Origin: Acrocarpospora catenulata
GTDB taxonomy: Bacteria > Actinomycetota > Actinomycetes > Streptosporangiales > Streptosporangiaceae
Assembly (NCBI RefSeq): GCF_018476525.1
Contig: NZ_JAHCST010000019.1
Span: forward strand, 1-64,000
Length of the DNA stretch: 64,000 nt
Direction: 5' to 3'
The notes beneath the pieces are model-generated. The model had not been told where the DNA came from. It worked only from the letters and a program-made list of their open reading frames with translations, and did not search any database. Position 1 is the stretch's first letter. Every line of letters starts with the position of its first letter. The position numbers were made by a program, and so were the translations under genes. Positions 1 through 64,000 of this stretch are shown here, piece after piece.

Positions 1-165
1 GTGGGGGGTTGGGTGGGCTGGTGGGATGGGTGGGGTTGGGGGGTTTGGGGGGAATTTGGTTTGGGGTTATGGGTTATTTGGGGGAAGTGGTGGTGGATTT
101 GAATATAGGGGGATGGGGGTAGGTCGAAAAGATATTGGATGTGGGGGAGTTTGGGAGATGTGGGT
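1..165. repeat. G/T-rich low-complexity tract with many G-runs
   Basis: The + strand is almost C-free and made of closely spaced runs of three to six G separated by short T/A-containing spacers. This fits the pattern that can form G-quadruplexes on the + strand. It does not look like actinobacterial coding DNA; open frames across it are composition artefacts. It ends about 100 bases before the small gene at 273. It may be a genuine structured element or a sequencing or assembly edge effect, and I cannot tell which from the window alone. Confidence 0.6.
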
Positions 166-272
166 GGGATTTCGCCTATGGTGTGAGCTGACAGTGGTGG
201 GCGTCTTGGGATGTCTCTCTTTCGAATTGGCGCGCCTGAATGGCAGGTGCGATGAGAAGAGAGGCAATCGCC

Positions 273-407
273 ATGATGTGCGACTGTCGAGAAGAGAACG
301 ATCAAGAGGAGCCGCGTGCGGACCGGCGTCAGGGCCGGACCGGATTCGTGGTGGTACGGGTGATCCTTTGGATCATCTGGCTCTTGATTGAATCTCGCAC
401 CCATTAG
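273..407 (+). CDS. Small single-pass membrane protein (44 aa)
   Basis: A short frame begins with two consecutive ATGs and is preceded by a purine-rich ribosome site (GAGAGG, 259-264, 8 bases upstream). Residues 1-24 are charged and contain two Cys (CDC at 3-5). Residues 25-40 form a hydrophobic, Trp-rich helix (FVVVRVILWIIWLLIE), so a C-terminal membrane anchor is likely. A strong stem-loop terminator follows within 5 bases of the stop. The combination of ribosome site, hydrophobic segment and terminator supports a real gene. I do not recognise the family and no function is assigned. Confidence 0.6.
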   Translation: MMCDCREENDQEEPRADRRQGRTGFVVVRVILWIIWLLIESRTH

Positions 408-410
408 GGG

Positions 411-471
411 TGAGGGGCCTCCTACCGCACAGGGCTGGAACTCTAAGCGGGTAGGAGGCCCCTTTTTTGAT
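411..471 (+). terminator. Rho-independent terminator after the small membrane protein
   Basis: The arms AGGGGCCTCCTACCGC and GCGGGTAGGAGGCCCCT pair almost perfectly and are followed by a run of six T on the + strand. It lies directly after the stop at 407. Confidence 0.85.
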
Positions 472-701
472 GGTGCATTAAAGCGAGTACATACCACCCT
501 AGTGGGTTAGTGGTGCGCTGTACTGCGGTTCAGAGTCATGTCCTTTTCAAAGGAAGCATACAACCAGCTGGATGTATGTAGAGGAGTTACGCCCGTTTTT
601 CCTCATCTAGCTGCAGGTATGACAGAACGGCGCCGAAGATGGCCGCCCGTACTGGGCCCAGAGACGGCCGAACCCGGCGAGGAGAACTCTGCCGATGAGA
701 G
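472..701. other. Intergenic stretch, no gene seen
   Basis: AT-richer spacer between the terminator and the 3' end of the methyltransferase gene on the minus strand. It contains short palindromic pieces (CCTTTTCAAAGG at 541-552) but no open frame with a ribosome site. I see nothing assignable. Confidence 0.4.
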
Positions 702-1466
702 CTAAGGTTTGCGGGCGACCGCGCCGTGGGCGTCGATGGAAGGTGGGGAGGGTTCGCCGCGCCACTGGGTGATCTGGGTGAGGCCGGGCGGGATCAGGTC
801 GAGGCCCTCGAAGCAGCGGCCCAGCTGGTCGGGGCTGCGCAGGTGATAGGGGACCGCGCCCGCTTCGATGAGGGCCGCGCCGCCCTCGTTGACGGAGGCG
901 CTGGTGTTGGTGCCGTCCCAGAGGACGAGGTGACTGCCGGACGGCATGGGCGCCAGCGTCCGGGAGACGATGGAGCGCAGGGTGGCGAAGTCGCCGACGT
1001 AGCCGAGGACCCCCATGAACATGACCGCGACCGGCTGGGTGAGGTCCAGGCTGGAGGCGGCGACGATGGCCTCGGGGTCGTGGTAGTCGGCCTCCAGGTA
1101 GGTGACCGGCCCGGGCGGGGTCCCGAGTAACGCGCGGCTCTGCTCGATGACCAGGGGATCGTTGTCGACGTACACGACCCGGGACTCGGGCGCGATCTCC
1201 TGGGCGACCTCGTGGGTGTTGGACATGGTCGGCAGACCGGTGCCGATGTCCAGGAACTGGCGGATTCCCGCTTCGGCGGTGAGGAACCGCACCACCCGGA
1301 TCAGGAAGCGACGAGACTCCAGGGCCATGGTGACGATGTCCGGGTAGACGTCCGCGACGGCCTTGCCGGCGGCGCGGTCGGCCTCGTAGTTGTCGGTGCC
1401 GCCCATCCAGTAGTTCCAGATCCGGGCGGCGTGCGGAACGCCGTCATCGAACTGAAGATCATCCAC
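702..1466 (-). CDS. SAM-dependent methyltransferase, DUF574 family
   Basis: A 254-residue protein with the actinobacterial DUF574 (Methyltransf_19) layout. It has an N-terminal IWNYWMGGTDNYEADR block, the SAM-binding motif FLDIGTGLPT near residue 91, and an acidic motif (VVYVDNDPLV) that would hold the ribose of SAM. The start overlaps the last 8 bases of the SARP gene, so the two are probably translationally coupled and co-transcribed. The family is abundant in Streptomyces relatives and its substrates are mostly unknown. The pairing with a SARP regulator suggests a pathway or regulatory role, which is inference. Confidence 0.85.
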   Translation of the reverse strand: MDDLQFDDGVPHAARIWNYWMGGTDNYEADRAAGKAVADVYPDIVTMALESRRFLIRVVRFLTAEAGIRQFLDIGTGLPTMSNTHEVAQEIAPESRVVYVDNDPLVIEQSRALLGTPPGPVTYLEADYHDPEAIVAASSLDLTQPVAVMFMGVLGYVGDFATLRSIVSRTLAPMPSGSHLVLWDGTNTSASVNEGGAALIEAGAVPYHLRSPDQLGRCFEGLDLIPPGLTQITQWRGEPSPPSIDAHGAVARKP

Positions 1467-4400
1467 GAGGGACTCCTAGCGCGAGGGTGGCCGGGCTGGT
1501 CAGGGCGGTGAGGCCGAGGCGGTCGTGGACGGCGAGCGCCTGGGTGGCGTGTTCCCGGGCCAGGGCGGGCTCGTCGAGGGCGGCGGCCAGTTCGGCCAGG
1601 ACCTGGTGGACCGAGCCCCAGCAGACCACCTGGCTGCCCATCACCACAAGCTGATCGGCGAAGGGCGCCAGACGGTCGTACATCGCCCGGGGGTCGGGCA
1701 TGCCGAGCCGCGCGGCGACCAGCCCCCAGCCGGCCGTGACGAACCCGGTGCTCCAGTCCGAGGGGAGCCGGCACGACCAGAGCTCGGTGAGCCGTCGCGC
1801 CTCCGCGACATCCCCGGCGGCGAACGTCGCCAGCACCGCCATCGGCCGCATCGGCGCGTGGATGGCCTCCTCTGCGGTCTCGGTCAGCGCTCCGGCGAGC
1901 TCCCCGGCCCGGCCCTGCGCCCACCGGCTGGTGAACAGGGTGGCCAGCCGGCAGTCCACCAGGCCCCACATGGTGGTCAGGTCGAGCAGCCGCCCGTACT
2001 CGGCGGTGAGCCGCTCCGACTCGGTCCACCGCCCCGCCATCGCGGCCCGGGTGGACTCGGCCACCCAGACCATCGCGGCCAGGTCCGGCTGGCGCACCTC
2101 GGCGACCAGGCGGCGGCAGCGCGCCAGCTCGGTGTGCCACTCCTCGACCCGGCCCAGCTCCAGCAGCCCCACCATGCGCATGATCCGGGCCACCAGTTCG
2201 GTGGACCTGGACAGCGAGGGCAGGCTCAGCATCTCCTCGGCGGCGGCCAGCCTGGCCTGCTCCCGGCCGGATATCCAGGCGGCGTTGATGAAGTTGTTCA
2301 GGGTCCTGGCCAGCAGCACCGGGTCGCCGAGCCGCCGCGCGATCTCCACCGCCTCGGCCGCGTGCCGCTCTCCCTCGGCGCGGCGCGGCCCGTAGTACAG
2401 CTCCAGGCCGAGCGTGCCGAGCAGGGCGGCCCGCTGCTCGTCGGGAAGTTCCCCGGCCAGCAGGTCCTCCAGTACGGCCACCATGTGGTCGTCGACGGTG
2501 CCGTAGACCCGCCAGTTCCACACGGTCACCCCGCCGAAGACCATGGTGGCCTCGGCCATCGCGGCCCGGTCGCCGGTCGCCTCGGCCAGGGCGATGGCCT
2601 CGGCCAGGGTGGCGTGCGCGCCGGTCACGTCGCCGGTCACCCGCTGGGCCCGCCCGAGCTCGATGAGCAGTTCGCACCGCCGTCCCGGCTCGCCCTCCCC
2701 GTACGCGGCGAGCGCGGTCCGCCAGAGCACGACCGCCTCGTCGAAGGCCAGCTGGGCGGTGGCCTGCCGGGCCGCCTGGCTGGCGTAGGAGACCGCTCTG
2801 GCCGCGCCACCGACCCGGGCGGCCAGGGCGAAATGGTGGGCCAGCACCGGCAGCGGGGCGTTCCCCGCCGCGAGGGCCTCGCCCGCCCGCAGGTGCAGCC
2901 TGGCCCTGGCCAGCCGGTCGAGCCCGGCGTACAGGGCGTCGCACACCAGTACGTGCGAGAACCGGTAGTCGAAGCCGTCGGGGGTCTCGGCGAGCAGGCC
3001 GGTGGCCACCGCGGGGGCCAGCCCGGCCATCACCTCCTCCTGCGGGGTCTCCGCGGCCGTGGCCAGCACCTCCAGCCGGACCTCCCGGCCGAGCACGGCG
3101 GCGGTGCGCAGCAGCTCCTGGGTGCCGGCGGGCAGCCGGGCGACCCGGCGGGAGAGCACCTCGCGGACCGTCTCCGGCACCTCCTCCAGCTGCTCGCTGT
3201 CCAGCAGCCGGACCAGTTCCCCCAGGTAGAAGGGGTTGCCGCCGGTGCGCTGGTGGAGTTTGCCGGCCAGTTCCCGATCGGCCTGGCCGCCCAGGAAGGC
3301 GGCCACCTCGTCGCGGGTGAACGGGGGGAGCCTGAGCCGCTCGGTGCCGGGTTCCCGGGTGAGCGCGGCCAGCGTCTCGGCCAGCTGCTCGGGCTCCCTG
3401 CCGGGTTCCGGGCGGAGGGTGGCCAGCACCAGCACCGGCCGCCGGTGCAGTTCCCTGGCCACGTACCTGAGCAGCCGGAGCGAGGCGGCGTCGGCGGAGT
3501 GCAGGTCGTCCAGGACGACCAGGACGGGTTCCCCGTTCAGGGCGGCCAGCACCTGGTCGTACAGCTCGAACAGGGCGGCGTCCAGATCGGTGGCGACCTG
3601 GCCGGAGCCGGTGGCCAGCAGCTGCACGGTCTCGGCCGCGCCCAGCTCGCGCAGCGCCTGCGCCCAGGGCCAGAACGCGGGCGCGGCGTCGGCCTCCACG
3701 CACCGGCCCCAGGCCACCCGGATGCCCGCCGCCTCCGCCGCCGTCTGGGCCAGCCGGGTCTTGCCGATCCCCGCCTCCCCGACGACCAGCACCACCCCGC
3801 CCCGCCCCTGTACGGCCTCCGCCACCCGTTCCCCGATCCGGCGCAGCTGGGAGTCCCTGGCGATGAGCGTGGCCTGCGGCCGGGCCGGGGCGGCGGCGGG
3901 GGGCGCCGGGGCGTCCAGGGCCGCCGACTGCTCGAAGACGGCCTGCTCCAGGCGGCGCAGCTCGGGCCCGGGCTCCAGCCCGAGGTCGTCGGCGAGCAGG
4001 GTACGGACCCGGCGGAGCGCCCCCAGCGCCTCGGCCTGCCGCCCGGCCCGGTAGAGCGCCAGCACCAGCAGCCCCCAGAGCCGCTCCCGGTACGGGTAGG
4101 CCTCGACCAGCCGTTCCAGGTCGGCCACGGCGGAGCCGCTGTCCCCCAGCGCGAGGCGGGCCTCGAACCGGTCCTCGGTCACCGCCGCCTGCAGCTCGGT
4201 GAGCCGCGCGATCACCGGCTGCGCGAAGCCGTACCCGGCGAACTCGGCCAGTGGCTCGCCGCGCCAGGTGGCCAGGGCCCGGTCGAAGGCGTCCATGGCG
4301 GCGCCGTAGGCGCGGCGGGACAGCGCCTGGCGGCCCTCCTCGGCGTCGGTGGTGAACCGGATCAGGTCGACCTGGGCGGGCTTGATGGCCAGCAGGTAGC

Positions 4401-4686
4401 CGGGTTCCCTGGTGACCAGCACCGTGGCGGGGGAGCGCGGCGGCCGGTCGGGCTCCAGTGCCCGGCGCAGGTGGGAGATGTACGCCTGGAGCGTTCCGAT
4501 CGCCGAGGAGGGCGTCGCGTCGTCCCACAGCTCGTCCACCAGCCGGTCCAGGGAGACGATCCGGCCGGGGTCCAGCGCGAGCAGGGCCAGCACGGCCCGC
4601 TGCTTGCGCGGCCCGAGCTCGAGGAGCGTGCCGTCGGCTGTGCCGACCTCAAAAGGGCCGAAGAGGCGAAAAGCCAACGAGTTCAT
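1459..4686 (-). CDS. SARP/AfsR-type transcriptional regulator with ATPase and TPR domains
   Basis: A 1075-residue regulator. Residues 1-100 are an OmpR-like winged helix (LELGPRKQRAVLALLAL) and about 105-250 a bacterial transcriptional activation domain. Residues 285-600 form a signalling ATPase with Walker A GEAGIGKT at 303-310 and Walker B VLVVLDDLHSAD. The remainder is TPR-like helical repeats. The start at 4686 places the conserved FRLFGPFEV strand at the N-terminus. Large SARPs of this architecture activate secondary-metabolite or developmental genes by binding direct repeats spaced 11 bp. Such repeats occur at 4734-4762 in the divergent promoter region, so it probably controls its neighbour, itself, or both. 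Confidence 0.92.
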   Translation of the reverse strand: MNSLAFRLFGPFEVGTADGTLLELGPRKQRAVLALLALDPGRIVSLDRLVDELWDDATPSSAIGTLQAYISHLRRALEPDRPPRSPATVLVTREPGYLLAIKPAQVDLIRFTTDAEEGRQALSRRAYGAAMDAFDRALATWRGEPLAEFAGYGFAQPVIARLTELQAAVTEDRFEARLALGDSGSAVADLERLVEAYPYRERLWGLLVLALYRAGRQAEALGALRRVRTLLADDLGLEPGPELRRLEQAVFEQSAALDAPAPPAAAPARPQATLIARDSQLRRIGERVAEAVQGRGGVVLVVGEAGIGKTRLAQTAAEAAGIRVAWGRCVEADAAPAFWPWAQALRELGAAETVQLLATGSGQVATDLDAALFELYDQVLAALNGEPVLVVLDDLHSADAASLRLLRYVARELHRRPVLVLATLRPEPGREPEQLAETLAALTREPGTERLRLPPFTRDEVAAFLGGQADRELAGKLHQRTGGNPFYLGELVRLLDSEQLEEVPETVREVLSRRVARLPAGTQELLRTAAVLGREVRLEVLATAAETPQEEVMAGLAPAVATGLLAETPDGFDYRFSHVLVCDALYAGLDRLARARLHLRAGEALAAGNAPLPVLAHHFALAARVGGAARAVSYASQAARQATAQLAFDEAVVLWRTALAAYGEGEPGRRCELLIELGRAQRVTGDVTGAHATLAEAIALAEATGDRAAMAEATMVFGGVTVWNWRVYGTVDDHMVAVLEDLLAGELPDEQRAALLGTLGLELYYGPRRAEGERHAAEAVEIARRLGDPVLLARTLNNFINAAWISGREQARLAAAEEMLSLPSLSRSTELVARIMRMVGLLELGRVEEWHTELARCRRLVAEVRQPDLAAMVWVAESTRAAMAGRWTESERLTAEYGRLLDLTTMWGLVDCRLATLFTSRWAQGRAGELAGALTETAEEAIHAPMRPMAVLATFAAGDVAEARRLTELWSCRLPSDWSTGFVTAGWGLVAARLGMPDPRAMYDRLAPFADQLVVMGSQVVCWGSVHQVLAELAAALDEPALAREHATQALAVHDRLGLTALTSPATLALGVPRG

Positions 4687-4733
4687 GCCACTCCCAGAAG
4701 ATCTGCGCAGACAACACTAAGGGCAGTCGGGAG

Positions 4734-4762
4734 CGGCTTGGAAGCGGCTTGGAGGCCGTCCA
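4734..4762 (+). promoter_or_regulatory. SARP-type 11-bp direct repeats
   Basis: CGGCTTG at 4734-4740 repeats exactly at 4745-4751, so the period is 11 bp, and a weaker copy (CCGTCCA) falls at 4756-4762. A heptamer with an 11-bp period is the known SARP operator layout. A possible -10 (CATGAT, 4772-4777) follows, pointing towards the oxidoreductase gene at 4836. Confidence 0.55.
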
Positions 4763-4835
4763 AGTCGCGTCCATGATTCCTGCAAATCCGTCACTGCACC
4801 CTGATGTCACCACAAAGACATTCAGGGGAGAGAAA

Positions 4836-6200
4836 ATGATCGACTACAGCGCCCTCCGCGCCGACCTGCGCCGCGTGGTCCGCGGTCAGGTGCTGGTCAG
4901 CGGTGACTCCGGCTTCGACCAGGCCAGGCTGCCCTGGGACTCCGCGGTTGAGCAGCGGGTGAGCGCCGTGGTGGAGGTGGCCGACGCCGCCGACGCCGCC
5001 GCGCTGGTGGGATACGCCCGGGGCGCCGGGCTCGGCCTGGCCACCCAGCCGCTGGGCCACGCCCCGGCCACGTTCGACGACGCCATCCTGGTCCGCACCA
5101 AGCGGCTGTCCGGCATCGAGATCGATCCGCGGGAACGCACCGCGCGCATCGGTTCCGGCGTGCTCTGGGGCGACGTGCTGGCCGCCTCGAGCAAGCACGG
5201 CCTGACCGGGCTGGCCGGGAGCACCGGCTACGTGAGCACCACCGGCTTCACCCTGGGCGGCGGCCTGTCCTGGTTCGGCCGCAAGTACGGCTTCGCCGCC
5301 AACAACGTGCGCTGGTTCGACATCGTGGACGCCGACGGCGTGCCGCAGCGGGTGACCGCCGACTCCGACCCGGAGCTGTTCTGGGCGCTGCGCGGCGGCG
5401 GCGGTGACTTCGCCCTGGTCACTGGCATGGAGTTCAACCTGTTCCCGACCCCCGAGCTGTACGGCGGGCGCATCCTCTGGCCGGCCGCCAAGGCCCAGGA
5501 GGTGATGGCCGCCTTCCGCGAGATCACTGCGACGGCCCCCGAGGAGCTGACCCTCTGGTTCCAGCTGATCCAGTTCCCGCCCTTCCCCGAGCTGCCCGAG
5601 CCGCTGCGCGGCCTGTCCGCGGTCGTCATGGACGTGACCTACCTCGGTTCCGCCGCCGAGGCGGCCGAGTTGCTCGCCCCCTTCGACCGCATCCCGGGCG
5701 CGATCATGGACGGCCGGGGCATGATGGACGTCGCCGACCTGCCCGGCATCTGCGCCGAGCCGACCGATCCGATGGCCGCGCTGAGCCACACCGAGCTCTT
5801 CGAGCGGTTCGACGCCGAGGCCGCCGCCCAGCTGCTGGCCGCCGCCGGTCCCGGCACCATCGAGCCGCTGGTGACGCTCCAGGTACGGCACCTGGGCGGC
5901 GCGCTCAGCCGGGCCGCCGAGACCGACGGGGCCTGCGGGCACGTCGCGGAGCCGTACCTGCTGTTCATGCTGGGGGTGCTGCCGTTCCCCGAGCTGGCGG
6001 GGCCGATCAAGGCGAAGCAGCAGGCGATCGCCGGTGCGGTGCGGCCGTACGTGTCGGGCCGGCAGCCCTTCACCCTGCTCAACCACGGCGCGCCGGCCTC
6101 GGACGCGTTCCCGGCGGAGACGGTGGAGCGGCTGCGGGAGATCAAGCGGCGGCGTGACCCTCGCGGGACGTTCCGCAGCAACCACTCGGTGCTTGGGTAA
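4836..6200 (+). CDS. FAD-dependent oxidoreductase, vanillyl-alcohol-oxidase/BBE-like
   Basis: A 454-residue PCMH-type flavoprotein; ATG chosen because GGGGAG (4825-4830) precedes it at the right distance. It has the FAD-binding fold (VEVADAADAAALVGYARG), a His in QPLGHAP where this family links FAD covalently, the GFTLGGGLSWFGRKYG pyrophosphate-binding loop and the WALRGGGGDFALVTGMEF segment. The second FAD-linking position, Cys in bicovalent BBE enzymes, is Val (TGYVSTTG), so monocovalent attachment is expected. C-terminal RRDPRGTFRSNHSV is the usual BBE ending. No signal peptide, so cytoplasmic. The substrate is unknown. SARP-type repeats upstream suggest regulation by the divergent SARP. 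Confidence 0.85.
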   Translation: MIDYSALRADLRRVVRGQVLVSGDSGFDQARLPWDSAVEQRVSAVVEVADAADAAALVGYARGAGLGLATQPLGHAPATFDDAILVRTKRLSGIEIDPRERTARIGSGVLWGDVLAASSKHGLTGLAGSTGYVSTTGFTLGGGLSWFGRKYGFAANNVRWFDIVDADGVPQRVTADSDPELFWALRGGGGDFALVTGMEFNLFPTPELYGGRILWPAAKAQEVMAAFREITATAPEELTLWFQLIQFPPFPELPEPLRGLSAVVMDVTYLGSAAEAAELLAPFDRIPGAIMDGRGMMDVADLPGICAEPTDPMAALSHTELFERFDAEAAAQLLAAAGPGTIEPLVTLQVRHLGGALSRAAETDGACGHVAEPYLLFMLGVLPFPELAGPIKAKQQAIAGAVRPYVSGRQPFTLLNHGAPASDAFPAETVERLREIKRRRDPRGTFRSNHSVLG

Positions 6201-6204
6201 AAAC

Positions 6205-6246
6205 ACAAAAAACTTCCGGCCGGATCGGGGTGATCCGGCCGGAAGT
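6205..6246 (-). terminator. Strong terminator between convergent genes
   Basis: A perfect 15-bp stem (6212-6226 with 6232-6246) and a 5-base loop. On the minus strand it is followed by a T-rich tail (complement of the A-run at 6201-6211), so it best terminates the DUF5999 gene. It may also stop the + strand oxidoreductase transcript. Confidence 0.85.
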
Positions 6247-6265
6247 CCGTGGGAGAGGATGATCG

Positions 6266-6454
6266 TCAGGCGGCGACGAGCCCCCGGTGGGGCGACATGA
6301 CGGACCGGTCGGGCATCAGCAGGCCGGTGTCCTCGAACAGGATGACCCCGTTGCACAGAAGGCTCCAGCCCTGCTCGGGGTGGGCCGCCACGACGTGCGC
6401 GGCTTCGCGGTCTGAGGCGTAGGGGGAGGGACATGAAGGCTTGTGCTGGCACAT
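6266..6454 (-). CDS. DUF5999 family small protein (62 aa)
   Basis: Starts MCQHKPSCPSPYASDREAA and continues with HPEQGWSLLCNGVILFEDTG, the hallmark sequence of the DUF5999 family found throughout Streptomyces relatives. I chose the ATG at 6454 because AGAGG lies just upstream and family members begin MCQH; an upstream in-frame start would add eight unrelated residues. The Cys/His-rich N-terminus could bind metal, but function is unknown. It is monocistronic with a strong terminator downstream. Confidence 0.85.
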   Translation of the reverse strand: MCQHKPSCPSPYASDREAAHVVAAHPEQGWSLLCNGVILFEDTGLLMPDRSVMSPHRGLVAA

Positions 6455-6929
6455 GGTCTTTACCTCTTCTGGTCGCACTCCATTTGCGGTCTTGGGGCCG
6501 GCGGTCTCTTCATGGGGTCCGTCGCCTCGTGGTCTCAGGGTGCGCGCCGCCGCTGACAGTTCGCTTTCAGGTCGCTAACCAACGTCTTACGCGCCACTCT
6601 ATGATCTTTACCGAAGCTTCTGTTTGGCTATCTGTCGGTCAGGAACTTCGTCTTGATACTTCATTGAACAGCACCGCTAACCCCTATATTTCGTCATGAA
6701 GGCAAAGAAACCGCTGGTCAGCGAGGTTTTTCCTGATGGGCGGCGGAATGCCACACCAGCCTCACGCGGCCCTCTGGCAAGCTAATAAAATGCCACAATT
6801 CTCACTTGAGTCTCCCGACACGCTGACGCCACATCATGAACGGGATTGCGGCCGTGGCCGGGTGAAACGCCGCGCGTACACAAGATCGCTCAGCCGTGGT
6901 GAACTATCGTGGGCCGCAGGGAGGCAACC
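6455..6929. other. 475-base intergenic region, AT-richer
   Basis: Lies between the divergent DUF5999 and molybdopterin oxidoreductase genes and should hold both promoters. Local composition is less GC-rich than the genes around it (6590-6720 especially). No open frame with a ribosome site, no clear riboswitch and no repeat were found. Confidence 0.4.
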
Positions 6930-7529
6930 ATGGCAATCGTTTCGCGTGGCTTCCAGGGGCGCCGCCGGGAGGAGAGCGTCAAGCTCCCGCCGGGGCAGTA
7001 TCTGACCTACGACTTCCCGGTGCTCTCCGCCGGTCCGACGCCGCGGATCCCGCTGGACCGCTGGGAGTTCGCCATCGACACCGAGGCCGGGCAGACCCAC
7101 CGCTGGACCTGGCCGGAGCTGATGGCCCTGCCCGCCGAGCAGCCCACCGTGGACCTGCACTGCGTCACCAAGTGGTCAAAACTCGCCACCCACTGGCGGG
7201 GCGTCTCGCTGGACGTGCTCATGGCGGACGTGGAGACCACCGCCGAGTACGCGCTGGTCTACTCCTACGGCGGCTACACCACCAACCTCCCGCTGGAGGA
7301 CCTGCTGGACGGCAAGGCCTGGATCGCCTACGCCTTCGAGGGCGAGGAGCTGGAGCCCCAGCACGGCGGCCCGGCCCGGCTGCTGGTCCCGCACCTTTAC
7401 CTGTGGAAGTCGGCCAAGTGGGTGCGCGGCATCCGGCTGCTGCACGAGGACTGGCCGGGCTTCTGGGAGACCGCCGGGTACCACGACTACGGCGACCCAT
7501 GGCGCGAGCAGCGCTACCAGGGGGACTGA
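6930..7529 (+). CDS. Sulfite-oxidase-like molybdopterin oxidoreductase (cytoplasmic)
   Basis: A 199-residue molybdopterin-binding domain (PF00174). ATG 6930 is chosen because GGGAGG sits 5 bases upstream and family members start close to RGF(Q)GRR. The DLHCVTKWSK segment supplies the predicted molybdenum ligand Cys78. YGGYTTNLPLEDL, LLVPHLYLWKSAKW and the GYHDYGDPW C-terminus are typical of short actinobacterial members. Unlike MsrP there is no Tat signal, so it acts in the cytoplasm. One base separates it from a flavin reductase and DUF6510 follows; the three form an operon in which the reductase probably supplies electrons. The substrate is not known. Confidence 0.88.
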   Translation: MAIVSRGFQGRRREESVKLPPGQYLTYDFPVLSAGPTPRIPLDRWEFAIDTEAGQTHRWTWPELMALPAEQPTVDLHCVTKWSKLATHWRGVSLDVLMADVETTAEYALVYSYGGYTTNLPLEDLLDGKAWIAYAFEGEELEPQHGGPARLLVPHLYLWKSAKWVRGIRLLHEDWPGFWETAGYHDYGDPWREQRYQGD

Positions 7530-7530
7530 C

Positions 7531-8244
7531 GTGCGCCCGCTACCGTGGCGCGCGGCCAAGCTGGTCGAGATCCGCCAGGAGACCCGCACGGCCCGCACCC
7601 TGGCCTTCGCCGTGCCCGGCTGGCCGGGGCACCTGGCCGGCCAGCACGTGGACGTGCGGCTGACCGCGCCCGACGGGTACAGCACCCAGCGCAGCTACTC
7701 GCTGGCCGCCCCGGAGGACGGGGACCGGGTGGAGCTCACCGTCGAGCTGGTGGCGGACGGGGAGGTCTCGCCGTACCTGACCGAGGTGCTGGAGGTCGGC
7801 GACCTGGTGGAGCTCCGGGGGCCGGTGGGCGGCTGGTTCGTCTGGCGGCCGGAGTCCGCCCGCCCGGTGCTGCTGGTGGCCGGAGGGTCGGGGCTGGTCC
7901 CGCTGATGGCCATGATCCGCGCCCGGCGGCGATCCGCAGGACTGGCGCCGTTCCACCTGGTCTACTCGATCCGCGAGCCCGCCCAGCGCCTCTACCCGGC
8001 CGAGCTGGACCGGCCCGACCCGGGCCTGCGCGTCGACTACCTCTACACCCGGGCCACCCCCGGCGGGTACGGCAGGCCGCCCGGCCGCATCACCCGCGCC
8101 GACCTGCTGACCGCGGACCCGGACGCCGACTGTTTCGTGTGCGGCCCGACCGGGTTCGTGGAGGCCGCCGCCGACCACCTGATCGCGCTCGGCCACGACG
8201 CGGCCAGGATCCGAACCGAACGATTCGGCCCCACCGGAGGGTGA
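7531..8244 (+). CDS. FNR-type NAD(P)H flavin oxidoreductase
   Basis: A 237-residue ferredoxin-NADP reductase fold with FAD-binding motif QRSYSLAAPEDGD, NAD(P)H-binding glycine loop LLVAGGSGLVPLMAM and C-terminal FVCGPTGFVEAA. There is no 2Fe-2S domain, so electrons must pass straight from FAD to a partner. GTG start at 7531 lies one base after the stop of the molybdopterin gene, indicating translational coupling. The most likely partner is that oxidoreductase. Confidence 0.88.
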   Translation: MRPLPWRAAKLVEIRQETRTARTLAFAVPGWPGHLAGQHVDVRLTAPDGYSTQRSYSLAAPEDGDRVELTVELVADGEVSPYLTEVLEVGDLVELRGPVGGWFVWRPESARPVLLVAGGSGLVPLMAMIRARRRSAGLAPFHLVYSIREPAQRLYPAELDRPDPGLRVDYLYTRATPGGYGRPPGRITRADLLTADPDADCFVCGPTGFVEAAADHLIALGHDAARIRTERFGPTGG

Positions 8245-8249
8245 ACCCG

Positions 8250-8519
8250 ATGTCCACCGAGAACGACTATCTGGACGGCAACACCCTGGCAGGCCCGCTC
8301 GCCGAGCTCTTCGCCGTGGACCTGACGGTGGCCGAGGGGAAGTGCGTCAGCTGCGGCCGTAACGGGCCCATCGCCGACCTGCGGGTGTACGGCCCCGAGC
8401 CCGGCCTGGTGGCCCGCTGCCCCGGTTGCGAGGAGGTGATCCTGCGGCTGGTCCGCACCCCGGACGCCGCCTGGCTGGACCTGCGGGGCGTGGTCGCGCT
8501 CCGGGTCCCCCTCCCGTGA
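8250..8519 (+). CDS. DUF6510 family zinc-ribbon protein (89 aa)
   Basis: Begins MSTENDYLDGNTLAGPLAELF, the conserved opening of DUF6510. Two Cys pairs (CVSCG near 33-36 and CPGC near 59-62) form a likely zinc ribbon. It follows the flavin reductase by 5 bases and closes the three-gene operon. Its constant association with the sulfite-oxidase-like gene and reductase in actinobacteria suggests an accessory role, which is inference. Confidence 0.8.
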   Translation: MSTENDYLDGNTLAGPLAELFAVDLTVAEGKCVSCGRNGPIADLRVYGPEPGLVARCPGCEEVILRLVRTPDAAWLDLRGVVALRVPLP

Positions 8520-8559
8520 CTTCCCGGCGGGACACGTTTTACCGGCTGTTCACGCGGCC

Positions 8560-8574
8560 TTGCGTCAGACGCAA
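8560..8574. promoter_or_regulatory. Perfect 7-1-7 palindrome, candidate IclR operator
   Basis: TTGCGTCAGACGCAA is perfectly symmetric around one central base and lies 45 bases upstream of the luciferase-like gene whose operon encodes an IclR regulator. Autoregulation by that IclR is the simplest reading. Confidence 0.5.
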
Positions 8575-8618
8575 AACCGGTATTGCCCTGCTAAATCCCG
8601 GTATTTGATCATCTGGGC

Positions 8619-9833
8619 ATGAGGTTCTCCCTGTTCTATCCCGTGGCGGTGGCCTCCGCCGCCGACCTCGGGACGGGCCTGCTCGGCCTGGATCGCCACC
8701 GCTACCACACCACGATCGACGAACTCCGAGAGCAGGCCGTCTGCGCCGACCAGACCGGCTGGACGTCCCTGATGCTGGCCGAACACCACTTCGAGGTGGA
8801 GGGGTACCAGGTCACCCCGAACCCGCTGATGCTCAACGTCTACCTGGCCCAGCACACCACCCGGCTCCGGCACGGCCAGATGGGCCTGGTGCTGCCCAAC
8901 TGGAACCCGCTCCGGCTGGCCGAGGACATCGCCATGGCCGACCACCTCACCGGCGGGCGGCTGGACATCGGGCTCAGCCGCGGCTACCAGACCCGCTCGG
9001 TCGGGGTGCTCGGCCAGCACTACGGCGCCAACGTGGCCGGCAGCGGCCGGGCCGAGGTGGAGGCGCACAACCGCCGGGTCTTCGAGGAGTGGTTCGAGGT
9101 GCTCCGCCGCTCCTGGACCGAGGACCTCTGGTCGTACGACGGGGAGTTCATCAAGATCCCGATGCCCGGCCTGAGCTGGCCGCACCCGATCTCCACCCGG
9201 CTCGGGGCCGGCGTCGAGAACGGCGAGGTCAAGCAGATCGCCACGGTGCCCAAACCCCTCCAGACCCCGCATCCGCCGCTGTTCACCACGCTCACCCAGA
9301 GCTCGGCCACCCTGGACTGGGCGGCCCGGGTGGGCAGCTCCATCGTGACCATCGCCACCGACCACGCCATGCTGCGCGGCCTGTTCGAGTCGTACGCGGA
9401 ACTGGCCACCGGCTACGGGCGGCCGATGGCCCCCGGCGCGTGGAGCCCCGGCGGGGGAGTGGCGGTGTGCCGGATGCTCGCGATGGGCAGAACCCACGAG
9501 GAAGCATGGGAGACCGCACGGCAGAGTGTGGCCTTCACCGCGGACTGGCTGGGCGAGTTCGGCTTCTTCGAGGCGTGGCGGCTGCCCGGGCAGACCGGGC
9601 CGGTGCCCCGCACGCTGGAGCAGCTGGTCGCCGCCGGAGCCATGCTGGTGGGCACCCCGGACGAGGTGGGTGAGCAGGTGGAACGACTCCGCGACGAGCT
9701 CGGGGTGGAGTACGTCGTCTTCGTGGCGTGTGGCGGCGCGGTGGATCACGGCCGGATGCTGGACACTATCCAGCTCTTCGGCGACCACGTCATCCCGCGT
9801 GTCTCCGCCGGCGTGTCGGGCGCCCGGGTGTGA
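8619..9833 (+). CDS. LLM-class flavin-dependent monooxygenase
   Basis: A 404-residue bacterial luciferase-like TIM barrel. It begins MRFSLFYPVAVASAAD and contains SLMLAEHHFEVEGY, a motif common to the group, and LADHLTGGRLDIGLSRGYQ. These enzymes use reduced FMN supplied by a separate reductase to oxygenate small organic substrates, in the cytoplasm. It overlaps the next gene, an IclR regulator, by four bases (GTGA), so both are in one operon. The FNR-type reductase encoded just upstream could supply flavin, but that is speculative. Substrate unknown. Confidence 0.85.
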   Translation: MRFSLFYPVAVASAADLGTGLLGLDRHRYHTTIDELREQAVCADQTGWTSLMLAEHHFEVEGYQVTPNPLMLNVYLAQHTTRLRHGQMGLVLPNWNPLRLAEDIAMADHLTGGRLDIGLSRGYQTRSVGVLGQHYGANVAGSGRAEVEAHNRRVFEEWFEVLRRSWTEDLWSYDGEFIKIPMPGLSWPHPISTRLGAGVENGEVKQIATVPKPLQTPHPPLFTTLTQSSATLDWAARVGSSIVTIATDHAMLRGLFESYAELATGYGRPMAPGAWSPGGGVAVCRMLAMGRTHEEAWETARQSVAFTADWLGEFGFFEAWRLPGQTGPVPRTLEQLVAAGAMLVGTPDEVGEQVERLRDELGVEYVVFVACGGAVDHGRMLDTIQLFGDHVIPRVSAGVSGARV

Positions 9834-10591
9834 GCCGCCCGTCCTCCGACGGCCACGTCCGGTCGGTCCAGCGCGGCCTGGCCGCGCTGGACCTGCTGGT
9901 TGCGGCGGCCCCGCACACGGTCAGGGTCTGCGACGTGGCCGACCATCTGGAGGTCGACCAGGGTACGGCGTCCCGCATGCTGGCCACCCTGGTCGAGGCC
10001 GGTTACGCCAGCCGCACCCCCGACCGGCGCTACACGGTGGGCCCGCGCTCGCTGCCGATGGCGGTGCACTGGCTGAACCGGCTGCGCCGCGCGGCGGAGG
10101 GGCCGATGGGCCGGGTGAGCCGGGCCACGGGGGAGATCGTGATGCTCAGCCAGCTGCTCGGCAACGTGGACGTGCCGATCTCCTGGCTGCCCGGCCGGGA
10201 CGAGCGGCCGGGCCTGCCCGCGTTCGACGCCAACTACCCGATCTGGGCGACGGCCAGCGGCCGTGCGCTGCTCAGCCACCTGTCGCCAGGGGCCCAGATG
10301 CAGCTGCTGCCGCCGGAGCCGTACCCCCGGCTGACCCCGCTGACCACCAGGGACTGGACCTCGCTGCGCGAGGCGATCCGCGCCGGGTCCCGGCGTGGCC
10401 TGCACATCGAGCAGGACGAGGTGATCTCCGGCCTGTGGTGCGCCTCGGTTCCGCTGGAGCGCTGCGCGGGCGGCGAGGTCATCGCCCTGGGCGTGGTCGT
10501 GGCGGGCGAGCCGACCGCCAGGCAACGCGCCCGCATCCTCAACACCCTCGCCGACGAGACCCGCGACCTGGGCTTCGCCCTGTCCGCCTGA
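9830..10591 (+). CDS. IclR-family transcriptional regulator
   Basis: A 253-residue protein with an N-terminal winged helix (residues about 8-70; VCDVADHLEVDQGTASRMLATLVEAGYASR) and an IclR effector-binding domain (ATASGRALLSHL, then GLHIEQDEVISGLWCASVPL). The GTG start at 9830 overlaps the preceding stop. It probably senses the substrate or product of the co-transcribed monooxygenase and acts at the palindrome 8560-8574. Confidence 0.87.
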   Translation: MSRPSSDGHVRSVQRGLAALDLLVAAAPHTVRVCDVADHLEVDQGTASRMLATLVEAGYASRTPDRRYTVGPRSLPMAVHWLNRLRRAAEGPMGRVSRATGEIVMLSQLLGNVDVPISWLPGRDERPGLPAFDANYPIWATASGRALLSHLSPGAQMQLLPPEPYPRLTPLTTRDWTSLREAIRAGSRRGLHIEQDEVISGLWCASVPLERCAGGEVIALGVVVAGEPTARQRARILNTLADETRDLGFALSA

Positions 10592-10601
10592 ACGGTCCAC
10601 G

Positions 10602-12746
10602 TCAGGGACCGGAAAGGGCCTCCAGGGCGTCCGAATACCGCTGGTCCAGGTAGTAGTCGACGTGGCCGAGGACGCGGGCGCCGGCAACCGCGTCCTCGGG
10701 GTCCCAGAGGGACTGGTCGGTCGCGGCCGGGTCCGCCGGTTCGATCGCGGCGAAGGCGAACACCGGCCCTCCGATCGGGTCGGAGTCGCGGTAGAGGTTC
10801 TGCCAGCCCATCGCCTCCCGTACGGCGTGCAACATGCCCAGATCGAAATAGGCCGGGAAGAACCGCGCGTACAGCCGGGCCAGCGGCGACCCGTGGGTGA
10901 GCAGCCGCGCCGAGGGCCGGTCCGCCGGGTCGAGCTGGAGCACCACCGCGGCGGCGATCACGCTGCCCTGGCTGTGCCCGGACAGCACCACCCGGTTGCC
11001 CTCCCCGATCAGCCGGTTCATCCGGGTGATCAGCTCCGGCACCACCCGCTCGCTGTAGCAGGGCGGCGCCAGCGGGTGGATGGCCCGGGGCCAGAACGTG
11101 CTCAGATCCCAGAGCACCCCGACCGTACGGCGCAGCACCGGCACCCGGTAGGCCAGCCAGCCCACCACCAGCAGCACCACCACGAACCCGCCCAGAATGA
11201 TCGCCCCGGCGGCGACCAGCGGCGGCCACGGCCGGGTCTCCGGGCCGGTGGCCAGCACCACCCCGACCAGGGCCAGCGTGCCGAGCGCGGTCAGCGCCAG
11301 GGCGGCCAGCACCACCTGCGCCTTGTCGGTGAGGGTGGCCGCCGCCCAGGCCCGGGCCACCCTGGCCCGCTCGCCGGGCGGGTAGCGGCCGTCGATCAGC
11401 GCGTTGGGGGCGGCGGCCGTGCGGAGCCAGGTCACCAGGAGCCAGATCCCCAGCAGGAGGACCGTGCCGATTCCGATGGGCACCGCGTACAGCGCCCAGG
11501 CGTAGGAGTCGGGCAGCACCACCGCGTCGGCGGGGGTGGACACGGGGGCGAAGACCGGGGTGCCGACCAGCTCGGCGGCGGCGAAGGAGGCGCCGATGCT
11601 GAAGGCCGCCGTGTAGGTCCAGGCGATCAGCAGGGTGGCGGGCGCGGCCAGGCCCAGCAGGGCCCGGTCGTACAGGCCGGGGGGACGGCCGCCCCTGGCC
11701 AGGAGCGCCACGCCCAGGGCGATCAGCGCGATCAGGCCGATCTGGGTCCAGAGCAGGGTCACCACCAGCGGTCCGAACCCGGGCAGCGGACCGGCCGCCG
11801 GGGCCTGGCCGTCCGTGCGGAACAGCAGGATCAGCGCCGCCACGTACAGCGCCAGGCCCGCCCAGCGCAGCCCGGTGCACAGCAGCGTGAGGGCGGTCGG
11901 CGCCGCCCCGGGGTCCCGCCTGGTCGCCGCGTACGGCAGCGCCACGCTGATCACCACCACCGCGCCGACGGTCGCCTCGGCGGCCAGCAGCGCCGGCGAC
12001 GGGAAGGCCAGGGTCAGCACGGCGGCGATCAGCGTGAACCCGAAGGCCACGTGGAGCGAGCGCAGCCGCCCCACCGGCGGGCCGCCGTTCCACATCCGGC
12101 GCCGGGCCAGCAGCGGCCCGCCCGGCTCAGGCTCGGCGCCCTCCGGCACCGGCACCCGGTCGGTGGCCTGCCAGGACCGGTTGCTCAGCAGCCACATCAG
12201 CGCGAGCACCAGCGCGGGCAGCAGCGAGGCCAGCGCCAGCCGGAGCGGGGCCTCGGCGGGCCCGAGCCGCCCGAGCCAGGTGGTGGCGGCGTGGCCCGAC
12301 TGCCAGCCGAGGATGTCCACCGCCACGCCCGCGAAGCCGAGCAGCGCGGTGCCGGTGAGCGAGAGCGCGAACAGCCGCTGCCCGGCGTCCACCGCCAGGC
12401 GCACCCCGCCGGAGCGTTCCACACCGTTCACCATGCGCCGGGGTGTCATGAAGAAGGCGATGTTGGCCAGCGCGAACGGCAGCAGCAGGAGCCAGAGCGC
12501 CCGGCTGGCGCGGCCCGAGGTGAGGCTGCCCCAGACGTACGCCTGCCGGTTCCAGTCGTCCGGCTGGGGGTCGGGGCGGTAGAAGCCGACCCCGCCGGTG
12601 ACGCCGTCCGGTTCGACCTTGCCGGGATTCGCTGTGCCGGGATGGCCGGGGTAGAGGACCGACTGCGGGGACGCGCCCGCCACTCCGTGTACGCGTAATT
12701 CCACGCGGTGCATCTGCCAAGTGTGGATACCGGAACCCAGGGTCAC
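10602..12746 (-). CDS. Polytopic membrane protein with C-terminal alpha/beta-hydrolase (lipase-like) domain
   Basis: About 714 residues. The N-terminus (MHRVELRVHGVAGASPQSVL) resembles the start of a soluble hydrolase strand. The middle holds roughly ten hydrophobic segments. The C-terminal 170 residues contain VVLSGHSQGSVIAAAVVLQL, a GxSxG nucleophile elbow as in lipases and esterases, followed by LTHGSPLARLYARFFPAYF. GTG 12746 is preferred because AGGGGGGAG precedes it; ATG 12713 is the alternative. The hydrolase is probably membrane-tethered, with sidedness undetermined. It is divergent from the XRE regulator. Function unknown. Confidence 0.75.
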   Translation of the reverse strand: MTLGSGIHTWQMHRVELRVHGVAGASPQSVLYPGHPGTANPGKVEPDGVTGGVGFYRPDPQPDDWNRQAYVWGSLTSGRASRALWLLLLPFALANIAFFMTPRRMVNGVERSGGVRLAVDAGQRLFALSLTGTALLGFAGVAVDILGWQSGHAATTWLGRLGPAEAPLRLALASLLPALVLALMWLLSNRSWQATDRVPVPEGAEPEPGGPLLARRRMWNGGPPVGRLRSLHVAFGFTLIAAVLTLAFPSPALLAAEATVGAVVVISVALPYAATRRDPGAAPTALTLLCTGLRWAGLALYVAALILLFRTDGQAPAAGPLPGFGPLVVTLLWTQIGLIALIALGVALLARGGRPPGLYDRALLGLAAPATLLIAWTYTAAFSIGASFAAAELVGTPVFAPVSTPADAVVLPDSYAWALYAVPIGIGTVLLLGIWLLVTWLRTAAAPNALIDGRYPPGERARVARAWAAATLTDKAQVVLAALALTALGTLALVGVVLATGPETRPWPPLVAAGAIILGGFVVVLLVVGWLAYRVPVLRRTVGVLWDLSTFWPRAIHPLAPPCYSERVVPELITRMNRLIGEGNRVVLSGHSQGSVIAAAVVLQLDPADRPSARLLTHGSPLARLYARFFPAYFDLGMLHAVREAMGWQNLYRDSDPIGGPVFAFAAIEPADPAATDQSLWDPEDAVAGARVLGHVDYYLDQRYSDALEALSGP

Positions 12747-12867
12747 AATCTCCCCCCTGGTTAACTTGCCGTAACGATCAATGTCGGATCTCGGCTGGGA
12801 ATCGGGGGGTGGCGCGTGCGACACTCGGAGAGGCCACAAATCGGCAAATTGCTGTCTTGGAGTGAAT

Positions 12868-13767
12868 ATGCGCGTGGATCGGGCTGGACAGGATCTGCCC
12901 GACATATCCGGCTTCGTGCATGAAAAAGCCGGACCGACCGTTTTGCGGATGCTGGTCGGTGCGCAATTGCGCCGGTTGCGCGAGGCCGCCGGGATGTCCA
13001 GGGAGAAGGCCGGGGACGCCATCCGGGGGTCGCACTCCAAGATCAGCCGCATGGAGCTGGGCCGCCATTCCTTCAAGCTCCGCGACGTCGCCGACCTGCT
13101 CGACCTGTACGGCGCCACCCGCGACGAGCGCGACAGCCTGCTCTGCCTGGCCGAGCAGAGCAACGCGTCCGCCTGGTGGCACGCCTACCGCGACGTCATC
13201 CCCGACTGGTTCGACCAGTACCTCGGCCTGGAGCAGGCCGCCTCGGTGATCCGCAGCTCGGAGGTCCAGTTCATCCCCGGCCTCCTCCAGACCGAGCAGT
13301 ACGCCCGAGCGGTCATCCGCCTCGGCCACCTGGACGCGCCCAACGCCGAGATCGAACGCCGGGTGGCACTTCGCCTGCGCCGTCAGGAGATCCTCCGCAA
13401 GCAGTCCCCCGCCGTCCTCTGGACGGTCATCGACGAGGCCGCGCTCCGCCGCCAGATCGGCGACCGGGAGATCATGCGCGCCCAGCTCGCCCACCTGCGC
13501 GAGCTCTCCCACCTACGCAACGTCACCATCCAGGTGATGCCGTTCAGCAGCGGCCACCCGGTCGGCGGCGGCCCGGTCACCATCCTCCGCTTCGCCGAGA
13601 CCCGCGTCCCCGACGTCGCCTACCTCGAACAACTGGCCCAGGCGTCCTACCTCAGCAAGCCCAACGACCTCGACACCTACTGGCACCTGATGAACCAACT
13701 CTGCGTCCTGGCCGCCACCCCCGACGAGTCCCGAGATCTGATCCGCCAGATCATCGCCGAAACCTGA
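12868..13767 (+). CDS. XRE-family regulator with DUF5753 domain
   Basis: A 299-residue protein. Residues 25-85 form an XRE helix-turn-helix (LRRLREAAGMSREKAGDAIRG followed by SHSKISRMELGR). The rest is the DUF5753 effector-like domain (EVQFIPGLLQTEQYARAVI; FSSGHPVGGGPVTIL). GGAG at 12859-12862 supports the ATG start. Such proteins usually pair with a small DUF397 protein encoded just downstream; none is seen here, so this is an orphan copy. It may repress or activate the divergent membrane hydrolase gene. Confidence 0.88.
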   Translation: MRVDRAGQDLPDISGFVHEKAGPTVLRMLVGAQLRRLREAAGMSREKAGDAIRGSHSKISRMELGRHSFKLRDVADLLDLYGATRDERDSLLCLAEQSNASAWWHAYRDVIPDWFDQYLGLEQAASVIRSSEVQFIPGLLQTEQYARAVIRLGHLDAPNAEIERRVALRLRRQEILRKQSPAVLWTVIDEAALRRQIGDREIMRAQLAHLRELSHLRNVTIQVMPFSSGHPVGGGPVTILRFAETRVPDVAYLEQLAQASYLSKPNDLDTYWHLMNQLCVLAATPDESRDLIRQIIAET

Positions 13768-13896
13768 GCCGACCGCGCCGGTTCCACCGAGCGGAGAGCC
13801 ACTGGTGTAGGTCGTCTCTTTCGAGGGGCGGCCCGGCCCGCCGGTGGGAACCCGAACGCCTGCCGTTTGGCCGCCGTGCCCTCGTGAAAAACGGTG

Positions 13897-14628
13897 CTAG
13901 GCGACCTTCGGTGAACTCGCCGTCCACGTATTGCAGGCGCCGGGCTTGCCCGTCTGGTAGCCCTTCTTGATCCAGTACAGGCGGCTGGCAGGTTTGCCGT
14001 TCCACTTGTAGCCGGCGTACTCACTGGGCTCCATTCCGGCGATCACCGGCTTGAAGTTCTTGATCTTCCGGCCCAGGCTCTTGGCGGACACCCCGGCCAG
14101 ACAGTCGGCCTGCAGGTAGAAGCGGCGATTCTGCTCCTCCATGTCGGCTCCGGTCCGGTCGTTGGGCAGGGCCCACCACGCCCGGCCGATGCCCGTCTGT
14201 CCCTGGACCACGCCGCTCCACGCCCGCATGACGGCCGCGAACGCCTTCACGTCGTTCTTGGAGTTGATCCAGTCGTTGGCCAGCCGCACTTCGATGGCCT
14301 GGCCGCAGATCTCGGCATAGGAACCGGCGATGTCCAGCCCGGTGGCGCAGGACTCCTTGTCGGTCTTGAACACGACCGCCACCGGCTGGAAGTCGTCAAT
14401 CGTGCCTTTCCAGGCGGAGTTCAGGCAGGAGACGAGTTTCTTGACGTATTTCTCGGTCGAGGACTTGGTGGTGCCCTTGACCGGCTTGCAGGAAATCTTC
14501 GGTAGAGCACCCTTCTTGTAGAGCTTGTTGTGGGTCAGTACGGGTTCGCCCTTGATGGGAGCGGCGTGGGCCGTACCGGAAAGCAGGACGAGGCCTGCCA
14601 CTGTGGCGCCCAGTAAACGCGTGATCAT
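13897..14628 (-). CDS. Secreted relative of neutral zinc metallopeptidases, metal motif lost
   Basis: A 243-residue preprotein. MITRLLGATVAGLVLLSG to HAA (residue 23) is a signal peptide, so it is exported. The rest follows the PF04228-like layout: a Cys-Trp helix (CLNSAWKGTIDDFQPV), a CG pair and a downstream FYLQADCLAGVSA block matching the family's ELQADCFAGVW. Where the family has HExGHHVQ, this protein has AWSGVVQ (136-142), so no zinc ligands are present there. It is probably not an active peptidase. Start ATG 14628 chosen to give a clean signal peptide; ATG 14661 is possible. Confidence 0.6.
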   Translation of the reverse strand: MITRLLGATVAGLVLLSGTAHAAPIKGEPVLTHNKLYKKGALPKISCKPVKGTTKSSTEKYVKKLVSCLNSAWKGTIDDFQPVAVVFKTDKESCATGLDIAGSYAEICGQAIEVRLANDWINSKNDVKAFAAVMRAWSGVVQGQTGIGRAWWALPNDRTGADMEEQNRRFYLQADCLAGVSAKSLGRKIKNFKPVIAGMEPSEYAGYKWNGKPASRLYWIKKGYQTGKPGACNTWTASSPKVA

Positions 14629-14747
14629 GTGATCGGAGAGTAGTGGGGCGCGTCCCGGCATGGCCGGAAACTTCTCAGCTTCTTCACAAAATCTCCCCAA
14701 TGAGTACGACAACGGCGCATCCTGTCACCCACGCCAGAAGGCGATAG

Positions 14748-16049
14748 CTACTTCAGCTCGTTCCAGAGAGCGGTGGTGAGGGATGCCTGGGCGTCGTCGC
14801 CGTCGAGGGACCACAGCATGGAACCGCCGAGGCCGCGGGCCTTGATGTACTGCGCCTTCTGAGTGAGTAGCGTGGGGTCGTCGTAGCTCCACCAGTTGCT
14901 GCCGTCGTAGAGCCAGAGGGCGCCGATCGCGGTGTCGCGGTAGCGGGTGCCGCGGCTGGCGACGATCTTCTTGTAGTCCTCGGTGCCGTTCTCGTACGTA
15001 CCGCGGGCGGGCCCGGTGGAGGTCTGGTAGAGGCCGTTGTTCGTGTTAGGGACGCCCTTCCAGCCCTTGCCGTAGGCGGGGACGCCGACAATGATCTTGC
15101 CTGCGGGGGCGCCGCGGGACAAGTAGGCGCCGACGGCGGCGTCCACGCTGAACTTCTCCGCTGACGGGTCCTGCGGGTCGGAGTAGAGGTTGGACTGATG
15201 TCCGGTCCTGCTGTTCCACGGCCCGTTGAAGTCGTAACCCTGCACGGTGGCGAAATCAAGCGAAGAGAAGACCCCCGGCACCTCGACCCCGGCGTCGATC
15301 TTGACGGGGTCGGCGGGGAGAAAAGCCGTCAGGTAGTAGTGCCTGCCGGTCTGCGTGCCGTACGCGTCGAGCTGGCGGCGGAGTTCGGCCAGCAGCAAGG
15401 TGAAGTTCTGCTTGTCCTCGGGGCGGACGACGTTACCGACGTTGCCCGCGGAACCGGGCCACTCCCAGTCGATGTCGATGCCGTCGAAAACGCCCGCGCC
15501 GGAGCCGGGCCCGCCGTGCGGGGAGGTGCCGATCTTGGGGAGGTTACCCTTGAGGTACAGGTCGATGCAGGACGCGGCGAAGGCCTGGCGGGAGGCCGGG
15601 GTCAGAGCGGCGTTGGAGAAGTACTTCGACCAGGTCCAGCCGCCCAGGGAGATCAGCACCTTCAGGCCGGGATGCTTGGCCTTGAGCTTTCTGAGCTGAT
15701 TGAAATTGCCGGCCAGCGGCTGGGTGACGACGTCTCCGACTCCGTCGACAGAATCGCCCGCCTTGAACCGTTGCTGATAATCCGCCCACGCGTCGCCCAC
15801 TCCGGCCTCGTTGGCCTCGAAGCACAGGCCCTGCTCGCTGACGTTTCCGAACGCGTAGTTGATCGTGGTGAGCTTGGCCGCCGCGCCGCTGGTATCGACA
15901 TTCTTGACGAGGAAGCTCCGCTTGTAGATGCCCCACTGGGTGAAGTAGGCGACCCGTTCGTGGGCGACGGCCGCGCTCGCGGGGCCGATGGATGGCAGGA
16001 GGCTTGCGGCAACGACGCAGACGGCGGCTAGTCGGCGAAACAGAGACAT
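14748..16049 (-). CDS. Secreted chitinase, glycoside hydrolase family 18
   Basis: A 433-residue preprotein. GGGAGG upstream supports ATG 16049. Residues 1-27 are a signal peptide ending at ASA. The GH18 barrel shows SLGGWTWS near 134-141 and the catalytic DGIDIDWEWP at 189-198, with Glu196 as proton donor (DxxDxDxE intact). MLWSLDGDD near the end is the usual last barrel strand. There is no chitin-binding domain, so it is a single-domain enzyme releasing chitin oligosaccharides outside the cell. An imperfect palindrome lies about 35-50 bases upstream of the start. Confidence 0.93.
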   Translation of the reverse strand: MSLFRRLAAVCVVAASLLPSIGPASAAVAHERVAYFTQWGIYKRSFLVKNVDTSGAAAKLTTINYAFGNVSEQGLCFEANEAGVGDAWADYQQRFKAGDSVDGVGDVVTQPLAGNFNQLRKLKAKHPGLKVLISLGGWTWSKYFSNAALTPASRQAFAASCIDLYLKGNLPKIGTSPHGGPGSGAGVFDGIDIDWEWPGSAGNVGNVVRPEDKQNFTLLLAELRRQLDAYGTQTGRHYYLTAFLPADPVKIDAGVEVPGVFSSLDFATVQGYDFNGPWNSRTGHQSNLYSDPQDPSAEKFSVDAAVGAYLSRGAPAGKIIVGVPAYGKGWKGVPNTNNGLYQTSTGPARGTYENGTEDYKKIVASRGTRYRDTAIGALWLYDGSNWWSYDDPTLLTQKAQYIKARGLGGSMLWSLDGDDAQASLTTALWNELK

Positions 16050-16083
16050 GGACGCCTCCCAGGGCGGCTCGTCCCCCAAATTA

Positions 16084-16100
16084 TTAAGAAAGCTTCCTAA
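16084..16100. promoter_or_regulatory. Candidate operator of the chitinase gene
   Basis: TTAAGAAAGCTTCCTAA is a 7-3-7 inverted repeat with one mismatched pair, in an AT-rich patch about 35 bases upstream of the chitinase ATG. It does not resemble the DasR (dre) consensus. Which regulator binds, if any, is unknown. Confidence 0.4.
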
Positions 16101-16283
16101 AGATTAGATGTTGATCAGGCAAGCCGCAACGGTCAAGCCTGACCGGCGCCAAAACCTGCTCGTGGCGCCGGCCTGCGATCTTCGTCGTCGTCGCCAGACA
16201 ACTCTGCGGGGCTGGCCATCGTGGGCGTCGACGACTCCCCGGTCGAGCTGCCGGCCCGCGGCTCGGGCGAGCGACCCCCGTGA

Positions 16284-17801
16284 TCAGGTACCCGCCGCGC
16301 AGACGGTCCCGTTCCTGGGCGTCTTCCCCGTCAGCAGGTACGTGCTGACCTGCCGCCGCACGCACTCCGACTGGAAGAAGGCGGTGTGCCCGTCCCCGTC
16401 CAGGGTGAGCAGCACCCCGGAGTCGAACTGCCGGGCCAGCGCCTTGGCCTGCGCGTACGGCGTGGCCGAGTCGCGCAGCGTGCCCACCACCAGGATCGGC
16501 GCCGAGCCCTTGGCCGGCAGCGAGTTGGGCACCGGGGACGGCTCGGCCGGCCAGTTCGCGCACGAGTCGGTGGTGTCGTCCCCGTCGCCGAAGTAGTCGG
16601 CGAACAGCGTCGGCTTCTCGTTGTTCTCGACGTAGGCGACCGGCCGGGAGTGGGCGGTGGCGGACGTGCTCCGCGGCCGGTCGGCGCAGTTGACCGCGCG
16701 GAACGCGTCGCCGATGTTGCTGTAGGTCCCGTCCGGACGCCGCTCGTTGTAGAAGTCGGCCAGCGACTGGAGGCCGGTGCCGTCGCCCTTGAAGCCCTTG
16801 GTCAGCGCGTGCCGCAGCTCCGGCCAGGTGTCGGCGCTGTACAGGGCGGACATGATGCCGGTCAGCGCCACCGGCTCGGTCACCTTCCTGTCGTCCGTCG
16901 TGGAGGGCAGGGACTTGCGGTCGGCCCGCTTCAGCAGCCGCCTGGTCTCGGCGAACGCCTTGGCCACGGTACGCCCCTTGAACGGGCAGTTCGCGGCCTT
17001 GAAGCAGTCCTTCACGAAGGAGGTGTAGGCCAGGTCGAAGCCCGCGCCCTGGTTGTCGACCGACTCGTTGTCGGTCAGCGCGGGATCGATCGCGCCGTCC
17101 AGGGTCATCGTCCTGACCCGCTTGGGGAACAGGTCGGCGTACACCGCGCCCAGGTAGGTGCCGTAGGAGAAGCCCAGGTAGCTCAGCCGTTCGTCGCCGA
17201 GCGCGGCGCGCAGCACGTCCATGTCCCTGGCCGCGTCGAGCGTGCCCACATGCGGCAGCAGGTGGCCGGAGTTGCGCTCGCAGGCCTTCAGGTACTTGTG
17301 TTCCGCCGCCTTGAGCGCCTTCTCCTCGGCCCTGGTCTCAGGCGTGTCGTCGACGGCCAGGTACGCGTCCTGCTCCGGGCCCGTCAGGCAGCGCACCGGC
17401 GTCGACTCGCCCACCCCGCGCGGATCGAAGCTGACCAGGTCGAACTGGGCCCGCAACGCCGGGCCGAAGGAGGCGTTGCTCTCGCGCAGGAACTCCAGCC
17501 CGGACCCGCCCGGGCCGCCCGGGTTGGTGACCAGGGAGCCGATGCGCTTGCCCCCGGCGGCCGGCAGCCGGATCACCGCGATCTGGATGGTCTCCCCGCC
17601 GGGGTCGCGATAGTCCAGCGGCACCGTCAGCCTGGCGCACTGGAAGCGCTCACCGCAGCCGGTCCAGCTGAGTCGCTGAGTGTAGAACCTGTCCAGACCG
17701 GGCTTTCCGGCCGAGGACTGATCCGCCCGGGCCGGCGACGCGAAGCCGGTGGCGAGCAGCCCCACGCCCAGCACCGTGATGAGTCTGGATGCGCGTCCCA
17801 T
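16284..17801 (-). CDS. Secreted S33-family tripeptidyl aminopeptidase-like hydrolase
   Basis: A 505-residue preprotein; ATG 17801 follows GAAGGAC. Residues 1-26 form a signal peptide (LITVLGVGLLATGFASPARA). The alpha/beta hydrolase has LVTNPGGPGGSGLEF (oxyanion region), GFSYGTYLG with nucleophile Ser212, an Asp in VVGTLRDSATPY and the catalytic His in DGDGHTAFF. The C-terminal TAP-like domain is present (SECVRRQVSTYLLTGKTP). Secreted actinobacterial homologues release N-terminal tripeptides or di/tripeptides from extracellular protein. It stands alone on the minus strand. Confidence 0.9.
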   Translation of the reverse strand: MGRASRLITVLGVGLLATGFASPARADQSSAGKPGLDRFYTQRLSWTGCGERFQCARLTVPLDYRDPGGETIQIAVIRLPAAGGKRIGSLVTNPGGPGGSGLEFLRESNASFGPALRAQFDLVSFDPRGVGESTPVRCLTGPEQDAYLAVDDTPETRAEEKALKAAEHKYLKACERNSGHLLPHVGTLDAARDMDVLRAALGDERLSYLGFSYGTYLGAVYADLFPKRVRTMTLDGAIDPALTDNESVDNQGAGFDLAYTSFVKDCFKAANCPFKGRTVAKAFAETRRLLKRADRKSLPSTTDDRKVTEPVALTGIMSALYSADTWPELRHALTKGFKGDGTGLQSLADFYNERRPDGTYSNIGDAFRAVNCADRPRSTSATAHSRPVAYVENNEKPTLFADYFGDGDDTTDSCANWPAEPSPVPNSLPAKGSAPILVVGTLRDSATPYAQAKALARQFDSGVLLTLDGDGHTAFFQSECVRRQVSTYLLTGKTPRNGTVCAAGT

Positions 17802-18165
17802 ATGCGTGTCCTTCGGGTCGATTCGGGTGGCAGGCTCCACCCGCATCGGCGCATCCCACGCTTACGGCGCTCGTCAGGTTCGTGAGGAACAGCAACAAAC
17901 CCGATGACCAGGAGGACGACGACGATCAGGGCCGTCGTTGGGGTGGGGGGAGCCGGCTGGAGATCAGGAACTCCAGTCCGAGCGGCGAAGTGTGGAGCGC
18001 GGGGCGTTGATGGACACCCGGTCAGGACGCACCCGCTGCTGGTCGGGACGCGGTCGGCACCGCGATGGTGAAATACGCGGGGCGAGCCAGCGGCAAGTAT
18101 ACCGACCGCCAAATGCGCTGCTCCCCGGCAAAGTTTCAGCGGGTGTCGAGCTCCAGCTTGCGGGG
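17802..18165. other. Intergenic region without a recognisable gene
   Basis: Should hold the promoter of the S33 peptidase gene (minus strand). Open frames exist on both strands but lack ribosome sites and family features. The 3' part immediately precedes the decayed epimerase and may include scrambled remains of its 5' half. Confidence 0.35.
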
Positions 18166-18387
18166 CTGGCCCTCGCCGACGACATCGGCGAAGATAATGT
18201 GATGATCCACCTCGACACCTACCATATGAACATCGAGGAGGACGACCTGGTAAGGCCGGTACGTGACGCCGGGGACCGGCTCGGCTACGTGCACATCGGC
18301 GAGAACCACCGGGGCTTCCTCGGATCCGGGCACCTCGACTTCACCGGGTTCCTCGCCGCCCATCTCGCCACCGCCGCCCATGCTTGA
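18166..18387 (+). pseudogene. 3' remnant of a tagatose/psicose 3-epimerase-like gene
   Basis: The frame encodes LALADDIGEDNVMIHLDTYHMN followed by IEEDDLVRPVRDAGDRLGYVHIGENHRG and an FTGFL tail. This is the metal-binding C-terminal third of the xylose-isomerase-like TIM-barrel epimerase family, including the HLDTYHMN and HIGE(S/N)HRG motifs. The first two thirds are absent: upstream sequence in the frame has no similarity to the fold. The stop overlaps the kinase start by 8 bases, as in an intact operon, so a 5' deletion most likely truncated a once co-transcribed gene. Confidence 0.7.
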
Positions 18388-19006
18388 CCGCCTCACCGAC
18401 CGGGCCCGGGGCCTGAGCGACCCCGGCGGGCGGGCCATCCTCGGCATCACCGGCTGTCCCGGAGCGGGCAAGTCGACGCTCGCCCACCTCCTGGTCCAGG
18501 CGCTCCACAAGGGCGGTTTCCCCGCGGTGTGGGTTCCCATGGACGGCTTCCATCTAGCGGACGCGGCCCTCGACCGGCTCGGCAGACGCGACCGCAAAGG
18601 CGCGATCGACACCTTCGACGGCCACGGCTACCTCGCCACGCTGCGGCGGTTGCGCGACGAGTTCGACAACCCGGTGTACGCGCCGGACTTCGACCGCGAG
18701 ATCGAACAGCCGATCGCGGGCAGCATCGCCGTCGACCCCGCGACCCGCCTCATCGTCACGGAGGGCAACTACCTGCTGAGCCGTACGGACCCGTGGCCGC
18801 GGATCCGCGAGCAGCTGACCGAAGCCTGGTACGTCGAGGTGGCCGACGACCTCCGCCTGACGCGCCTTGTCGCACGGCACGTCAGGTTCGGCAAGCCCCC
18901 GGAGGCCGCGCGGCGGTGGGTGGCGGAGGTCGACGAGCCCAACGCCCGGCTCATCGCCTCCACCCGCGACCGCGCCGACCTCCACATCGACCTGTCCCAG
19001 CTCTAG
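18380..19006 (+). CDS. Nucleoside/sugar kinase of the uridine-kinase-like P-loop family
   Basis: A 208-residue P-loop kinase with Walker A GITGCPGAGKSTLA (about 22-35), the VPMDGFHLAD motif that follows the phosphate-acceptor strand, and TEGNYLL, typical of the fructose/pantothenate/uridine kinase clan (YggC/FrcK type). The start lies inside the end of the epimerase remnant. Together they look like the tail of a sugar-catabolic operon. With its upstream partner truncated, expression and current function are uncertain, although the kinase itself is intact. Confidence 0.8.
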   Translation: MLDRLTDRARGLSDPGGRAILGITGCPGAGKSTLAHLLVQALHKGGFPAVWVPMDGFHLADAALDRLGRRDRKGAIDTFDGHGYLATLRRLRDEFDNPVYAPDFDREIEQPIAGSIAVDPATRLIVTEGNYLLSRTDPWPRIREQLTEAWYVEVADDLRLTRLVARHVRFGKPPEAARRWVAEVDEPNARLIASTRDRADLHIDLSQL

Positions 19007-19007
19007 G

Positions 19008-19133
19008 TCACAGGGCGCCCGGCGGTCCGGGGAGGACCAGGTGGAACAGGTCCTGGACCAGGTAGGTATCCGGCAGCTTGCGGGCCTCGCCGGTCTGGAC
19101 GTTCAGGGCATAGGCGTCGACCGTGGCGTTACG
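19008..19133 (-). pseudogene. Possible 3' remnant of an unidentified gene
   Basis: On the minus strand a 41-codon stretch with GC-rich wobble codons ends in TGA at 19008-19010 (ending DLFHLVLPGPPGAL). Upstream the frame is broken by stops while neighbouring frames keep codon-like composition. It looks like the end of a decayed gene. Family unknown. Confidence 0.3.
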
Positions 19134-19282
19134 ACGGGGCGGGCCGGGGGTCGGGCGCGTCCTCCGGGATCTCGGGTTCGCCGGTCATGCAGTAGGGGTT
19201 GGGCTAGGCGACGGCGGTGACTTCGGTCGGGCTCAGCCAGGTGCGCAGGGACACGGTGTGGGTGTCTCATCGAACCCTCCTT

Positions 19283-20596
19283 GAAGGCTGGAAACCCCGG
19301 GCTTCAGCCCTGGGAGGGAAGCCGGAACCGTGTCAATCGGGCTTATGCAAAGCAGATGGTTTTGGTAAAGTTGATCTATGCGGACGGCGTACAAGTGCCG
19401 GGCTTACCCGACACCCGAACAGGCTGCGGTGCTCAACCGCACGTTCGGCTGCGTCCGCTTCGTGTGGAACTGCACCCTGGCCTGGCGGCATGAGCGCTTC
19501 CACGGCGAACGCGTGAAAACGAACTTCGTCCAGGCCAACGCCCACCTGACGGCAATGAAAGCCACTGACGAGACGGCATGGCTGAACGAGGTGTCCTCGG
19601 TCCCGCTTCAGCAGGCGATCCGCCACCAGCAAGTGGCGTTCACAAACTTCTTCGCCGGGCATGCCCGCTACCCGCGCTACAAGTCCCGCAACGGCCGTCA
19701 GAGCGCGGAATACACCCGGTCGGGTTTCCGCTACCGCGACGGTCAACTCTGGCTGGCGAAGATGGATGCCCCGCTGGCGTTCGTGTGGTCCTGGCCCGGC
19801 ATCGACCCGGTGACGATCGACCCGACGACGGTGACGGTTTCCCGTGACCCGTGCGGACGCTGGTATGTGTCCTTCGCCGTTGACGTGGACGACCCCGCCC
19901 AATTCCCGGCTACCGGTGCCGTCGTCGGCGTGGACGTGGGCGTCAAGGACTTCGCCGTCACCAGCGACGGGGAGAAGATCGCCAACCCGCGCCATCTGGC
20001 GCGCAGAGCGGCGAGCCTGGCCCGCTACCAGCGTCGCATGGCCCGCAAGCAGCGCGGATCGACCAACCGCGCCAAGGCCAAGGCGAAGGTCGCCCGCGCC
20101 CACCGGAAGGTCAAAGCCGCCCGCGCCGACTTCCTGCACAAGACCAGTACCCGGCTGGTCCGCGACCACGACGTGATCGTGATCGAAGACCTCAACGTCA
20201 AGGGCATGGTCCGCAACCGATCCCTGGCCAAAGCGATCTCCGACTCCGGATGGGGCACCTTCCGCCGCCTCCTGGAGTACAAGACCGCGAAATACGGCCG
20301 CCACCTGATCGTGATCGACCGCTGGTTCCCCAGCTCGAAAACCTGCTCGGCGTGCGGGCATCTGCTCGCCGGGCTGAGCCTTTCCACCCGGCGCTGGACG
20401 TGCCCGGGATGCGGCACCCTGCACGACAGGGACGTCAACGCCGCCAAGAACATCCTGGCGGCAGGTCTTGCCGTGACTGCCTGTGGAGGTGACGTCAGAC
20501 ACTCCGGGTCCTCCCGGGTGCGGTCGCCGGTGAAGCAGGAACCCCAGCCTGTGAAGGCTGGAATCCCCCGCCTCTAGGCGTGGGGAGGAGTCAAAG
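19283..20596 (+). mobile_element. Lone tnpB element (IS200/IS605-type ends)
   Basis: Carries tnpB but no tnpA. The left part has an imperfect hairpin (19296-19314, CCC.GGGCT with AGCCC.GGG). The right end has two hairpins: CCAGCCT/AGGCTGG (20544-20561) and CCCC.GCC/GGCGTGGGG (20566-20585), then GGAGGAGTCAA, typical of this group. GAAGGCTGGAA occurs near both ends (19283-19293 and 20553-20563). Exact boundaries are inferred. Confidence 0.65.
19378..20577 (+). CDS. tnpB: TnpB RNA-guided nuclease
   Basis: A 399-residue TnpB. It has an N-terminal wedge region (YKCRAYPTPEQAAVLNRTFG) and a split RuvC nuclease with Asp186 (VGVDVGVKDF), Glu270 (VIEDLNVKG) and Asp352 (HDRDVNAAKN). A zinc finger with Cys323, 326, 342 and 345 is present. 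All catalytic residues are intact, so the nuclease should be active. Known TnpB proteins use an RNA from the 3' end of their own gene to cut DNA flanked by a short target-adjacent motif, promoting retention of the element. With no TnpA here, transposition would depend on a transposase elsewhere. Confidence 0.93.
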   Translation: MRTAYKCRAYPTPEQAAVLNRTFGCVRFVWNCTLAWRHERFHGERVKTNFVQANAHLTAMKATDETAWLNEVSSVPLQQAIRHQQVAFTNFFAGHARYPRYKSRNGRQSAEYTRSGFRYRDGQLWLAKMDAPLAFVWSWPGIDPVTIDPTTVTVSRDPCGRWYVSFAVDVDDPAQFPATGAVVGVDVGVKDFAVTSDGEKIANPRHLARRAASLARYQRRMARKQRGSTNRAKAKAKVARAHRKVKAARADFLHKTSTRLVRDHDVIVIEDLNVKGMVRNRSLAKAISDSGWGTFRRLLEYKTAKYGRHLIVIDRWFPSSKTCSACGHLLAGLSLSTRRWTCPGCGTLHDRDVNAAKNILAAGLAVTACGGDVRHSGSSRVRSPVKQEPQPVKAGIPRL

Positions 20597-20620
20597 CGAT
20601 CCACCCTGCCTCCTCTCGCC
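20440..20620 (+). ncRNA. Predicted omega (re)RNA of TnpB
   Basis: The 3' end of tnpB plus downstream sequence folds into two adjacent hairpins (20544-20561 and 20566-20585) ending in GGAGGAGTCAA. In characterised systems the guide begins immediately after the right end, here near 20597 (AGCGATCCACC...). Position inferred by analogy. Confidence 0.45.
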
Positions 20621-20833
20621 CGTTACAACACCGCGTGCCGCCCAAAGGGTTGGTTCGGCGTGCGGATCGGTTGGAACCGGTGACAGGGACACGGGCAGGC
20701 GGAAGCACGCGCGTGCGCAGAATCATGCAAGAACTCGCGCGGGCGGTGCGGACCCGCGTCGCGTTCGGCCACACCTTGGCACACCGTCCGCCGAGCGTCA
20801 ATCGCCCGCCCGATGCGGCACGGTGATCTTGAT

Positions 20834-20844
20834 ACATCCGATGA
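20834..20844. promoter_or_regulatory. Operator motif copy 1 (ACATCCGATGA)
   Basis: A 5-1-5 palindrome with one mismatch, about 390 bases upstream of the glycosidase start. Shared with four other sites at the two fucose-locus promoters. Confidence 0.45.
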
Positions 20845-20962
20845 TTTCAAGAGCGCGTTCCCGAGATTTTCCGAAGCGGTGCGACATAAATCACAGCTGC
20901 TTGCGCATGATCCTGGGTGTTCCTGAGCGGTTTTGTTGGATTTGTAGTCAGTAAGTTACCTA

Positions 20963-20992
20963 TTGACGTCTCGAAGACATCCAATGTTAACT
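20963..20992 (+). promoter_or_regulatory. Promoter with embedded operator copy 2
   Basis: TTGACG (20963-20968) and TTAACT (20987-20992) are separated by 18 bases. The motif ACATCCAATGT (20977-20987) lies between and touches the -10, a classic repressor position. It drives the glycosidase gene at 21230, leaving a leader of about 230 bases. Confidence 0.45.
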
Positions 20993-21229
20993 GCGCCTGA
21001 CAGTCCCGAACTGGTGTTGGTGCGATGGCCTAGGTCGCTGACCACCAGTGGTGCACATCGGGTCTGTGCTGCGCAGAGGGGCCCTCGGGCCGTACCCCGG
21101 TCGCCGATTGCCGGGAGTCCGGTTCCAGGCCCCTCTGCCAGGCATCCCCCACCCCCCAAACCGTCACGCATTGCGGCGCAAATACGTGGCATCGACCGCG
21201 CAACCTTTCGCTGGTCGCGAGGAAGCGAG

Positions 21230-24200
21230 ATGTCAATGAGGCTCTTACGGACCCTGCTGGCCGGCCTGCTGGCCGGGGGACTGGGGATCACCGGGGTGAC
21301 CGCGCCGGCCGCGGCCTCGGTGACGGACCAGGCCTACAACCAGAGCGCAGGGTACCTGGACGTGAACTACGCGAGTTACATGTCCAAGCACGACATCGTC
21401 TACAACCGCCCGAACACCAACCCCCTGCACGGCCTCACCGTCGGAAACGGCAAGACCGGGGCCATGGTCTGGTCCCAGAACGGCATCACCGCGCAGGTGG
21501 GCGGCGTCGACCTGTCCCAGCAGTCGGCCTTCGGCGCCGGTCTGGTCAACCTCAACACCACCCCGGCCCTGGACAGCGGCTACACCACCTACCAGCAGCG
21601 CCTGTCCCTCTACGACGGCACGCTGACCACCAAGTACGACAACAACCGCACGGTCACCGTGATGGGCTCGCCCAACTCCGAGGTCATGGGCATCCGCGTG
21701 GACGACAGCCGCAGCGGCGTCTCCAACGTCTCCTTCGAGCTGAGCATGTGGGACCCGAACACGGTCCAGAACATGGGCGACGTGCCCGACCTGAACACCT
21801 GGCGGAACATCTCCACCTTCGCCGACGCCACCGCCGCCGGCCTCAGCCGCGGCCAGACCGACGCCAACAACTTCGGGTACACGCTGGCCGCCACCGTCGA
21901 GGGCGCCAACTTCACCACCCAGGTGGTCAACTCCCGCACGGTCCGCATCACCATCACGCCGACCGCCGGCTACACGATCTGGTTCACCGCGGCCAGCCGG
22001 ATCAACTCGCCCGGCCTCAACTCGGTCACCCAGGCGCGCAACCAGCTGAACGCGGTGAAGTCCACCGGCTACGGCACCACGTTCACCAACTACAAGAACT
22101 GGTGGCACGACTTCTGGGCCAAGTCGTTCGTGCAGTACAGCAACGGCAACGGTGACGCCGACTACATGGAGAACGTGTACTACCTGAGCACGTACATGAT
22201 CGCCGCGGCGGGGTACGGCAACTACCCGGCGCACTTCATCAACGGCGTGTTCCGGGCCACCCAGGACCAGACCAAGTGGAGCAACGCGTACTGGTACTGG
22301 AACCAGCGCGACGTGTACTACTCGTTCCTGGCCTCCAACCACGCGGACGTGTACAACCGCCACAACAATCTGTTCAGCCGGAACTACAACGCGCTGAAGT
22401 CGTACACGCAGAGCAGGTTCGGGGTGGACGGCATCTGGGTGCCGGAGACGATGGGCTGGGACGGCAACGCCCGGGGCACCATCAACAGCGACTACACCAA
22501 GCTGATCTACTCCACCGCCACCGAGGCCGCCTACAGCATGTACCTGCAGTACCGGTACACCAACGACCAGAACTACCTGCAGACCGTGGCGTACCCGTTC
22601 ATGCGGGAGGCCGTGAAGTTCTACAAGGGCATGCTGTCCTTCGACAGCGCGACCGGTAAGTACTACATGGCCAACTCCAACTCGCACGAGACGTACTGGA
22701 ACGTCCGCAACGCCATCACCGATCTCACCTCGGTGCGGCTGCTCTTCCCGATCGCCATCCAGGTCAGCCAGCAGCTGGGCGTGGACGCCACACTCCGGGC
22801 CGAGTGGCAGAACATCCTGAACAACCTGGTGGCCTACAGCATCACCAACAACGCCTACCAGCCGCACCAGCCGCCGATCTCGCAGACCCGCAACAACGAG
22901 AACGTGGCCGCCGAGATCATCTGGCCCTACGACCTGACCGGCATCGGCTACCCCGACTACTCCACCGCCCTGCAGACCTGGAACGTCCGCCCGCACCCGT
23001 ACGGCAACGTCTGGTCCAACGACCACGCGCAGGCCGCCCGCCTGGGCCTGGGCGACCAGACCTACAACGGCATGAAGACCATGCTGCAGAAGTACCAGAA
23101 CTACCCGAACGGCATGACCAACAACACCAACGGCGTGTTCGAGTACCTCGGCATCCACCTGGTGGCCATGAACGAGGCGCTGCTGCAGAGCTACAACGAC
23201 AAGATCCGGGTCTTCCCCGCGGTCCCCGGTGACAGCGGCTTCGTCGGCAAGTTCACCCTGCTCGCCAAGGACGGCCACCTGGTCAGCTCCGAGCGCGAGG
23301 GCGGCGAGATCAAGTACGTCGGCGTCAAGAGCCAGTACGGCAAGCAGGCCACCGTGGTCAACCCATGGGGCACCCAGCAGGTCCGGGTCCGCCGTACCAG
23401 CGACAACGCCATCATCACCACCTCCTCGGCGGCCGAGATCAGCTTCGCCACCGCCGCGAACACGGTGTACGTGGTGGAGCGCACCGCCAAGCCGCTGTCC
23501 AGCTACACCTGGACCACGCTGACCGGCACCGCCAACCAGGGCCAGAAGACCCTCTCCGGCACCGCCTCCACCCTCGGCCTGCCCGGCGGCGCCACCGGCG
23601 GCCTGGTCAACAACACCGACCTGACGTACGACTCCGGTTGGCACCTGACCACCAACCGCGGCTACGGCGACTACAACGACGACACCCACCACAGCACCAC
23701 GGTGAACGCGGCCGCCACCTACACCTTCACCGGCACCGGCATCGAGATCCTGTCGGAGCGGTTCAGCGACATGGGGAACATGGACGTCTACATCGACAAC
23801 GTGTTCCAGTCCAACGTGAACCTGTTCCTGAGCGGCGCCCGCCAGGCGCAGCAGGTGGTCTTCAGCAAGACCGGCCTGGCCAGCGGCCAGCACACGCTCC
23901 GGGTGGTGAACAAGACCACCTCGGTGGGCATGATCGACGCGGTCCGGGTGCTCACCGGGGGCGGCTCCGCCAACGTGGTGGCGCTCCGCTCCCGGGCCAA
24001 CAACCTGTACGTGACCGCCGCCAACAGCACCACCGCGCTGATCGCCAACAGCGGCACGGTGGGCACCGCCCAGAAGTTCGAGCGGGTCAGCCTGGGCGGC
24101 AACAACATCGCCCTGCGCGCGCTGTCGAACAACCAGTTCGTGGCGGCCGAGAACGCCGGGGCGCAACCCCTGATCGCCAACCGGGCCTCGGCCGGCTCCT

Positions 24201-24361
24201 GGGAGACCTTCACCCTGGTCAACAACCCGGACGGCACGGTCAGCCTGCGCGCCACGGTCAACAACATGTACGTCTGCGCGGAGAGCGCCGGCAGCCAGTC
24301 GTTGATCGCCAACCGGACAGCCATCGGACCTTGGGAGTCCTTCGACCTGATTCCAAGTTGA
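21230..24361 (+). CDS. Secreted six-hairpin (GH95-like) glycosidase with jelly-roll and fascin-like beta-trefoil domains
   Basis: A 1043-residue preprotein; GAGGAAG precedes ATG 21230. Residues 1-30 are a signal peptide (ending APAAAS). The catalytic part, about 30-760, starts with the GH95-type N-terminal beta domain (HDIVYNRP, PLHGLTVGNGKTGAMVW). It continues into an (alpha/alpha)6 barrel (YWYWNQRDVYYSFLASNHADV, GIWVPETMGWDG, NNENVAAEIIWPYDLTG). A jelly-roll carbohydrate-binding domain spans about 765-912. Three roughly 42-residue repeats (LIAN...W.(T/S)F) form a fascin-like beta-trefoil, 916-1043. GH95 members are alpha-L-fucosidases/galactosidases; the L-fuconate dehydratase next door supports fucose, but substrate is inferred. 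Confidence 0.82.
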   Translation: MSMRLLRTLLAGLLAGGLGITGVTAPAAASVTDQAYNQSAGYLDVNYASYMSKHDIVYNRPNTNPLHGLTVGNGKTGAMVWSQNGITAQVGGVDLSQQSAFGAGLVNLNTTPALDSGYTTYQQRLSLYDGTLTTKYDNNRTVTVMGSPNSEVMGIRVDDSRSGVSNVSFELSMWDPNTVQNMGDVPDLNTWRNISTFADATAAGLSRGQTDANNFGYTLAATVEGANFTTQVVNSRTVRITITPTAGYTIWFTAASRINSPGLNSVTQARNQLNAVKSTGYGTTFTNYKNWWHDFWAKSFVQYSNGNGDADYMENVYYLSTYMIAAAGYGNYPAHFINGVFRATQDQTKWSNAYWYWNQRDVYYSFLASNHADVYNRHNNLFSRNYNALKSYTQSRFGVDGIWVPETMGWDGNARGTINSDYTKLIYSTATEAAYSMYLQYRYTNDQNYLQTVAYPFMREAVKFYKGMLSFDSATGKYYMANSNSHETYWNVRNAITDLTSVRLLFPIAIQVSQQLGVDATLRAEWQNILNNLVAYSITNNAYQPHQPPISQTRNNENVAAEIIWPYDLTGIGYPDYSTALQTWNVRPHPYGNVWSNDHAQAARLGLGDQTYNGMKTMLQKYQNYPNGMTNNTNGVFEYLGIHLVAMNEALLQSYNDKIRVFPAVPGDSGFVGKFTLLAKDGHLVSSEREGGEIKYVGVKSQYGKQATVVNPWGTQQVRVRRTSDNAIITTSSAAEISFATAANTVYVVERTAKPLSSYTWTTLTGTANQGQKTLSGTASTLGLPGGATGGLVNNTDLTYDSGWHLTTNRGYGDYNDDTHHSTTVNAAATYTFTGTGIEILSERFSDMGNMDVYIDNVFQSNVNLFLSGARQAQQVVFSKTGLASGQHTLRVVNKTTSVGMIDAVRVLTGGGSANVVALRSRANNLYVTAANSTTALIANSGTVGTAQKFERVSLGGNNIALRALSNNQFVAAENAGAQPLIANRASAGSWETFTLVNNPDGTVSLRATVNNMYVCAESAGSQSLIANRTAIGPWESFDLIPS

Positions 24362-24401
24362 GATCTAAGCTGTACAACTTGATATCTGGGCTGTATATCG
24401 T

Positions 24402-24440
24402 CCGACCGGCGGTGGGTTTCCATCGCCGGTCGGCGGTTTT
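24402..24440 (+). terminator. Terminator of the glycosidase gene
   Basis: CCGACCGGCG (24402-24411) pairs perfectly with CGCCGGTCGG (24424-24433), with GTGG/CCAT extending the stem inside, and is followed by CGGTTTT. Confidence 0.8.
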
Positions 24441-24461
24441 CCAGGAGGTACGTTCCAATAG

Positions 24462-24472
24462 TCATCCGATGT
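24462..24472. promoter_or_regulatory. Operator motif copy 3 (TCATCCGATGT)
   Basis: 5-1-5 palindrome with one mismatch, upstream of the -35 of the fucD promoter. Confidence 0.45.
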
Positions 24473-24488
24473 ATCAGGGTCCCACCTC

Positions 24489-24540
24489 TTGACGTAACTC
24501 AGAAGTAAACGGCATGATTTAGGGACGAAACATCGGATGT
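24489..24540 (+). promoter_or_regulatory. fucD promoter with operator copy 4 (perfect ACATCGGATGT)
   Basis: TTGACG (24489-24494) and CATGAT (24513-24518) are spaced 18 bases, the same as at the glycosidase promoter. The perfect 5-1-5 palindrome ACATCGGATGT (24530-24540) falls just downstream, near the expected transcription start. Confidence 0.5.
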
Positions 24541-24605
24541 ATGGAGACTCTCTTGGAGCAGTGGTGTGCCGGTCTTCTGGCCGGACCGATTTGCGCGGGT
24601 CCGAT

Positions 24606-24616
24606 TAATCGGATGT
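24606..24616. promoter_or_regulatory. Operator motif copy 5 (TAATCGGATGT)
   Basis: Third copy in the fucD leader, 13 bases upstream of the ATG. Confidence 0.4.
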
Positions 24617-24629
24617 CTCGGCGGGCCGC

Positions 24630-25985
24630 ATGAAGATCGTCGCGCTGGAGACGCATGACATCCGGTTCCCCACCTCGGCCCAGCTCGACGGCTCCGACGC
24701 GATGAACCCCGACCCGGACTACTCCGCCGCCTACGTGGTGCTCCGCACCGAGGAGGGCGAGCGCGGCCACGGATTCGCCTTCACCATCGGCCGCGGCAAC
24801 GACGTGCAGACCACGGCCATCAGGGCGCTGGAGACGTACGTGGTGGGCAGGGACTGCGCCGACCTCGGGGCCGTCTACCGCGACCTGGTCGGCGACTCGC
24901 AGCTGCGCTGGCTGGGCCCGGAGAAGGGCGTCATGCACATGGCCATCTCCGCGGTCATGAACGCCCTGTGGGACCTGCGCGCCAGGCTCGCCGGCAAGCC
25001 GCTGTGGCTGCTGCTGGCCGAGATGACCCCGGAGGAGATCGTCGACCTGATCGACTTCCGGTACATCACCGACGCCCTCGACCGGCAGGGGGCGCTGGAG
25101 ATCCTGCGCGCCGCCGAGCCCGGCAAGCGGGAGCGCATCGCCTACCTGCGCGAGCACGGCTTCCCCGCCTACGCCACCTCCCCCGGCTGGCTCGGGTACG
25201 ACGACGACAAGCTCCGCCGCCTCTGCAAGGAGGCCCTGGACGAGGGATTCACCCAGATCAAGCTGAAGGTCGGCGCCGACCTGGACGCCGACGTGCGGCG
25301 CATGCGCATCGCCCGCGAGGTCTGCGGCGAGGGCTTCCCGATCGCCATCGACGCCAACCAGCGGTGGGACGTGGCGACCGCGGTGGGCTGGGTCAACGCG
25401 CTGGCCGAGTTCGACCCCTGGTGGGTGGAGGAGCCGACCAGCCCCGACGACATGCTGGGGCACGCCGCCATCGCCCGCGAGATCGCCCCGATCCCGGTGG
25501 CCACCGGCGAGCACGTGCAGAACCGCATCGTCTTCAAGCAGCTGCTGCAGGCGGGCGCCATCTCCTACCTCCAGCTGGACGCCGCGCGGGTGGGCGGCGT
25601 CAACGAGAACATCGCCATCCTGCTGCTGGCCGCCAAATTCGGGGTGCCGGTCTGCCCGCACGCGGGCGGGGTCGGCCTCTGCGAACTGGTCCAGCACCTG
25701 GCCATGTTCGACTACGTCGCGGTGAGCGGCTCCATGGAGGGCCGCGTCATCGAGTACATCGACCATTTGCACGAACATTTCGTGGATCCGGTCGTGATCG
25801 AGAACGGCAGCTACGTCGCTCCCCGCACGCCGGGTTTCAGCTCCGCGCTGAGAGCCGAATCGCTCGCCGAGTTCGCATATCCATGGGGCCCGGTCTGGAA
25901 CACCGAAGGTTATTCAAGAGATCGCCCGCCGATCGCATCACCCAAGGCAGGTGGCTCCCCTTCAACGGCGCCGGGCTCCTCTTGA
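24630..25985 (+). CDS. fucD: L-fuconate dehydratase (enolase superfamily)
   Basis: A 451-residue enzyme converting L-fuconate to 2-keto-3-deoxy-L-fuconate in the non-phosphorylating fucose pathway, in the cytoplasm. It matches the family along its length: [38 protein letters not shown], KxK at Lys211/Lys213 (IKLKVG), metal ligands in IDANQ (Asp241), VEEP (Glu267) and ATGEH (Glu294), and the [11 protein letters not shown] His344. Family members end soon after the YPWGPVW position; here about 20 extra Pro/Ser-rich residues follow, encoded inside a long inverted repeat. First gene of an operon with a CUT2 importer. Fucose dehydrogenase, lactonase and aldolase are not in the window. Confidence 0.93.
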
Positions 25986-25995
25986 ACAACCTTCG
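25904..25995 (+). repeat. 17-bp inverted repeat spanning the fucD stop codon
   Basis: CGAAGGTTATTCAAGAG (25904-25920) and CTCTTGAACAACCTTCG (25979-25995) pair at 16 of 17 positions across a 58-base loop. The fucD stop lies in the right arm. There is no T-run, so it may be an intercistronic mRNA-stabilising or attenuating hairpin rather than a terminator. Confidence 0.6.
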
Positions 25996-26037
25996 CCGCC
26001 AACGATTCACCCCCCGTTTCCTGAAAGGCAAATCGGC

Positions 26038-27090
26038 ATGAAACACCTAACTATCGCCGCGGGTGTCACCGTGCTCGCGCTCGCGCTCGCCGCCTGCGGC
26101 TCTTCCGACCCCGAGCCGACGACGGCCGGGGGCGGCGCTTCGGCACCGGCCGCGGCCGGTGGCAAGGTCGGGGTCGACTTCCCCCGCGCCGACTCGGACT
26201 TCTGGAACTCCTACAACAAGTACGTTCCGCAGATGGCCACCGAGCAGGGCGTCGACCTGATGCCCCCGACCAACTCGCAGAACGACATCGCCAAGCTGGT
26301 CGCCAACACCCAGGCGCTGGTCAGCCAGGGTGCCAAGGTCATGATCATGGCGCCGCAGGACACCGGCGCCATCGCCGCCACCCTGGACAGCCTGGCCGAG
26401 AAGAAGATCCCGGTGGTGACCGTGGACACCCGCCCCGACAAGGGCAACGTCTACATGGTGGTGCGCGCGGACAACAAGGCGTACGGCACCAAGGCCTGCG
26501 AGTTCCTCGGCGAGAAGCTCGGCGGCACCGGCAAGGTCGTGCAGTTGATGGGCGCGCTCTCCTCGATCAACGGCCGCGACCGCGCCGAGGCCTTCCGGGA
26601 CTGCATGAAGACCAAGTTCCCCGGCATCACCGTGTTCGAGGAGCCCACCGAGTGGGAGGGCACCAAGGCCGCCTCCATGCTGCAGACCCGTCTGGAGCAG
26701 CACCCGGACATCAAGGGCATCTATATGCACGCGGGCGGCGTGCACCTGGCCCCGACGCTCCAGGTCCTGAAGGCCAAGAACCTGCTGGTCCCGTCGACCG
26801 ACCCCAAGCACATCTTCGTGGTCTCCAACGACGGCATCCCGCAGGAGTTCACCGCCATCCGGGCCGGTGAGATCGACGCCACCGTCAGCCAGCCGGCCGA
26901 CCTGTACGCCAAGTACGCGCTCTTCTACGCCAAGGCCGCGGCCGAGGGCAAGACCTTCCAGCCCGGCCCGACCGACCACGACAGCACGATCATCCAGCTG
27001 CCCAACGGTCTGGAGGACCAGCTGCCCGCCCCGTTGGTCACCAAGGACAACGTGGACGACCCCAACCTCTGGGGCAACCAGGTCAAGTAA
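26038..27090 (+). CDS. Sugar ABC transporter substrate-binding lipoprotein (CUT2 type)
   Basis: A 350-residue lipoprotein with signal peptide and lipobox LALAAC (Cys20), then a Gly/Ala/Pro linker and a Peripla_BP_4 ribose-binding-like fold (VDFPRADSDFWNSYNKYV; SQGAKVMIMAPQDTGAIA; GTGKVVQLMGALSSINGRDRAEAF). It should capture a monosaccharide outside the membrane. GAAAGG 9 bases upstream supports ATG 26038. Its stop overlaps the start of the ATPase gene by one base (TAATG). Position after fucD suggests L-fucose or a related deoxysugar. Confidence 0.88.
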   Translation: MKHLTIAAGVTVLALALAACGSSDPEPTTAGGGASAPAAAGGKVGVDFPRADSDFWNSYNKYVPQMATEQGVDLMPPTNSQNDIAKLVANTQALVSQGAKVMIMAPQDTGAIAATLDSLAEKKIPVVTVDTRPDKGNVYMVVRADNKAYGTKACEFLGEKLGGTGKVVQLMGALSSINGRDRAEAFRDCMKTKFPGITVFEEPTEWEGTKAASMLQTRLEQHPDIKGIYMHAGGVHLAPTLQVLKAKNLLVPSTDPKHIFVVSNDGIPQEFTAIRAGEIDATVSQPADLYAKYALFYAKAAAEGKTFQPGPTDHDSTIIQLPNGLEDQLPAPLVTKDNVDDPNLWGNQVK

Positions 27091-28583
27091 TGACATCTAC
27101 TGATTTGACGGTGGTCGAGGCGCGCGGCATCACCAAGCGCTTCGGCCCCACCGTCGCTCTCGACAACGCCGGCATCGCGATCCGAGCCGGCGAGACGCAC
27201 GCCCTGGTCGGGCGGAACGGGGCGGGCAAGTCCACCCTGGTCTCCATCCTGACCGGCCTGCAGCGCCCGGACCTCGGCGAGGTGCGGTTCGCGGGCGAGC
27301 CCGCGCCGCCGCTGGCCGACCGGGACGCCTGGCGGCGCCTGGTCGCCTGCGTCTACCAGCGCTCGACCATCATCCCGGCGCTCACCGTCGCGGAGAACCT
27401 GTTCATCAACCGGCAGACCGAAGGGCGCGTCATCAACTGGCGCGCCCTGCGCGCGCGGGCCCGGGCCGTACTCGACCAGTACGGCCTGGACATCGACGCC
27501 GGCGCGCCGGCCGGCACCCTCGGCATCGAGCAGCGCCAGCTGGTCGAGATCGCCCGCGCGCTCTCCTTCGGCGCGCGGTTCATCATCCTGGACGAGCCCA
27601 CCGCCCAGCTGGACGGCCCGGCCATCGGCCGCCTGTTCGAGCGCATGCGGGCCCTGCGCGAGCAGGGCGTCACGATGATGTTCATCTCGCACCACCTGGA
27701 AGAGGTCTACGAGATCTGCCAGACCGTCACGGTCTTCCGGGACGCCCGGCACGTGCTCACCCGGCCGGTGGCCGAGCTGCCGCACGACGCGCTGGTGGCC
27801 GCGATGACCGGCGAGGCCGCCACCGCCTACCAGGCCAGGAAGCGCCAGGTGCGCAAGCGCGCCCCGGTGGTGCTCGCCGCGCACGGGCTCACCCTGGCCG
27901 ACCGGTTCCGCGACGTGGACCTGGCGGTGCGGGCCGGGGAGATCGTCGGCTTGGCCGGTTCCGGCAGCAGCGGCAAGGTGGGCCTGGCCGAGAGCCTGGT
28001 CGGCCTGCGCCGCCCCGACGCCGGGACGATCACCATCAACGGCGTCACCCCCCGGCCAGGCGACGTGCCCGCCGCGCTGCGCGCCGGGGTCGGCTTCGTC
28101 CCGCAGGACCGGCACGAGCAGGGCTTCGTGCCACTGCTGTCGATCGGCGAGAACGCCACCATGCCGATCGCGCACAAGCTCGGCCGGTTCGGCGCGATCT
28201 CCCCGTCCCGGCGGCGCGCCAGGGCCGCCGGGATGATCGAGACGCTGGACATCAAGACCACCGGTCCCGACCAGCCGGTCGGCGACCTGTCCGGCGGGAA
28301 CGCGCAGAAGGTAGTGCTGGCCCGCGCGCTGGCCGACGACCCGGCCGCGCTGGTCGTGATCAACCCCACCGCCGGGGTGGACATCAAGGCCAAGCGGGCG
28401 CTGCTCGGTTCGGTGGAGGACGCCGCCGCCCGCGGCGCGGGCGCCGTGCTGGTCTCCGACGAACTGGACGACCTGCGCATCTGCGACAGGGTGCTGGTCA
28501 TGTTCCACGGCAGGGTCACCAAGGAATTGCCACGAGGCTGGTCCGAGAGCGAGCTCGTGGCGGCGATGGAAGGTATTGACTGA
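27090..28583 (+). CDS. Sugar ABC transporter ATP-binding protein, two ABC domains (CUT2)
   Basis: A 497-residue RbsA/XylG-type protein. The first domain has Walker A VGRNGAGKST and Walker B FIILDEPTAQLDG. The second has the degenerate nucleotide loop GSGSSGKVGLAE, with signature LSGGNAQKVVLARAL and Asn-Pro (VINPTAGVD) in place of the usual Asp-Glu of Walker B. Degeneracy of the second site is common in CUT2 ATPases, but loss of the Walker B Asp-Glu is notable. Coupled to genes on both sides by one-base overlaps. Confidence 0.9.
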   Translation: MTSTDLTVVEARGITKRFGPTVALDNAGIAIRAGETHALVGRNGAGKSTLVSILTGLQRPDLGEVRFAGEPAPPLADRDAWRRLVACVYQRSTIIPALTVAENLFINRQTEGRVINWRALRARARAVLDQYGLDIDAGAPAGTLGIEQRQLVEIARALSFGARFIILDEPTAQLDGPAIGRLFERMRALREQGVTMMFISHHLEEVYEICQTVTVFRDARHVLTRPVAELPHDALVAAMTGEAATAYQARKRQVRKRAPVVLAAHGLTLADRFRDVDLAVRAGEIVGLAGSGSSGKVGLAESLVGLRRPDAGTITINGVTPRPGDVPAALRAGVGFVPQDRHEQGFVPLLSIGENATMPIAHKLGRFGAISPSRRRARAAGMIETLDIKTTGPDQPVGDLSGGNAQKVVLARALADDPAALVVINPTAGVDIKAKRALLGSVEDAAARGAGAVLVSDELDDLRICDRVLVMFHGRVTKELPRGWSESELVAAMEGID

Positions 28584-29596
28584 TGACGGACTCGGCTATG
28601 TCCGAACCCCGGACACTGGTCCGGGCCGGAGCCAGGTTACGCCTGGGGAGGTTCCGCGACCTGACCCTGGTCCCGGTGATCGTCGTGCTGCTGATCGCCG
28701 GGTCCTTCGTGGACCCGGTCTTCCTCACCACCGGCAACCTGACCAACGTGCTCCAGCAGCAGTCCGCGCTGGCGCTGGTGGTGCTGGCCGAGGCGCTCAT
28801 CCTGATCGCCGGCAAGTTCGACCTGTCCCTGGAGTCCACGGTCGGCATGGCCCCGGCGGTCGCCGTCATGCTGGTCATCCCGGTCTCCGCCGGGGGCTTC
28901 GGCCTGGGCATCCCGTCCGGTCTGGCCATCCCGCTCTGCCTGCTGATCGGCGCGGCCATCGGGGCCTTCAACGGCTTCCTGATCATGCGCTTCCAGCTGT
29001 CGGCGTTCGTGGTCACCCTGGCCATGCTGATCGTGGTGCACGGCCTGCAGCTCGGCCTGACCGGCGGCAAGAGCCTGTTCGCGCTCCCGGAGTCCTTCCT
29101 CTACCTGGGCGGCGCCACCTGGCTCGGCCTGCCGGCCGCGGTCTGGATCACCGGCCTGCTGTTCGCCGCCGGGATCGCCGCGCTGGCCTACTTCCGGGCC
29201 GGCCGCGCCCTGTACGCGATCGGCGGCAACGCCGACGCGGCCCGGGCGGCGGGCATCCGGGTGGACCGGGTGCTCTGGGTGGTCTTCATCGTCGGCGGCA
29301 CACTGGCCGCGCTGGCCGGGGTGCTGGAGACCGGGCGGCTCGGCGGCATCAGCGCCAACCAGGGGGTCGGCTGGATCTTCATGGTGTTCGCCGCGGCGGT
29401 CATCGGCGGCGTCAGCATGGACGGCGGCAAGGGCACCATCCTCGGCGCCCTGACCGGCGTGCTGGTGATCGGCCTGGTGGAGAACATCCTCACCCTCAAG
29501 GGCGTGCCGGGCGAGTGGAAGCAGTTGGTGTACGGCGTGATCATCCTGGTCGCCCTCATGATCAGCCGCGTCGCGGGCGGCCGGGCACAGGACTGA
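28583..29596 (+). CDS. Sugar ABC transporter permease (CUT2, RbsC-like)
   Basis: A 337-residue membrane protein with about nine or ten helices. It shows the BPD_transp_2 signature: LIAGKFDLSLESTVGMAPAVA near the second third, GAFNGFLIMRFQLSAFVVTLAML in the centre and GRALYAIGGNADAARAAGI on the cytoplasmic loop. Last gene of the fucD-importer operon; the start overlaps the ATPase stop (TGATG). Confidence 0.9.
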   Translation: MTDSAMSEPRTLVRAGARLRLGRFRDLTLVPVIVVLLIAGSFVDPVFLTTGNLTNVLQQQSALALVVLAEALILIAGKFDLSLESTVGMAPAVAVMLVIPVSAGGFGLGIPSGLAIPLCLLIGAAIGAFNGFLIMRFQLSAFVVTLAMLIVVHGLQLGLTGGKSLFALPESFLYLGGATWLGLPAAVWITGLLFAAGIAALAYFRAGRALYAIGGNADAARAAGIRVDRVLWVVFIVGGTLAALAGVLETGRLGGISANQGVGWIFMVFAAAVIGGVSMDGGKGTILGALTGVLVIGLVENILTLKGVPGEWKQLVYGVIILVALMISRVAGGRAQD

Positions 29597-29658
29597 CCGG
29601 AGGAGCGGGGTCCCGATGCGAATTCGTGATATTTCGCAGGGGTGTCCGGCGTGTTGAC

Positions 29659-29674
29659 CCGTGTTATAACACGG
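29659..29674. promoter_or_regulatory. Perfect 16-bp palindrome, candidate ROK operator
   Basis: CCGTGTTATAACACGG reads the same on both strands and lies 37 bases upstream of the ROK regulator start, followed by AT-rich sequence (TTAATTAATCTCC). The central TTATAA resembles known ROK-family (NagC/XylR-like) operators. Probably autoregulatory, and it may control the ebo cluster as well. Confidence 0.6.
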
Positions 29675-29711
29675 TTAATTAATCTCCAATAAATACAAAG
29701 AGGGGAGTGAC

Positions 29712-31070
29712 GTGCCACGCCAGCCTGCCAGCACACCGGTCAGCGCACCCAACAGTGCACCAGCCAGTGCGCCGGCGAGCACGGGCCACCGGACCCACCC
29801 CGCGGGATCCGGGCACGCCTCCCTGCGCCGGGCCAACCTCTCGCTGGTGCTCCGGCACCTGCGGGATGAGGGCCCGTGCTCCCGCTCGGACGTGGCCGAC
29901 GCCACCGGGCTGCACCGCGCCACCGTCTCCAGCCTGATGGCCGAGCTCATCCAACGCGGCCTGGTCCGCGAGGTGGGCACGGCCAGGGCGGGGGCCATCG
30001 GCCGCCCCCGCCGGGCGGTGGCGCTGGACGGCTCGCACGTCGGCGCGCTGGGCATGGAGATCAATGTCGACTACATCGCGGTCCACGGCGTCGACCTGGC
30101 AGGGCGGGTCCTGGTCGAGCGGCGGATCGCGTTCGACGCGATGGGCGAAGGGCCGGACCGCTCGCTGGTGGAGCTCGGCCGGGTGGCCCGCAGGGCCATC
30201 GCCGAGATGCGCCGGGCCGGGGCGGCCCCCGGCGGCATCGTGGTCGCGGTCCCCGGTCTGGTGGACATCGGCCCCGGTGTGGTCACCCTCGCCCCCAATC
30301 TGGGCTGGGACGGCCTGCCGCTGGCCGAGCGGCTCCGCGCCGAGCTGGGCGGATTCCGGGCGCCCGTGGGCGTGGACAACGACGCCAACCTGGCCGCGCT
30401 GGCCGAGTTCACCTCGGGCGTGGCGGCCGGGACCCCGGACATGGTCTACCTGACTGGCGAGGTCGGCGTCGGTGGGGGGATCATAGTCGGCGGGCGGCTG
30501 CTCCGGGGCGCGGACGGTTTTTCCGGGGAGGTCGGCCACCTGCCGGTCAACCCGACCGGACGACGCTGCGGCTGTGGCCGTACCGGCTGCTGGGAGACGA
30601 AGGTGGGACTGGCCGCACTGGTACGCACGGCCACCCCCCATCGGGCGTATGAGTCCCAGGTCAAGCATCGGGTCAGGCCGGGCGCGGTTCCTGCGCCGGA
30701 CCCCGAGGAACGAGTGAAGGAGATCTCCAGAGCTTTGGCGGCGGGCGAACCGCGCACGCTGGCCGCCGTCGCGGAGGTGGGCAGATGGCTCGGGCTCGGC
30801 GGCTCGATCCTGGTCAACCTCTTCAACCCGAGAGTGATCGTGGTGGGCGGTTACTTCGCCCGGCTGGCCGAGCGGCTCATCCCGCCGGCTCAAGCCGAGC
30901 TGGAACGGCTCGTCGTGGCAGGTCCGGCGGCACGCTGCCGGTTCCTCCCCTCCAACCTGGGTTTTGGCGCCGCCTCGCGTGGCGCCGCGAGCATGGTTGC
31001 CGATCACATCATGGACGACCCCGCCGCGATCGGCCTCGCGCCGGCCGCGCGGACGTCCAACGGAAATTGA
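29712..31070 (+). CDS. ROK-family transcriptional regulator
   Basis: A 452-residue protein. After a Pro/Ala-rich start, residues about 40-90 are a MarR-like winged helix (LRRANLSLVLRHLRDEGPCSRSDVADATGL; HRATVSSLMAEL). The ROK sugar-kinase-like domain follows (GIVVAVPGLVDIGPGVVTLAPNLGWDG; VDNDANLAALAEF) with the zinc motif CGCGRTGCWE. AGGGGAG supports GTG 29712. ROK regulators respond to sugars or sugar phosphates. It lies between the fucose importer operon and the ebo cluster in the same direction; control of the ebo genes is inferred. Confidence 0.9.
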   Translation: MPRQPASTPVSAPNSAPASAPASTGHRTHPAGSGHASLRRANLSLVLRHLRDEGPCSRSDVADATGLHRATVSSLMAELIQRGLVREVGTARAGAIGRPRRAVALDGSHVGALGMEINVDYIAVHGVDLAGRVLVERRIAFDAMGEGPDRSLVELGRVARRAIAEMRRAGAAPGGIVVAVPGLVDIGPGVVTLAPNLGWDGLPLAERLRAELGGFRAPVGVDNDANLAALAEFTSGVAAGTPDMVYLTGEVGVGGGIIVGGRLLRGADGFSGEVGHLPVNPTGRRCGCGRTGCWETKVGLAALVRTATPHRAYESQVKHRVRPGAVPAPDPEERVKEISRALAAGEPRTLAAVAEVGRWLGLGGSILVNLFNPRVIVVGGYFARLAERLIPPAQAELERLVVAGPAARCRFLPSNLGFGAASRGAASMVADHIMDDPAAIGLAPAARTSNGN

Positions 31071-31180
31071 GCTGTCGGCGGCACCCCGATGGTCGATTCC
31101 GGTACCAGCACTACCCGGCAACAAGCGCGGCGGCGCGCGCCTTGCCTGACTGAACACCTCATGTCAGGAAGGAATTTCCC

Positions 31181-31231
31181 ATGTCTCCACGACTGTCCCC
31201 CCGCACGCCCTCGACCCGCCTGTCGTCATGA
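31181..31231 (+). CDS. Possible 16-codon leader peptide upstream of ino1
   Basis: AGGAAGG (31167-31173) precedes ATG 31181, which opens MSPRLSPRTPSTRLSS. The stop TGA (31229-31231) overlaps the start of the inositol-phosphate synthase gene (ATGATG at 31228). The synthase itself has no good ribosome site nearby, so its translation may depend on termination-reinitiation from this leader. Confidence 0.4.
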   Translation: MSPRLSPRTPSTRLSS

Positions 31232-32376
31232 TGGTCGGGATCTGGCTGATCGGGGCACGGGGTTCGGTGGCGACGACGGTCGTCGCGGGTGCGGCGGCCC
31301 TCCGGGCCGGGCTGGCGCCTCCGATCGGATGCGTAACTGAACTGCCGGAATTCCGGGGGAGTGGCCTGCCCGGATTCGGTCACCTGGTGTTCGGCGGTCA
31401 CGACGTCACCAGCACACCGCTGACCAAGCGGGCCGAGGAGCTCACCCGGTCGGGGGTGATCCCGCCCCCGCTGGCCGAGCTGGTCCGGCCCGCGCTGGAC
31501 GCGGCCGACTCCGAGATCCGGCCGGGCGTCACGGTCCCGTCCGGCGGCTCCGGACAGGACAGCCAGGCGGCTGTGGCCCGGCGGCTCATCGGCGACCTGG
31601 CCGAGTTCCGCGAGCGGCGCGGCCTGGCCAGGGTCATCGTGATCAACGTCTCCTCCACCGAGCCGCCCGCGGCTCCCGACCCCGCCCACCTGAGCCTGGC
31701 CGCGCTGGAGCGGGCGCTCGAAGGCGACGTCCCCCTGCTGCCGCCGAGCTCGCTGTACGCCTACGCGGCGCTCAGCGCCGGTTGCCCGTACGTGGACTTC
31801 ACCCCGTCCACGGGGGCCCGGCTGCCCGCGCTGGACGAACTGGCCAGGCGGCGCGGCCTGCCGTACGCCGGCAGTGACGCCAAGACCGGGGAGACGCTGG
31901 TCAAGACCGCGCTGGCGCCGCTGTTCGCGGTGCGCGGCCTGGCCGTACGGTCCTGGTCGGGCACCAACCTGCTGGGCGGCGGGGACGGTGCCACCCTGGC
32001 CGACCCGGCGGCGGGGGAGAGCAAGAAGATCTCCAAGGACCGGGCGCTGGCCGAGATCCTGGGCCACCAGGTCGACGGCCAGACGCACATCGACAACGTG
32101 CCGCACCTGGGCGACTGGAAGACCGCGTGGGACCACATCACCTTCGACGGCTTCCTCGGCGTGCGCATGTCCATGCAGTTCACCTGGCAGGGCTGTGACT
32201 CGGCGCTGGCCGCGCCGCTGGTGCTCGACCTGGCCCGGCTGATGGCCCGCGCGCACGAGCGCGGGGTGGCCGGTCCGGTGGCCGAGTTCGGGTTCTTCTT
32301 CAAGGACCCGGTGGGCAGCGGCGAACACCGGCTGCACGCCCAGTACGAGGCGCTCCGCCAGTGGCTGGAGGCGTGA
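31228..32376 (+). CDS. ino1: Inositol-3-phosphate synthase (myo-inositol-1-phosphate synthase family)
   Basis: A 382-residue NAD-dependent cyclase that makes inositol phosphate from glucose 6-phosphate. It has the Rossmann loop IGARGSVATTVV at the N-terminus, a central SDAKTGETLVKTALAPLF block (lysines of the active site) and the conserved SWSGTNLLGGGDG and KSKD-like KKISKDRAL segments. It heads the ebo cluster, occupying the place of the dehydroquinate-synthase-like EboD in cyanobacterial clusters. The product therefore probably carries or is modified with an inositol unit, which is inference. Confidence 0.9.
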   Translation: MMVGIWLIGARGSVATTVVAGAAALRAGLAPPIGCVTELPEFRGSGLPGFGHLVFGGHDVTSTPLTKRAEELTRSGVIPPPLAELVRPALDAADSEIRPGVTVPSGGSGQDSQAAVARRLIGDLAEFRERRGLARVIVINVSSTEPPAAPDPAHLSLAALERALEGDVPLLPPSSLYAYAALSAGCPYVDFTPSTGARLPALDELARRRGLPYAGSDAKTGETLVKTALAPLFAVRGLAVRSWSGTNLLGGGDGATLADPAAGESKKISKDRALAEILGHQVDGQTHIDNVPHLGDWKTAWDHITFDGFLGVRMSMQFTWQGCDSALAAPLVLDLARLMARAHERGVAGPVAEFGFFFKDPVGSGEHRLHAQYEALRQWLEA

Positions 32377-32377
32377 G

Positions 32378-33208
32378 GTGGATCTCGCGTCGCTGGCCCA
32401 GCTGGTCCGGGCCCCCGCCGCGCTGACCGTGCCGGGCGACACCCTGGCCGGCGGCACGGCGCAGCCGGGCCTGGCCGCCTCCTCGGTCTGCCTGTACTGG
32501 GCGGGCATGGCGCTCAACGACTACGCCGACCGGGAACTGGACGCCACCGAGCGCCCGGAACGGCCGATACCGTCCGGGCGGATCCGCCCCGGCCAGGCGC
32601 TGGCGGTGGCGGCAGGGCTGACCGTCAGCGGGGTCGCGCTGGCCGGGCTCTCCGGCGGACGGCGCGGCCTCGCCGTGGCCACCGGCCTGGCCGGCGTGGT
32701 CTGGGCCTACGACCTGAGGCTGAAGGACACCGTGGCCGGGCCGGTGGCGATGGCCGCCGCGCGCGGCCTGGACGTGCTGCTCGGCAGCCCTTCGGCCAGC
32801 CCGCTGGCCGCCGCCTCGGTGGCCGCGCACACGCTGGGCGTCACCGCGCTCAGCCGGGGCGAGGTGACCGGCGGCTCGAACCTGCGGTCGGCGGTCACCC
32901 TGGCCGCCACCGCCGTGGCCGCAGGCCTGGCCGCGCGGCACATCGCCAAGGGCGGCGACCGGTGGGCCAAACTGGCCGGGTTCGGCCTGCTGGCCGGGTA
33001 CGCGGCGCTGGTCGGACGGCCCCAGCTGGCCGCCGCCCGGAGCCGGGACGCCAAGGTCACCCGGGCGGCGGTGGGCCAGAGCATTCTCGGGCTGCTGCCG
33101 TTGCAGGCCGCGCTCACCGCCGGCAGCGGGCGGCTGGCCCCCGCGCTCGCCCTGGCGGCGGCGCACCCGGTGGCGGCGAACCTGTCCAGGAAGGTGTCGC
33201 CGACATGA
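32378..33208 (+). CDS. eboC: UbiA-family prenyltransferase (EboC-like)
   Basis: A 276-residue membrane protein with about seven or eight helices. The first aspartate motif is NDYADRELDATERPERPIPSG and the second lies in WAYDLRLKDT, as in UbiA enzymes that transfer a polyprenyl chain to a small acceptor. The GTG start is one base after the ino1 stop. In the ebo context it may attach a lipid carrier to the inositol-derived compound for membrane passage. Confidence 0.85.
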   Translation: MDLASLAQLVRAPAALTVPGDTLAGGTAQPGLAASSVCLYWAGMALNDYADRELDATERPERPIPSGRIRPGQALAVAAGLTVSGVALAGLSGGRRGLAVATGLAGVVWAYDLRLKDTVAGPVAMAAARGLDVLLGSPSASPLAAASVAAHTLGVTALSRGEVTGGSNLRSAVTLAATAVAAGLAARHIAKGGDRWAKLAGFGLLAGYAALVGRPQLAAARSRDAKVTRAAVGQSILGLLPLQAALTAGSGRLAPALALAAAHPVAANLSRKVSPT

Positions 33209-34029
33209 GGTTCGGTTACGGCACCAACGGGTTCGCCAACCACCGGCTGTCGGACGCGCTGGTCCTCCTCGCCGACCTGGGCTACGAAGGTGTCGCGCTG
33301 ACGCTGGACAGCGGGCACCTCGATCCGTACGGGCCGTTCCTGGCGCGGCGGGTGGCGCAGGTCGGGCGGTGGCTGGACCGGCTCGGCCTGGCCCTGGTGA
33401 TCGAGACCGGCGGCCGGTACGTGCTGGACCCCAGGCGCAAGCACTACCCGACCCTGGTGCACCCGGCGGAGGAGGCCGCCCCCCGGGTGGACCTGCTCAA
33501 GAAGGCCGTCCAGGTGGGCGCCGAGCTGGGCGCGGAGGCCGTCTCGTTCTGGAGCGGCATTCAGCCCCCCGAAGTCGCCGACGGCTGGGACAACCTGGCC
33601 AAAGGCGTCGAAGCCGTGCTGGAGGAGGCCGACGCGCTCGGCGTCACGCTTGGGTTCGAGCCGGAGCCGGGCATGCTGGTGGACACCGTGGCCGGGTACG
33701 AGCGGCTCCGCGACATGCTCGGCCGGCCCGCGCGGCTCGGCCTCACCCTGGACATCGGCCACTGCCGCTGCCTGGAACCCGATCCGGTCCCCGACTGCGT
33801 GACGCGGGCGGGGCCGTACCTGGTGAACGTGCAGATCGACGACATGCGGCGCGGCGTGCACGAGCACCTGGAGTTCGGCGAAGGCGAGATCGACTTCCCG
33901 CCGGTGCTGGCCGCGCTCACCGCCACCGGCTACCAGGGGCTGGTCAGCGTGGAGCTGCCTCGGCACAGCCACGCCGCCCCCATGGTGGCCGAACGTTCCC
34001 TTCACTTCCTGAGAAAGGCGGTGTCATGA
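33205..34029 (+). CDS. Sugar phosphate isomerase/epimerase (xylose-isomerase-like TIM barrel)
   Basis: A 274-residue TIM barrel of the AP-endonuclease-2 superfamily. Metal-ligand motifs: LGFEPEPGMLVD (Glu), LTLDIGHCRCLE (Asp/His), VQIDDMRRGVHEHLEFGEGEID and VSVELPRHSH. ATG overlaps the eboC stop (ATGA). It may isomerise the inositol or sugar intermediate. It is distinct from EboE at 35527, so the cluster has two such barrels. Confidence 0.87.
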   Translation: MRFGYGTNGFANHRLSDALVLLADLGYEGVALTLDSGHLDPYGPFLARRVAQVGRWLDRLGLALVIETGGRYVLDPRRKHYPTLVHPAEEAAPRVDLLKKAVQVGAELGAEAVSFWSGIQPPEVADGWDNLAKGVEAVLEEADALGVTLGFEPEPGMLVDTVAGYERLRDMLGRPARLGLTLDIGHCRCLEPDPVPDCVTRAGPYLVNVQIDDMRRGVHEHLEFGEGEIDFPPVLAALTATGYQGLVSVELPRHSHAAPMVAERSLHFLRKAVS

Positions 34030-34676
34030 TCCCCCCTGTTCGCCCGCGACTGACCGAGGACGGCACCCGGTGGCTGGACGCCGCCGAGGCCAAGGTCAAG
34101 GCCGACCCGGGTGCCGTGCTCGCGCTCTTCCCCGCCGCCGGGCGGGCCTGCGGCCGTGGCCCGCTCCCCGAAACCGGCTGGACCGTCGACCTGGCGGTCC
34201 GCGCCACCCTGCTCACCGCGCTCCCGCTGGACGGAGAGGCGCTCGGCGAGCTGCTCTTCGACCTGTACACGCACGGCGACACCGCGGAACGCCTGGGCGT
34301 GCTGGCCGGTCTCGACGCCCTGGACGGACGGCTCGGCGACGCCGGGCTGCCCATCGTCCGGGACGCGCTGCGCACCAGCGACACCCGCCTGATCGGCGCC
34401 GCCCTCGGCTCGTACGGCGCAGCCCGGCTGCCGGCGGAGGCCTACCGGCAGGCCGTGCTCAAGTGCGTGTTCACCGGGGTCCCGCTGGACACCGTGCGCG
34501 GCCTGGACACCCGGGCCGACCGCGAGCTGGCCCGCATGATGGCCGACTTCGCCCGGGAACGGGCCGCCGCCGGGCGCGAGGTGCCCGCCGACATCTGGCC
34601 GGTCGTCGAACGCCACCCCGAGGTGCTCGCCGAGCTGACCACCGAACTTCCCTCCTTGTCCAGCGGAGCCTTGTGA
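34026..34676 (+). CDS. eboA: EboA-domain protein
   Basis: A 216-residue helical protein with the EboA hallmark near the C-terminus (GLDTRADRELARMMADFARERAAAGREVPADIW). The central part consists of HEAT-like short helices (VRDALRTSDTRLIGAALGSYGA). No enzyme motif is visible; it may be an adaptor or scaffold. ATGA overlap with the preceding gene. EboA is the defining member of the ebo cluster, known in cyanobacteria to be needed for moving the scytonemin precursor to the periplasm. Confidence 0.87.
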   Translation: MIPPVRPRLTEDGTRWLDAAEAKVKADPGAVLALFPAAGRACGRGPLPETGWTVDLAVRATLLTALPLDGEALGELLFDLYTHGDTAERLGVLAGLDALDGRLGDAGLPIVRDALRTSDTRLIGAALGSYGAARLPAEAYRQAVLKCVFTGVPLDTVRGLDTRADRELARMMADFARERAAAGREVPADIWPVVERHPEVLAELTTELPSLSSGAL

Positions 34677-35530
34677 TGCGCATCTTCGACCCCCACATCC
34701 ACATGACCTCCCGCACCACCGACGACTACCGCCGGATGTACGACGCCGGGGTCCGCGCCCTGGTGGAACCCGCCTTCTGGCTGGGCCAGCCGCGCACCTC
34801 CCCGGGCACCTTCGCCGACTACTTCGACGGACTGCTCGGCTGGGAGCCGTACCGGGCCGCCCAGTACGGCATCCGCCACCACTGCGCGATCGCCCTCAAC
34901 CCCAAGGAGGCCAACGACCCGCGCTGCCGCCCGGTGCTCGACCTGCTCCCGCGCTACCTGGCCAAGGACGGCGTGGTCGCGGTGGGCGAGGTCGGCTACG
35001 ACGAGATGACCCCGGCCGAGGACGAGGTCTTCCAGGCCCAGCTGGCCCTGGCCGCCGAGCACGGCCTGCCGGTGCTGGTGCACACCCCGCACCGGGACAA
35101 GGCGGCCGGCACCCGGCGCACCCTGGAGGTGGTCAAGGACTCCGGCCTGCCCCCGGAGCGCGTCCTGGTCGACCACCTCAACGAGATGACCGCCGGCATG
35201 GTGGCCGACAGCGGCTGCTGGCTGGGCTTCTCGGTCTACCCGGACACCAAGATGGACGTGCACCGCATGATCGCGCTGCTCCGGCAGTACGGCACCGAGC
35301 GGATCCTGGTCAACTCGGCCGCCGACTGGGGCCACAGCGACCCGCTGAAGACCCGGGCGGTCGGCGACGCCATGCTGGCCGACGGCTTCACCGAGGCCGA
35401 CGTCGAGCAGGTGCTCTGGACCAATCCGGTCACCTTCTACGGCCAGAGCGGGCGCCTTGACCTGGCGGACGACGCGGCCCCGGCCGCCGACTACGCGGGC
35501 AACACCATCAAACGGGGTGTGGCGCCGTGA
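34676..35530 (+). CDS. eboB: TatD-family metal-dependent hydrolase (EboB-like)
   Basis: A 284-residue TIM-barrel hydrolase. FDPHIHM supplies the first metal-binding His pair, GEVGYDE the Glu, VLVHTPHRD another His and VNSAADWGHSDP the final Asp. The ATG overlaps the eboA stop (TGATG). In ebo clusters the substrate of this hydrolase is not known. Confidence 0.88.
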   Translation: MRIFDPHIHMTSRTTDDYRRMYDAGVRALVEPAFWLGQPRTSPGTFADYFDGLLGWEPYRAAQYGIRHHCAIALNPKEANDPRCRPVLDLLPRYLAKDGVVAVGEVGYDEMTPAEDEVFQAQLALAAEHGLPVLVHTPHRDKAAGTRRTLEVVKDSGLPPERVLVDHLNEMTAGMVADSGCWLGFSVYPDTKMDVHRMIALLRQYGTERILVNSAADWGHSDPLKTRAVGDAMLADGFTEADVEQVLWTNPVTFYGQSGRLDLADDAAPAADYAGNTIKRGVAP

Positions 35531-36681
35531 GGTTCCGCCATCCCGACGGTTCCACCGTGCACCTGGCCTACTGCACCAACGTGCACCCGGCCGAGGACCT
35601 GGCCGGGGTGCTGGCCCAGCTCCGCCACTACGCCGGTCCGGTGCGGCGGCGGCTGGGGGTGCCCCGGCTCGGGGTCGGCCTCTGGCTGTCCCGCCCGGTC
35701 GCCGACGCCCTGCTCGCCAGCCCCGCAGAACCCGTACGGCTGCGCGCCGCGCTGGACCGGGAGGGCCTGGAGGTGGTGACCCTCAACGGTTTCCCGTACC
35801 GGGGGTTCCACAACGAGGCCGAGGCCAAGCTGCGGGTCTACCACCCCGACTGGACCACCCCCGACCGGCTCGACTACACCCTCGACCTGGCCCGCCTGCT
35901 CATCCCGCTCCTCCCCGACGACGTCACGGCCGGGAGCGTCTCCACGCTGCCGCTGGCCTGGCGTACGCCCTGGGACCACGCGCGGGCGGAGACGGCGGGG
36001 CGGGCGGTGGCCTGGCTCGCCGAGGAACTGGCCCGGCTGTCCGAGACCACCGGAAAGACGGTCCGGGTCGGCTTCGAGCCCGAGCCGGGTTGCGTGGTGG
36101 AGACCACCGCGCAGGCGGTGGAGCACCTGAGCGGCGTCGACACCCGCTACCTCGGCCTCTGCCTGGACACCTGCCACCTGGCAGTGCAGTTCGAGGAACC
36201 GGCCGCGGCCGTGGGCCGGCTGGCGGCGGCGGGCCTGCCGATCGTCAAGATGCAGGCGTCCGCCGCGCTGCGGATCGACGACCCGCGGGCGGGCCGGGAC
36301 GCCCTGGCCGCGTTCGCCGAGCCGAGGTTCCTGCACCAGACCCGCGAGCAGGGCACACCCGGGACCGACGACCTGGGCGAGGCCCTCGACGGGGGCCTGC
36401 CGGGCACCTCCCCCTGGCGGGTGCACTTCCACGTGCCGCTGCACGCCGCGCCCGCCGCGCCGCTGGGCTCCACCCAGGACGTGCTGACCGACACCCTCGG
36501 GACCGTGCTCGGCGGGCCGGTCGCCCGTACCCACCACATCGAGGTGGAGACCTACACCTGGCAGGCCCTGCCGCCGGACCGGCGCCCGAGCACCCGGGAC
36601 GAGCTGGTGGACGGGATCGCCAGAGAGCTGGCCTGGACCAGGGACCGGCTGATCAATCTAGGACTCAAGGAGGAGGCGTGA
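35527..36681 (+). CDS. eboE: Metabolite traffic protein EboE (TIM barrel)
   Basis: A 384-residue protein with the EboE opening LAYCTNVHPAEDLAGVLAQL. It shows a xylose-isomerase-like barrel (VTLNGFPYRGFHNEAEAKLRVY; VGFEPEPGCVVETT; LCLDTCHLAVQFEEP) and the C-terminal HFHVPLHAAPAAPLGSTQ and HIEVETYTWQALP blocks, which are diagnostic. GTGA overlap with eboB. Biochemical role unknown; the metal ligands look intact. Confidence 0.88.
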   Translation: MRFRHPDGSTVHLAYCTNVHPAEDLAGVLAQLRHYAGPVRRRLGVPRLGVGLWLSRPVADALLASPAEPVRLRAALDREGLEVVTLNGFPYRGFHNEAEAKLRVYHPDWTTPDRLDYTLDLARLLIPLLPDDVTAGSVSTLPLAWRTPWDHARAETAGRAVAWLAEELARLSETTGKTVRVGFEPEPGCVVETTAQAVEHLSGVDTRYLGLCLDTCHLAVQFEEPAAAVGRLAAAGLPIVKMQASAALRIDDPRAGRDALAAFAEPRFLHQTREQGTPGTDDLGEALDGGLPGTSPWRVHFHVPLHAAPAAPLGSTQDVLTDTLGTVLGGPVARTHHIEVETYTWQALPPDRRPSTRDELVDGIARELAWTRDRLINLGLKEEA

Positions 36682-38042
36682 GCGTGAAACCCCTCGTCGT
36701 CGTCGACGTGGTCGGGCTCACCCCCCGGCTGCTGGAGCACATGCCCAACCTGCGCCGCTTCGGCGCGCCCGCCACGCTCGGCACGGTGCTGCCCGCCGTG
36801 ACCTGCTCGGTGCAGTCGACGCTGCTGACCGGCCGCCCGCCGCGCGACCACGGCATCGTCGGCAACGGCTGGTACTTCCGCGACCTGGGCGAGGTGCTGC
36901 TCTGGCGGCAGCACAACGCGCTGGTGGAGGGCCCCAAGCTGTGGGACGAGGCCCGCCGCGTGCACCCGGGCTACAAGGTGGCCAACATCTGCTGGTGGTA
37001 CGCGATGGGCGCGGACACCGAGTTCACCGTCACCCCCCGCCCGATCTACCACGCCGACGGCCGCAAGGGCCCGGACTGCTACACCACCCCGCCGGAGCTG
37101 CGGGTGGACCTCACCCGCGAACTCGGACGCTTCCCGCTGTTCACGTACTGGGGCCCGAAGGCCGGGATCGCCTCCAGCACCTGGATCGTCGAGGCGGCCC
37201 GCCGGATCATGGCCAGGGAACGGCCCGACCTCACCCTGGTCTACGTGCCGCACCTCGACTACGACCTCCAGCGCTTCGGCCCCTCCGGCCCGGAGGCGAT
37301 CAAGGCCGCCCAGGACGTGGACCGGATCCTCGGCCCCCTGCTGGACGACGCGGCCTCGCTCGGCGCGGCCACCGTGGTCCTGTCCGAGTACGGCATCACC
37401 GACGTGTCCCGCCCGGTCGACATCAACCGGGCACTACGCCGCGAAGGGCTGCTCTCGGTCTACCGGCAGGCCGGGATGGAGTACCTGGACCCCTGGACCT
37501 CCCGCGCCTTCGCGGTCGCCGACCACCAACTCGCCCATATATACGTGCGCGACGAAGCCGACGTCCCCAAGGTCCGCTCACTCCTCGCCGAACTACCCGG
37601 CGTGGACGAGGTACTCGACGCCGACGGCAAGGCCGCCTACGGCCTCGACCACGGCCGCGCCGGAGAACTGGTCGCCATCGCCGAGCCCGACTCCTGGTTC
37701 ACCTACTACTACTGGCTGGACGACAAGGTCGCCCCCGACTTCGCCCGCCTGGTGGACATCCACCGCAAACCCGGCTATGACCCAGCCGAACTCTTCATGA
37801 ACCCCGCTGACCCCTTGGTAAAGGCCAAGGCCGGCCTCGCTCTGGCCAAGAAGGAACTGGGCTTCCGCTACACGATGCCGGTGGTGCCCCTCGACCCGTC
37901 CTGCGTACGGGGCAGCCACGGGCGCATCCCCGACAACCCGCTGGACGGCCCGGTCCTCCTCTCAGACCAGCCACTGGAGAAGGACACCTACGCGGCCACC
38001 GAGATCAAGGACCTCTTGCTGCGCTTCGCCGGTCTCGCCTGA
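36678..38042 (+). CDS. eboF: Alkaline-phosphatase-superfamily phosphodiesterase/pyrophosphatase (EboF-like)
   Basis: A 454-residue nucleotide pyrophosphatase/phosphodiesterase-like enzyme. VVVDVVGLTPRLLEHMPNL begins the fold and PAVTCSVQSTLLTGRPPRDHGIVGNGWYF carries the nucleophile Thr/Ser region. YVPHLDYDLQRFGP (metal Asp), VLSEYGI and AVADHQLAHIYV supply further metal ligands. AAGGAGGAGG just upstream serves either GTG 36678, chosen for its overlap with eboE, or GTG 36684. It could remove a phosphate-linked carrier from the transported metabolite. Last gene of the ebo operon. Confidence 0.86.
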   Translation: MSVKPLVVVDVVGLTPRLLEHMPNLRRFGAPATLGTVLPAVTCSVQSTLLTGRPPRDHGIVGNGWYFRDLGEVLLWRQHNALVEGPKLWDEARRVHPGYKVANICWWYAMGADTEFTVTPRPIYHADGRKGPDCYTTPPELRVDLTRELGRFPLFTYWGPKAGIASSTWIVEAARRIMARERPDLTLVYVPHLDYDLQRFGPSGPEAIKAAQDVDRILGPLLDDAASLGAATVVLSEYGITDVSRPVDINRALRREGLLSVYRQAGMEYLDPWTSRAFAVADHQLAHIYVRDEADVPKVRSLLAELPGVDEVLDADGKAAYGLDHGRAGELVAIAEPDSWFTYYYWLDDKVAPDFARLVDIHRKPGYDPAELFMNPADPLVKAKAGLALAKKELGFRYTMPVVPLDPSCVRGSHGRIPDNPLDGPVLLSDQPLEKDTYAATEIKDLLLRFAGLA

Positions 38043-38049
38043 CCCCTTT

Positions 38050-38078
38050 CAGGGGGCCGGTTCCGGACCGGCCCCCTG
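38050..38078. terminator. Hairpin between convergent eboF and the IDO fusion gene
   Basis: CAGGGGGCCGGT pairs perfectly with ACCGGCCCCCTG around a 5-base loop. There is no clear T-run on either side, but its position directly after the eboF stop fits a terminator. Confidence 0.65.
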
Positions 38079-38101
38079 AATATAAGGTGCCGACTGTCCG
38101 T

Positions 38102-41100
38102 TCAGGCGGCGCCGACGCCGTGGAGCAGGGCCTTGTGGTAGGAGCGAATGATCGTGGGCACGTGACCGAGCACGGCCATCAGGCGCTCGGCCCCGCCGGT
38201 TGCCGTACCGGCCTCGAACTGCTCGAAGACGATGACACCGTCACGGATGACCGACCGCAGCTCCGCCAGGAACGCCTGATCGTGTTTCCTGACTTCGGCA
38301 CAGAGGGCGCGCAGGGTCGACCAGGTGTCTTCGTGGACGGAGGCGTGGTCGCCCGCGACGGATCGGTAGCGGATCCGAAACTCCTCCGCGAAGCGTTCGG
38401 CGGCGACGGCGTCGGCTGTGGTCATGGCTTCGGCGAGAACGGTGTGGGGATCGGAGACCGATGCCTCCGGCGCGGTGAGGCCGGTCGTCAGGGTCCACAG
38501 CCGCGGGAGTTCCTCTTCCAGTACGGCCTTGTAGTAGCTGCCGAGAAAGCGCTGGTGCGCGTTGGAGGCGTACTGGACCTTGAGGGCGTTGACCTCGTCG
38601 GGGCCCTCGTCTCCGCGCGTCATCACTCCCGTCATGAATCCCCAGTCGTTCTCCAGGGCATTGGACATGGCGGTGATCAGGTGCAGGAGATGAACCCATT
38701 GCTCATACAGCTCGCTGAGGGAGATCCGCACGGTGCCGTGCCCGGGTAGCACGACGGTGCCGTGATGGTCGCCCAGGTCCAGGCGCCGGACTCTGCCGAT
38801 CCGGTACATGGCGAGCATCGCGTCGATTTCGCTGTTCTCATGGTGCAGGACGGCCCGATATTCGGCGGTGGCGTCGAGGCCGACATTCTCGGTGATGATG
38901 CGGGGGCCTCCGGGGTGCAGGTGGAGGAACTCCGTCATGTCGTAGACCTGGTCGTCGAGAATCAGCCACTGCCCGGTTTCTGCGGTGGTGCGCAGCGCGA
39001 CATCCGAGATGTCGTAGACCGTGTCCGTGCTCTCCGCGGGCGTCCAGGTGCTGAACACGTCCTGCATGTAGCGGCCCTCGGCGACGAGCCGCCGCACAAC
39101 GGTCTCGGGTGGCTCTCCCGGGTCGGCGAAGCGCCTGGCCACCTGGTTGAGCGTCGCCAGGACACTTCCCGCGAACCCGGCACGACCGCAGACATAGAAG
39201 TAGGCGCCGCGGCCACCGTCCTGTTCGCCGCGGAGCAGGTCCCACAGCGCCCGTTGTGCGTCCACATCGTTGGCGATGGCGTCGTGGAGACGCCTCGGAG
39301 GGCCGGCGACCGTCCGTGGGTTCTCGCCTGGGGCCGCGCGCAACCCGCCGCCCTCGATGGAGAACGTGACGTACAGGGCGAGCTTGCCGCCCTGCAGCGC
39401 TGTCCGGATCTCGTTCTCGCCGTAGAAGTGGCCGCGTGTGTGCGTGCCGAAGAACAGCCAGTTCTCCCCGGCTGCGGGGTCCGCCAGCCGGTGGGCCAGG
39501 AATCCGAGGAACGGGCCGATACCCACGCCTCCGGCGAACATGACGATGGGGCGCGTGGCGTCCCGTGGCAGGCTGAACCGACCGGGACGCACCACCTGGA
39601 ACGGAATGGATTCGACGGTTGTCCCGGTCGAGGTCAGATAGGTGGAGGCGGTGCCGAGCAGTTCGGTCCCGCTTCCGCGCGGGCTGTCGCCGCCCGCTTG
39701 GTGACTCAGCCGGGCCACGGTGAGCCGGACCTCGTCGCCGGCTTCTTCAGCACCCTTCGACGGGCTCGACGAGATCGAGTACATGCGGAATGTCTCCGGC
39801 GGAATGATCTTGGCCAGCGCCCGGTCATCCCGGAGCTCCCCGGTGAGGAGCTCGCCCACCCGGTACCCTTCCGCGCCCAGCAGTTCCAGGGCGTCGGACA
39901 GCTCCCACTGCCGCAGTCCGGTCCCCGTGGCCACCGAACGCAGACCGGGCGAGCCCGTGGCCTCCGCCAGTGCCCTGACCACGCCGTGGGTGAGCGGCCG
40001 GAGCTTGGCGTAGGACAGGAACGTCCGTAACGGCAGCGTCTCAGTGGACAGCGGATGCCGGGCGCGGTAGCGAATCGCCTCGCGCCACGCGACGGTGAGG
40101 GGCACCTGCTCGGCACCCGTGGCACCCAGTGCCCGGACCGTGGCCTCGACCATTTCCGGCCGGTTCTCCGGCAGCACGGCGCAGCGATCGCCGGGGCGGT
40201 AGATGACGCCGGTGTCGGCGGCGTCCAACGTCACATGCGTTACGGTTCCCGCCGCTGCCGCCGCGTCCCGGAACCGTACTCGTGCGTACTGCACGTGCGG
40301 AGGCAGTTCCCGGTAGCGTTCGAGGCGGGTCTCCTCCAAGATCGCGTCAAGGGTCTTCCAGTGCTGCTCCTTGAAGCCGCCGACGATGCCGGTGACGGTC
40401 TTCGACCGGCCGACTTTGAACGCCAGTTCCAGGAAACCGTAGACCTTCGTCCGATGGATGCCCAGATAGCCCATCTTCCCGGCGTAGACGTCGAACAGTG
40501 TGGCGAAAAGGTTCTGTAGCCGCCGGTCTCCGCTCGCGGCGACGTAATCGCGTACGGAGACCTTCTCCACCGCCTCCAGAAAGGCGATGTGATGCGGGGG
40601 AAACCATTCTCGCAGTTCCGCGACCTCCTTGCCGAGACGGGACTCCTTGTGCTTGCGCCCGAGAAAGGCGTCCATGAGATGGAAGATCGGGGAGGCTTCC
40701 CCTCCTGGCACCGCGGTACCGGATTTGATCGGTACCGCCAGCGGGGCAACCGTGTTGGCCCATACCACCTGGTCGATGTAGGTGGCGGACAGCGGGTTGG
40801 GATCCACCTTCCGGAAGGACAGCTCGATGATGTCCAGCCAGGTCCGCAGCATCAGCGTCAACTCGGCGGCCACGGTCTCCCGGTCGTCGCGTACCGCGGC
40901 TTCCTGGGCGCGCACCACCGAGGTGACGACAGGGGTCGCCCGGGCAAGGATCTCGACCTGCGCCAGATAGAAGCGTCTTTCCTCCCTGTTGTCCACACTG
41001 GGAACGAGAAGTTCCATGTTCTCGACCTGGTATGGGTTCGGCAGGGTCACGTCACGCAGCTGATGGTTGTAAACGATGAGGTCGTTGTACGACATGTGGG

Positions 41101-41500
41101 GCTCGCGGCGGCCCAGGCGCTCGCTGATCTGGGCCCAGGGCACCGTGATCGATGGCGGTAACCCATCGTCGGGCAGCACCTCCACCTTCACGTACGCGTG
41201 CGCGAATATGCTCAGCGCCACCGACGCCCGCCAGACGAACTCGTCTGGAAGATCGTTCTGATCGGCGCCGAGCACCGGCATCTCACGAAGGACCTGGCGC
41301 AACGTAACGGTGCGCCACAGTTCCGGCATAGACGCGATGACCTCGTCCCACGCCGCATGGCTGCGCGGAAACGATCGAACAGTCGGGAACCGTGGCATGA
41401 ACCCCGACGAGGACGACAAGAAGCCCTTTAGTTCATGGCCGCGCGTCGTGTTGTATTCCTCGGCGAGTTTCAGCATCTTCCGACTTGGTACCTGTTCCAT
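38102..41500 (-). CDS. Fusion: IDO-like heme dioxygenase - FAD/NAD(P)H reductase - cytochrome b5 - helical domain
   Basis: 1132 residues, no signal peptide. About 150-395 aligns by eye with indoleamine 2,3-dioxygenase: RFYLAQVEILARATPVVTSV, FRKVDPNPLSATY, LREWFPPHHIAFLEAVEKVS, then GIHRTKVYGF, where His349 fits the proximal heme ligand. About 405-790 is a P450/sulfite-reductase-type FAD and NAD(P)H module without flavodoxin domain (YRPGDR 434-439, FRMYSISSSP 571-580, GGVGIGPFLGF 657-667, FYVCGR 768-773). About 826-907 is cytochrome b5 (HPGG 862-865, second ligand His886 or 887). The last 210 residues are helical and unrecognised. Electrons probably run NAD(P)H, FAD, b5 heme, IDO heme. Monocistronic; substrate unknown; codon use looser than neighbours. 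Confidence 0.82.
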   Translation of the reverse strand: MEQVPSRKMLKLAEEYNTTRGHELKGFLSSSSGFMPRFPTVRSFPRSHAAWDEVIASMPELWRTVTLRQVLREMPVLGADQNDLPDEFVWRASVALSIFAHAYVKVEVLPDDGLPPSITVPWAQISERLGRREPHMSYNDLIVYNHQLRDVTLPNPYQVENMELLVPSVDNREERRFYLAQVEILARATPVVTSVVRAQEAAVRDDRETVAAELTLMLRTWLDIIELSFRKVDPNPLSATYIDQVVWANTVAPLAVPIKSGTAVPGGEASPIFHLMDAFLGRKHKESRLGKEVAELREWFPPHHIAFLEAVEKVSVRDYVAASGDRRLQNLFATLFDVYAGKMGYLGIHRTKVYGFLELAFKVGRSKTVTGIVGGFKEQHWKTLDAILEETRLERYRELPPHVQYARVRFRDAAAAAGTVTHVTLDAADTGVIYRPGDRCAVLPENRPEMVEATVRALGATGAEQVPLTVAWREAIRYRARHPLSTETLPLRTFLSYAKLRPLTHGVVRALAEATGSPGLRSVATGTGLRQWELSDALELLGAEGYRVGELLTGELRDDRALAKIIPPETFRMYSISSSPSKGAEEAGDEVRLTVARLSHQAGGDSPRGSGTELLGTASTYLTSTGTTVESIPFQVVRPGRFSLPRDATRPIVMFAGGVGIGPFLGFLAHRLADPAAGENWLFFGTHTRGHFYGENEIRTALQGGKLALYVTFSIEGGGLRAAPGENPRTVAGPPRRLHDAIANDVDAQRALWDLLRGEQDGGRGAYFYVCGRAGFAGSVLATLNQVARRFADPGEPPETVVRRLVAEGRYMQDVFSTWTPAESTDTVYDISDVALRTTAETGQWLILDDQVYDMTEFLHLHPGGPRIITENVGLDATAEYRAVLHHENSEIDAMLAMYRIGRVRRLDLGDHHGTVVLPGHGTVRISLSELYEQWVHLLHLITAMSNALENDWGFMTGVMTRGDEGPDEVNALKVQYASNAHQRFLGSYYKAVLEEELPRLWTLTTGLTAPEASVSDPHTVLAEAMTTADAVAAERFAEEFRIRYRSVAGDHASVHEDTWSTLRALCAEVRKHDQAFLAELRSVIRDGVIVFEQFEAGTATGGAERLMAVLGHVPTIIRSYHKALLHGVGAA

Positions 41501-41614
41501 ACCACACCTCTACACGAGAGGAAATAAGCGAATTGCCAGATCATTGGCGGCAGGTGGCGCCCTCGCAGCCGCCGCGGCACGGAAGTCGGTTGCGATGCTT
41601 CTTATGGTGGATCG

Positions 41615-42550
41615 ATGAAGGATTTCCACGCGCGCGCCTACCATGCCGATGACGCGGCGGCGGTTGCCGAACTGATCAACGTTGTCTTCCAGGCCGGCGG
41701 CTGGAACGCCGGGCACACCGCCGCCGAGATCGAAGATGTGGTGAACAACGAGGTCAAGGACCCGGCGACGGACACCCTGCTGATCACCGACGCGGAGGGT
41801 CGGCTGGTGGCCGCCGCGCTGGTGCCACCCCCACCCGAGGGCGGCCACCGGATCGAGCTGATCGGCGGCGTCCACCCAGACCGGCGCGGAGCAGGGATCG
41901 GCCGCGAACTGCTGGCCTGGCAACTCGACCGAGCCGCAACACGCCACGCCGAGACCGCACCGGACACGGAATGGCTGGGCCAGGTCGCCGCCGGCGTCGC
42001 CGACACGTCCGCGAGCCGCCTGTACGAACGCTTCGGCTTCACCGTAGGTCGATACTTCCTGCAGATGACAGCGCCCACCACGCCACCGCCGGTCGCCACA
42101 CCCGCCGCCGGCGTGCGGATCGCCCCCTACGATCAAGCCCAAGACCGTGAGCTGCACGCCGTGCACACTTCGGCCTTCCGCGACCTCTGGGCCCACCAGG
42201 ATCGCGATTTCGAGTCCTGGGCGGCGTTGACCGTACGATCGGAAACCTTCCTGCCCGACCTGTCCCGAGTGGCGCTCGCCAACGACAAGATCATCGCTTA
42301 TGTCCTGCCGTACGCCCACGCCGCACCCGACAGGCTTTACATCGGCCAGGTCGGCACCGTCGACTCCTGGCGCCGGCGCGGCGTCGCGACCTCGTTACTC
42401 GCCGACGTACTGGGCGCGGCCGGCCGAGCCGGCTACACCCACGCCGCCCTCGACACCGATGCCGACAACCCCACCGACGCGGCCGACATCTACGCGAAGG
42501 CCGGCTTCGTCATCGACCAGCACATCGCCGTCTACTGCAAACCCGTCTGA
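41615..42550 (+). CDS. GNAT N-acetyltransferase with two GNAT domains
   Basis: A 311-residue protein with tandem GNAT folds. The first has the acetyl-CoA loop GVHPDRRGAGIGRELL (about residues 89-104). The second has VGTVDSWRRRGVATSLLADVLGAA (about 246-269) followed by LDTDADNPTDAADIYAKAGF. The layout resembles mycothiol-synthase-like tandem acetyltransferases, though MshD itself is usually elsewhere. It is divergent from the IDO fusion, sharing a 114-base intergenic region. Substrate unknown. Confidence 0.83.
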   Translation: MKDFHARAYHADDAAAVAELINVVFQAGGWNAGHTAAEIEDVVNNEVKDPATDTLLITDAEGRLVAAALVPPPPEGGHRIELIGGVHPDRRGAGIGRELLAWQLDRAATRHAETAPDTEWLGQVAAGVADTSASRLYERFGFTVGRYFLQMTAPTTPPPVATPAAGVRIAPYDQAQDRELHAVHTSAFRDLWAHQDRDFESWAALTVRSETFLPDLSRVALANDKIIAYVLPYAHAAPDRLYIGQVGTVDSWRRRGVATSLLADVLGAAGRAGYTHAALDTDADNPTDAADIYAKAGFVIDQHIAVYCKPV

Positions 42551-42697
42551 CCTCCTGTATCTGTGTCGTACTCAGCCCAGGCTGAGTAGCCGGGCTCTGG
42601 CGCGCCGAACGGATTGAGAAGATCATCCTGGTATGCGAGGTATGGAACCGTTGATCGTGGTGGGCAAAGCTGTGCCGGTGGGCCTGGTAGGGGCGAG

Positions 42698-43642
42698 GTG
42701 AGCGGTCGGAAGGCGGTGGTTAGGCAGATCGCCGCGGCCTGGCTGGTTGGCTCCCTGCTGAGCCCGTTGCTGCTGTGGGTTGTTGTGGTGATCCTCTTCG
42801 GCGGCTCACCCGCCCTGCTGGCCCTCCTGGCTGTGCCCATGGTTGGCGCGCTGTGTCTGGTCGCCTGGACCGTCCGCCAGGGATCTCCGCTGACGTCGCG
42901 TGGCCCCGGGGGCCGGGTTTCCTGGGCGGCGCTGGTATTTCTGGTGGGGGCGGTGGGTTTCGTCGGTGGCGCCTGGGCCAATGCCGAGCTGGAGCTGCCG
43001 TTCGGCAGGGAACCGCTGATGTTTCTGGCCAGCGGTCTGCCGTTCGCGCTGGCGGCGGGGATGCTCTCGCAGCGCAGGGTCGCCCTCGGCGCGGTCGCGG
43101 TGACGACGGCACTGGTGGTCACGACCGTGTACCTCGTGGTGCAACACCGTGTCGACAAGCAGGCAGCGGCTGTTGCCGCGGATTTGGCCGCCCGTTTGCA
43201 GCCGGTGCGTGACCTGCTCTACGTCGTGCAGATCCCGGGATACCGGGTCAGTGGACGCGACACCTCAGGGGTGAGCGCATTCTTCGAACCTCTGGATCAG
43301 CGGGTGGTCAAGGTCTGGCAGGACCACACCATCGTGCTCACCGCTGAGCGTGGGTGGTCCGAGGAAATGTGTGCGGGGGCGTTCCTCGCTGCGCCCCTCG
43401 GCCGCGACGAGCATCCTCGGTGTGTCCTGGAGCGTCCCGGGCTCTGGTACCTCACCGGCCGCATCCCGGAACCGGAATGGGGATGCCCGTGCGGGCTCCA
43501 GCAATACATCCGGCAGGACGGCGGCGTCATGGTCAGAGTACACTCCTCCGACGCCGTACCCCGAGAAGTTCTCCGAGACGCCGTGCTCAACGCCCGCCAT
43601 GCCACCGAGGAGGAGGCCCGCGAGCTCCTCACCCCGTCCTGA
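42698..43642 (+). CDS. Membrane protein of unknown function
   Basis: 314 residues from GTG 42698, preceded by AGGGG. Five hydrophobic segments fill the first 160 residues (AAWLVGSLLSPLLLWVVVVILF; ALLALLAVPMVGALCLVAW; and others). The C-terminal half is soluble (RDLLYVVQIPGYRVSG; CPCGLQQYIRQDGG) and contains several Cys. The C-terminus ends in an acidic helix (ATEEEARELLTPS). I do not recognise the family. No operon partner is evident. Confidence 0.6.
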   Translation: MSGRKAVVRQIAAAWLVGSLLSPLLLWVVVVILFGGSPALLALLAVPMVGALCLVAWTVRQGSPLTSRGPGGRVSWAALVFLVGAVGFVGGAWANAELELPFGREPLMFLASGLPFALAAGMLSQRRVALGAVAVTTALVVTTVYLVVQHRVDKQAAAVAADLAARLQPVRDLLYVVQIPGYRVSGRDTSGVSAFFEPLDQRVVKVWQDHTIVLTAERGWSEEMCAGAFLAAPLGRDEHPRCVLERPGLWYLTGRIPEPEWGCPCGLQQYIRQDGGVMVRVHSSDAVPREVLRDAVLNARHATEEEARELLTPS

Positions 43643-43781
43643 GGCCGCGCTGGTAGGCCCGATCAGTTCCGAGATCACCAACAGCAGGTCATCCAGACGG
43701 TCCCCCCTCAGCTCCCCACAGATGCGCCGGGCGAAATCGGGCGCCTGGGGGACCGCGATCGCTGTACCGGGGATCCACAGG

Positions 43782-44546
43782 TCAAGATGGGGCGAGGCGT
43801 AGCATCTGGTCGCGGACGTGGTCGTCCAGGTCGGCCTGGAGCATGCCGTTGTTGATGGCGGGGACGCAGTTCATTGAGATCGTTACCGCGGCGGCCGGTC
43901 CTTCCGGATAATCGAATATGAGGCGGATGCCGCGTTCGTTAACGCCGCCAAGCCCTTGGCGTGTGTTCTGGCTCGGCACGGTGTCCAGGGAGTTCAGTGT
44001 CTTGGCCAGGTCGCGGGCGATGTCCCTGCCGTGCCGTTTCCGGTAGGGCGGCCTTGCGTACGTGGCGTCCCTGCACACGGTGAGTCGGCCGGGTCGTCCT
44101 GAAACCATCTGTTTGTCCTGATCCTTTCGGTCGCCGGGGCCCCGGCAGGGGTCGTCCGGCGGTACGGGCCGCCAAATTCCGTCCTTGTAGGCGGTGGTGA
44201 TGGCGGACCCGGTGTACGAGTTGCTGCCGACCGTGCCGTTGGTCGTCCTCACGCAGTGGTTGACCTCCTCGGCGCTGCCCACCCACAGGGCGTGGCCATT
44301 GGGGTAGGCGAACCGGATGAGGTAGTTGGTCATCGGTCCCCCCGGAGAGCCGGGGACGAGCGACTCCGCCGCGCCGTCGATGTCGGCGGCGGCGGGTACC
44401 CAGCCGCCGATGTCGTTGCCGCCCCAGCGCTGCGGGCAGGTGGACGGTACGGGCAGTGACTCGCTGACCGATCCCGAGAGCACCACAGCCGCTGTACAGA
44501 CCCCGGCCGCCGCGAGGCCGAGACTGATCCAATTGGAAAGCTTCAC
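43782..44546 (-). CDS. Membrane-anchored extracytoplasmic protein of unknown function
   Basis: About 254 residues from GTG 44546, opening VKLSNWISLGLAAAGVCTAAVVLSG, a single N-terminal helix after which the chain should lie outside. The rest is soluble with scattered Cys (STCPQRWGG, VNHCVRTTNG, LTVCRDATY, MNCVPAIN), suggesting disulfides. The frame stays open to 44669, so a longer cytoplasmic N-terminus is possible; no ribosome site clearly decides the start. It is divergent from the metal-chelate importer and could share its Zur-like box. Confidence 0.55.
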   Translation of the reverse strand: MKLSNWISLGLAAAGVCTAAVVLSGSVSESLPVPSTCPQRWGGNDIGGWVPAAADIDGAAESLVPGSPGGPMTNYLIRFAYPNGHALWVGSAEEVNHCVRTTNGTVGSNSYTGSAITTAYKDGIWRPVPPDDPCRGPGDRKDQDKQMVSGRPGRLTVCRDATYARPPYRKRHGRDIARDLAKTLNSLDTVPSQNTRQGLGGVNERGIRLIFDYPEGPAAAVTISMNCVPAINNGMLQADLDDHVRDQMLRLAPS

Positions 44547-44674
44547 AGTTCGTAGACGCGATTCCTGTTCGATCGGTTCGCTTCCCTTGTCCCAACGCGA
44601 CGGCACGGCGTGCTGCCGACGACTGCTTTCGTCGCTTTCGTACCACCCCTCCCTTCCTGTACAGTTCAACGACT

Positions 44675-45676
44675 ATGAAAATCATTTCCATCGGGACGGT
44701 CGGAAGCCTGCTGGTGACTCTTGCCGCCTGTGCGGGCCCCGGTGGCGCGTCCTCCAGCGGTCCCACCGGGGCTCCCCCGCGCGCCGCTGTGGAGCTGACC
44801 AGCTGCGGCCTGCCTGTTCGCCTCACCTCACCGCCGCGGCGGGCGGTCTCCATGGAGCAGAACGCGACGGAGATCATGCTGACGCTGGGCCTCGCGGACC
44901 GGATGGTCGGTACGGCCTATCGGACGGACCCGGTGCTCGACGAGCTCAAGAGCGACTACGACAAGGTCCCCGTCCTGGCCGACCAGTATCCCGGCCGTGA
45001 GGCCCTGCTTGCCGCCGCTCCCGACTTCATCTACTCGATGCGCGCCTCCGCCTACGCCCCCGACGCCGGCGGCACACGTCAGGACCTGGCCAAGCTCGGC
45101 GTGCCGGCCTACCTGTCCGCCAACGACTGTGAGGACCGCGCGCTGATCCCGGCCTCGCTGTCGTTCGAGGCCGTCTTCGCCGAGATCGGTGACATCGCAA
45201 AAATCTTCGATGTCGAGGACCGCGGCCGCGACGTGGTGGCCGACCTGCGCCGACGTCTGGACACCGCCAAGGCCGCAGCTCACATCGGGACGAACACGAA
45301 ACTGATGTGGTACTACTCCGGCACCAAGACCCCCGCCATCGCCGGTCGCGGAGGGCTCCCCGATACCATCAGCACGTTCCTCGGCGCCGAAAACGCGTTC
45401 CCCGACATCACCCAGCAATGGGCGGAGGGCGACTGGGAGACGATCGCCCGGCGCGACCCCGACGTGATCGTGCTCGCCGACCTCACCCGTGGCGGCGAGG
45501 GCGACAGCGCCGAGACCAAGAAGGCGTTCCTGCGGTCCGATCCCGTCGCATCCGAGCTCACCGCCGTCAAGAACGACCGCTTCATTGTCGTGCCCGGCTC
45601 GGCCATGGATCCCTCGATCAGAAGCGTCAGCGCCGTGGAGCAAGTCAGCAAGGGCCTGCAGGACCTCTATCGCTGA
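44675..45676 (+). CDS. Metal-chelate ABC transporter substrate-binding lipoprotein (FecB/BtuF-like)
   Basis: A 333-residue lipoprotein with lipobox VTLAAC (Cys19) and a TroA-superfamily two-lobe fold. AVSMEQNATEIMLTLGLADRMVGT, REALLAAAPDFIYSM and DPDVIVLAD are class III binding-protein landmarks. It should deliver a metallophore or cobalamin-like ligand to the FecCD permease encoded downstream. The start coincides with a Zur-like box, hinting at a zinc chelate. No siderophore-type iron box is present here. Confidence 0.87.
   Translation: MKIISIGTVGSLLVTLAACAGPGGASSSGPTGAPPRAAVELTSCGLPVRLTSPPRRAVSMEQNATEIMLTLGLADRMVGTAYRTDPVLDELKSDYDKVPVLADQYPGREALLAAAPDFIYSMRASAYAPDAGGTRQDLAKLGVPAYLSANDCEDRALIPASLSFEAVFAEIGDIAKIFDVEDRGRDVVADLRRRLDTAKAAAHIGTNTKLMWYYSGTKTPAIAGRGGLPDTISTFLGAENAFPDITQQWAEGDWETIARRDPDVIVLADLTRGGEGDSAETKKAFLRSDPVASELTAVKNDRFIVVPGSAMDPSIRSVSAVEQVSKGLQDLYR
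44676..44690. promoter_or_regulatory. Zur-like 7-1-7 box on the start codon of the binding-protein gene
   Basis: TGAAAATCATTTCCA matches the actinobacterial Zur consensus TGAAAATGATTTTCA except at the unconstrained centre and one arm base. It overlaps the ATG (44675), where a box could act on a leaderless or short-leader transcript. Repression by Zur under zinc sufficiency is inferred. Confidence 0.45.
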
Positions 45677-45783
45677 TCTGCGGCGGAGCCCGCCTGCCGT
45701 ACCCGCCCGGGCCGACGTCCGCGGAAGGGCCAGCCCGCGGCCCATCCGGCATCCCCCACCCTCGCCTTCCCCAGGAGACCCCG

Positions 45784-46551
45784 ATGACCGTTTCCCTCAC
45801 CCCACCGACCTTCGAGGACCTGCTCTCCCAATGGGAGCGGCAGCAGGCCGCCTACGTGGCCCACCGGGAGAGCCGCTTCCAGGTCATGCTGGACGTGCTC
45901 GACCTCCTCTGCCCGGCCGATCCCACGGTGCTCGACCTGGCCTGTGGGCCCGGGTCGATCGCCGACCGAGTGCTGCACCGATTCCCGGGCGCGCGAGCGG
46001 TGGCCACCGACTACGATCCGGTCCTGGCGCAGATCGCCCGGTCCGTGCTCGCACGGCACGACGGTCGCGCCACCGTGGTCGAAGCCGACCTGGTGAGCGC
46101 CGACTGGTCATCAGCCCTGTCGGCGTGGACCTTCGACGCCGTGCTCAGCTCCACGGCGCTGCACTGGCTGTCGCCCGGGCAGTTGCTGGCCCTCTACACC
46201 GAGCTCGCGCGGCTGCTGCCGCCAGGGGCCGTGCTGCTCAACGCCGACCACCTGCGCTTCGGTGGGGACCGGCAGGTCCTGCGGCGGCTGTCGGCCGAGC
46301 ACGACTCCGCCGTCCAACGGGAGGCGTTTGCCGGCGGCGCCGCCACCTGGGAACAGTGGTGGGAACTGGCCGCCCGCCACCCCGAGCTCGCCCCCCTGCT
46401 ACCCGAGCGCGAGCGGCGCTTCGCCGACCGCCCGCCACAGCCACTCGCACCGCTGGAGTTCCACCTCGCGGCCCTGCGGACCGCCGGGTTCACGGAGGTG
46501 GGCACCGTATGGCAGTACCTGGATGACTACGTCGTCTTCGCCCGGCGATGA
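45784..46551 (+). CDS. Class I SAM-dependent methyltransferase in the importer operon
   Basis: A 255-residue methyltransferase with motif I VLDLACGPGSIADR, acidic motif VATDYDPVLAQIA and VEADLVSADW. AGGAGA upstream supports ATG 45784. It lies between the binding-protein and permease genes and overlaps the permease start by four bases. A methyltransferase inside a chelate importer operon suggests modification of the imported chelator or of an intracellular ligand such as a tetrapyrrole or metallophore precursor; this is inference. Confidence 0.82.
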   Translation: MTVSLTPPTFEDLLSQWERQQAAYVAHRESRFQVMLDVLDLLCPADPTVLDLACGPGSIADRVLHRFPGARAVATDYDPVLAQIARSVLARHDGRATVVEADLVSADWSSALSAWTFDAVLSSTALHWLSPGQLLALYTELARLLPPGAVLLNADHLRFGGDRQVLRRLSAEHDSAVQREAFAGGAATWEQWWELAARHPELAPLLPERERRFADRPPQPLAPLEFHLAALRTAGFTEVGTVWQYLDDYVVFARR

Positions 46552-47627
46552 TCTCTCACGCACCCCCGCGAACCACAGGACCCGGCCCGGCGGCGCCAGG
46601 CACCGCCGGGCGCGGCAGGCGGTCGGGCGCGGTCTGGCTGGGCGGCGCCGGCCTGCTGGTCCTCCCCATGTCGGTGGCGTTCGCCGTGACCGTCGGCGCG
46701 GCGGGCCTGTCGATCGGTGAGGTGTTCCGGAGCGTCGCGGCGCACCTGGGCCTGCCGGTGACGTCGCTCCCCCCGCTGCAGGACGCGATCGTCTGGGAGT
46801 TGCGCCTGCCGCGCGTGTTGCTCGCAGCGCTGGTCGGCGGCGGCCTTGCCGTGTGCGGGGCGGTTCTCCAGGCGTTGACACGCAACCCGCTGGCCGACCC
46901 CTACCTGCTCGGTATCTCCTCCGGCGCCTCTACCGGGGCCGTGGCGGTCCTGATCCTCGGCCTCGGATCCGCCGCCCCCCTGACCACGGGGGCCTTCGCC
47001 GGCAGCGTCGTGGCCTTCTGCTGCGTTCTCGCGTTGGCCGGCGCGGGGATGACGAGTTCCGTCCGCGTCGTCTTGGCCGGGGTCGCGGTGTCGCAACTGT
47101 TCAGCGCGGTGACCAGCCTGATCGTCATCTGGGCCGGCGACGCGCAGAGCACGCGGAGCGTGACGTTCTGGCTGCTGGGCTCGCTCGCCTCGGCGAGCTG
47201 GGGCGGCGCCGCCCTGTGCGCGGCGGCCGCCGGGATCGCCCTGGCCCTCTGCTGGGCCGCCGCCCCCGCCCTGGACGCCTTCGCCTTCGGGCGCGAAGCC
47301 GCCGCCTCCCTGGGTGTCTCCCCGGCAAGGACACAGCTCACGCTGCTGGTCACCACCGCGCTGAGCACATCGGCTCTGGTGGCCGCGAGCGGAGCGATCG
47401 GGTTTGTGGGTTTGATCGTGCCGCACGCCGTGCGATTCGTGGTCGGCTCCCGCCACCGCATCCTGCTTCCGGCCTGCGCCGTGTACGGGGCGATCTTCTT
47501 GCTGTGGGCCGACACCGCCGCGCGGGCGCTGTTCGCCCCTCGGGAGATACCCGTCGGCGTACTCACCGCGCTGATCGGCGTGCCCGTCTTCGCGGCCGTC
47601 ATGCGCCGAAGGAGCACCGCGAGATGA
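46548..47627 (+). CDS. FecCD-family ABC permease
   Basis: A 359-residue BtuC/FecD-like protein with about ten helices. It contains WELRLPRVLLAALVGGGLAVCGAVLQ, ALTRNPLADPYLLGISSGAS and the GAIGFVGLIVPHAVRFVVG coupling region near the C-terminus. ATGA overlaps on both sides couple it to the methyltransferase and the ATPase. A homodimer would form the channel. Confidence 0.92.
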   Translation: MISHAPPRTTGPGPAAPGTAGRGRRSGAVWLGGAGLLVLPMSVAFAVTVGAAGLSIGEVFRSVAAHLGLPVTSLPPLQDAIVWELRLPRVLLAALVGGGLAVCGAVLQALTRNPLADPYLLGISSGASTGAVAVLILGLGSAAPLTTGAFAGSVVAFCCVLALAGAGMTSSVRVVLAGVAVSQLFSAVTSLIVIWAGDAQSTRSVTFWLLGSLASASWGGAALCAAAAGIALALCWAAAPALDAFAFGREAAASLGVSPARTQLTLLVTTALSTSALVAASGAIGFVGLIVPHAVRFVVGSRHRILLPACAVYGAIFLLWADTAARALFAPREIPVGVLTALIGVPVFAAVMRRRSTAR

Positions 47628-48430
47628 GCCTGGACGCCCACGACCTCACCTGGAGCGCCAACGGCACGCCCATCATCGACGGAATCACGCTCTCGATACC
47701 CCAAGGTCGTCTCACCGGGCTGCTGGGCCCCAATGGAAGCGGGAAGTCGACCCTGCTGCGCCTGCTGGCCGGGCTGCTCCGCCCGCGCACGGGAACGGTC
47801 CTGTTGGACGGACGCCGGCTCAGCGCGTTACCGCGGCGCGAGGTCGCCCGCCGCCTGGCCGTGGTCGCGCAGGAGACCTCCACCGACGTCGACATGACTG
47901 TCACCGACGTTGTGCTGCTGGGTCGCATCCCGTACAGGACGGGGCTCGCCCGGGTGAGCCGTGACGATCCCGACGACGTGCTGGAGGCCGAGAAGGCCCT
48001 GACCTGGTGCGGCCTGGCCGGTTGGGGAGAGCGCCGATGGTCGACGCTGTCCGGCGGGGAGCGTCAACGTGTCAACATCGCCCGCGCCCTGGCCCAGCGG
48101 CCCACCGAGTTGCTCCTGGACGAGCCGACCAACCACCTCGACATCCACCATCAGCTCGACCTGCTGCGGATGCTGGCCGACGCCCCGACCACCGTCATCG
48201 CCTCGCTGCATGATCTCAACCTCGCAGCCCAGTATTGCGATCATCTGCTCTTGATGGAGTCCGGGCGCCTGGTCGCCTCCGGTCCGCCGGCCCAGGTACT
48301 GACCGAACAGTGGATGGAACGCGTCTACCGTGTCCGCGCGACGGTGAGCATGTTACCCGATGGCCGCCCCCACCTGCGCTACACCTCGCTGGACGCCGCC
48401 TCTCCTGCCTCCCCGGCGGCGACGCGCTGA
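47624..48430 (+). CDS. ABC transporter ATP-binding protein (FepC/BtuD-like)
   Basis: A 268-residue ATPase with Walker A GPNGSGKST, signature LSGGERQRVNIARAL, Walker B LLLDEPTNHLD and switch His in SLHDLNLAAQYCD. The ATG overlaps the permease stop. It completes the importer with the FecCD permease and the lipoprotein. Confidence 0.92.
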   Translation: MSLDAHDLTWSANGTPIIDGITLSIPQGRLTGLLGPNGSGKSTLLRLLAGLLRPRTGTVLLDGRRLSALPRREVARRLAVVAQETSTDVDMTVTDVVLLGRIPYRTGLARVSRDDPDDVLEAEKALTWCGLAGWGERRWSTLSGGERQRVNIARALAQRPTELLLDEPTNHLDIHHQLDLLRMLADAPTTVIASLHDLNLAAQYCDHLLLMESGRLVASGPPAQVLTEQWMERVYRVRATVSMLPDGRPHLRYTSLDAASPASPAATR

Positions 48431-48558
48431 CGGTGCCTGTGATGTTGTCGGCGATGTCATACCGTCGGAGATGATCCGGCTTGGACGATGCCTTCTCGGG
48501 CTGGGTCGTGGGTGTGGGCGACCGGGGGTCGTGGCCTTGCTGATGTGTCAGGCAGAAC

Positions 48559-48590
48559 ATGGGGCCGGTCATTGTGGCCGGCCCCATTGT
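48559..48590. terminator. Terminator between convergent importer operon and CBM32 gene
   Basis: ATGGGGCCGG (48559-48568) pairs with CCGGCCCCAT (48578-48587) around a 9-base loop, with T-rich TGTTGTG after it on the + strand. Confidence 0.7.
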
Positions 48591-48594
48591 TGTG

Positions 48595-50400
48595 TCAGCT
48601 CGCGTACGCCTCCAGTTCGAAGATTCGGGCGGCGGTGTCGCTGTCGCTCGTCGGCGTGATCACGTTAAGTCGGATATATCTGGCCGATGTCGGTGTGAAG
48701 GTATGCGTCGTGGTGCTGGCGGTGTTGTTCCGGACCTGGGCGACGTTTGTCCAGTTAGTGCCATTGGTGCTGATCTGGAGGTCGAAGTCCTTGGTGTTCC
48801 AGGACGTCTTCTCGCCACCCGCGCCCGAGTGCCGGAGGACCACCTTGCCGACCGTGGTGGCGTTCTGGAGGTCTACGCGGAGCCACTTGGAGGTACCGAG
48901 GGAGCACCACTTGTCGGAGAGGCCGCCGTTGTAGGTGCCGTTGACCGCCTTGGCCGGGCCTTCGTTGGCCGCGCACTGGCTGTCGGCCGTGGCGGGCTTG
49001 TTCAAGGCCAGGTTGGGGTTGGTGGTCTGCGGGACGTACAGGCGGAGGTCGGTGAGGCTGGCGCTGCCTTCGTAGACGTTGGTGTAGAGGTCGCCGATGA
49101 CGAAGTAGTCGGGGTAGGCCGATCCGGCCGGCCACTGGTTGGGCCAGGTGGTGCTGCCGTTGGGCTCGTTCTGGACCAGGCTGGCGTTGTAGCGGCCGTC
49201 GTACTCGCCGGGGGTCACGTTGTAGTGCCAGATGGGGGCATTGTTGACGATGAACGGGCGGTGCATGCGGATGGTGCGCTGGCCGGAGCGGGCGAAGTTG
49301 CCGGTTACCTCCAGGATGTAGCCGGTGGCGTCACGTTCGATGGCGAAGGTGTAGTACTGGTTGGGCATGAGCTCCGGCTGGAGTTCGGCCGCTGAGGAGA
49401 GTTGCTGTTCGGCCACGCCGCCCGAGCACGGGGTCATGAACCACTGGGAGTTGCCGGCCAGGCCGCCGGGGCCGGGGGTCCAATTGGGCAGGCCGCTGAT
49501 CCACATGTTGACCGTGTTGAAGTTGCTGTCGCGGTAGTTGTAGTACGTGTTGTTGGCCGCGTTGCAGACCCGGCCGCCGGTGCCGGAGCCGACGCGGTCG
49601 GGGTGCTGGGAGAAGGAGTCCATCAGGACCTTGCGCCGGTAGTGCCAGAAGTGGTTGTTCCGGGGCGCGGGGTTGGCGAAGTCGACGACCGCCATGAAGT
49701 GGAAGCCGTTGTAGCCGTACACGCCGGACCGTACGTCCTGCCACTCGCAGTACAGGACCGAGGCGTTGCCGGACCAGCCGGGTGAGCGGGAGCCCTCACC
49801 CCAGGGGTGCTGGGTCTTGCAGCCGGTGTTGCTGTAGCCGTTGGTCCGGTTGTTGTAGGTGATCGAGCCGTTCCGCTTGCCGCCGAAGTCGAGGGTCTTC
49901 AGTTTGTACTCGACCCGGTACCGGTCGGGCAGCGCGTTGGTGGGGCGGAGGATGACGCCGCCGGTGTGATCGGGCACGTTCATCACGGCCACGCTCTCCG
50001 AGCCGAGTTGCTGGGTGGTGAGCGTGGGCGGGTTCTCGATGACCCCGTCCTTGTTCCAGTCCCTGGCCGACAGGGAGGCGGTCAGCCAGCCGTTCTGGCC
50101 GACGGGGAACTCCTTGCGGTAGGTGGAGAAGGAGTTGAGCGCCGTGGTCCAGGCGGGGCCGTAGTCGTTGCGGTACCACTGTCCTGGGTCGTCCATGATC
50201 GTGTCGAACGAGGTGGCGTAGGTGTCCCGGGTCCACCCGACATTGCCGGGGTTGAGCGGCGCGGTGAAGGTCTCGTTGTAGAGGAGGGTCCAGCCAGGGC
50301 GGGTCGGGTCGTCGGCCACCGCGGGGGAGCTGGTCATGGTGAGGCCGGACAGCACGAGGGCCGTGGCCAGGGTCGTACGGCGTGCGACTCTCTTTTTCAT
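48595..50400 (-). CDS. Secreted protein with C-terminal CBM32 (F5/8 type C) domain, probable carbohydrate-active enzyme
   Basis: A 601-residue preprotein. MKKRVARR to PAVA (residue 29) is a signal peptide. Residues about 35-455 are beta-rich (LLYNETFTAPLNP; RYRVEYKLKTLDFGGKRNGSITY; YCEWQDVRSGVYGYNGFHFM; YYTFAIERDATGYILEVTG), like a concanavalin-type glycanase or lectin fold, but I cannot assign a GH family. Residues about 462-601 are a discoidin/CBM32 domain (NLALNKPATADSQ; WCSLGTSKWLRVDLQ; ARYIRLNVITP). It follows the CUT2 importer genes in the same operon, so it probably generates the imported sugar. Confidence 0.72.
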   Translation of the reverse strand: MKKRVARRTTLATALVLSGLTMTSSPAVADDPTRPGWTLLYNETFTAPLNPGNVGWTRDTYATSFDTIMDDPGQWYRNDYGPAWTTALNSFSTYRKEFPVGQNGWLTASLSARDWNKDGVIENPPTLTTQQLGSESVAVMNVPDHTGGVILRPTNALPDRYRVEYKLKTLDFGGKRNGSITYNNRTNGYSNTGCKTQHPWGEGSRSPGWSGNASVLYCEWQDVRSGVYGYNGFHFMAVVDFANPAPRNNHFWHYRRKVLMDSFSQHPDRVGSGTGGRVCNAANNTYYNYRDSNFNTVNMWISGLPNWTPGPGGLAGNSQWFMTPCSGGVAEQQLSSAAELQPELMPNQYYTFAIERDATGYILEVTGNFARSGQRTIRMHRPFIVNNAPIWHYNVTPGEYDGRYNASLVQNEPNGSTTWPNQWPAGSAYPDYFVIGDLYTNVYEGSASLTDLRLYVPQTTNPNLALNKPATADSQCAANEGPAKAVNGTYNGGLSDKWCSLGTSKWLRVDLQNATTVGKVVLRHSGAGGEKTSWNTKDFDLQISTNGTNWTNVAQVRNNTASTTTHTFTPTSARYIRLNVITPTSDSDTAARIFELEAYAS

Positions 50401-50424
50401 TTTTCCTTCTTGAGGGGGTTGGGG

Positions 50425-50456
50425 GACTGGGTGGCGTCGCCGTCCGCCACCCAGTC
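50425..50456 (-). terminator. Intercistronic hairpin downstream of the binding-protein gene
   Basis: GACTGGGTGGC pairs perfectly with GCCACCCAGTC around 10 bases, with no T-run. Such hairpins after substrate-binding-protein genes usually protect the upstream mRNA or partly terminate transcription. Confidence 0.55.
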
Positions 50457-50465
50457 ACGAGAAGA

Positions 50466-51431
50466 TCAGAAGCTGCCGTCGGGGTTCTGGAACTGCGCTG
50501 CGTTCTCCTTCGTGACTCGGGGGGAGGGCACCACAGTGTCCTTCTCGACCTGGGCGCCGCTGAGGATGTCCACCGCGCGGTCCAGGCCCATGGCGCCGAT
50601 GATGTCGGCATCGTTGAGGCCGGTGACCAGGTAGTTGGTGCCGTCCAGGATGGCCTGCAGGGCCTCGGCCTGACCGTCCACGCCGGCGATGATGATCTGC
50701 TCGGACTTGCCGGCGTCCGCGATGGCGCGCTGCGCGCCCAGGCACATCGCGTCGTTCTCGCAGAACACCGCCTTCAGGTCGGCGTTGGTGGCGAGCAGGC
50801 TCTCCATCACGGTCAGGCCGCCGTCGGAGCCCCAGTTGCCGAAGTCGGGGGCCTCCACCAGGGTGATGCCGGGCTTGGTGGACAGCACCGACTTGACGCC
50901 GTTGGTGCGGGCCAGGCCGATGCTGTTGTCGGCCGGGCCGCCCTTGATGATGCCGACCTTGCCGCCGTCCGGGAGCTTCTCGGCCAGGAACTCGCCGTTC
51001 TGGCGGCCGATGGCCTCGTTGTCGGGGCCGATCCAGCTGGTGTACTCGCCGGTGGCGAACTTGCGGTCCACCAGCACCACCGGCTTGCCGGCCGCCTTGA
51101 TGGAGTTGAGCACCGCCGGGGCCGACTCCAGCGGCCCGCCGGAGATGATGATCGCGTCCACGTTCTTGCTCAGCAGGTCCTCCACGTTGGAGGCCAGCTT
51201 GGCGGCGTCACCACCCGCGTCGGTGCTGAGGATGTCGATGTTGCCCTTCTTCTGGGCCTGGGCGGCGATGGCCTTGTCCATGCCGCTGAAGTAGGGGCCG
51301 CTGAGCATGAAGTTGGCCACGCCGATGGTGTGCTTGCCACCGCCGCCGGCGGCGGTCTCCGGTTCGGAGGAACAGCCGGCCAGTACCACGGCGGCGGCCA
51401 CCAACAGGCCCGCGAGCCTCTTTGTGATCAT
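50466..51431 (-). CDS. Sugar ABC transporter substrate-binding lipoprotein (CUT2)
   Basis: A 321-residue lipoprotein with lipobox VVLAGC (Cys20) and a ribose-binding-like fold (TIGVANFMLSGPYFSGMDKAI; VDAIIISGGPLESAPAVLNSIKAAGKPVVLVDR; AVFCENDAMCLGAQRAIADAG). Third gene of the importer set on the minus strand, 20 bases after the permease gene. The ligand is unknown; the downstream CBM32 protein suggests a polysaccharide-derived sugar. Confidence 0.9.
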   Translation of the reverse strand: MITKRLAGLLVAAAVVLAGCSSEPETAAGGGGKHTIGVANFMLSGPYFSGMDKAIAAQAQKKGNIDILSTDAGGDAAKLASNVEDLLSKNVDAIIISGGPLESAPAVLNSIKAAGKPVVLVDRKFATGEYTSWIGPDNEAIGRQNGEFLAEKLPDGGKVGIIKGGPADNSIGLARTNGVKSVLSTKPGITLVEAPDFGNWGSDGGLTVMESLLATNADLKAVFCENDAMCLGAQRAIADAGKSEQIIIAGVDGQAEALQAILDGTNYLVTGLNDADIIGAMGLDRAVDILSGAQVEKDTVVPSPRVTKENAAQFQNPDGSF

Positions 51432-51451
51432 GGTATTTCTCTCCCGGGGGG

Positions 51452-52414
51452 TCAGCCGCGCACCCGGTTGGTGCGCTGGACGAGAATGACGGCGATGATG
51501 ATCAACCCCTTGAGCACTTGCTGCCAGAAGCTCTGGACCCCGTACAGGTTGAGCAGGTTGTTGATCAGAACCAGGACCAGCACGCCGCCGAAGGTGGCGC
51601 GGGCCGAGCCGCGCCCTCCGGCCAGGCTGGCGCCGCCGATCACGCAGGCGGCGATGGCGTCCAGCTCGAAGGCCACCCCCACGCTCGGCTGCGCGATGCC
51701 CACCCTGCTGGCCAGGATCACCCCGGCCAGCCCGGCGCAGGCGCCGCTGATCGTGTACGCGAGCGTGAGGTGTCTCGGCACGCTGATCCCGGCCAGCCGT
51801 ACGGTCTCGGCGTTGCCGCCGATGGCCGTGATGGCGCGCCCGGCCGGGGTGCGGGTCAGGAAGACGCCCCCGACGGCGAAGACGGCCAGCATGATGAGGG
51901 TGGCGACCGGGACAGGCCCGGCCATCGCGGAGCCGAGCGTGAAGAAGGCCGGGTCGTCCGGCGCGATCGGCACCTCGGAGTAGACGAAGGCCAGGCCGCG
52001 GATGGTGGTCAGCGAGGCCAGCGTCACCACGAAGGGGGCCAGCCCGAACCGGGCCACCAGCACGCCGTTGACCGCGCCGAAGGCCACCCCCGCGAGCAGG
52101 CCGACCAGCATGGCCACCGGGATCGGCAGTCCGGCCACCAGACCGGCGGCGAGGATGCCGGAGAAGGCCACCACCGAACCCACCGACAGGTCGATGCCGC
52201 CGGTGAGGATGACCACCAGCATGCCGAAGGCGAGCAGGCCGGTGGTGACCATCTGCTTGAGCAGGTTGGTGAGGTTGACCGGGGTGAGGAAGGTGTCGGA
52301 GGTGAACGCGGCCACCGCCACCAGCGCCAGGATGAGCGCGACGAACGCCGCCGTCACGGTGACGTCCCGCCCCCGGACGACGAGGGCGGGCTTTCTGAGG
52401 AGTTGCCCGGTCAT
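51452..52414 (-). CDS. Sugar ABC transporter permease (CUT2)
   Basis: A 320-residue RbsC-like permease with about nine helices; VVILTGGIDLSVGSVVAFSGILAAG and GRAITAIGGNAETVRLAGI are the family landmarks. ATG 52414 overlaps the ATPase stop by four bases, fixing the start. Confidence 0.92.
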   Translation of the reverse strand: MTGQLLRKPALVVRGRDVTVTAAFVALILALVAVAAFTSDTFLTPVNLTNLLKQMVTTGLLAFGMLVVILTGGIDLSVGSVVAFSGILAAGLVAGLPIPVAMLVGLLAGVAFGAVNGVLVARFGLAPFVVTLASLTTIRGLAFVYSEVPIAPDDPAFFTLGSAMAGPVPVATLIMLAVFAVGGVFLTRTPAGRAITAIGGNAETVRLAGISVPRHLTLAYTISGACAGLAGVILASRVGIAQPSVGVAFELDAIAACVIGGASLAGGRGSARATFGGVLVLVLINNLLNLYGVQSFWQQVLKGLIIIAVILVQRTNRVRG

Positions 52415-53880
52415 GCGGCCTGTCCGATCGCGTACGCGAGGATCTCGTCCTCGGTGGTGGAGTCCGAGCGCAGCTCGCCGGCGATCCGGCCCTGGCGCAT
52501 CACCAGCACCCGGTCGGTGGCGCCGAGCACCTCGGTCAGGTCGGAGGAGATGAGCAGCACCGCCAGGCCCGCGCGGGCCAGGTCGTCGACCATGCGGTAG
52601 ATGTCGACCCGGGTGGCCATGTCCACGCCCCGGGTGGGTTCGTCGAGGATGAGCACCCTCGGCCCGGCCAGCAGCCACTTGGCCAGTACGGCCTTCTGCT
52701 GGTTGCCGCCGCTCAGCGCGGCCACCGGTATGGTGGCGCACCGGGCCGGCTGGATGCTCAGCCGCTCGATCATCTCGCCCACCCGCTTGCGCCGGGCGGT
52801 CATGTCGAGCAGCGGGCCACGCCGGGTGGCGCCGAGCGTGGCCAGCGCGATGTTGTCCAGGACGGTCATGCCGAGCACCAGACCGGAGCGCTTCCGGTCC
52901 TCGGTGACCAGGGCCAGCCCGGCCGCGATGGCCGCGGCGGGGGAGCGGTAGCCGCCGGTCCCCTTCGACGGCGGTTCGGCGCCGAAGACGCAGCGGGCCA
53001 GTTCGCTGCGGCCCGAGCCGACCAAGCCGAACAGGCCGACGATCTCCCCGGATCTGACCTCCAGAGAGACGTCCTGGAATTCGCCGTCCCGGGAGAGCCC
53101 TGTCAAGTGAAGCCGGGTCTCCGAGGGGGCTTCCCTGCGGGCTGGGTAGATCTGCTCCAGCAGCCGCCCGGCCATCAGGCCGATCAGCTCGGTCTCGCTG
53201 GTCTTCGCCGGTTCGGTGGTGGCGATGATCTGGCCGTCCTTGATGACCACGATCGAGTCGGCCAGCTCCAGCACCTCGGCCAGCCGGTGCGAGACGTAGA
53301 TCACCAGCACGCCGCGCTCGCGCAGCCGCCGGATCAGCGCGAACAGCGCGTCCAGGTCGGCCCCGGCCAGCACCGCCGACGGCTCGTCCAGGACGAGCAC
53401 CCGGACCTCCCCGGCCAGCGCCTTGGCGATCTCCACCATCTGCTGGCGGGCCACCGGCAGCCGCCCGGCCGGGGTGCGCGGGTCGATGCCGCCGAAACCC
53501 GCGTCGTCCAGCAGCCGCCGGGCCTGGCGGTGCGCCTCCGGCCAGTCGATCAGGCCGCCGCGCCGCCGGGGGTAGGCGCCCAGCAGCAGGTTCTCGGTCA
53601 CCGAGAGCTCGGGCACCAGGGAGAGCTCCTGGTAGACGGTGCGGATGCCGCGCGCGTGCGCGTCGTGCGGGGAGCGCAGCTCGACCGGCTCGCCGTCGAT
53701 GCGCAGCTCGCCAGAGGTCATCCGGTGCGCCCCGGCCAGCACCCGGATCAGCGTGGACTTGCCGGCTCCGTTGGCGCCCACCACGGCCAGCACCTCGCCG
53801 GGGCGGCCGGTGAGGTCCACGCCGTGCAGGACCTCCACGTCGCCGTAGCTCTGCCGTACGCCCCGGAGTTCGAGGCTCAT
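52411..53880 (-). CDS. Sugar ABC transporter ATP-binding protein, two ABC domains (CUT2)
   Basis: A 489-residue RbsA-type ATPase. The first domain has VGANGAGKST and VLVLDEPSAVL, the second the expected degenerate loop GLVGSGRSEL with LSGGNQQKAVLAKWL and VLILDEPTRGVD. Both Walker B sites are intact, unlike the copy at 27090. The stop overlaps the permease start and its ATG overlaps the aldehyde dehydrogenase stop (ATGA). Confidence 0.93.
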   Translation of the reverse strand: MSLELRGVRQSYGDVEVLHGVDLTGRPGEVLAVVGANGAGKSTLIRVLAGAHRMTSGELRIDGEPVELRSPHDAHARGIRTVYQELSLVPELSVTENLLLGAYPRRRGGLIDWPEAHRQARRLLDDAGFGGIDPRTPAGRLPVARQQMVEIAKALAGEVRVLVLDEPSAVLAGADLDALFALIRRLRERGVLVIYVSHRLAEVLELADSIVVIKDGQIIATTEPAKTSETELIGLMAGRLLEQIYPARREAPSETRLHLTGLSRDGEFQDVSLEVRSGEIVGLFGLVGSGRSELARCVFGAEPPSKGTGGYRSPAAAIAAGLALVTEDRKRSGLVLGMTVLDNIALATLGATRRGPLLDMTARRKRVGEMIERLSIQPARCATIPVAALSGGNQQKAVLAKWLLAGPRVLILDEPTRGVDMATRVDIYRMVDDLARAGLAVLLISSDLTEVLGATDRVLVMRQGRIAGELRSDSTTEDEILAYAIGQAA

Positions 53881-55268
53881 GCGAAGGCCTCCATCACGAT
53901 GACGCTCTTCTGCCGGGTGAAGTCGAGGACCGTCTCGTGCAGGCCCTCGCGGTAGCCGCCGGTGTCCTTGGTGCCGCCGAAGGGCAGGTTCTCGGCGCGC
54001 AGCGCGGTGGAGCCGTTGATCACCACGCCGCCCACGTCCAGCTGCCTGGCCAGGGTGAGAGCGCGCGAGATGTCCCGGGTGAAGACGGCGGCGTGCAGGC
54101 CGTACGGGGACTCGTTGGCCATCCGGACCGCGTCCAGGGGGTCGGTGAACCGGGCCACCGGGGCCACCGGGCCGAAGATCTCCTCGGCGAAGGCGGGGCT
54201 GGCGGTGGGCACGTCGACCAGCACGGCCGGGTCCACGAACGCGCCGCGTCGGGTGCCCCCGGCGGCCAGGGTGGCGCCGTCCTGGACTAGGCGGTCCACC
54301 GCCGCGATCACCCGCTCGGCCGCCTCCTCGGCGATCAGCGGGCCGACGTCGGTGGACTCCTGGAGCTGGTCGCCGACCACGAGCTTGGCGGCCTGGTCGA
54401 GCAGCGCGCCGACGAACGCGTCGTGGATGCCGTCCTGCACGTACACCCGCTTGACCGCGCAGCAGATCTGGCCGTTGCCCCTGGCCAGCCGCCCGAGCAC
54501 CACGGCCTCGGCGGCCTTCTCGGCGTCGGCGTCGTCGCAGACGATCAGCGCGTCGTTGCCGCCGAGTTCCAGGAACACCTTCTTCAGGGTGGCGGCGGCC
54601 AGTTCGGCGACGGCCCGCCCGGCGGCGGTGCTGCCGGTGAGGCTGACGGCGGCGATCCCGGGCAGGGTGGCCAGCGCCCGGGAGACCGCCACCCCGCCGG
54701 TGACCAGCTGGTGCGCGTGCGCGGGCAGACCGGCCGTGGCGATCAGCTCGGCCACCCTGACCAGGGCCAGCGGGCAGCGCGCGGGCGGCTGCACCACCAC
54801 GGCGTTCCCGGCGGCCAACGCGGCGGCGGCCTTGTGCGCGTACAGTTCGACCGGGTAGTTGAACGGCACCAGCGCGGCCACCACGCCGAGCGGCTCGCGC
54901 ATGGTCACCGCGAGGTGGCGTTCCAGGCCGGGTACGGCGTCCAGCGGGATCTGGCGGCCGAACAGCCGGGTGGCCTCCCCGGCGTAGCCCCGGAAGATCC
55001 GGATCGCGGCCTCCACCTCGCCCCTGGTCTGCGGCAGCGGCTTGCCGTTCTCGGCGGCCAGCAGGCGGGCGAGCTCGGGCAGTTCGGCCTCGATCAGGTC
55101 GGCGACGCGGAGCAGCAGGCGGGCCCGCTCGTGCGCGGGAAGCGCGGCCATCGCCGACTGACCCTGCCGGGCCCGGTCCACCGCCTCGGCCACCGCGCTC
55201 GCGTCGAGGTCGGGCACCTCGCCCAGGTGTTCTCCGGTGCCGGGGTTGGTGACGGCGATCGGCGGCAT
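53877..55268 (-). CDS. NAD(P)-dependent aldehyde dehydrogenase
   Basis: A 463-residue ALDH. ATG 55268 chosen because AAGGAG lies 7 bases upstream. Landmarks: substrate/cofactor segment VAALVPFNYPVEL, SLTGSTAAGRAVAELA, the general base in FLELGGNDALIV and the nucleophile Cys in GNGQICCAVKRVYV. It probably oxidises an aldehyde intermediate (lactaldehyde, glycolaldehyde or a semialdehyde) from the sugar taken up by the adjoining importer. It lies between the IclR regulator and the ABC genes. Confidence 0.9.
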   Translation of the reverse strand: MPPIAVTNPGTGEHLGEVPDLDASAVAEAVDRARQGQSAMAALPAHERARLLLRVADLIEAELPELARLLAAENGKPLPQTRGEVEAAIRIFRGYAGEATRLFGRQIPLDAVPGLERHLAVTMREPLGVVAALVPFNYPVELYAHKAAAALAAGNAVVVQPPARCPLALVRVAELIATAGLPAHAHQLVTGGVAVSRALATLPGIAAVSLTGSTAAGRAVAELAAATLKKVFLELGGNDALIVCDDADAEKAAEAVVLGRLARGNGQICCAVKRVYVQDGIHDAFVGALLDQAAKLVVGDQLQESTDVGPLIAEEAAERVIAAVDRLVQDGATLAAGGTRRGAFVDPAVLVDVPTASPAFAEEIFGPVAPVARFTDPLDAVRMANESPYGLHAAVFTRDISRALTLARQLDVGGVVINGSTALRAENLPFGGTKDTGGYREGLHETVLDFTRQKSVIVMEAFA

Positions 55269-55282
55269 GTGTTCGCTCCTTG

Positions 55283-56065
55283 TCACGGCCGGCGGCCGTT
55301 CTGGTTGGGGCCGTAGCCCAGGCGGTGGCTGATGTCGGTGGCCATGGCCAGCGCGGTGGGGGCCAGGCGGTGGCAGTCCTCGAGGCCGAAGCGCCCGGCC
55401 GGGGCCGAGACGCTGAAGGCGCCCACGGCCTGACCCGCGGAGTTGCGGATGGGCAGGCCGACGCAGCGCACGCCCTCCTCGTTCTCCTCGTCGTCGATGG
55501 CGTAGCCCTGCCGCCGGATCAGGGCCAGCTCGGCCAGCAGGGCGTCCCCGGTGAGGGTGTGCGGGGTGCGGCGCTCCAGCGGCCCGGCCAGCACCTCGGC
55601 CACCGTGGGGGCGTCGAACAGGGAGAGCACGGCCTTCCCCATGGCGGTGCAGTGCAGCGGCGCCCGGTTGCCGATCCTGGAGACCAGCCGGACCGACTTG
55701 GCGCTCTCCACCTTGTCGATGTAGACGATCTGGTGGCCGACCGGGATGCCCAGGTGCACGGTCTCGCCGCTCAACTCCACCAGCTCGGCCAGGTACGGCT
55801 GGGCCGCCGCGCGCAGCCCGTCCTCGTCCAGGTACTGCCCGGCCAGCATGATCAGCCGGACCCCGAGCCGGTAGCAGCCCGCCTGGTCGCGGTCGAGTAC
55901 CCGGAGTTCGAGCAGCGAGGTCACGTACCGGTGGGCGGTGCTGACGGCGACCCCGGCCCGGGCCGCGAGGGCGCCCAGGGCGATGCCGGAGCGTCCGGCC
56001 TCGGAAACGGCGGCAACGATTTCGAAAGCCTTGTCAACACTCGACGACTTTCGCCCGCTTCGCAT
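55283..56065 (-). CDS. IclR-family regulator of the ALDH/CUT2 operon
   Basis: A 260-residue protein with N-terminal winged helix (SVDKAFEIVAAVSEAGRSGIALGALAARAG; VAVSTAHRYVTSLLE) and effector domain (VHLGIPVGHQIVYIDKVES; LHCTAMGKAVLSLF; GYAIDDEENEEGVRCVGLPI). It is the first gene of the operon. A perfect palindrome overlaps its start codon. Confidence 0.9.
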   Translation of the reverse strand: MRSGRKSSSVDKAFEIVAAVSEAGRSGIALGALAARAGVAVSTAHRYVTSLLELRVLDRDQAGCYRLGVRLIMLAGQYLDEDGLRAAAQPYLAELVELSGETVHLGIPVGHQIVYIDKVESAKSVRLVSRIGNRAPLHCTAMGKAVLSLFDAPTVAEVLAGPLERRTPHTLTGDALLAELALIRRQGYAIDDEENEEGVRCVGLPIRNSAGQAVGAFSVSAPAGRFGLEDCHRLAPTALAMATDISHRLGYGPNQNGRRP

Positions 56066-56080
56066 TCGAGTTACTCGAAT
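56064..56080. promoter_or_regulatory. Perfect 8-1-8 palindrome at the iclR start, candidate operator
   Basis: ATTCGAGTTACTCGAAT overlaps the ATG of the IclR gene (56063-56065) and extends upstream. Binding there would block transcription or translation of the whole operon; autoregulation is inferred. Confidence 0.55.
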
Positions 56081-56141
56081 CTATTTTCATATTTCTGCAA
56101 CACAATTGCGAGAGTTCCACCAGGCTTTGGACATGTCAAGA

Positions 56142-56183
56142 CTCCAGGACAGGTGGGGTAGATGCCCTTTTCCTGTCCTGGAG
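56142..56183. terminator. 12-bp perfect inverted repeat between the siderophore and IclR operons
   Basis: CTCCAGGACAGG and CCTGTCCTGGAG pair perfectly around an 18-base loop. It lies downstream of the ornithine monooxygenase gene (minus strand) and upstream of the IclR promoter. No strong T-run, so terminator versus operator is open. Confidence 0.5.
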
Positions 56184-56281
56184 CACCAATTAGTGGACTT
56201 TTGCGAAAATGTTGGCTATTTGCGGGCGTTGGCTACGCTATGCTTGCTTAGATTCTGATAGATTCTTGCGCGATAGTTTGT

Positions 56282-57592
56282 CTATCTTGCGGCGGCGCTG
56301 CGCTGGGTGAGCAGGGACTCGCGGATCTCGCCGGCGCGGATCGCGGTGGTGGAGAGCAGGGTTGAGGTGATGCCGTGCGAGTGTTCGGTGCCGCCCTGCA
56401 AGTAGATGCCGGCGCTCACGCCGGGGACGGTGAGCACGTGGTGGTCGCGGCTCACCCGGAGGGCGTCCTCGTCGTCGCGGAGGCAGAGCTTGCCGGTCGG
56501 GCCGAGCAGGGCGGTCAGGTCCTGCGGGCGGTAGCCGGTGGCGTGGACCAGGAGGTCGGCCTCCAGGACCTCGTGCTCCCCGGTGGGCAGGTACTCCACG
56601 GTGACCGTCAGGCGGTCGCCATCCTCGCGTACGTCGCGGATGCGGGAGACGTTGAGCATGCGCAGCCGCTCCCGGCCGTGCACCCGCTCCCGGTACATGG
56701 TCGCGTAGAGCGACTCGATCAGGTCGGCGTCCACCGCCGAGTAGTTGGTGCTCCGGTGGTAGTCGAACAGGGACTGCTTCACCTCGGCGGGGGCGCGGAA
56801 GTAGACGTCCACCGCCTCCGGGTCGAAGATGCGGTTGGCGAACGGGCTGTCGTCGGCGGGGGTGTAGCCGTACTTGGCGAAGACCGCGCAGACCTCGGCG
56901 TCGGTGAAGACGCGGTGCAGGTAGTCCACGGCCTCGGCGGCGCTCTGCCCGGCGCCCAGCACCACCGCCCGCCGGATCGGGGCGCCGGTCAGTTCGGCCA
57001 CCCGGGGGATGAGCTCGCTGGTGTGGCAGACGCGGGAGGACAGCACCGTGCCGGGCGGCAGGTGCGGCTCCAGACCGACGGCCAGCACGATGTTCCTGGT
57101 CCGGCGTACCAGCGTGCCGCCGGGGCGCGCCGGGTCCCTGCTGGTCACGTCGAACCACCGGATCTCGCCGTCCTCGGCCCGTACCGGGTCCACGGCCAGC
57201 ACCTCGGCGTCGTACTCGACCAGGTGGGCCATGCGCGCGGCGGCCCACTCGAAGTAGTCGTGGAACTCGGCGCGGAGCGGGAAGAGCGTCTTCTGGTTGA
57301 GGAAGTCCACCAGGCGGCCGCGGTCGCGTAAGTAACACAGGAAGCTGAACTCGCTGGCCGGGTTCCGCATCGTCACCAGGTCCTTGGGAAACGAGACCTG
57401 CATGGTGGCGTCCTCCAGGAGCATGCCCCGGTGCCAGCCGAAGCGCGGCTGCCGTTCCAGGAAGCCGGCTCTGATCGGGTCGCCTGTCGCGTTGTGCTCC
57501 TCGATCGCGATGGCTAGCGCCAGATTGGACGGCCCGAAGCCGATCCCCAGCACGTCGTAGACAGTCTCCGGCCCGGTCCGCAGCATGGTCAC
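56282..57592 (-). CDS. L-ornithine N5-monooxygenase (SidA/PvdA/IucD family)
   Basis: A 436-residue flavoprotein that hydroxylates the side-chain amine of ornithine for hydroxamate siderophores. FAD-binding GIGFGPSNLALAIA near the N-terminus, NADPH-binding VVLGAGQSAAEAVDYL in the middle, and LLVHATGYRPQDL near the C-terminus are diagnostic. GTG 57592 is preferred because AAAGGAGG stands about 9 bases upstream; ATG 57586 is the alternative. An iron box lies in the divergent promoter region shared with the formyltransferase gene. Confidence 0.92.
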   Translation of the reverse strand: MTMLRTGPETVYDVLGIGFGPSNLALAIAIEEHNATGDPIRAGFLERQPRFGWHRGMLLEDATMQVSFPKDLVTMRNPASEFSFLCYLRDRGRLVDFLNQKTLFPLRAEFHDYFEWAAARMAHLVEYDAEVLAVDPVRAEDGEIRWFDVTSRDPARPGGTLVRRTRNIVLAVGLEPHLPPGTVLSSRVCHTSELIPRVAELTGAPIRRAVVLGAGQSAAEAVDYLHRVFTDAEVCAVFAKYGYTPADDSPFANRIFDPEAVDVYFRAPAEVKQSLFDYHRSTNYSAVDADLIESLYATMYRERVHGRERLRMLNVSRIRDVREDGDRLTVTVEYLPTGEHEVLEADLLVHATGYRPQDLTALLGPTGKLCLRDDEDALRVSRDHHVLTVPGVSAGIYLQGGTEHSHGITSTLLSTTAIRAGEIRESLLTQRSAAAR

Positions 57593-57627
57593 CGCGTCAT
57601 CGCCTCCTTTATCGCTCGTATGGTAAA

Positions 57628-57646
57628 TAAGGTTAGCCTTACCTTG
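57628..57646. promoter_or_regulatory. Iron box (IdeR/DmdR type) 1
   Basis: TAAGGTTAGCCTTACCTTG is close to the 19-bp consensus TTAGGTTAGGCTAACCTAA and lies between the divergent monooxygenase and formyltransferase genes, so iron-dependent repression of both is expected. Confidence 0.8.
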
Positions 57647-57674
57647 CAACGACCCCTCCGGAGAGGATCCCCCC

Positions 57675-58600
57675 ATGCGGGTTGTCATGTTCGGCCACCA
57701 GACCTGGGGCCACCGCACGCTCCGGGCGCTGCTGGACTCCCGGCACGAGGTGGCGCTGGCGGTCACCCATCCGCGCAGCGAGCACGCCTACGAGCGGATC
57801 TGGGACGACTCGGTGGCCGACCTCGCGGCCGAGCACGGGGTGCCCGCGCTGCTCCGCACCCGCCCCACCGACCAGGCCCTGCTGGACGCGGTACGGGACG
57901 CCGAGCCGGACCTGATCGTGGCCAACAACTGGCGGACCTGGCTCCCGCCGGAGATCTACGACCTGCCCCCGCACGGCACGCTCAACGTGCACGACTCGCT
58001 GCTCCCCGCGTACGCCGGGTTCTCGCCGCTGATCTGGGCGCTGATCAACGGCGAGCCGGAGGTCGGGGTGACCGCGCACCGGATGACCGAGGACCTCGAC
58101 GCGGGCGACATCCTGGTCCAGCGGGCGGTGCCGGTCGGGCCGACGGACACCGCCACCGACCTGTTCTTCCGTACCGTGGATCTGATCGAGCCGATCGTGC
58201 ACGAGGCCCTGGACCTGATCGAGTCCGGCAAGGCCGACTGGACCCCACAGGATCGCGGCAAGGCCAGCTTCTTCCACAAGCGCGCCATCGAGGACAGCCG
58301 CATCGACTGGACCTGGCCCGCCGAGGACCTGGAACGCCTGGTACGCGCGCAGTCCGACCCGTACCCGAACGCCTTCACCCACTACCGGGGCGAACGCATC
58401 CGGATCACCGCCGCCGCCGTCTCCCAGGGCCGGTACGGCGGCACCCCCGGCCGGATCTTCATCAGGGAGGGCGACGGCGTGGTCGTGGTGGCCGGGGCCG
58501 ACGCGCGCACCGGGCACCGGCACGGCCTGCTGGTCCGGCGGGTGCGCACCGAGGACGGCGCCGAGCACGCGGCCACCGACTTCTTCCGGGTGATGGGGGG

Positions 58601-58616
<16 letters not shown>
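57675..58616 (+). CDS. Formyltransferase for hydroxyornithine (methionyl-tRNA formyltransferase-like)
   Basis: A 313-residue protein with a formyl_trans_N fold. NNWRTWLPPEIYDLPPHGTLNVHDSLLP contains the HxSLLP-type catalytic segment, GVTAHRMTEDLDAGDIL is the conserved Asp loop, and a formyl_trans_C domain follows (YPNAFTHYRGERIRI). Too short and out of context for the housekeeping Fmt. Beside ornithine monooxygenase it should transfer formyl from 10-formyl-tetrahydrofolate to N5-hydroxyornithine, giving the hydroxamate unit. Confidence 0.87.
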
Positions 58617-59413
<797 letters not shown>

Positions 59414-59419
59414 GGGGGG

Positions 59420-60454
59420 TCAGCCTCCTGATCCCGCGCGGTTGGCGCGGATGAGCAACCAGAGCAGGACAGGCGCGCCGAGCACGCCGGTGACGATCCC
59501 GACGGGGAGTTCCATGTTGGGGATCAGGCGCGCCCCCGTCAGATCGGCGGCCAGCACCACCAGGGCGCCGGTCAGGCCGGAGGCGAGCGCGGGCGGCCAG
59601 GCGGCGCCGGCCAGCCGCTGGGCGATCTGCGGCGCGGCCAGCGCCACGAACGCGATCGGCCCCCCGGCCGCCGTGCCGAACGCGATCAGCCCCACCCCGG
59701 CCAGCAGGACGCCGAAGCGGACCAGCTGCACCCGGGTGCCCAGACCGGCGGCCACGTCGTCGCCGAGCTGCAGGGTACGCAGCTGGCGGCCGAGCAGCAG
59801 CGCGCAGGGCAGCAGCACGGCGCAGGCCAGGGCCAGCGGGAGCACCGCGTTCCAGTCCCGGCCGTTGAGGCTGCCGACCAGCCAGCCGACCGCGGCCTGG
59901 GCCTGGAAGAGGCCGCCCCTGGCGATCAGCCAGTCGGTGGCGCTGGTGCAGATCCAGGAGACGCCGATGCCGACCAGGATGATCCGGTAGCCGGTGGTGC
60001 CGCGTTTCCAGGCCAGCGCGTACACCAGGAGGGCGGTGGCCAGACCGCCGAGCAGGCCGATGGCCTGCACGCTCAGCCCGCCCGTCCAGCCGAGGGTGAT
60101 GGCGGCCACCACGGCGGTGCCGGAACCCTGGGTGAGGCCGATCACGTCGGGGCTGGCCATCGGGTTGCGGGCCATGGTCTGGAAGAGCGCGCCGGACACG
60201 CCGAAGGCCAGCCCGACCAGCAGTCCGGCCAGGGCCCTCGGCAGGCGGAGCTCGCGGACGATGAGCAGGGTGCCGGGGTCGCCGACCCCGGCCAGCGCCT
60301 GGACCACCTCGGGCAACGTGATCGGGTAGTCGCCGACCGCGACCACCGAGCAGAAGGCGAGGAAGGCGGCGGCGGCCAGCAGCAGGCAGAGCGCCAGCAT
60401 CCTCGGCCGGAACACGCCGGAGATCGGGGGGACGGCGAGCCGGAAGTAGGTCAT
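59420..60454 (-). CDS. FecCD-family ferric-siderophore permease (second subunit)
   Basis: A 344-residue membrane protein with about nine helices: VRELRLPRALAGLLVGLAFGVSGALFQ, MARNPMASPDVIGLTQGSG and GPIAFVALAAPQIAQRL are FecCD landmarks. Six bases separate it from the ATPase gene and three from the upstream permease gene. Confidence 0.93.
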   Translation of the reverse strand: MTYFRLAVPPISGVFRPRMLALCLLLAAAAFLAFCSVVAVGDYPITLPEVVQALAGVGDPGTLLIVRELRLPRALAGLLVGLAFGVSGALFQTMARNPMASPDVIGLTQGSGTAVVAAITLGWTGGLSVQAIGLLGGLATALLVYALAWKRGTTGYRIILVGIGVSWICTSATDWLIARGGLFQAQAAVGWLVGSLNGRDWNAVLPLALACAVLLPCALLLGRQLRTLQLGDDVAAGLGTRVQLVRFGVLLAGVGLIAFGTAAGGPIAFVALAAPQIAQRLAGAAWPPALASGLTGALVVLAADLTGARLIPNMELPVGIVTGVLGAPVLLWLLIRANRAGSGG

Positions 60455-60457
60455 GTC

Positions 60458-61477
60458 TCAGAGCTCCGCGAGGCGGCGTCGGCGGACCAGGGCGATGAAG
60501 AACGGGCCGCCGATGAAGGCGATCAGGACGCCGGCCTGGATCTCGGCGGGGCGGGCCGCCAGCCGTCCGGCCAGGTCGGCGGTGAGCAGCAGGATGGGCG
60601 CCAGCAGTGCGGAGATCGGGAGCAGCCAGCGGTGGTCGGGGCCGACCCCGGCCCGGACCGCCAGCACCCGGGCCACGTGCGGCACCACCAGGCCGAGGAA
60701 GACCACCGGGCCGATCACGGCCACCGCCGCGCCGGTGAGGAGCATGATCGCGATCACTCCGGCGGCCCGGACCAGGGCCGGGCGGCGGCCCAGCGAGGTG
60801 GCCACGTCGTCGCCGAGTGCCAGGCTGTTCAGTGCGGGCGCGCAGGCGAGGGCGATCAGCGTCCCGGCCGCCACGAACGGCAGGATCTGGAGCACGACTT
60901 CGCCGGTCTGGCCGGCCAGCGATCCGGCCGACCAGAAGCGGTAGCGGTTGAGCGACTCCGGGTCGATCAGGATGATCGCGTTGGTCACCGAGAAGAGCAG
61001 CGAGGTGACCGCGATTCCCGCCAGCGCCAGCTTCACCGGGGTCAGGCCGGATCTGCCGAGCCGGGCCAGCGCGTACACGACCAGGCTGGTGAGCAGGGCC
61101 CCGGCCAGGGCGAACCAGATGAAGCCGAACAGTGAGGTGACGCCGAGCAGGGCCATCGCGGCGACGATCGCGAACGCGGCGCCCGCGCTCACCCCGAGCA
61201 GGCCGGGGTCGGCCAGCGGGTTCCTTGTGAGCGCCTGCATGAGCGCGCCGGAGACGCCGAGTGCCGCGCCCGCCGCCAGGCCGAGGGCGGTGCGGGGCGC
61301 GCGGACCGACCAGATCACGTTTCCGGTCGTACGGTCCACGTCGTGGCCGGTGAGGGTCTGGACGACCTGGTCGAGGGGGATGCTGAGCGCGCCCAGGGCC
61401 AGGGATAACAGGCAGAGCAGGACCAGCAGGGCGCCCAGGCTGCCGATCAGCAGGGCCGGGCCTCTGTACCGAACCAC
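60458..61477 (-). CDS. FecCD-family ferric-siderophore permease (first subunit)
   Basis: A 339-residue FecCD permease with VRAPRTALGLAAGAALGVSGALMQ, LTRNPLADPGLLGVSAGAAFA and GPVVFLGLVVPHVARVL. GTG 61477 is chosen because GGAAGG lies about 10 bases upstream; a TTG at 61498 is the alternative. An iron box is just upstream. First gene of the importer operon. Confidence 0.92.
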   Translation of the reverse strand: MVRYRGPALLIGSLGALLVLLCLLSLALGALSIPLDQVVQTLTGHDVDRTTGNVIWSVRAPRTALGLAAGAALGVSGALMQALTRNPLADPGLLGVSAGAAFAIVAAMALLGVTSLFGFIWFALAGALLTSLVVYALARLGRSGLTPVKLALAGIAVTSLLFSVTNAIILIDPESLNRYRFWSAGSLAGQTGEVVLQILPFVAAGTLIALACAPALNSLALGDDVATSLGRRPALVRAAGVIAIMLLTGAAVAVIGPVVFLGLVVPHVARVLAVRAGVGPDHRWLLPISALLAPILLLTADLAGRLAARPAEIQAGVLIAFIGGPFFIALVRRRRLAEL

Positions 61478-61499
61478 CGGGGTCTTTCCTTCCTGCAAG

Positions 61500-61518
61500 T
61501 TAGGTTAGGCACGCCTTA
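61500..61518. promoter_or_regulatory. Iron box 2, importer promoter
   Basis: TTAGGTTAGGCACGCCTTA, close to the IdeR/DmdR consensus, lies 22 bases upstream of the permease start on the minus strand. Confidence 0.8.
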
Positions 61519-61546
61519 TTTCTTGGCTTGCGGCCTTCCCAAGTAC

Positions 61547-61565
61547 TTAGGTAATGCTTACCTTA
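61547..61565. promoter_or_regulatory. Iron box 3, NRPS promoter
   Basis: TTAGGTAATGCTTACCTTA, a well-conserved iron box about 67 bases upstream of the NRPS start on the + strand. Confidence 0.8.
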
Positions 61566-61631
61566 GTACGCGGAAACGATCGCGGCCCCTGTTGGGGGTC
61601 GTTTGTCATGTTCTGAGAGGTTTGGTGTTTG

Positions 61632-64000
61632 GTGTCCGGCATTGGGGAAAAGACGGCGACCCTTGCACCCGCCGAGCGGCAGCGCATCCTGACCGAATGG
61701 AACGACACCTCCCATGACCTACCCTTACGCACCTGGCCTGAGATGTTCGCCGACCAGGTCCGGGCCCGTCCCGACGCCGTCGCCCTCGTCTTCGAGGACG
61801 TCCAACTCACCTACGCCGAGCTCGACGAACGCGCCAACCGGCTGGCCCACGCGCTGATCGCCCGAGGGGCCGGGCCGGAGCGGGTGGTGGCCCTGGCCGT
61901 GCCCCGGTCGGCGGAACTGATCATCGCCGAGGTGGCCGTGCTCAAGTCGGGCGCCGCCTACCTGCCGGTGGACGCCGACTACCCACCTGACCGGGTGGCC
62001 TACATGCTGGCCGACGCCACACCGATCTGCCTGGTCACCACCACGGCCGTGGCCCGCGACCTCGCTCCTGGCCTGGCTTCTGGCCTGGCTTCTGGCCTGG
62101 CTTCTGGTCTCGCTCCTGGTCTCGCTCCTGGTCTCGCTCCTGGTCTCGCTCCTGGTCTCGCTCCCGGCCAAGCCGCCGCCGATGTCGGCTTGGCCGGTGA
62201 GCTCCCTCGTGATCAGGGCGCCTCCGATGGTGGCCTGGCCGGTGACCTTGCTCGCGATCAGGTTGGCGATTCCGGTCGATCGCCTGGCGGGGTGCCGCTG
62301 CTGCTGCTGGACGCGCCCGAGAGCCTGGCCGAGTTGGCCTCGCGGCCGGTGCATGATCCGGACCGTGGCGGGCTGAGCGTGCTCAACGCGGCGTATGTGA
62401 TCTACACCTCGGGGTCCACCGGGCGGCCCAAGGGGGTCGTGCTCGCCCACTCGGGGGTGGCCAAGCTGGTGGCCACCCAGCAGGAGCGGTTCGGGATCGG
62501 GCCGCAGAGCCGGGTGCTCCAGTTCGCCTCGCCCAGCTTCGACGTGGCCTTCTGGGACCTCTGCCTCGGGTTGCTCTCCGGCGGGCGGCTGGTGGTGGTG
62601 CCGTCCGAGCGCCGGGTGCCGGGGGCGCCGCTGGCCGACTACGCCAACGCGCACGGCATCACGTTCATGATCCTGCCTCCGGCCCTGCTGGACTCGATGC
62701 CCCCGGACATCCAGCTGCCCGCCACGGCCACGCTGCTGGCGGGCACCGAACGGGTTTCCCCCGAACTAGTGGCCCGGTACGCCTCCGGCCGGATGATGTT
62801 CAACGCGTACGGGCCGACCGAGGCCACCACCAACTCCACCCTCGGGCTGTGCGACCCCGGGATCGCGCCCGGATCGATCGTGCCCATCGGGGGGCCCGAT
62901 CCGGGGACCCGGGCGTACGTGCTGGACCACCGCCTGGAACCGGTGCCCGCCGAGGTGACGGGGGAGCTGTACCTGGGCGGGGAAGGGCTGGCGCGCGGGT
63001 ATCTCGGGCGGCCGGCGCTGACCGCCGAACGTTTCGTCGCCGACCCCTTCGGCGCGCCGGGGGAGCGGCTCTACCGGACCGGTGACCTGGTCCGGTGGAC
63101 GGAGGACGGGCGACTGGAGTTTCTCGGCCGGGCGGACAGCCAGATCAAGATCCGGGGCTTCCGGATCGAGCCCGGCGAGATCGAGTCGGTGCTGCGCGGG
63201 CACCGGGCGGTCGACCAGGTCGCGGTCATCGCACGCGAGGACCGCCCTGGCGACCGCCGCCTCGCGGCTTACGTCGTCCCCTCCCTGACCGCCGAGGCAG
63301 ACAGGGTCGCGGACTGGAAGGACCTGCACGACCTGCTCTACGAGGCGGCGGCCGAGGAAGGCTTCGCCGGGTGGAACAGCATGTACGACGGCCTGCCGAT
63401 CCCGTCCGACCAGATGCGCGAGTGGCGCGACGCCACGGTCGACCGGATCCTGTCCCTCGCTCCTCGCCGCATCCTGGAAATCGGCGTCGGCAGCGGCCTT
63501 CTCCTGTCACAGATCGCCCCCTCCTGCGAAACCTACTGGGGAACCGACCTCTCCGAATCCGCCATCGCCGCACTCCGCGACCAGGTCACCCGGATGTGGC
63601 CCCACACGCGACCCGACCATGCCGACCGGGTTGTGTTGCGTGCGCAGCCGGCGCATGACACAACCGGACTACCGGTCGGGTACTTCGACACGATTGTGAT
63701 CAATTCGGTCGCCCAATATTTCCCGAGCGCCAACTACCTGACCGACGTGCTCCGTCAGGCCACCACGTTGCTCGCGCCCGGAGGCGTGATCTTCGTGGGC
63801 GACGTCCGTAACCTGCGCCTGCTGCGCTGTTTACGCGCGGCGGTCGAATCACGCCGGTCGCACGAGGACAAGCAGGCCCTGCGCGCCGCCGTCGACCGGT
63901 CGGTGGCCTGGGAGGGCGAACTCCTTCTCGACCCTGACTACTTCGCCGCGCTCCCCGACTTCTCATCAGAAATCCAGATAAAGCGCGGCAAGCACCACAA
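61632..64000 (+). CDS. Nonribosomal peptide synthetase, loading A-nMT module (partial, runs off the window)
   Basis: An open frame from GTG 61632 (GAGAGG upstream) to the window end, 789 codons. Residues about 30-540 are an adenylation domain (LTYAELDERANRLA, core A3 YTSGSTGRPKGV at 258-269, FNAYGPTEATT, GELYLGGEGLARGYLGRP, YRTGDLVRW, GRADSQIKIRGFRIE). From about 565 an N-methyltransferase domain is inserted after core A8 (WNSMYDGLPIP, LEIGVGSGLLL at 615-625). No condensation domain precedes A, so it is a starter module. Pocket residues read by eye as D-V-W-I-L-G-A-T-N match no code I know. Nine 12-bp repeats (62061-62168) and a TTA codon (61725) are unusual. Product: probably a hydroxamate siderophore. 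Confidence 0.93.
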   Translation, partial: MSGIGEKTATLAPAERQRILTEWNDTSHDLPLRTWPEMFADQVRARPDAVALVFEDVQLTYAELDERANRLAHALIARGAGPERVVALAVPRSAELIIAEVAVLKSGAAYLPVDADYPPDRVAYMLADATPICLVTTTAVARDLAPGLASGLASGLASGLAPGLAPGLAPGLAPGLAPGQAAADVGLAGELPRDQGASDGGLAGDLARDQVGDSGRSPGGVPLLLLDAPESLAELASRPVHDPDRGGLSVLNAAYVIYTSGSTGRPKGVVLAHSGVAKLVATQQERFGIGPQSRVLQFASPSFDVAFWDLCLGLLSGGRLVVVPSERRVPGAPLADYANAHGITFMILPPALLDSMPPDIQLPATATLLAGTERVSPELVARYASGRMMFNAYGPTEATTNSTLGLCDPGIAPGSIVPIGGPDPGTRAYVLDHRLEPVPAEVTGELYLGGEGLARGYLGRPALTAERFVADPFGAPGERLYRTGDLVRWTEDGRLEFLGRADSQIKIRGFRIEPGEIESVLRGHRAVDQVAVIAREDRPGDRRLAAYVVPSLTAEADRVADWKDLHDLLYEAAAEEGFAGWNSMYDGLPIPSDQMREWRDATVDRILSLAPRRILEIGVGSGLLLSQIAPSCETYWGTDLSESAIAALRDQVTRMWPHTRPDHADRVVLRAQPAHDTTGLPVGYFDTIVINSVAQYFPSANYLTDVLRQATTLLAPGGVIFVGDVRNLRLLRCLRAAVESRRSHEDKQALRAAVDRSVAWEGELLLDPDYFAALPDFSSEIQIKRGKHH
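62061..62168 (+). repeat. Nine tandem 12-bp repeats inside the adenylation domain
   Basis: Units of CTCGCTCCTGGT or CTGGCTTCTGGC, encoding (Leu-Ala-Pro/Ser-Gly) nine times, residues 144-179 of the NRPS, between cores A2 and A3. Each unit is in frame, so copy-number change would alter loop length without a frameshift. Confidence 0.85.

Follow-up and report, generated by a model that had tools for sequence, protein, structure and literature searches.

The locus considered here raises the question of what reaction is carried out by a protein in which a domain of the indoleamine 2,3-dioxygenase (IDO) family shares one chain with a reductase and cytochrome b5. It lies in the window, a stretch of 64,000 nucleotides from Acrocarpospora catenulata that was analysed as a whole. 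By what route IDO receives its electrons in cells is described as not yet clear (PMC13142367; this and the other PMC sources are cited from excerpts), and a natural protein that unites the IDO fold, a reductase and b5 offers a direct test of it. An earlier note on this DNA had proposed a self-sufficient heme dioxygenase or oxygenase and had called the arrangement apparently undescribed; in the literature that we searched, we also found no description of an IDO-reductase-b5 fusion.

The gene is one unbroken frame (Table 1). Pfam recognized in its product IDO (125.9 bits against a cut-off of 26, E 2.3e-36), Cyt-b5 (1e-15), FAD_binding_1 (5.1e-9) and NAD_binding_1 (2.6e-6), every one past the Pfam cut-off. 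The single frame of 1132 residues with IDO-like, reductase and HPGG-bearing b5 parts, as read in the earlier note, was thus confirmed. The note had placed the IDO segment at residues 150-395; the family assignment held, but not the extent, the best Pfam stretch opening with residue 29 and the whole domain ending near residue 397. Concerning the reductase, the FAD and NAD(P)H domains of a CPR/CysJ diflavin reductase are present and the flavodoxin (FMN) domain is absent, as the note had claimed: Pfam gave no flavodoxin match in the window protein up to E 1, and b5 is found there instead. The NCBIfam CysJ-type matches of this module stayed under their equivalog cut-offs. Pfam found no globin domain in the protein. 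Foldseek with the full model returned mostly CPR-type FAD domains, with P450 BM3 (CYP102A1) as the first match and no IDO structure among the best 50 matches. The RMYS sequence is presumably the FAD-binding RxYS motif, and the b5 HPGG lies at His862, 24 residues ahead of the second axial ligand. These residues were compared in alignment A2, which holds 25 of the 27 named homologous loci (without L036 and L039).

Table 1. Features of the fusion gene and its product, in coordinates of the window
Feature	Position	Strand	Evidence
Whole gene, 1132 aa (ATG at 41500, end 38102): IDO-like domain, FAD/NAD(P)H reductase, cytochrome b5, helical C-terminal domain	38102..41500	-	
IDO-like putative heme domain, residues 1-397	40310..41500	-	Pfam IDO, PDB profile search, hhalign with stand-alone bacterial IDOs
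Trp247-Ala252, equivalent of the IDO1 Phe226-Arg231 segment (MAFFT/hhalign); aromatic retained, Arg lost	40745..40762	-	
His349, putative proximal ligand of the heme (column of IDO1 His346)	40454..40456	-	A4 invariance, MAFFT column
KVGRSKTVTGIVGGF, stretch at the position of the GTGG[ST] active-site loop, which it replaces (weakly aligned)	40373..40417	-	MAFFT
FAD/NAD(P)H reductase module, CPR/CysJ type, residues 398-816, without flavodoxin domain	39053..40309	-	Pfam, Foldseek
RMYS; R572, Y574 and S575 invariant in A2	39776..39787	-	
Cytochrome b5 domain, residues 841-904, heme ligands His862 and His886	38789..38980	-	Pfam; both His 26/26 in A2
C-terminal helical domain, residues 905-1132	38105..38788	-	AF2 pLDDT 86.1

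The C-terminal domain, of about 228 residues, contains an invariant His982 (26/26 in A2). It matched no Pfam family above cut-off and, in a profile search, no PDB sequence up to E 1; the best fold match by Foldseek (E 0.07) was not convincing. This domain was absent from the earlier note, as were a paralogue of the same genome that carries an FHA domain and a CBS gene that neighbours the family.

The distribution of the fusion was then considered. A first contig scan with P0001 confirmed nothing, and a scan with alignment A1 gave 27 loci from named records, in Actinomycetota, Chloroflexota and one 'Proteobacteria' MAG. The matches run nearly end to end and span at least residues 22-1123 in 27/27 loci. 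The fusion is therefore preserved and is not an accident of assembly, and a chance open reading frame is likewise ruled out. Since the loci were found through IDO-domain patterns, the sampling is skewed to close relatives of A1. L036 is an intact fusion of 1242 codons, and the Pfam domain scan among the 27 covered L033, L042 and L055. Additional genomes hold further fusions, their number being a lower bound with two candidates per genome scored in one scan. One copy (L104) keeps the IDO, b5 and C-terminal domains without the reductase, which is thus not indispensable, and FAD_binding_1 fell under its cut-off in P0002, L099, L100 and L102, which indicates that the FAD domain is divergent. Carriage on plasmids was also considered and rejected: tblastn gave 91 records, none covering 80% of the query, and the best 20 of the 91 match the reductase part only.

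For the IDO-like domain, a profile built from 14 domains of the fusion proteins was searched against PDB sequences and matched IDO2 (4.2e-33) and IDO1 (about 5e-29 to 7e-28) and nothing else up to E 1. hhalign of the fused domains with four stand-alone bacterial IDOs gave a probability of 99.9 and an E-value of 6.5e-37 over 303 columns. In alignment A4 (14 rows, including 9 of the 27 named loci and L099-L102), a single His, His349, is shared by 14/14 domains. The hhalign alignment stops nine residues ahead of it, and MAFFT puts it in the IDO1 His346 column; on this placement and its invariance, we propose that His349 is the proximal heme ligand. The Phe163 column is kept (F177), and an aromatic residue is kept at the Phe226 column.

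Two other elements of the IDO active site are missing. Arg231 of IDO1 binds the carboxylate of the substrate Trp (PMC12921851). Its column holds Ala252 (MAFFT, hhalign) or Tyr241 (HMMER register) in the window protein, is Ala/Gly in all 14 A4 rows in one register, and contains no Arg in the 14 rows in the other register either. Residues 232-258 of the window protein include no Arg or Lys at all. The column of Asn249 is Lys in all 13 other rows, with Arg a few residues further upstream in 7 of these, so that another basic residue could replace Arg231 in the family. The string GTGG is absent from the window protein, its own paralogue, the 27 named loci, L099-L102 and L104; the loop position in the fusions reads TTGAR/K, TVTG, TLSG, TLGG, TASG, TNGG or TIAG, in a region whose alignment is weak, hhalign halting before the loop. 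The structure model is poor (pLDDT under 50) at residues 249-268 and 357-380. All four stand-alone bacterial IDOs examined keep both the Arg and the GTGG loop.

Judged from its sequence, the window protein is likely a self-sufficient heme oxygenase, in which an IDO-family domain has its redox partners built in. Our preferred reading goes further and is tentative, possible though somewhat short of probable: an IDO-fold heme monooxygenase that acts on an aromatic substrate. NAD(P)H would donate electrons to FAD, which would pass them singly to cytochrome b5 and on to a putative heme ligated by His349. This heme would activate O2, one atom of which would end up in a substrate that is aromatic, perhaps indolic, and that would not be gripped by the Arg-carboxylate clamp of IDO. 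In the family, CBS, plus FHA in one clade, would provide gating. The basis for this reading is the domain order, the conservation, the missing Arg231 and GTGG string, and the upstream CBS gene of the family. Dioxygenation takes electrons for priming only, and a fused donor suits a reaction that consumes electrons every turn; the fused donor thus supports monooxygenation. Monooxygenation by IDO requires a reducing agent, ascorbate, and is also supported by NADH (PMC12921851). A TDO in which GTGGS is replaced by GTGGA or SLGGS is shifted towards monooxygenation, and MarE, which has SLGGR, is promoted in selective monooxygenation by ascorbate (PMC12312684). CPR is able to sustain IDO1 in vitro, whether b5 is present or not (PMC13142367). 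On the other hand, the related PrnB is reported to have formed no product when b5 or P450 reductase was supplied (PMC11791213). We also counted against the preferred reading the weak loop alignment, the low-pLDDT stretches, the nearby Lys/Arg, the copy without reductase, the divergent FAD domain and the lack of a neighbour naming a substrate.

The protein might instead be a true Trp or indole 2,3-dioxygenase whose reductase and b5 merely keep the heme ferrous. Membership of the IDO family, the retained F177 and Phe226-column aromatic, the Lys near the Arg231 column and the in vitro support of IDO1 by CPR are in accord with this, and b5 improves mouse IDO2, human IDO1 performing worse with b5 than with methylene blue (PMC4191572). 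The missing Arg and GTGG speak against it, as does a separate near-full-length TDO in 6 of 10 fusion-bearing genomes, which adjoins kynureninase in G041 and G036 and is separated from it by about 3 kb in G037. G552 and G696 possess an additional stand-alone IDO with Arg and GTGG. Bacterial IDO and TDO are said to exclude each other (PMC4191572), but this argument is weak here, since these stand-alone IDOs co-occur with TDO as well. Taking into account this co-occurrence and the nearby Lys/Arg, we weighed the Trp alternative higher and monooxygenation lower; with the active-site losses and co-occurring TDO, it is not the leading view and we consider it unlikely. The self-sufficient oxygenase of the earlier note stands as likely, whereas its Trp or indole dioxygenase is not favoured.

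A NO dioxygenase analogous to flavohemoglobin, in which oxy-heme would convert NO to nitrate and FAD/b5 would return the heme to its reduced state in each turn, seems quite unlikely. FAD and b5 would suit such one-electron re-reduction, flavohemoglobin and the raphidophyte trHb-nitrate reductase are multidomain heme-reductase precedents, and NO dioxygenation by cytoglobin is supported by b5 (PMC3820574). However, the IDO-like oxy Turbo Mb is described in the same review as incapable of high-fidelity NO dioxygenation, and none of 10 window genes scanned is NO-related.

Concerning the neighbourhood, 32 of 34 loci have a tandem-CBS gene upstream within 900 bp, the exceptions being the reductase-less copy and the window copy, which has no CBS gene within the window. 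An FHA N-terminus occurs in 25 of the 27 named loci (23 by pattern, plus L033 by Pfam and L036), and L042, L055 and the window copy lack it. L042 has two cNMP-binding stretches, and a kinase gene follows L047. These features, and the existence of an IDO-like myoglobin (PMC4191572), would agree with an O2/redox sensor or electron-sink signalling protein that relays the heme state to the CBS protein, FHA or C-terminal domain with little catalysis. We regard this as improbable: a complete NAD(P)H-FAD-b5 chain exceeds the needs of a sensor, and the window copy has neither FHA nor CBS gene. No conserved metabolic neighbour pointing to the substrate was found at the loci. The small CBS-type gene that usually adjoins the relatives, which occur in distant bacteria, suggests a controlled, self-powered O2-using enzyme unlike ordinary IDO. 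A broader version of the monooxygenase reading, more doubtful than the reading itself, is a widespread, hitherto undescribed two-gene bacterial system, in which a tandem-CBS protein of the adenylate-sensing type, plus a phosphothreonine-reading FHA in one clade, would turn on and off a self-sufficient, P450-BM3-like IDO-fold heme monooxygenase whose substrate and helical partner domain would both be new.

Within the family, the window copy is divergent and has neither FHA nor a CBS neighbour, and its control may thus differ or be lost. That it has decayed, as its long branch (1.59, in a tree of 26 of the 27 named loci), its GC3 of 0.84 (second lowest among 49 predicted window genes) and the missing CBS neighbour might suggest, is very unlikely with 1132 open codons and intact cofactor residues.

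If true, the monooxygenase reading would extend the heme-dependent aromatic oxygenases by a branch that has a fused reductase and is possibly gated by signals. It predicts that the lost Arg, the lost GTGG and the built-in reductant lead to monooxygenation, which one purified protein suffices to test, and a self-sufficient His-ligated oxygenase could serve as a useful biocatalyst.

Among known systems, the fusion resembles IDO (PF01231; IDO1/IDO2 and stand-alone bacterial IDO) in sequence family, proposed proximal His, F177 and the Phe226-column aromatic. It differs in having no Arg at the Arg231 column and no GTGG loop, and adds the reductase, b5 and C-terminal domain, the family adding the upstream CBS gene. 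MarE, PrnB, SfmD and TyrH, of the wider superfamily, are His-ligated heme-dependent aromatic oxygenases, as the fusion with its putative heme would be, and are stand-alone proteins. They are natural-product pathway enzymes (PMC11791213), whereas the window protein is fused to its likely electron donors; MarE, like the fusion, has no GTGG, and its monooxygenation is promoted by reductant (PMC12312684, PMC11791213). P450 BM3 likewise joins a heme oxygenase to a CPR-type FAD module on a single chain, but with a P450 fold and an FMN domain in place of the IDO fold and b5. Flavohemoglobin (Hmp) shares the heme domain, the FAD/NAD(P)H module and one-electron re-reduction, but its heme domain is a globin and it is without b5. 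Ncb5or-type fusions carry b5 and a flavin reductase on one chain, like the window protein, and differ from it in domain order and in having no oxygenase domain.

The earlier note had proposed a single 1132-residue frame, which was confirmed as a real open frame of 1132 codons. A Pfam scan of its product detected IDO, FAD_binding_1, NAD_binding_1 and Cyt-b5 domains in this order, all four exceeding their own cut-offs, and no flavodoxin, in agreement with the claimed flavodoxin-less reductase module and b5 domain. CysJ-type matches in NCBIfam scored far under their cut-offs, and the top PDB sequence match was the P450 reductase 7sux (E 1.7e-19). The IDO-like segment, for which the note had proposed an HMM search, was likewise upheld: the Pfam IDO score was 125.9 bits against a cut-off of 26, IDO1/IDO2 were the sole phmmer matches of residues 1-400 up to E 0.001 (best 2.6e-17), a profile of 14 aligned fused IDO domains gave a best match of E 4.2e-33, and hhalign aligned the fused domains with four stand-alone bacterial IDOs at E 6.5e-37. 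The AlphaFold2 model (26 sequences) had a mean pLDDT of 76.3 and a pTM of 0.76, with pLDDT below 50 at residues 249-268 and 357-380. P450 BM3, CysJ and CPR ranked at the top in Foldseek with the full model, a ranking uninformative for the IDO part. A separate model of the C-terminal 228 residues (pLDDT 86.1) was largely helical and had no convincing solved-fold match (best E 0.07); their sequence likewise gave no PDB match up to E 1 and no Pfam family over cut-off.

The survey of domain order proposed in the same note showed that homologues preserve the fusion. Among 99 pattern matches we found 27 distinct fusion loci, from Streptosporangiaceae, Micromonosporaceae, Pseudonocardia, Trebonia, Chloroflexota (Ktedonospora and an Anaerolineae MAG) and a MAG labelled Proteobacteria. 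A scan of the family to which the window belongs, with two candidates scored per genome, gave a full-length match in 19 of 341 genomes (own included), that of G186 being in two pieces. This family was taken to be Streptosporangiaceae, since some of its genomes share match coordinates with named Microtetraspora and Herbidospora records. Among the matches listed, a second, FHA-less full-length copy occurred in the window's genome only. G002, of the same genus, showed no more than a piece of the fusion, perhaps a decayed copy or a contig artefact. In a phylum-wide sample, IDO matches were present in 4 of 296 genomes, three of which (own, G530 and G552) carried fusions; in the class of G530, fusions occurred in 4 of 66 genomes, with a stand-alone IDO also in two of the four. 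In a 32-row tree the window protein had a long branch and fell outside the FHA clade, a placement made unsure by the program's warning of long branches meeting there. The FHA-bearing paralogue in the same genome clustered with Streptosporangium and Sphaerisporangium (support 93/97, below the starred level).

Coordinates of the features discussed
Feature	Location	Strand or orientation	Content
Fusion gene	window 38102-41500	minus	
EBO-type operon	window 31228-38042	convergent with fusion gene	inositol-phosphate synthase-like, UbiA-type prenyltransferase, TIM barrels, EboA domain, TatD, EboE, phosphodiesterase
Low-GC3 stretch	window 38102-44486		four adjacent predicted genes
Frame opening, FHA homologues L034-L059	about locus base 9635 (L039: 957)		
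Frame opening, own paralogue (L002)	5157-5149	minus	
Fusion L042	1746-6143	plus	two C-terminal cNMP-binding (cyclic-nucleotide) stretches
Shorter relative L104	3679-5739	minus	IDO-b5-C-terminal domain; no FAD/NAD(P)H module, no CBS neighbour
Protein kinase at L047 (Pseudonocardia)	13409-15706	plus	beta-propeller-like part; immediately downstream of FHA fusion
Fusion piece in G002 (L010, L079)	C97:41799-42671		reductase region, 420-codon frame
TDO-like and kynureninase-like frames, window's genome (G000)	C148:35139-36958		adjacent short frames

An N-terminal FHA domain was counted in 25 of the 27 homologue loci, by Pfam in L033 and the own paralogue only, and was missing in L042, L055, L099-L102 and the window protein. 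Genome G167 carries both the short relative L104 and a full FHA fusion. At 32 of 34 loci, many of which are close relatives and thus not independent, tblastn placed a tandem-CBS frame no more than 900 bp upstream. The two exceptions were L104 and the window gene; for the latter, neither the 3 kb upstream nor, at E 1e-3, the whole window contained one. When frames of more than 90 codons from 24 loci (20 groups) were clustered, the CBS frame was present in 19 groups, the window being the exception, and the remaining clusters listed that span at least four groups mapped, judging from their coordinates, inside the two genes, save one low-complexity cluster (4 groups). Judging from domain type, the CBS, FHA and cNMP modules suggest that nucleotides or phosphorylation gate the fusions; the window copy may be controlled in trans from the paralogue-adjacent CBS gene, or may have lost its control.

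In 23 of the 27 loci and the own paralogue, an in-frame stop at the opening of the FHA-fusion frame is followed by TCT/TTT-ACC-ATT, which overlaps the CBS gene end; no ATG, GTG or TTG precedes codon 22 in these, apart from three that have TTG as codon 8. L047 has ATG at the position of the others' ATT. Possible explanations are a conserved AUU start, as known from infC, frameshifting by +1 out of the CBS gene, or initiation at a GTG in codon 22.

About 60 bp separate the ends of the window gene and the EBO-type operon, in which the EboA domain and EboE exceed NCBIfam cut-offs; a GNAT gene lies divergent from the window gene. The four genes of the low-GC3 stretch, with the lowest values (0.81-0.84) among 49 predicted, were perhaps laterally acquired. 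A review describes bacterial IDO and TDO as mutually exclusive in occurrence (PMC4191572). The fusion breaks this exclusivity, and so does the stand-alone IDO in both G552 and G696. Of the 10 fusion-bearing genomes, 8 have a TDO match (PF03301) over its cut-off, which is near full length in six (G552, G696, G037, G064, G041 and G036), whereas none was found in G530 and the 75% complete G716. Kynureninase exceeded its cut-off in six of the ten. In the window's genome the TDO match is short and split, near the kynureninase-like frame, and is perhaps a TDO relative of natural-product type.

Within the fused IDO domains, His349 is the sole His kept in 14/14 rows; MAFFT places it in the proximal-His column, and the hhalign alignment stops 9 residues short of it. 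F177, in the column we take to be Phe163 of IDO1, and W247, in the Phe226 column by both MAFFT and hhalign, are also kept in all 14. Arg231 of IDO touches the substrate carboxylate (PMC12921851). The stand-alone bacterial IDOs (L090, L091, L096 and L105) have the segment YHR[VIL]R and a GTGG[ST] loop, and HMMER pairs the L096 Arg with the Arg of IDO1 'svlR'. In contrast, this column is Ala or Gly in 14/14 fusion rows (Tyr, His, Pro, Trp, Phe or Ala in an alternative HMMER register), and GTGG is absent from the window protein, its paralogue, the 27 homologues, L099-L102 and L104. The case for a lost basic clamp is strongest in the window protein, which has no Arg or Lys in residues 232-258, because the 13 other rows all have Lys at the Asn249 column and seven of them also carry an Arg a little further upstream.

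Dioxygenation requires electrons only to start, whereas monooxygenation and NO dioxygenation consume them at every turn. Since the covalent chain is maintained across phyla, we favour an electron-consuming reaction, which would be fed from NAD(P)H through FAD and b5; IDO monooxygenation is described as consuming electrons each turn (PMC12921851). Taking into account the loss of Arg and GTGG, monooxygenation is our leading, still tentative, reading of the sequences. The earlier proposal of an oxygenase with built-in redox partners is supported as regards the covalently fused NAD(P)H-FAD-b5 domains, the likely partners. Dioxygenation of Trp or indoles, against which the same losses speak, now ranks below monooxygenation and seems unlikely. 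NO dioxygenation, whose electron need at each turn would fit the fused reductase chain, is slightly less probable still, and a sensing role is equally improbable.

As the earlier note had supposed, none of the papers listed from the literature searched, which covered few subscription journals, describes an IDO-reductase-b5 fusion; the component domains are known, but their arrangement is not known to have been described. GTGGS directs TDO toward dioxygenation, and the SLGGR loop of MarE accompanies monooxygenation promoted by ascorbate (PMC12312684). Like MarE, the fusions lack GTGG.
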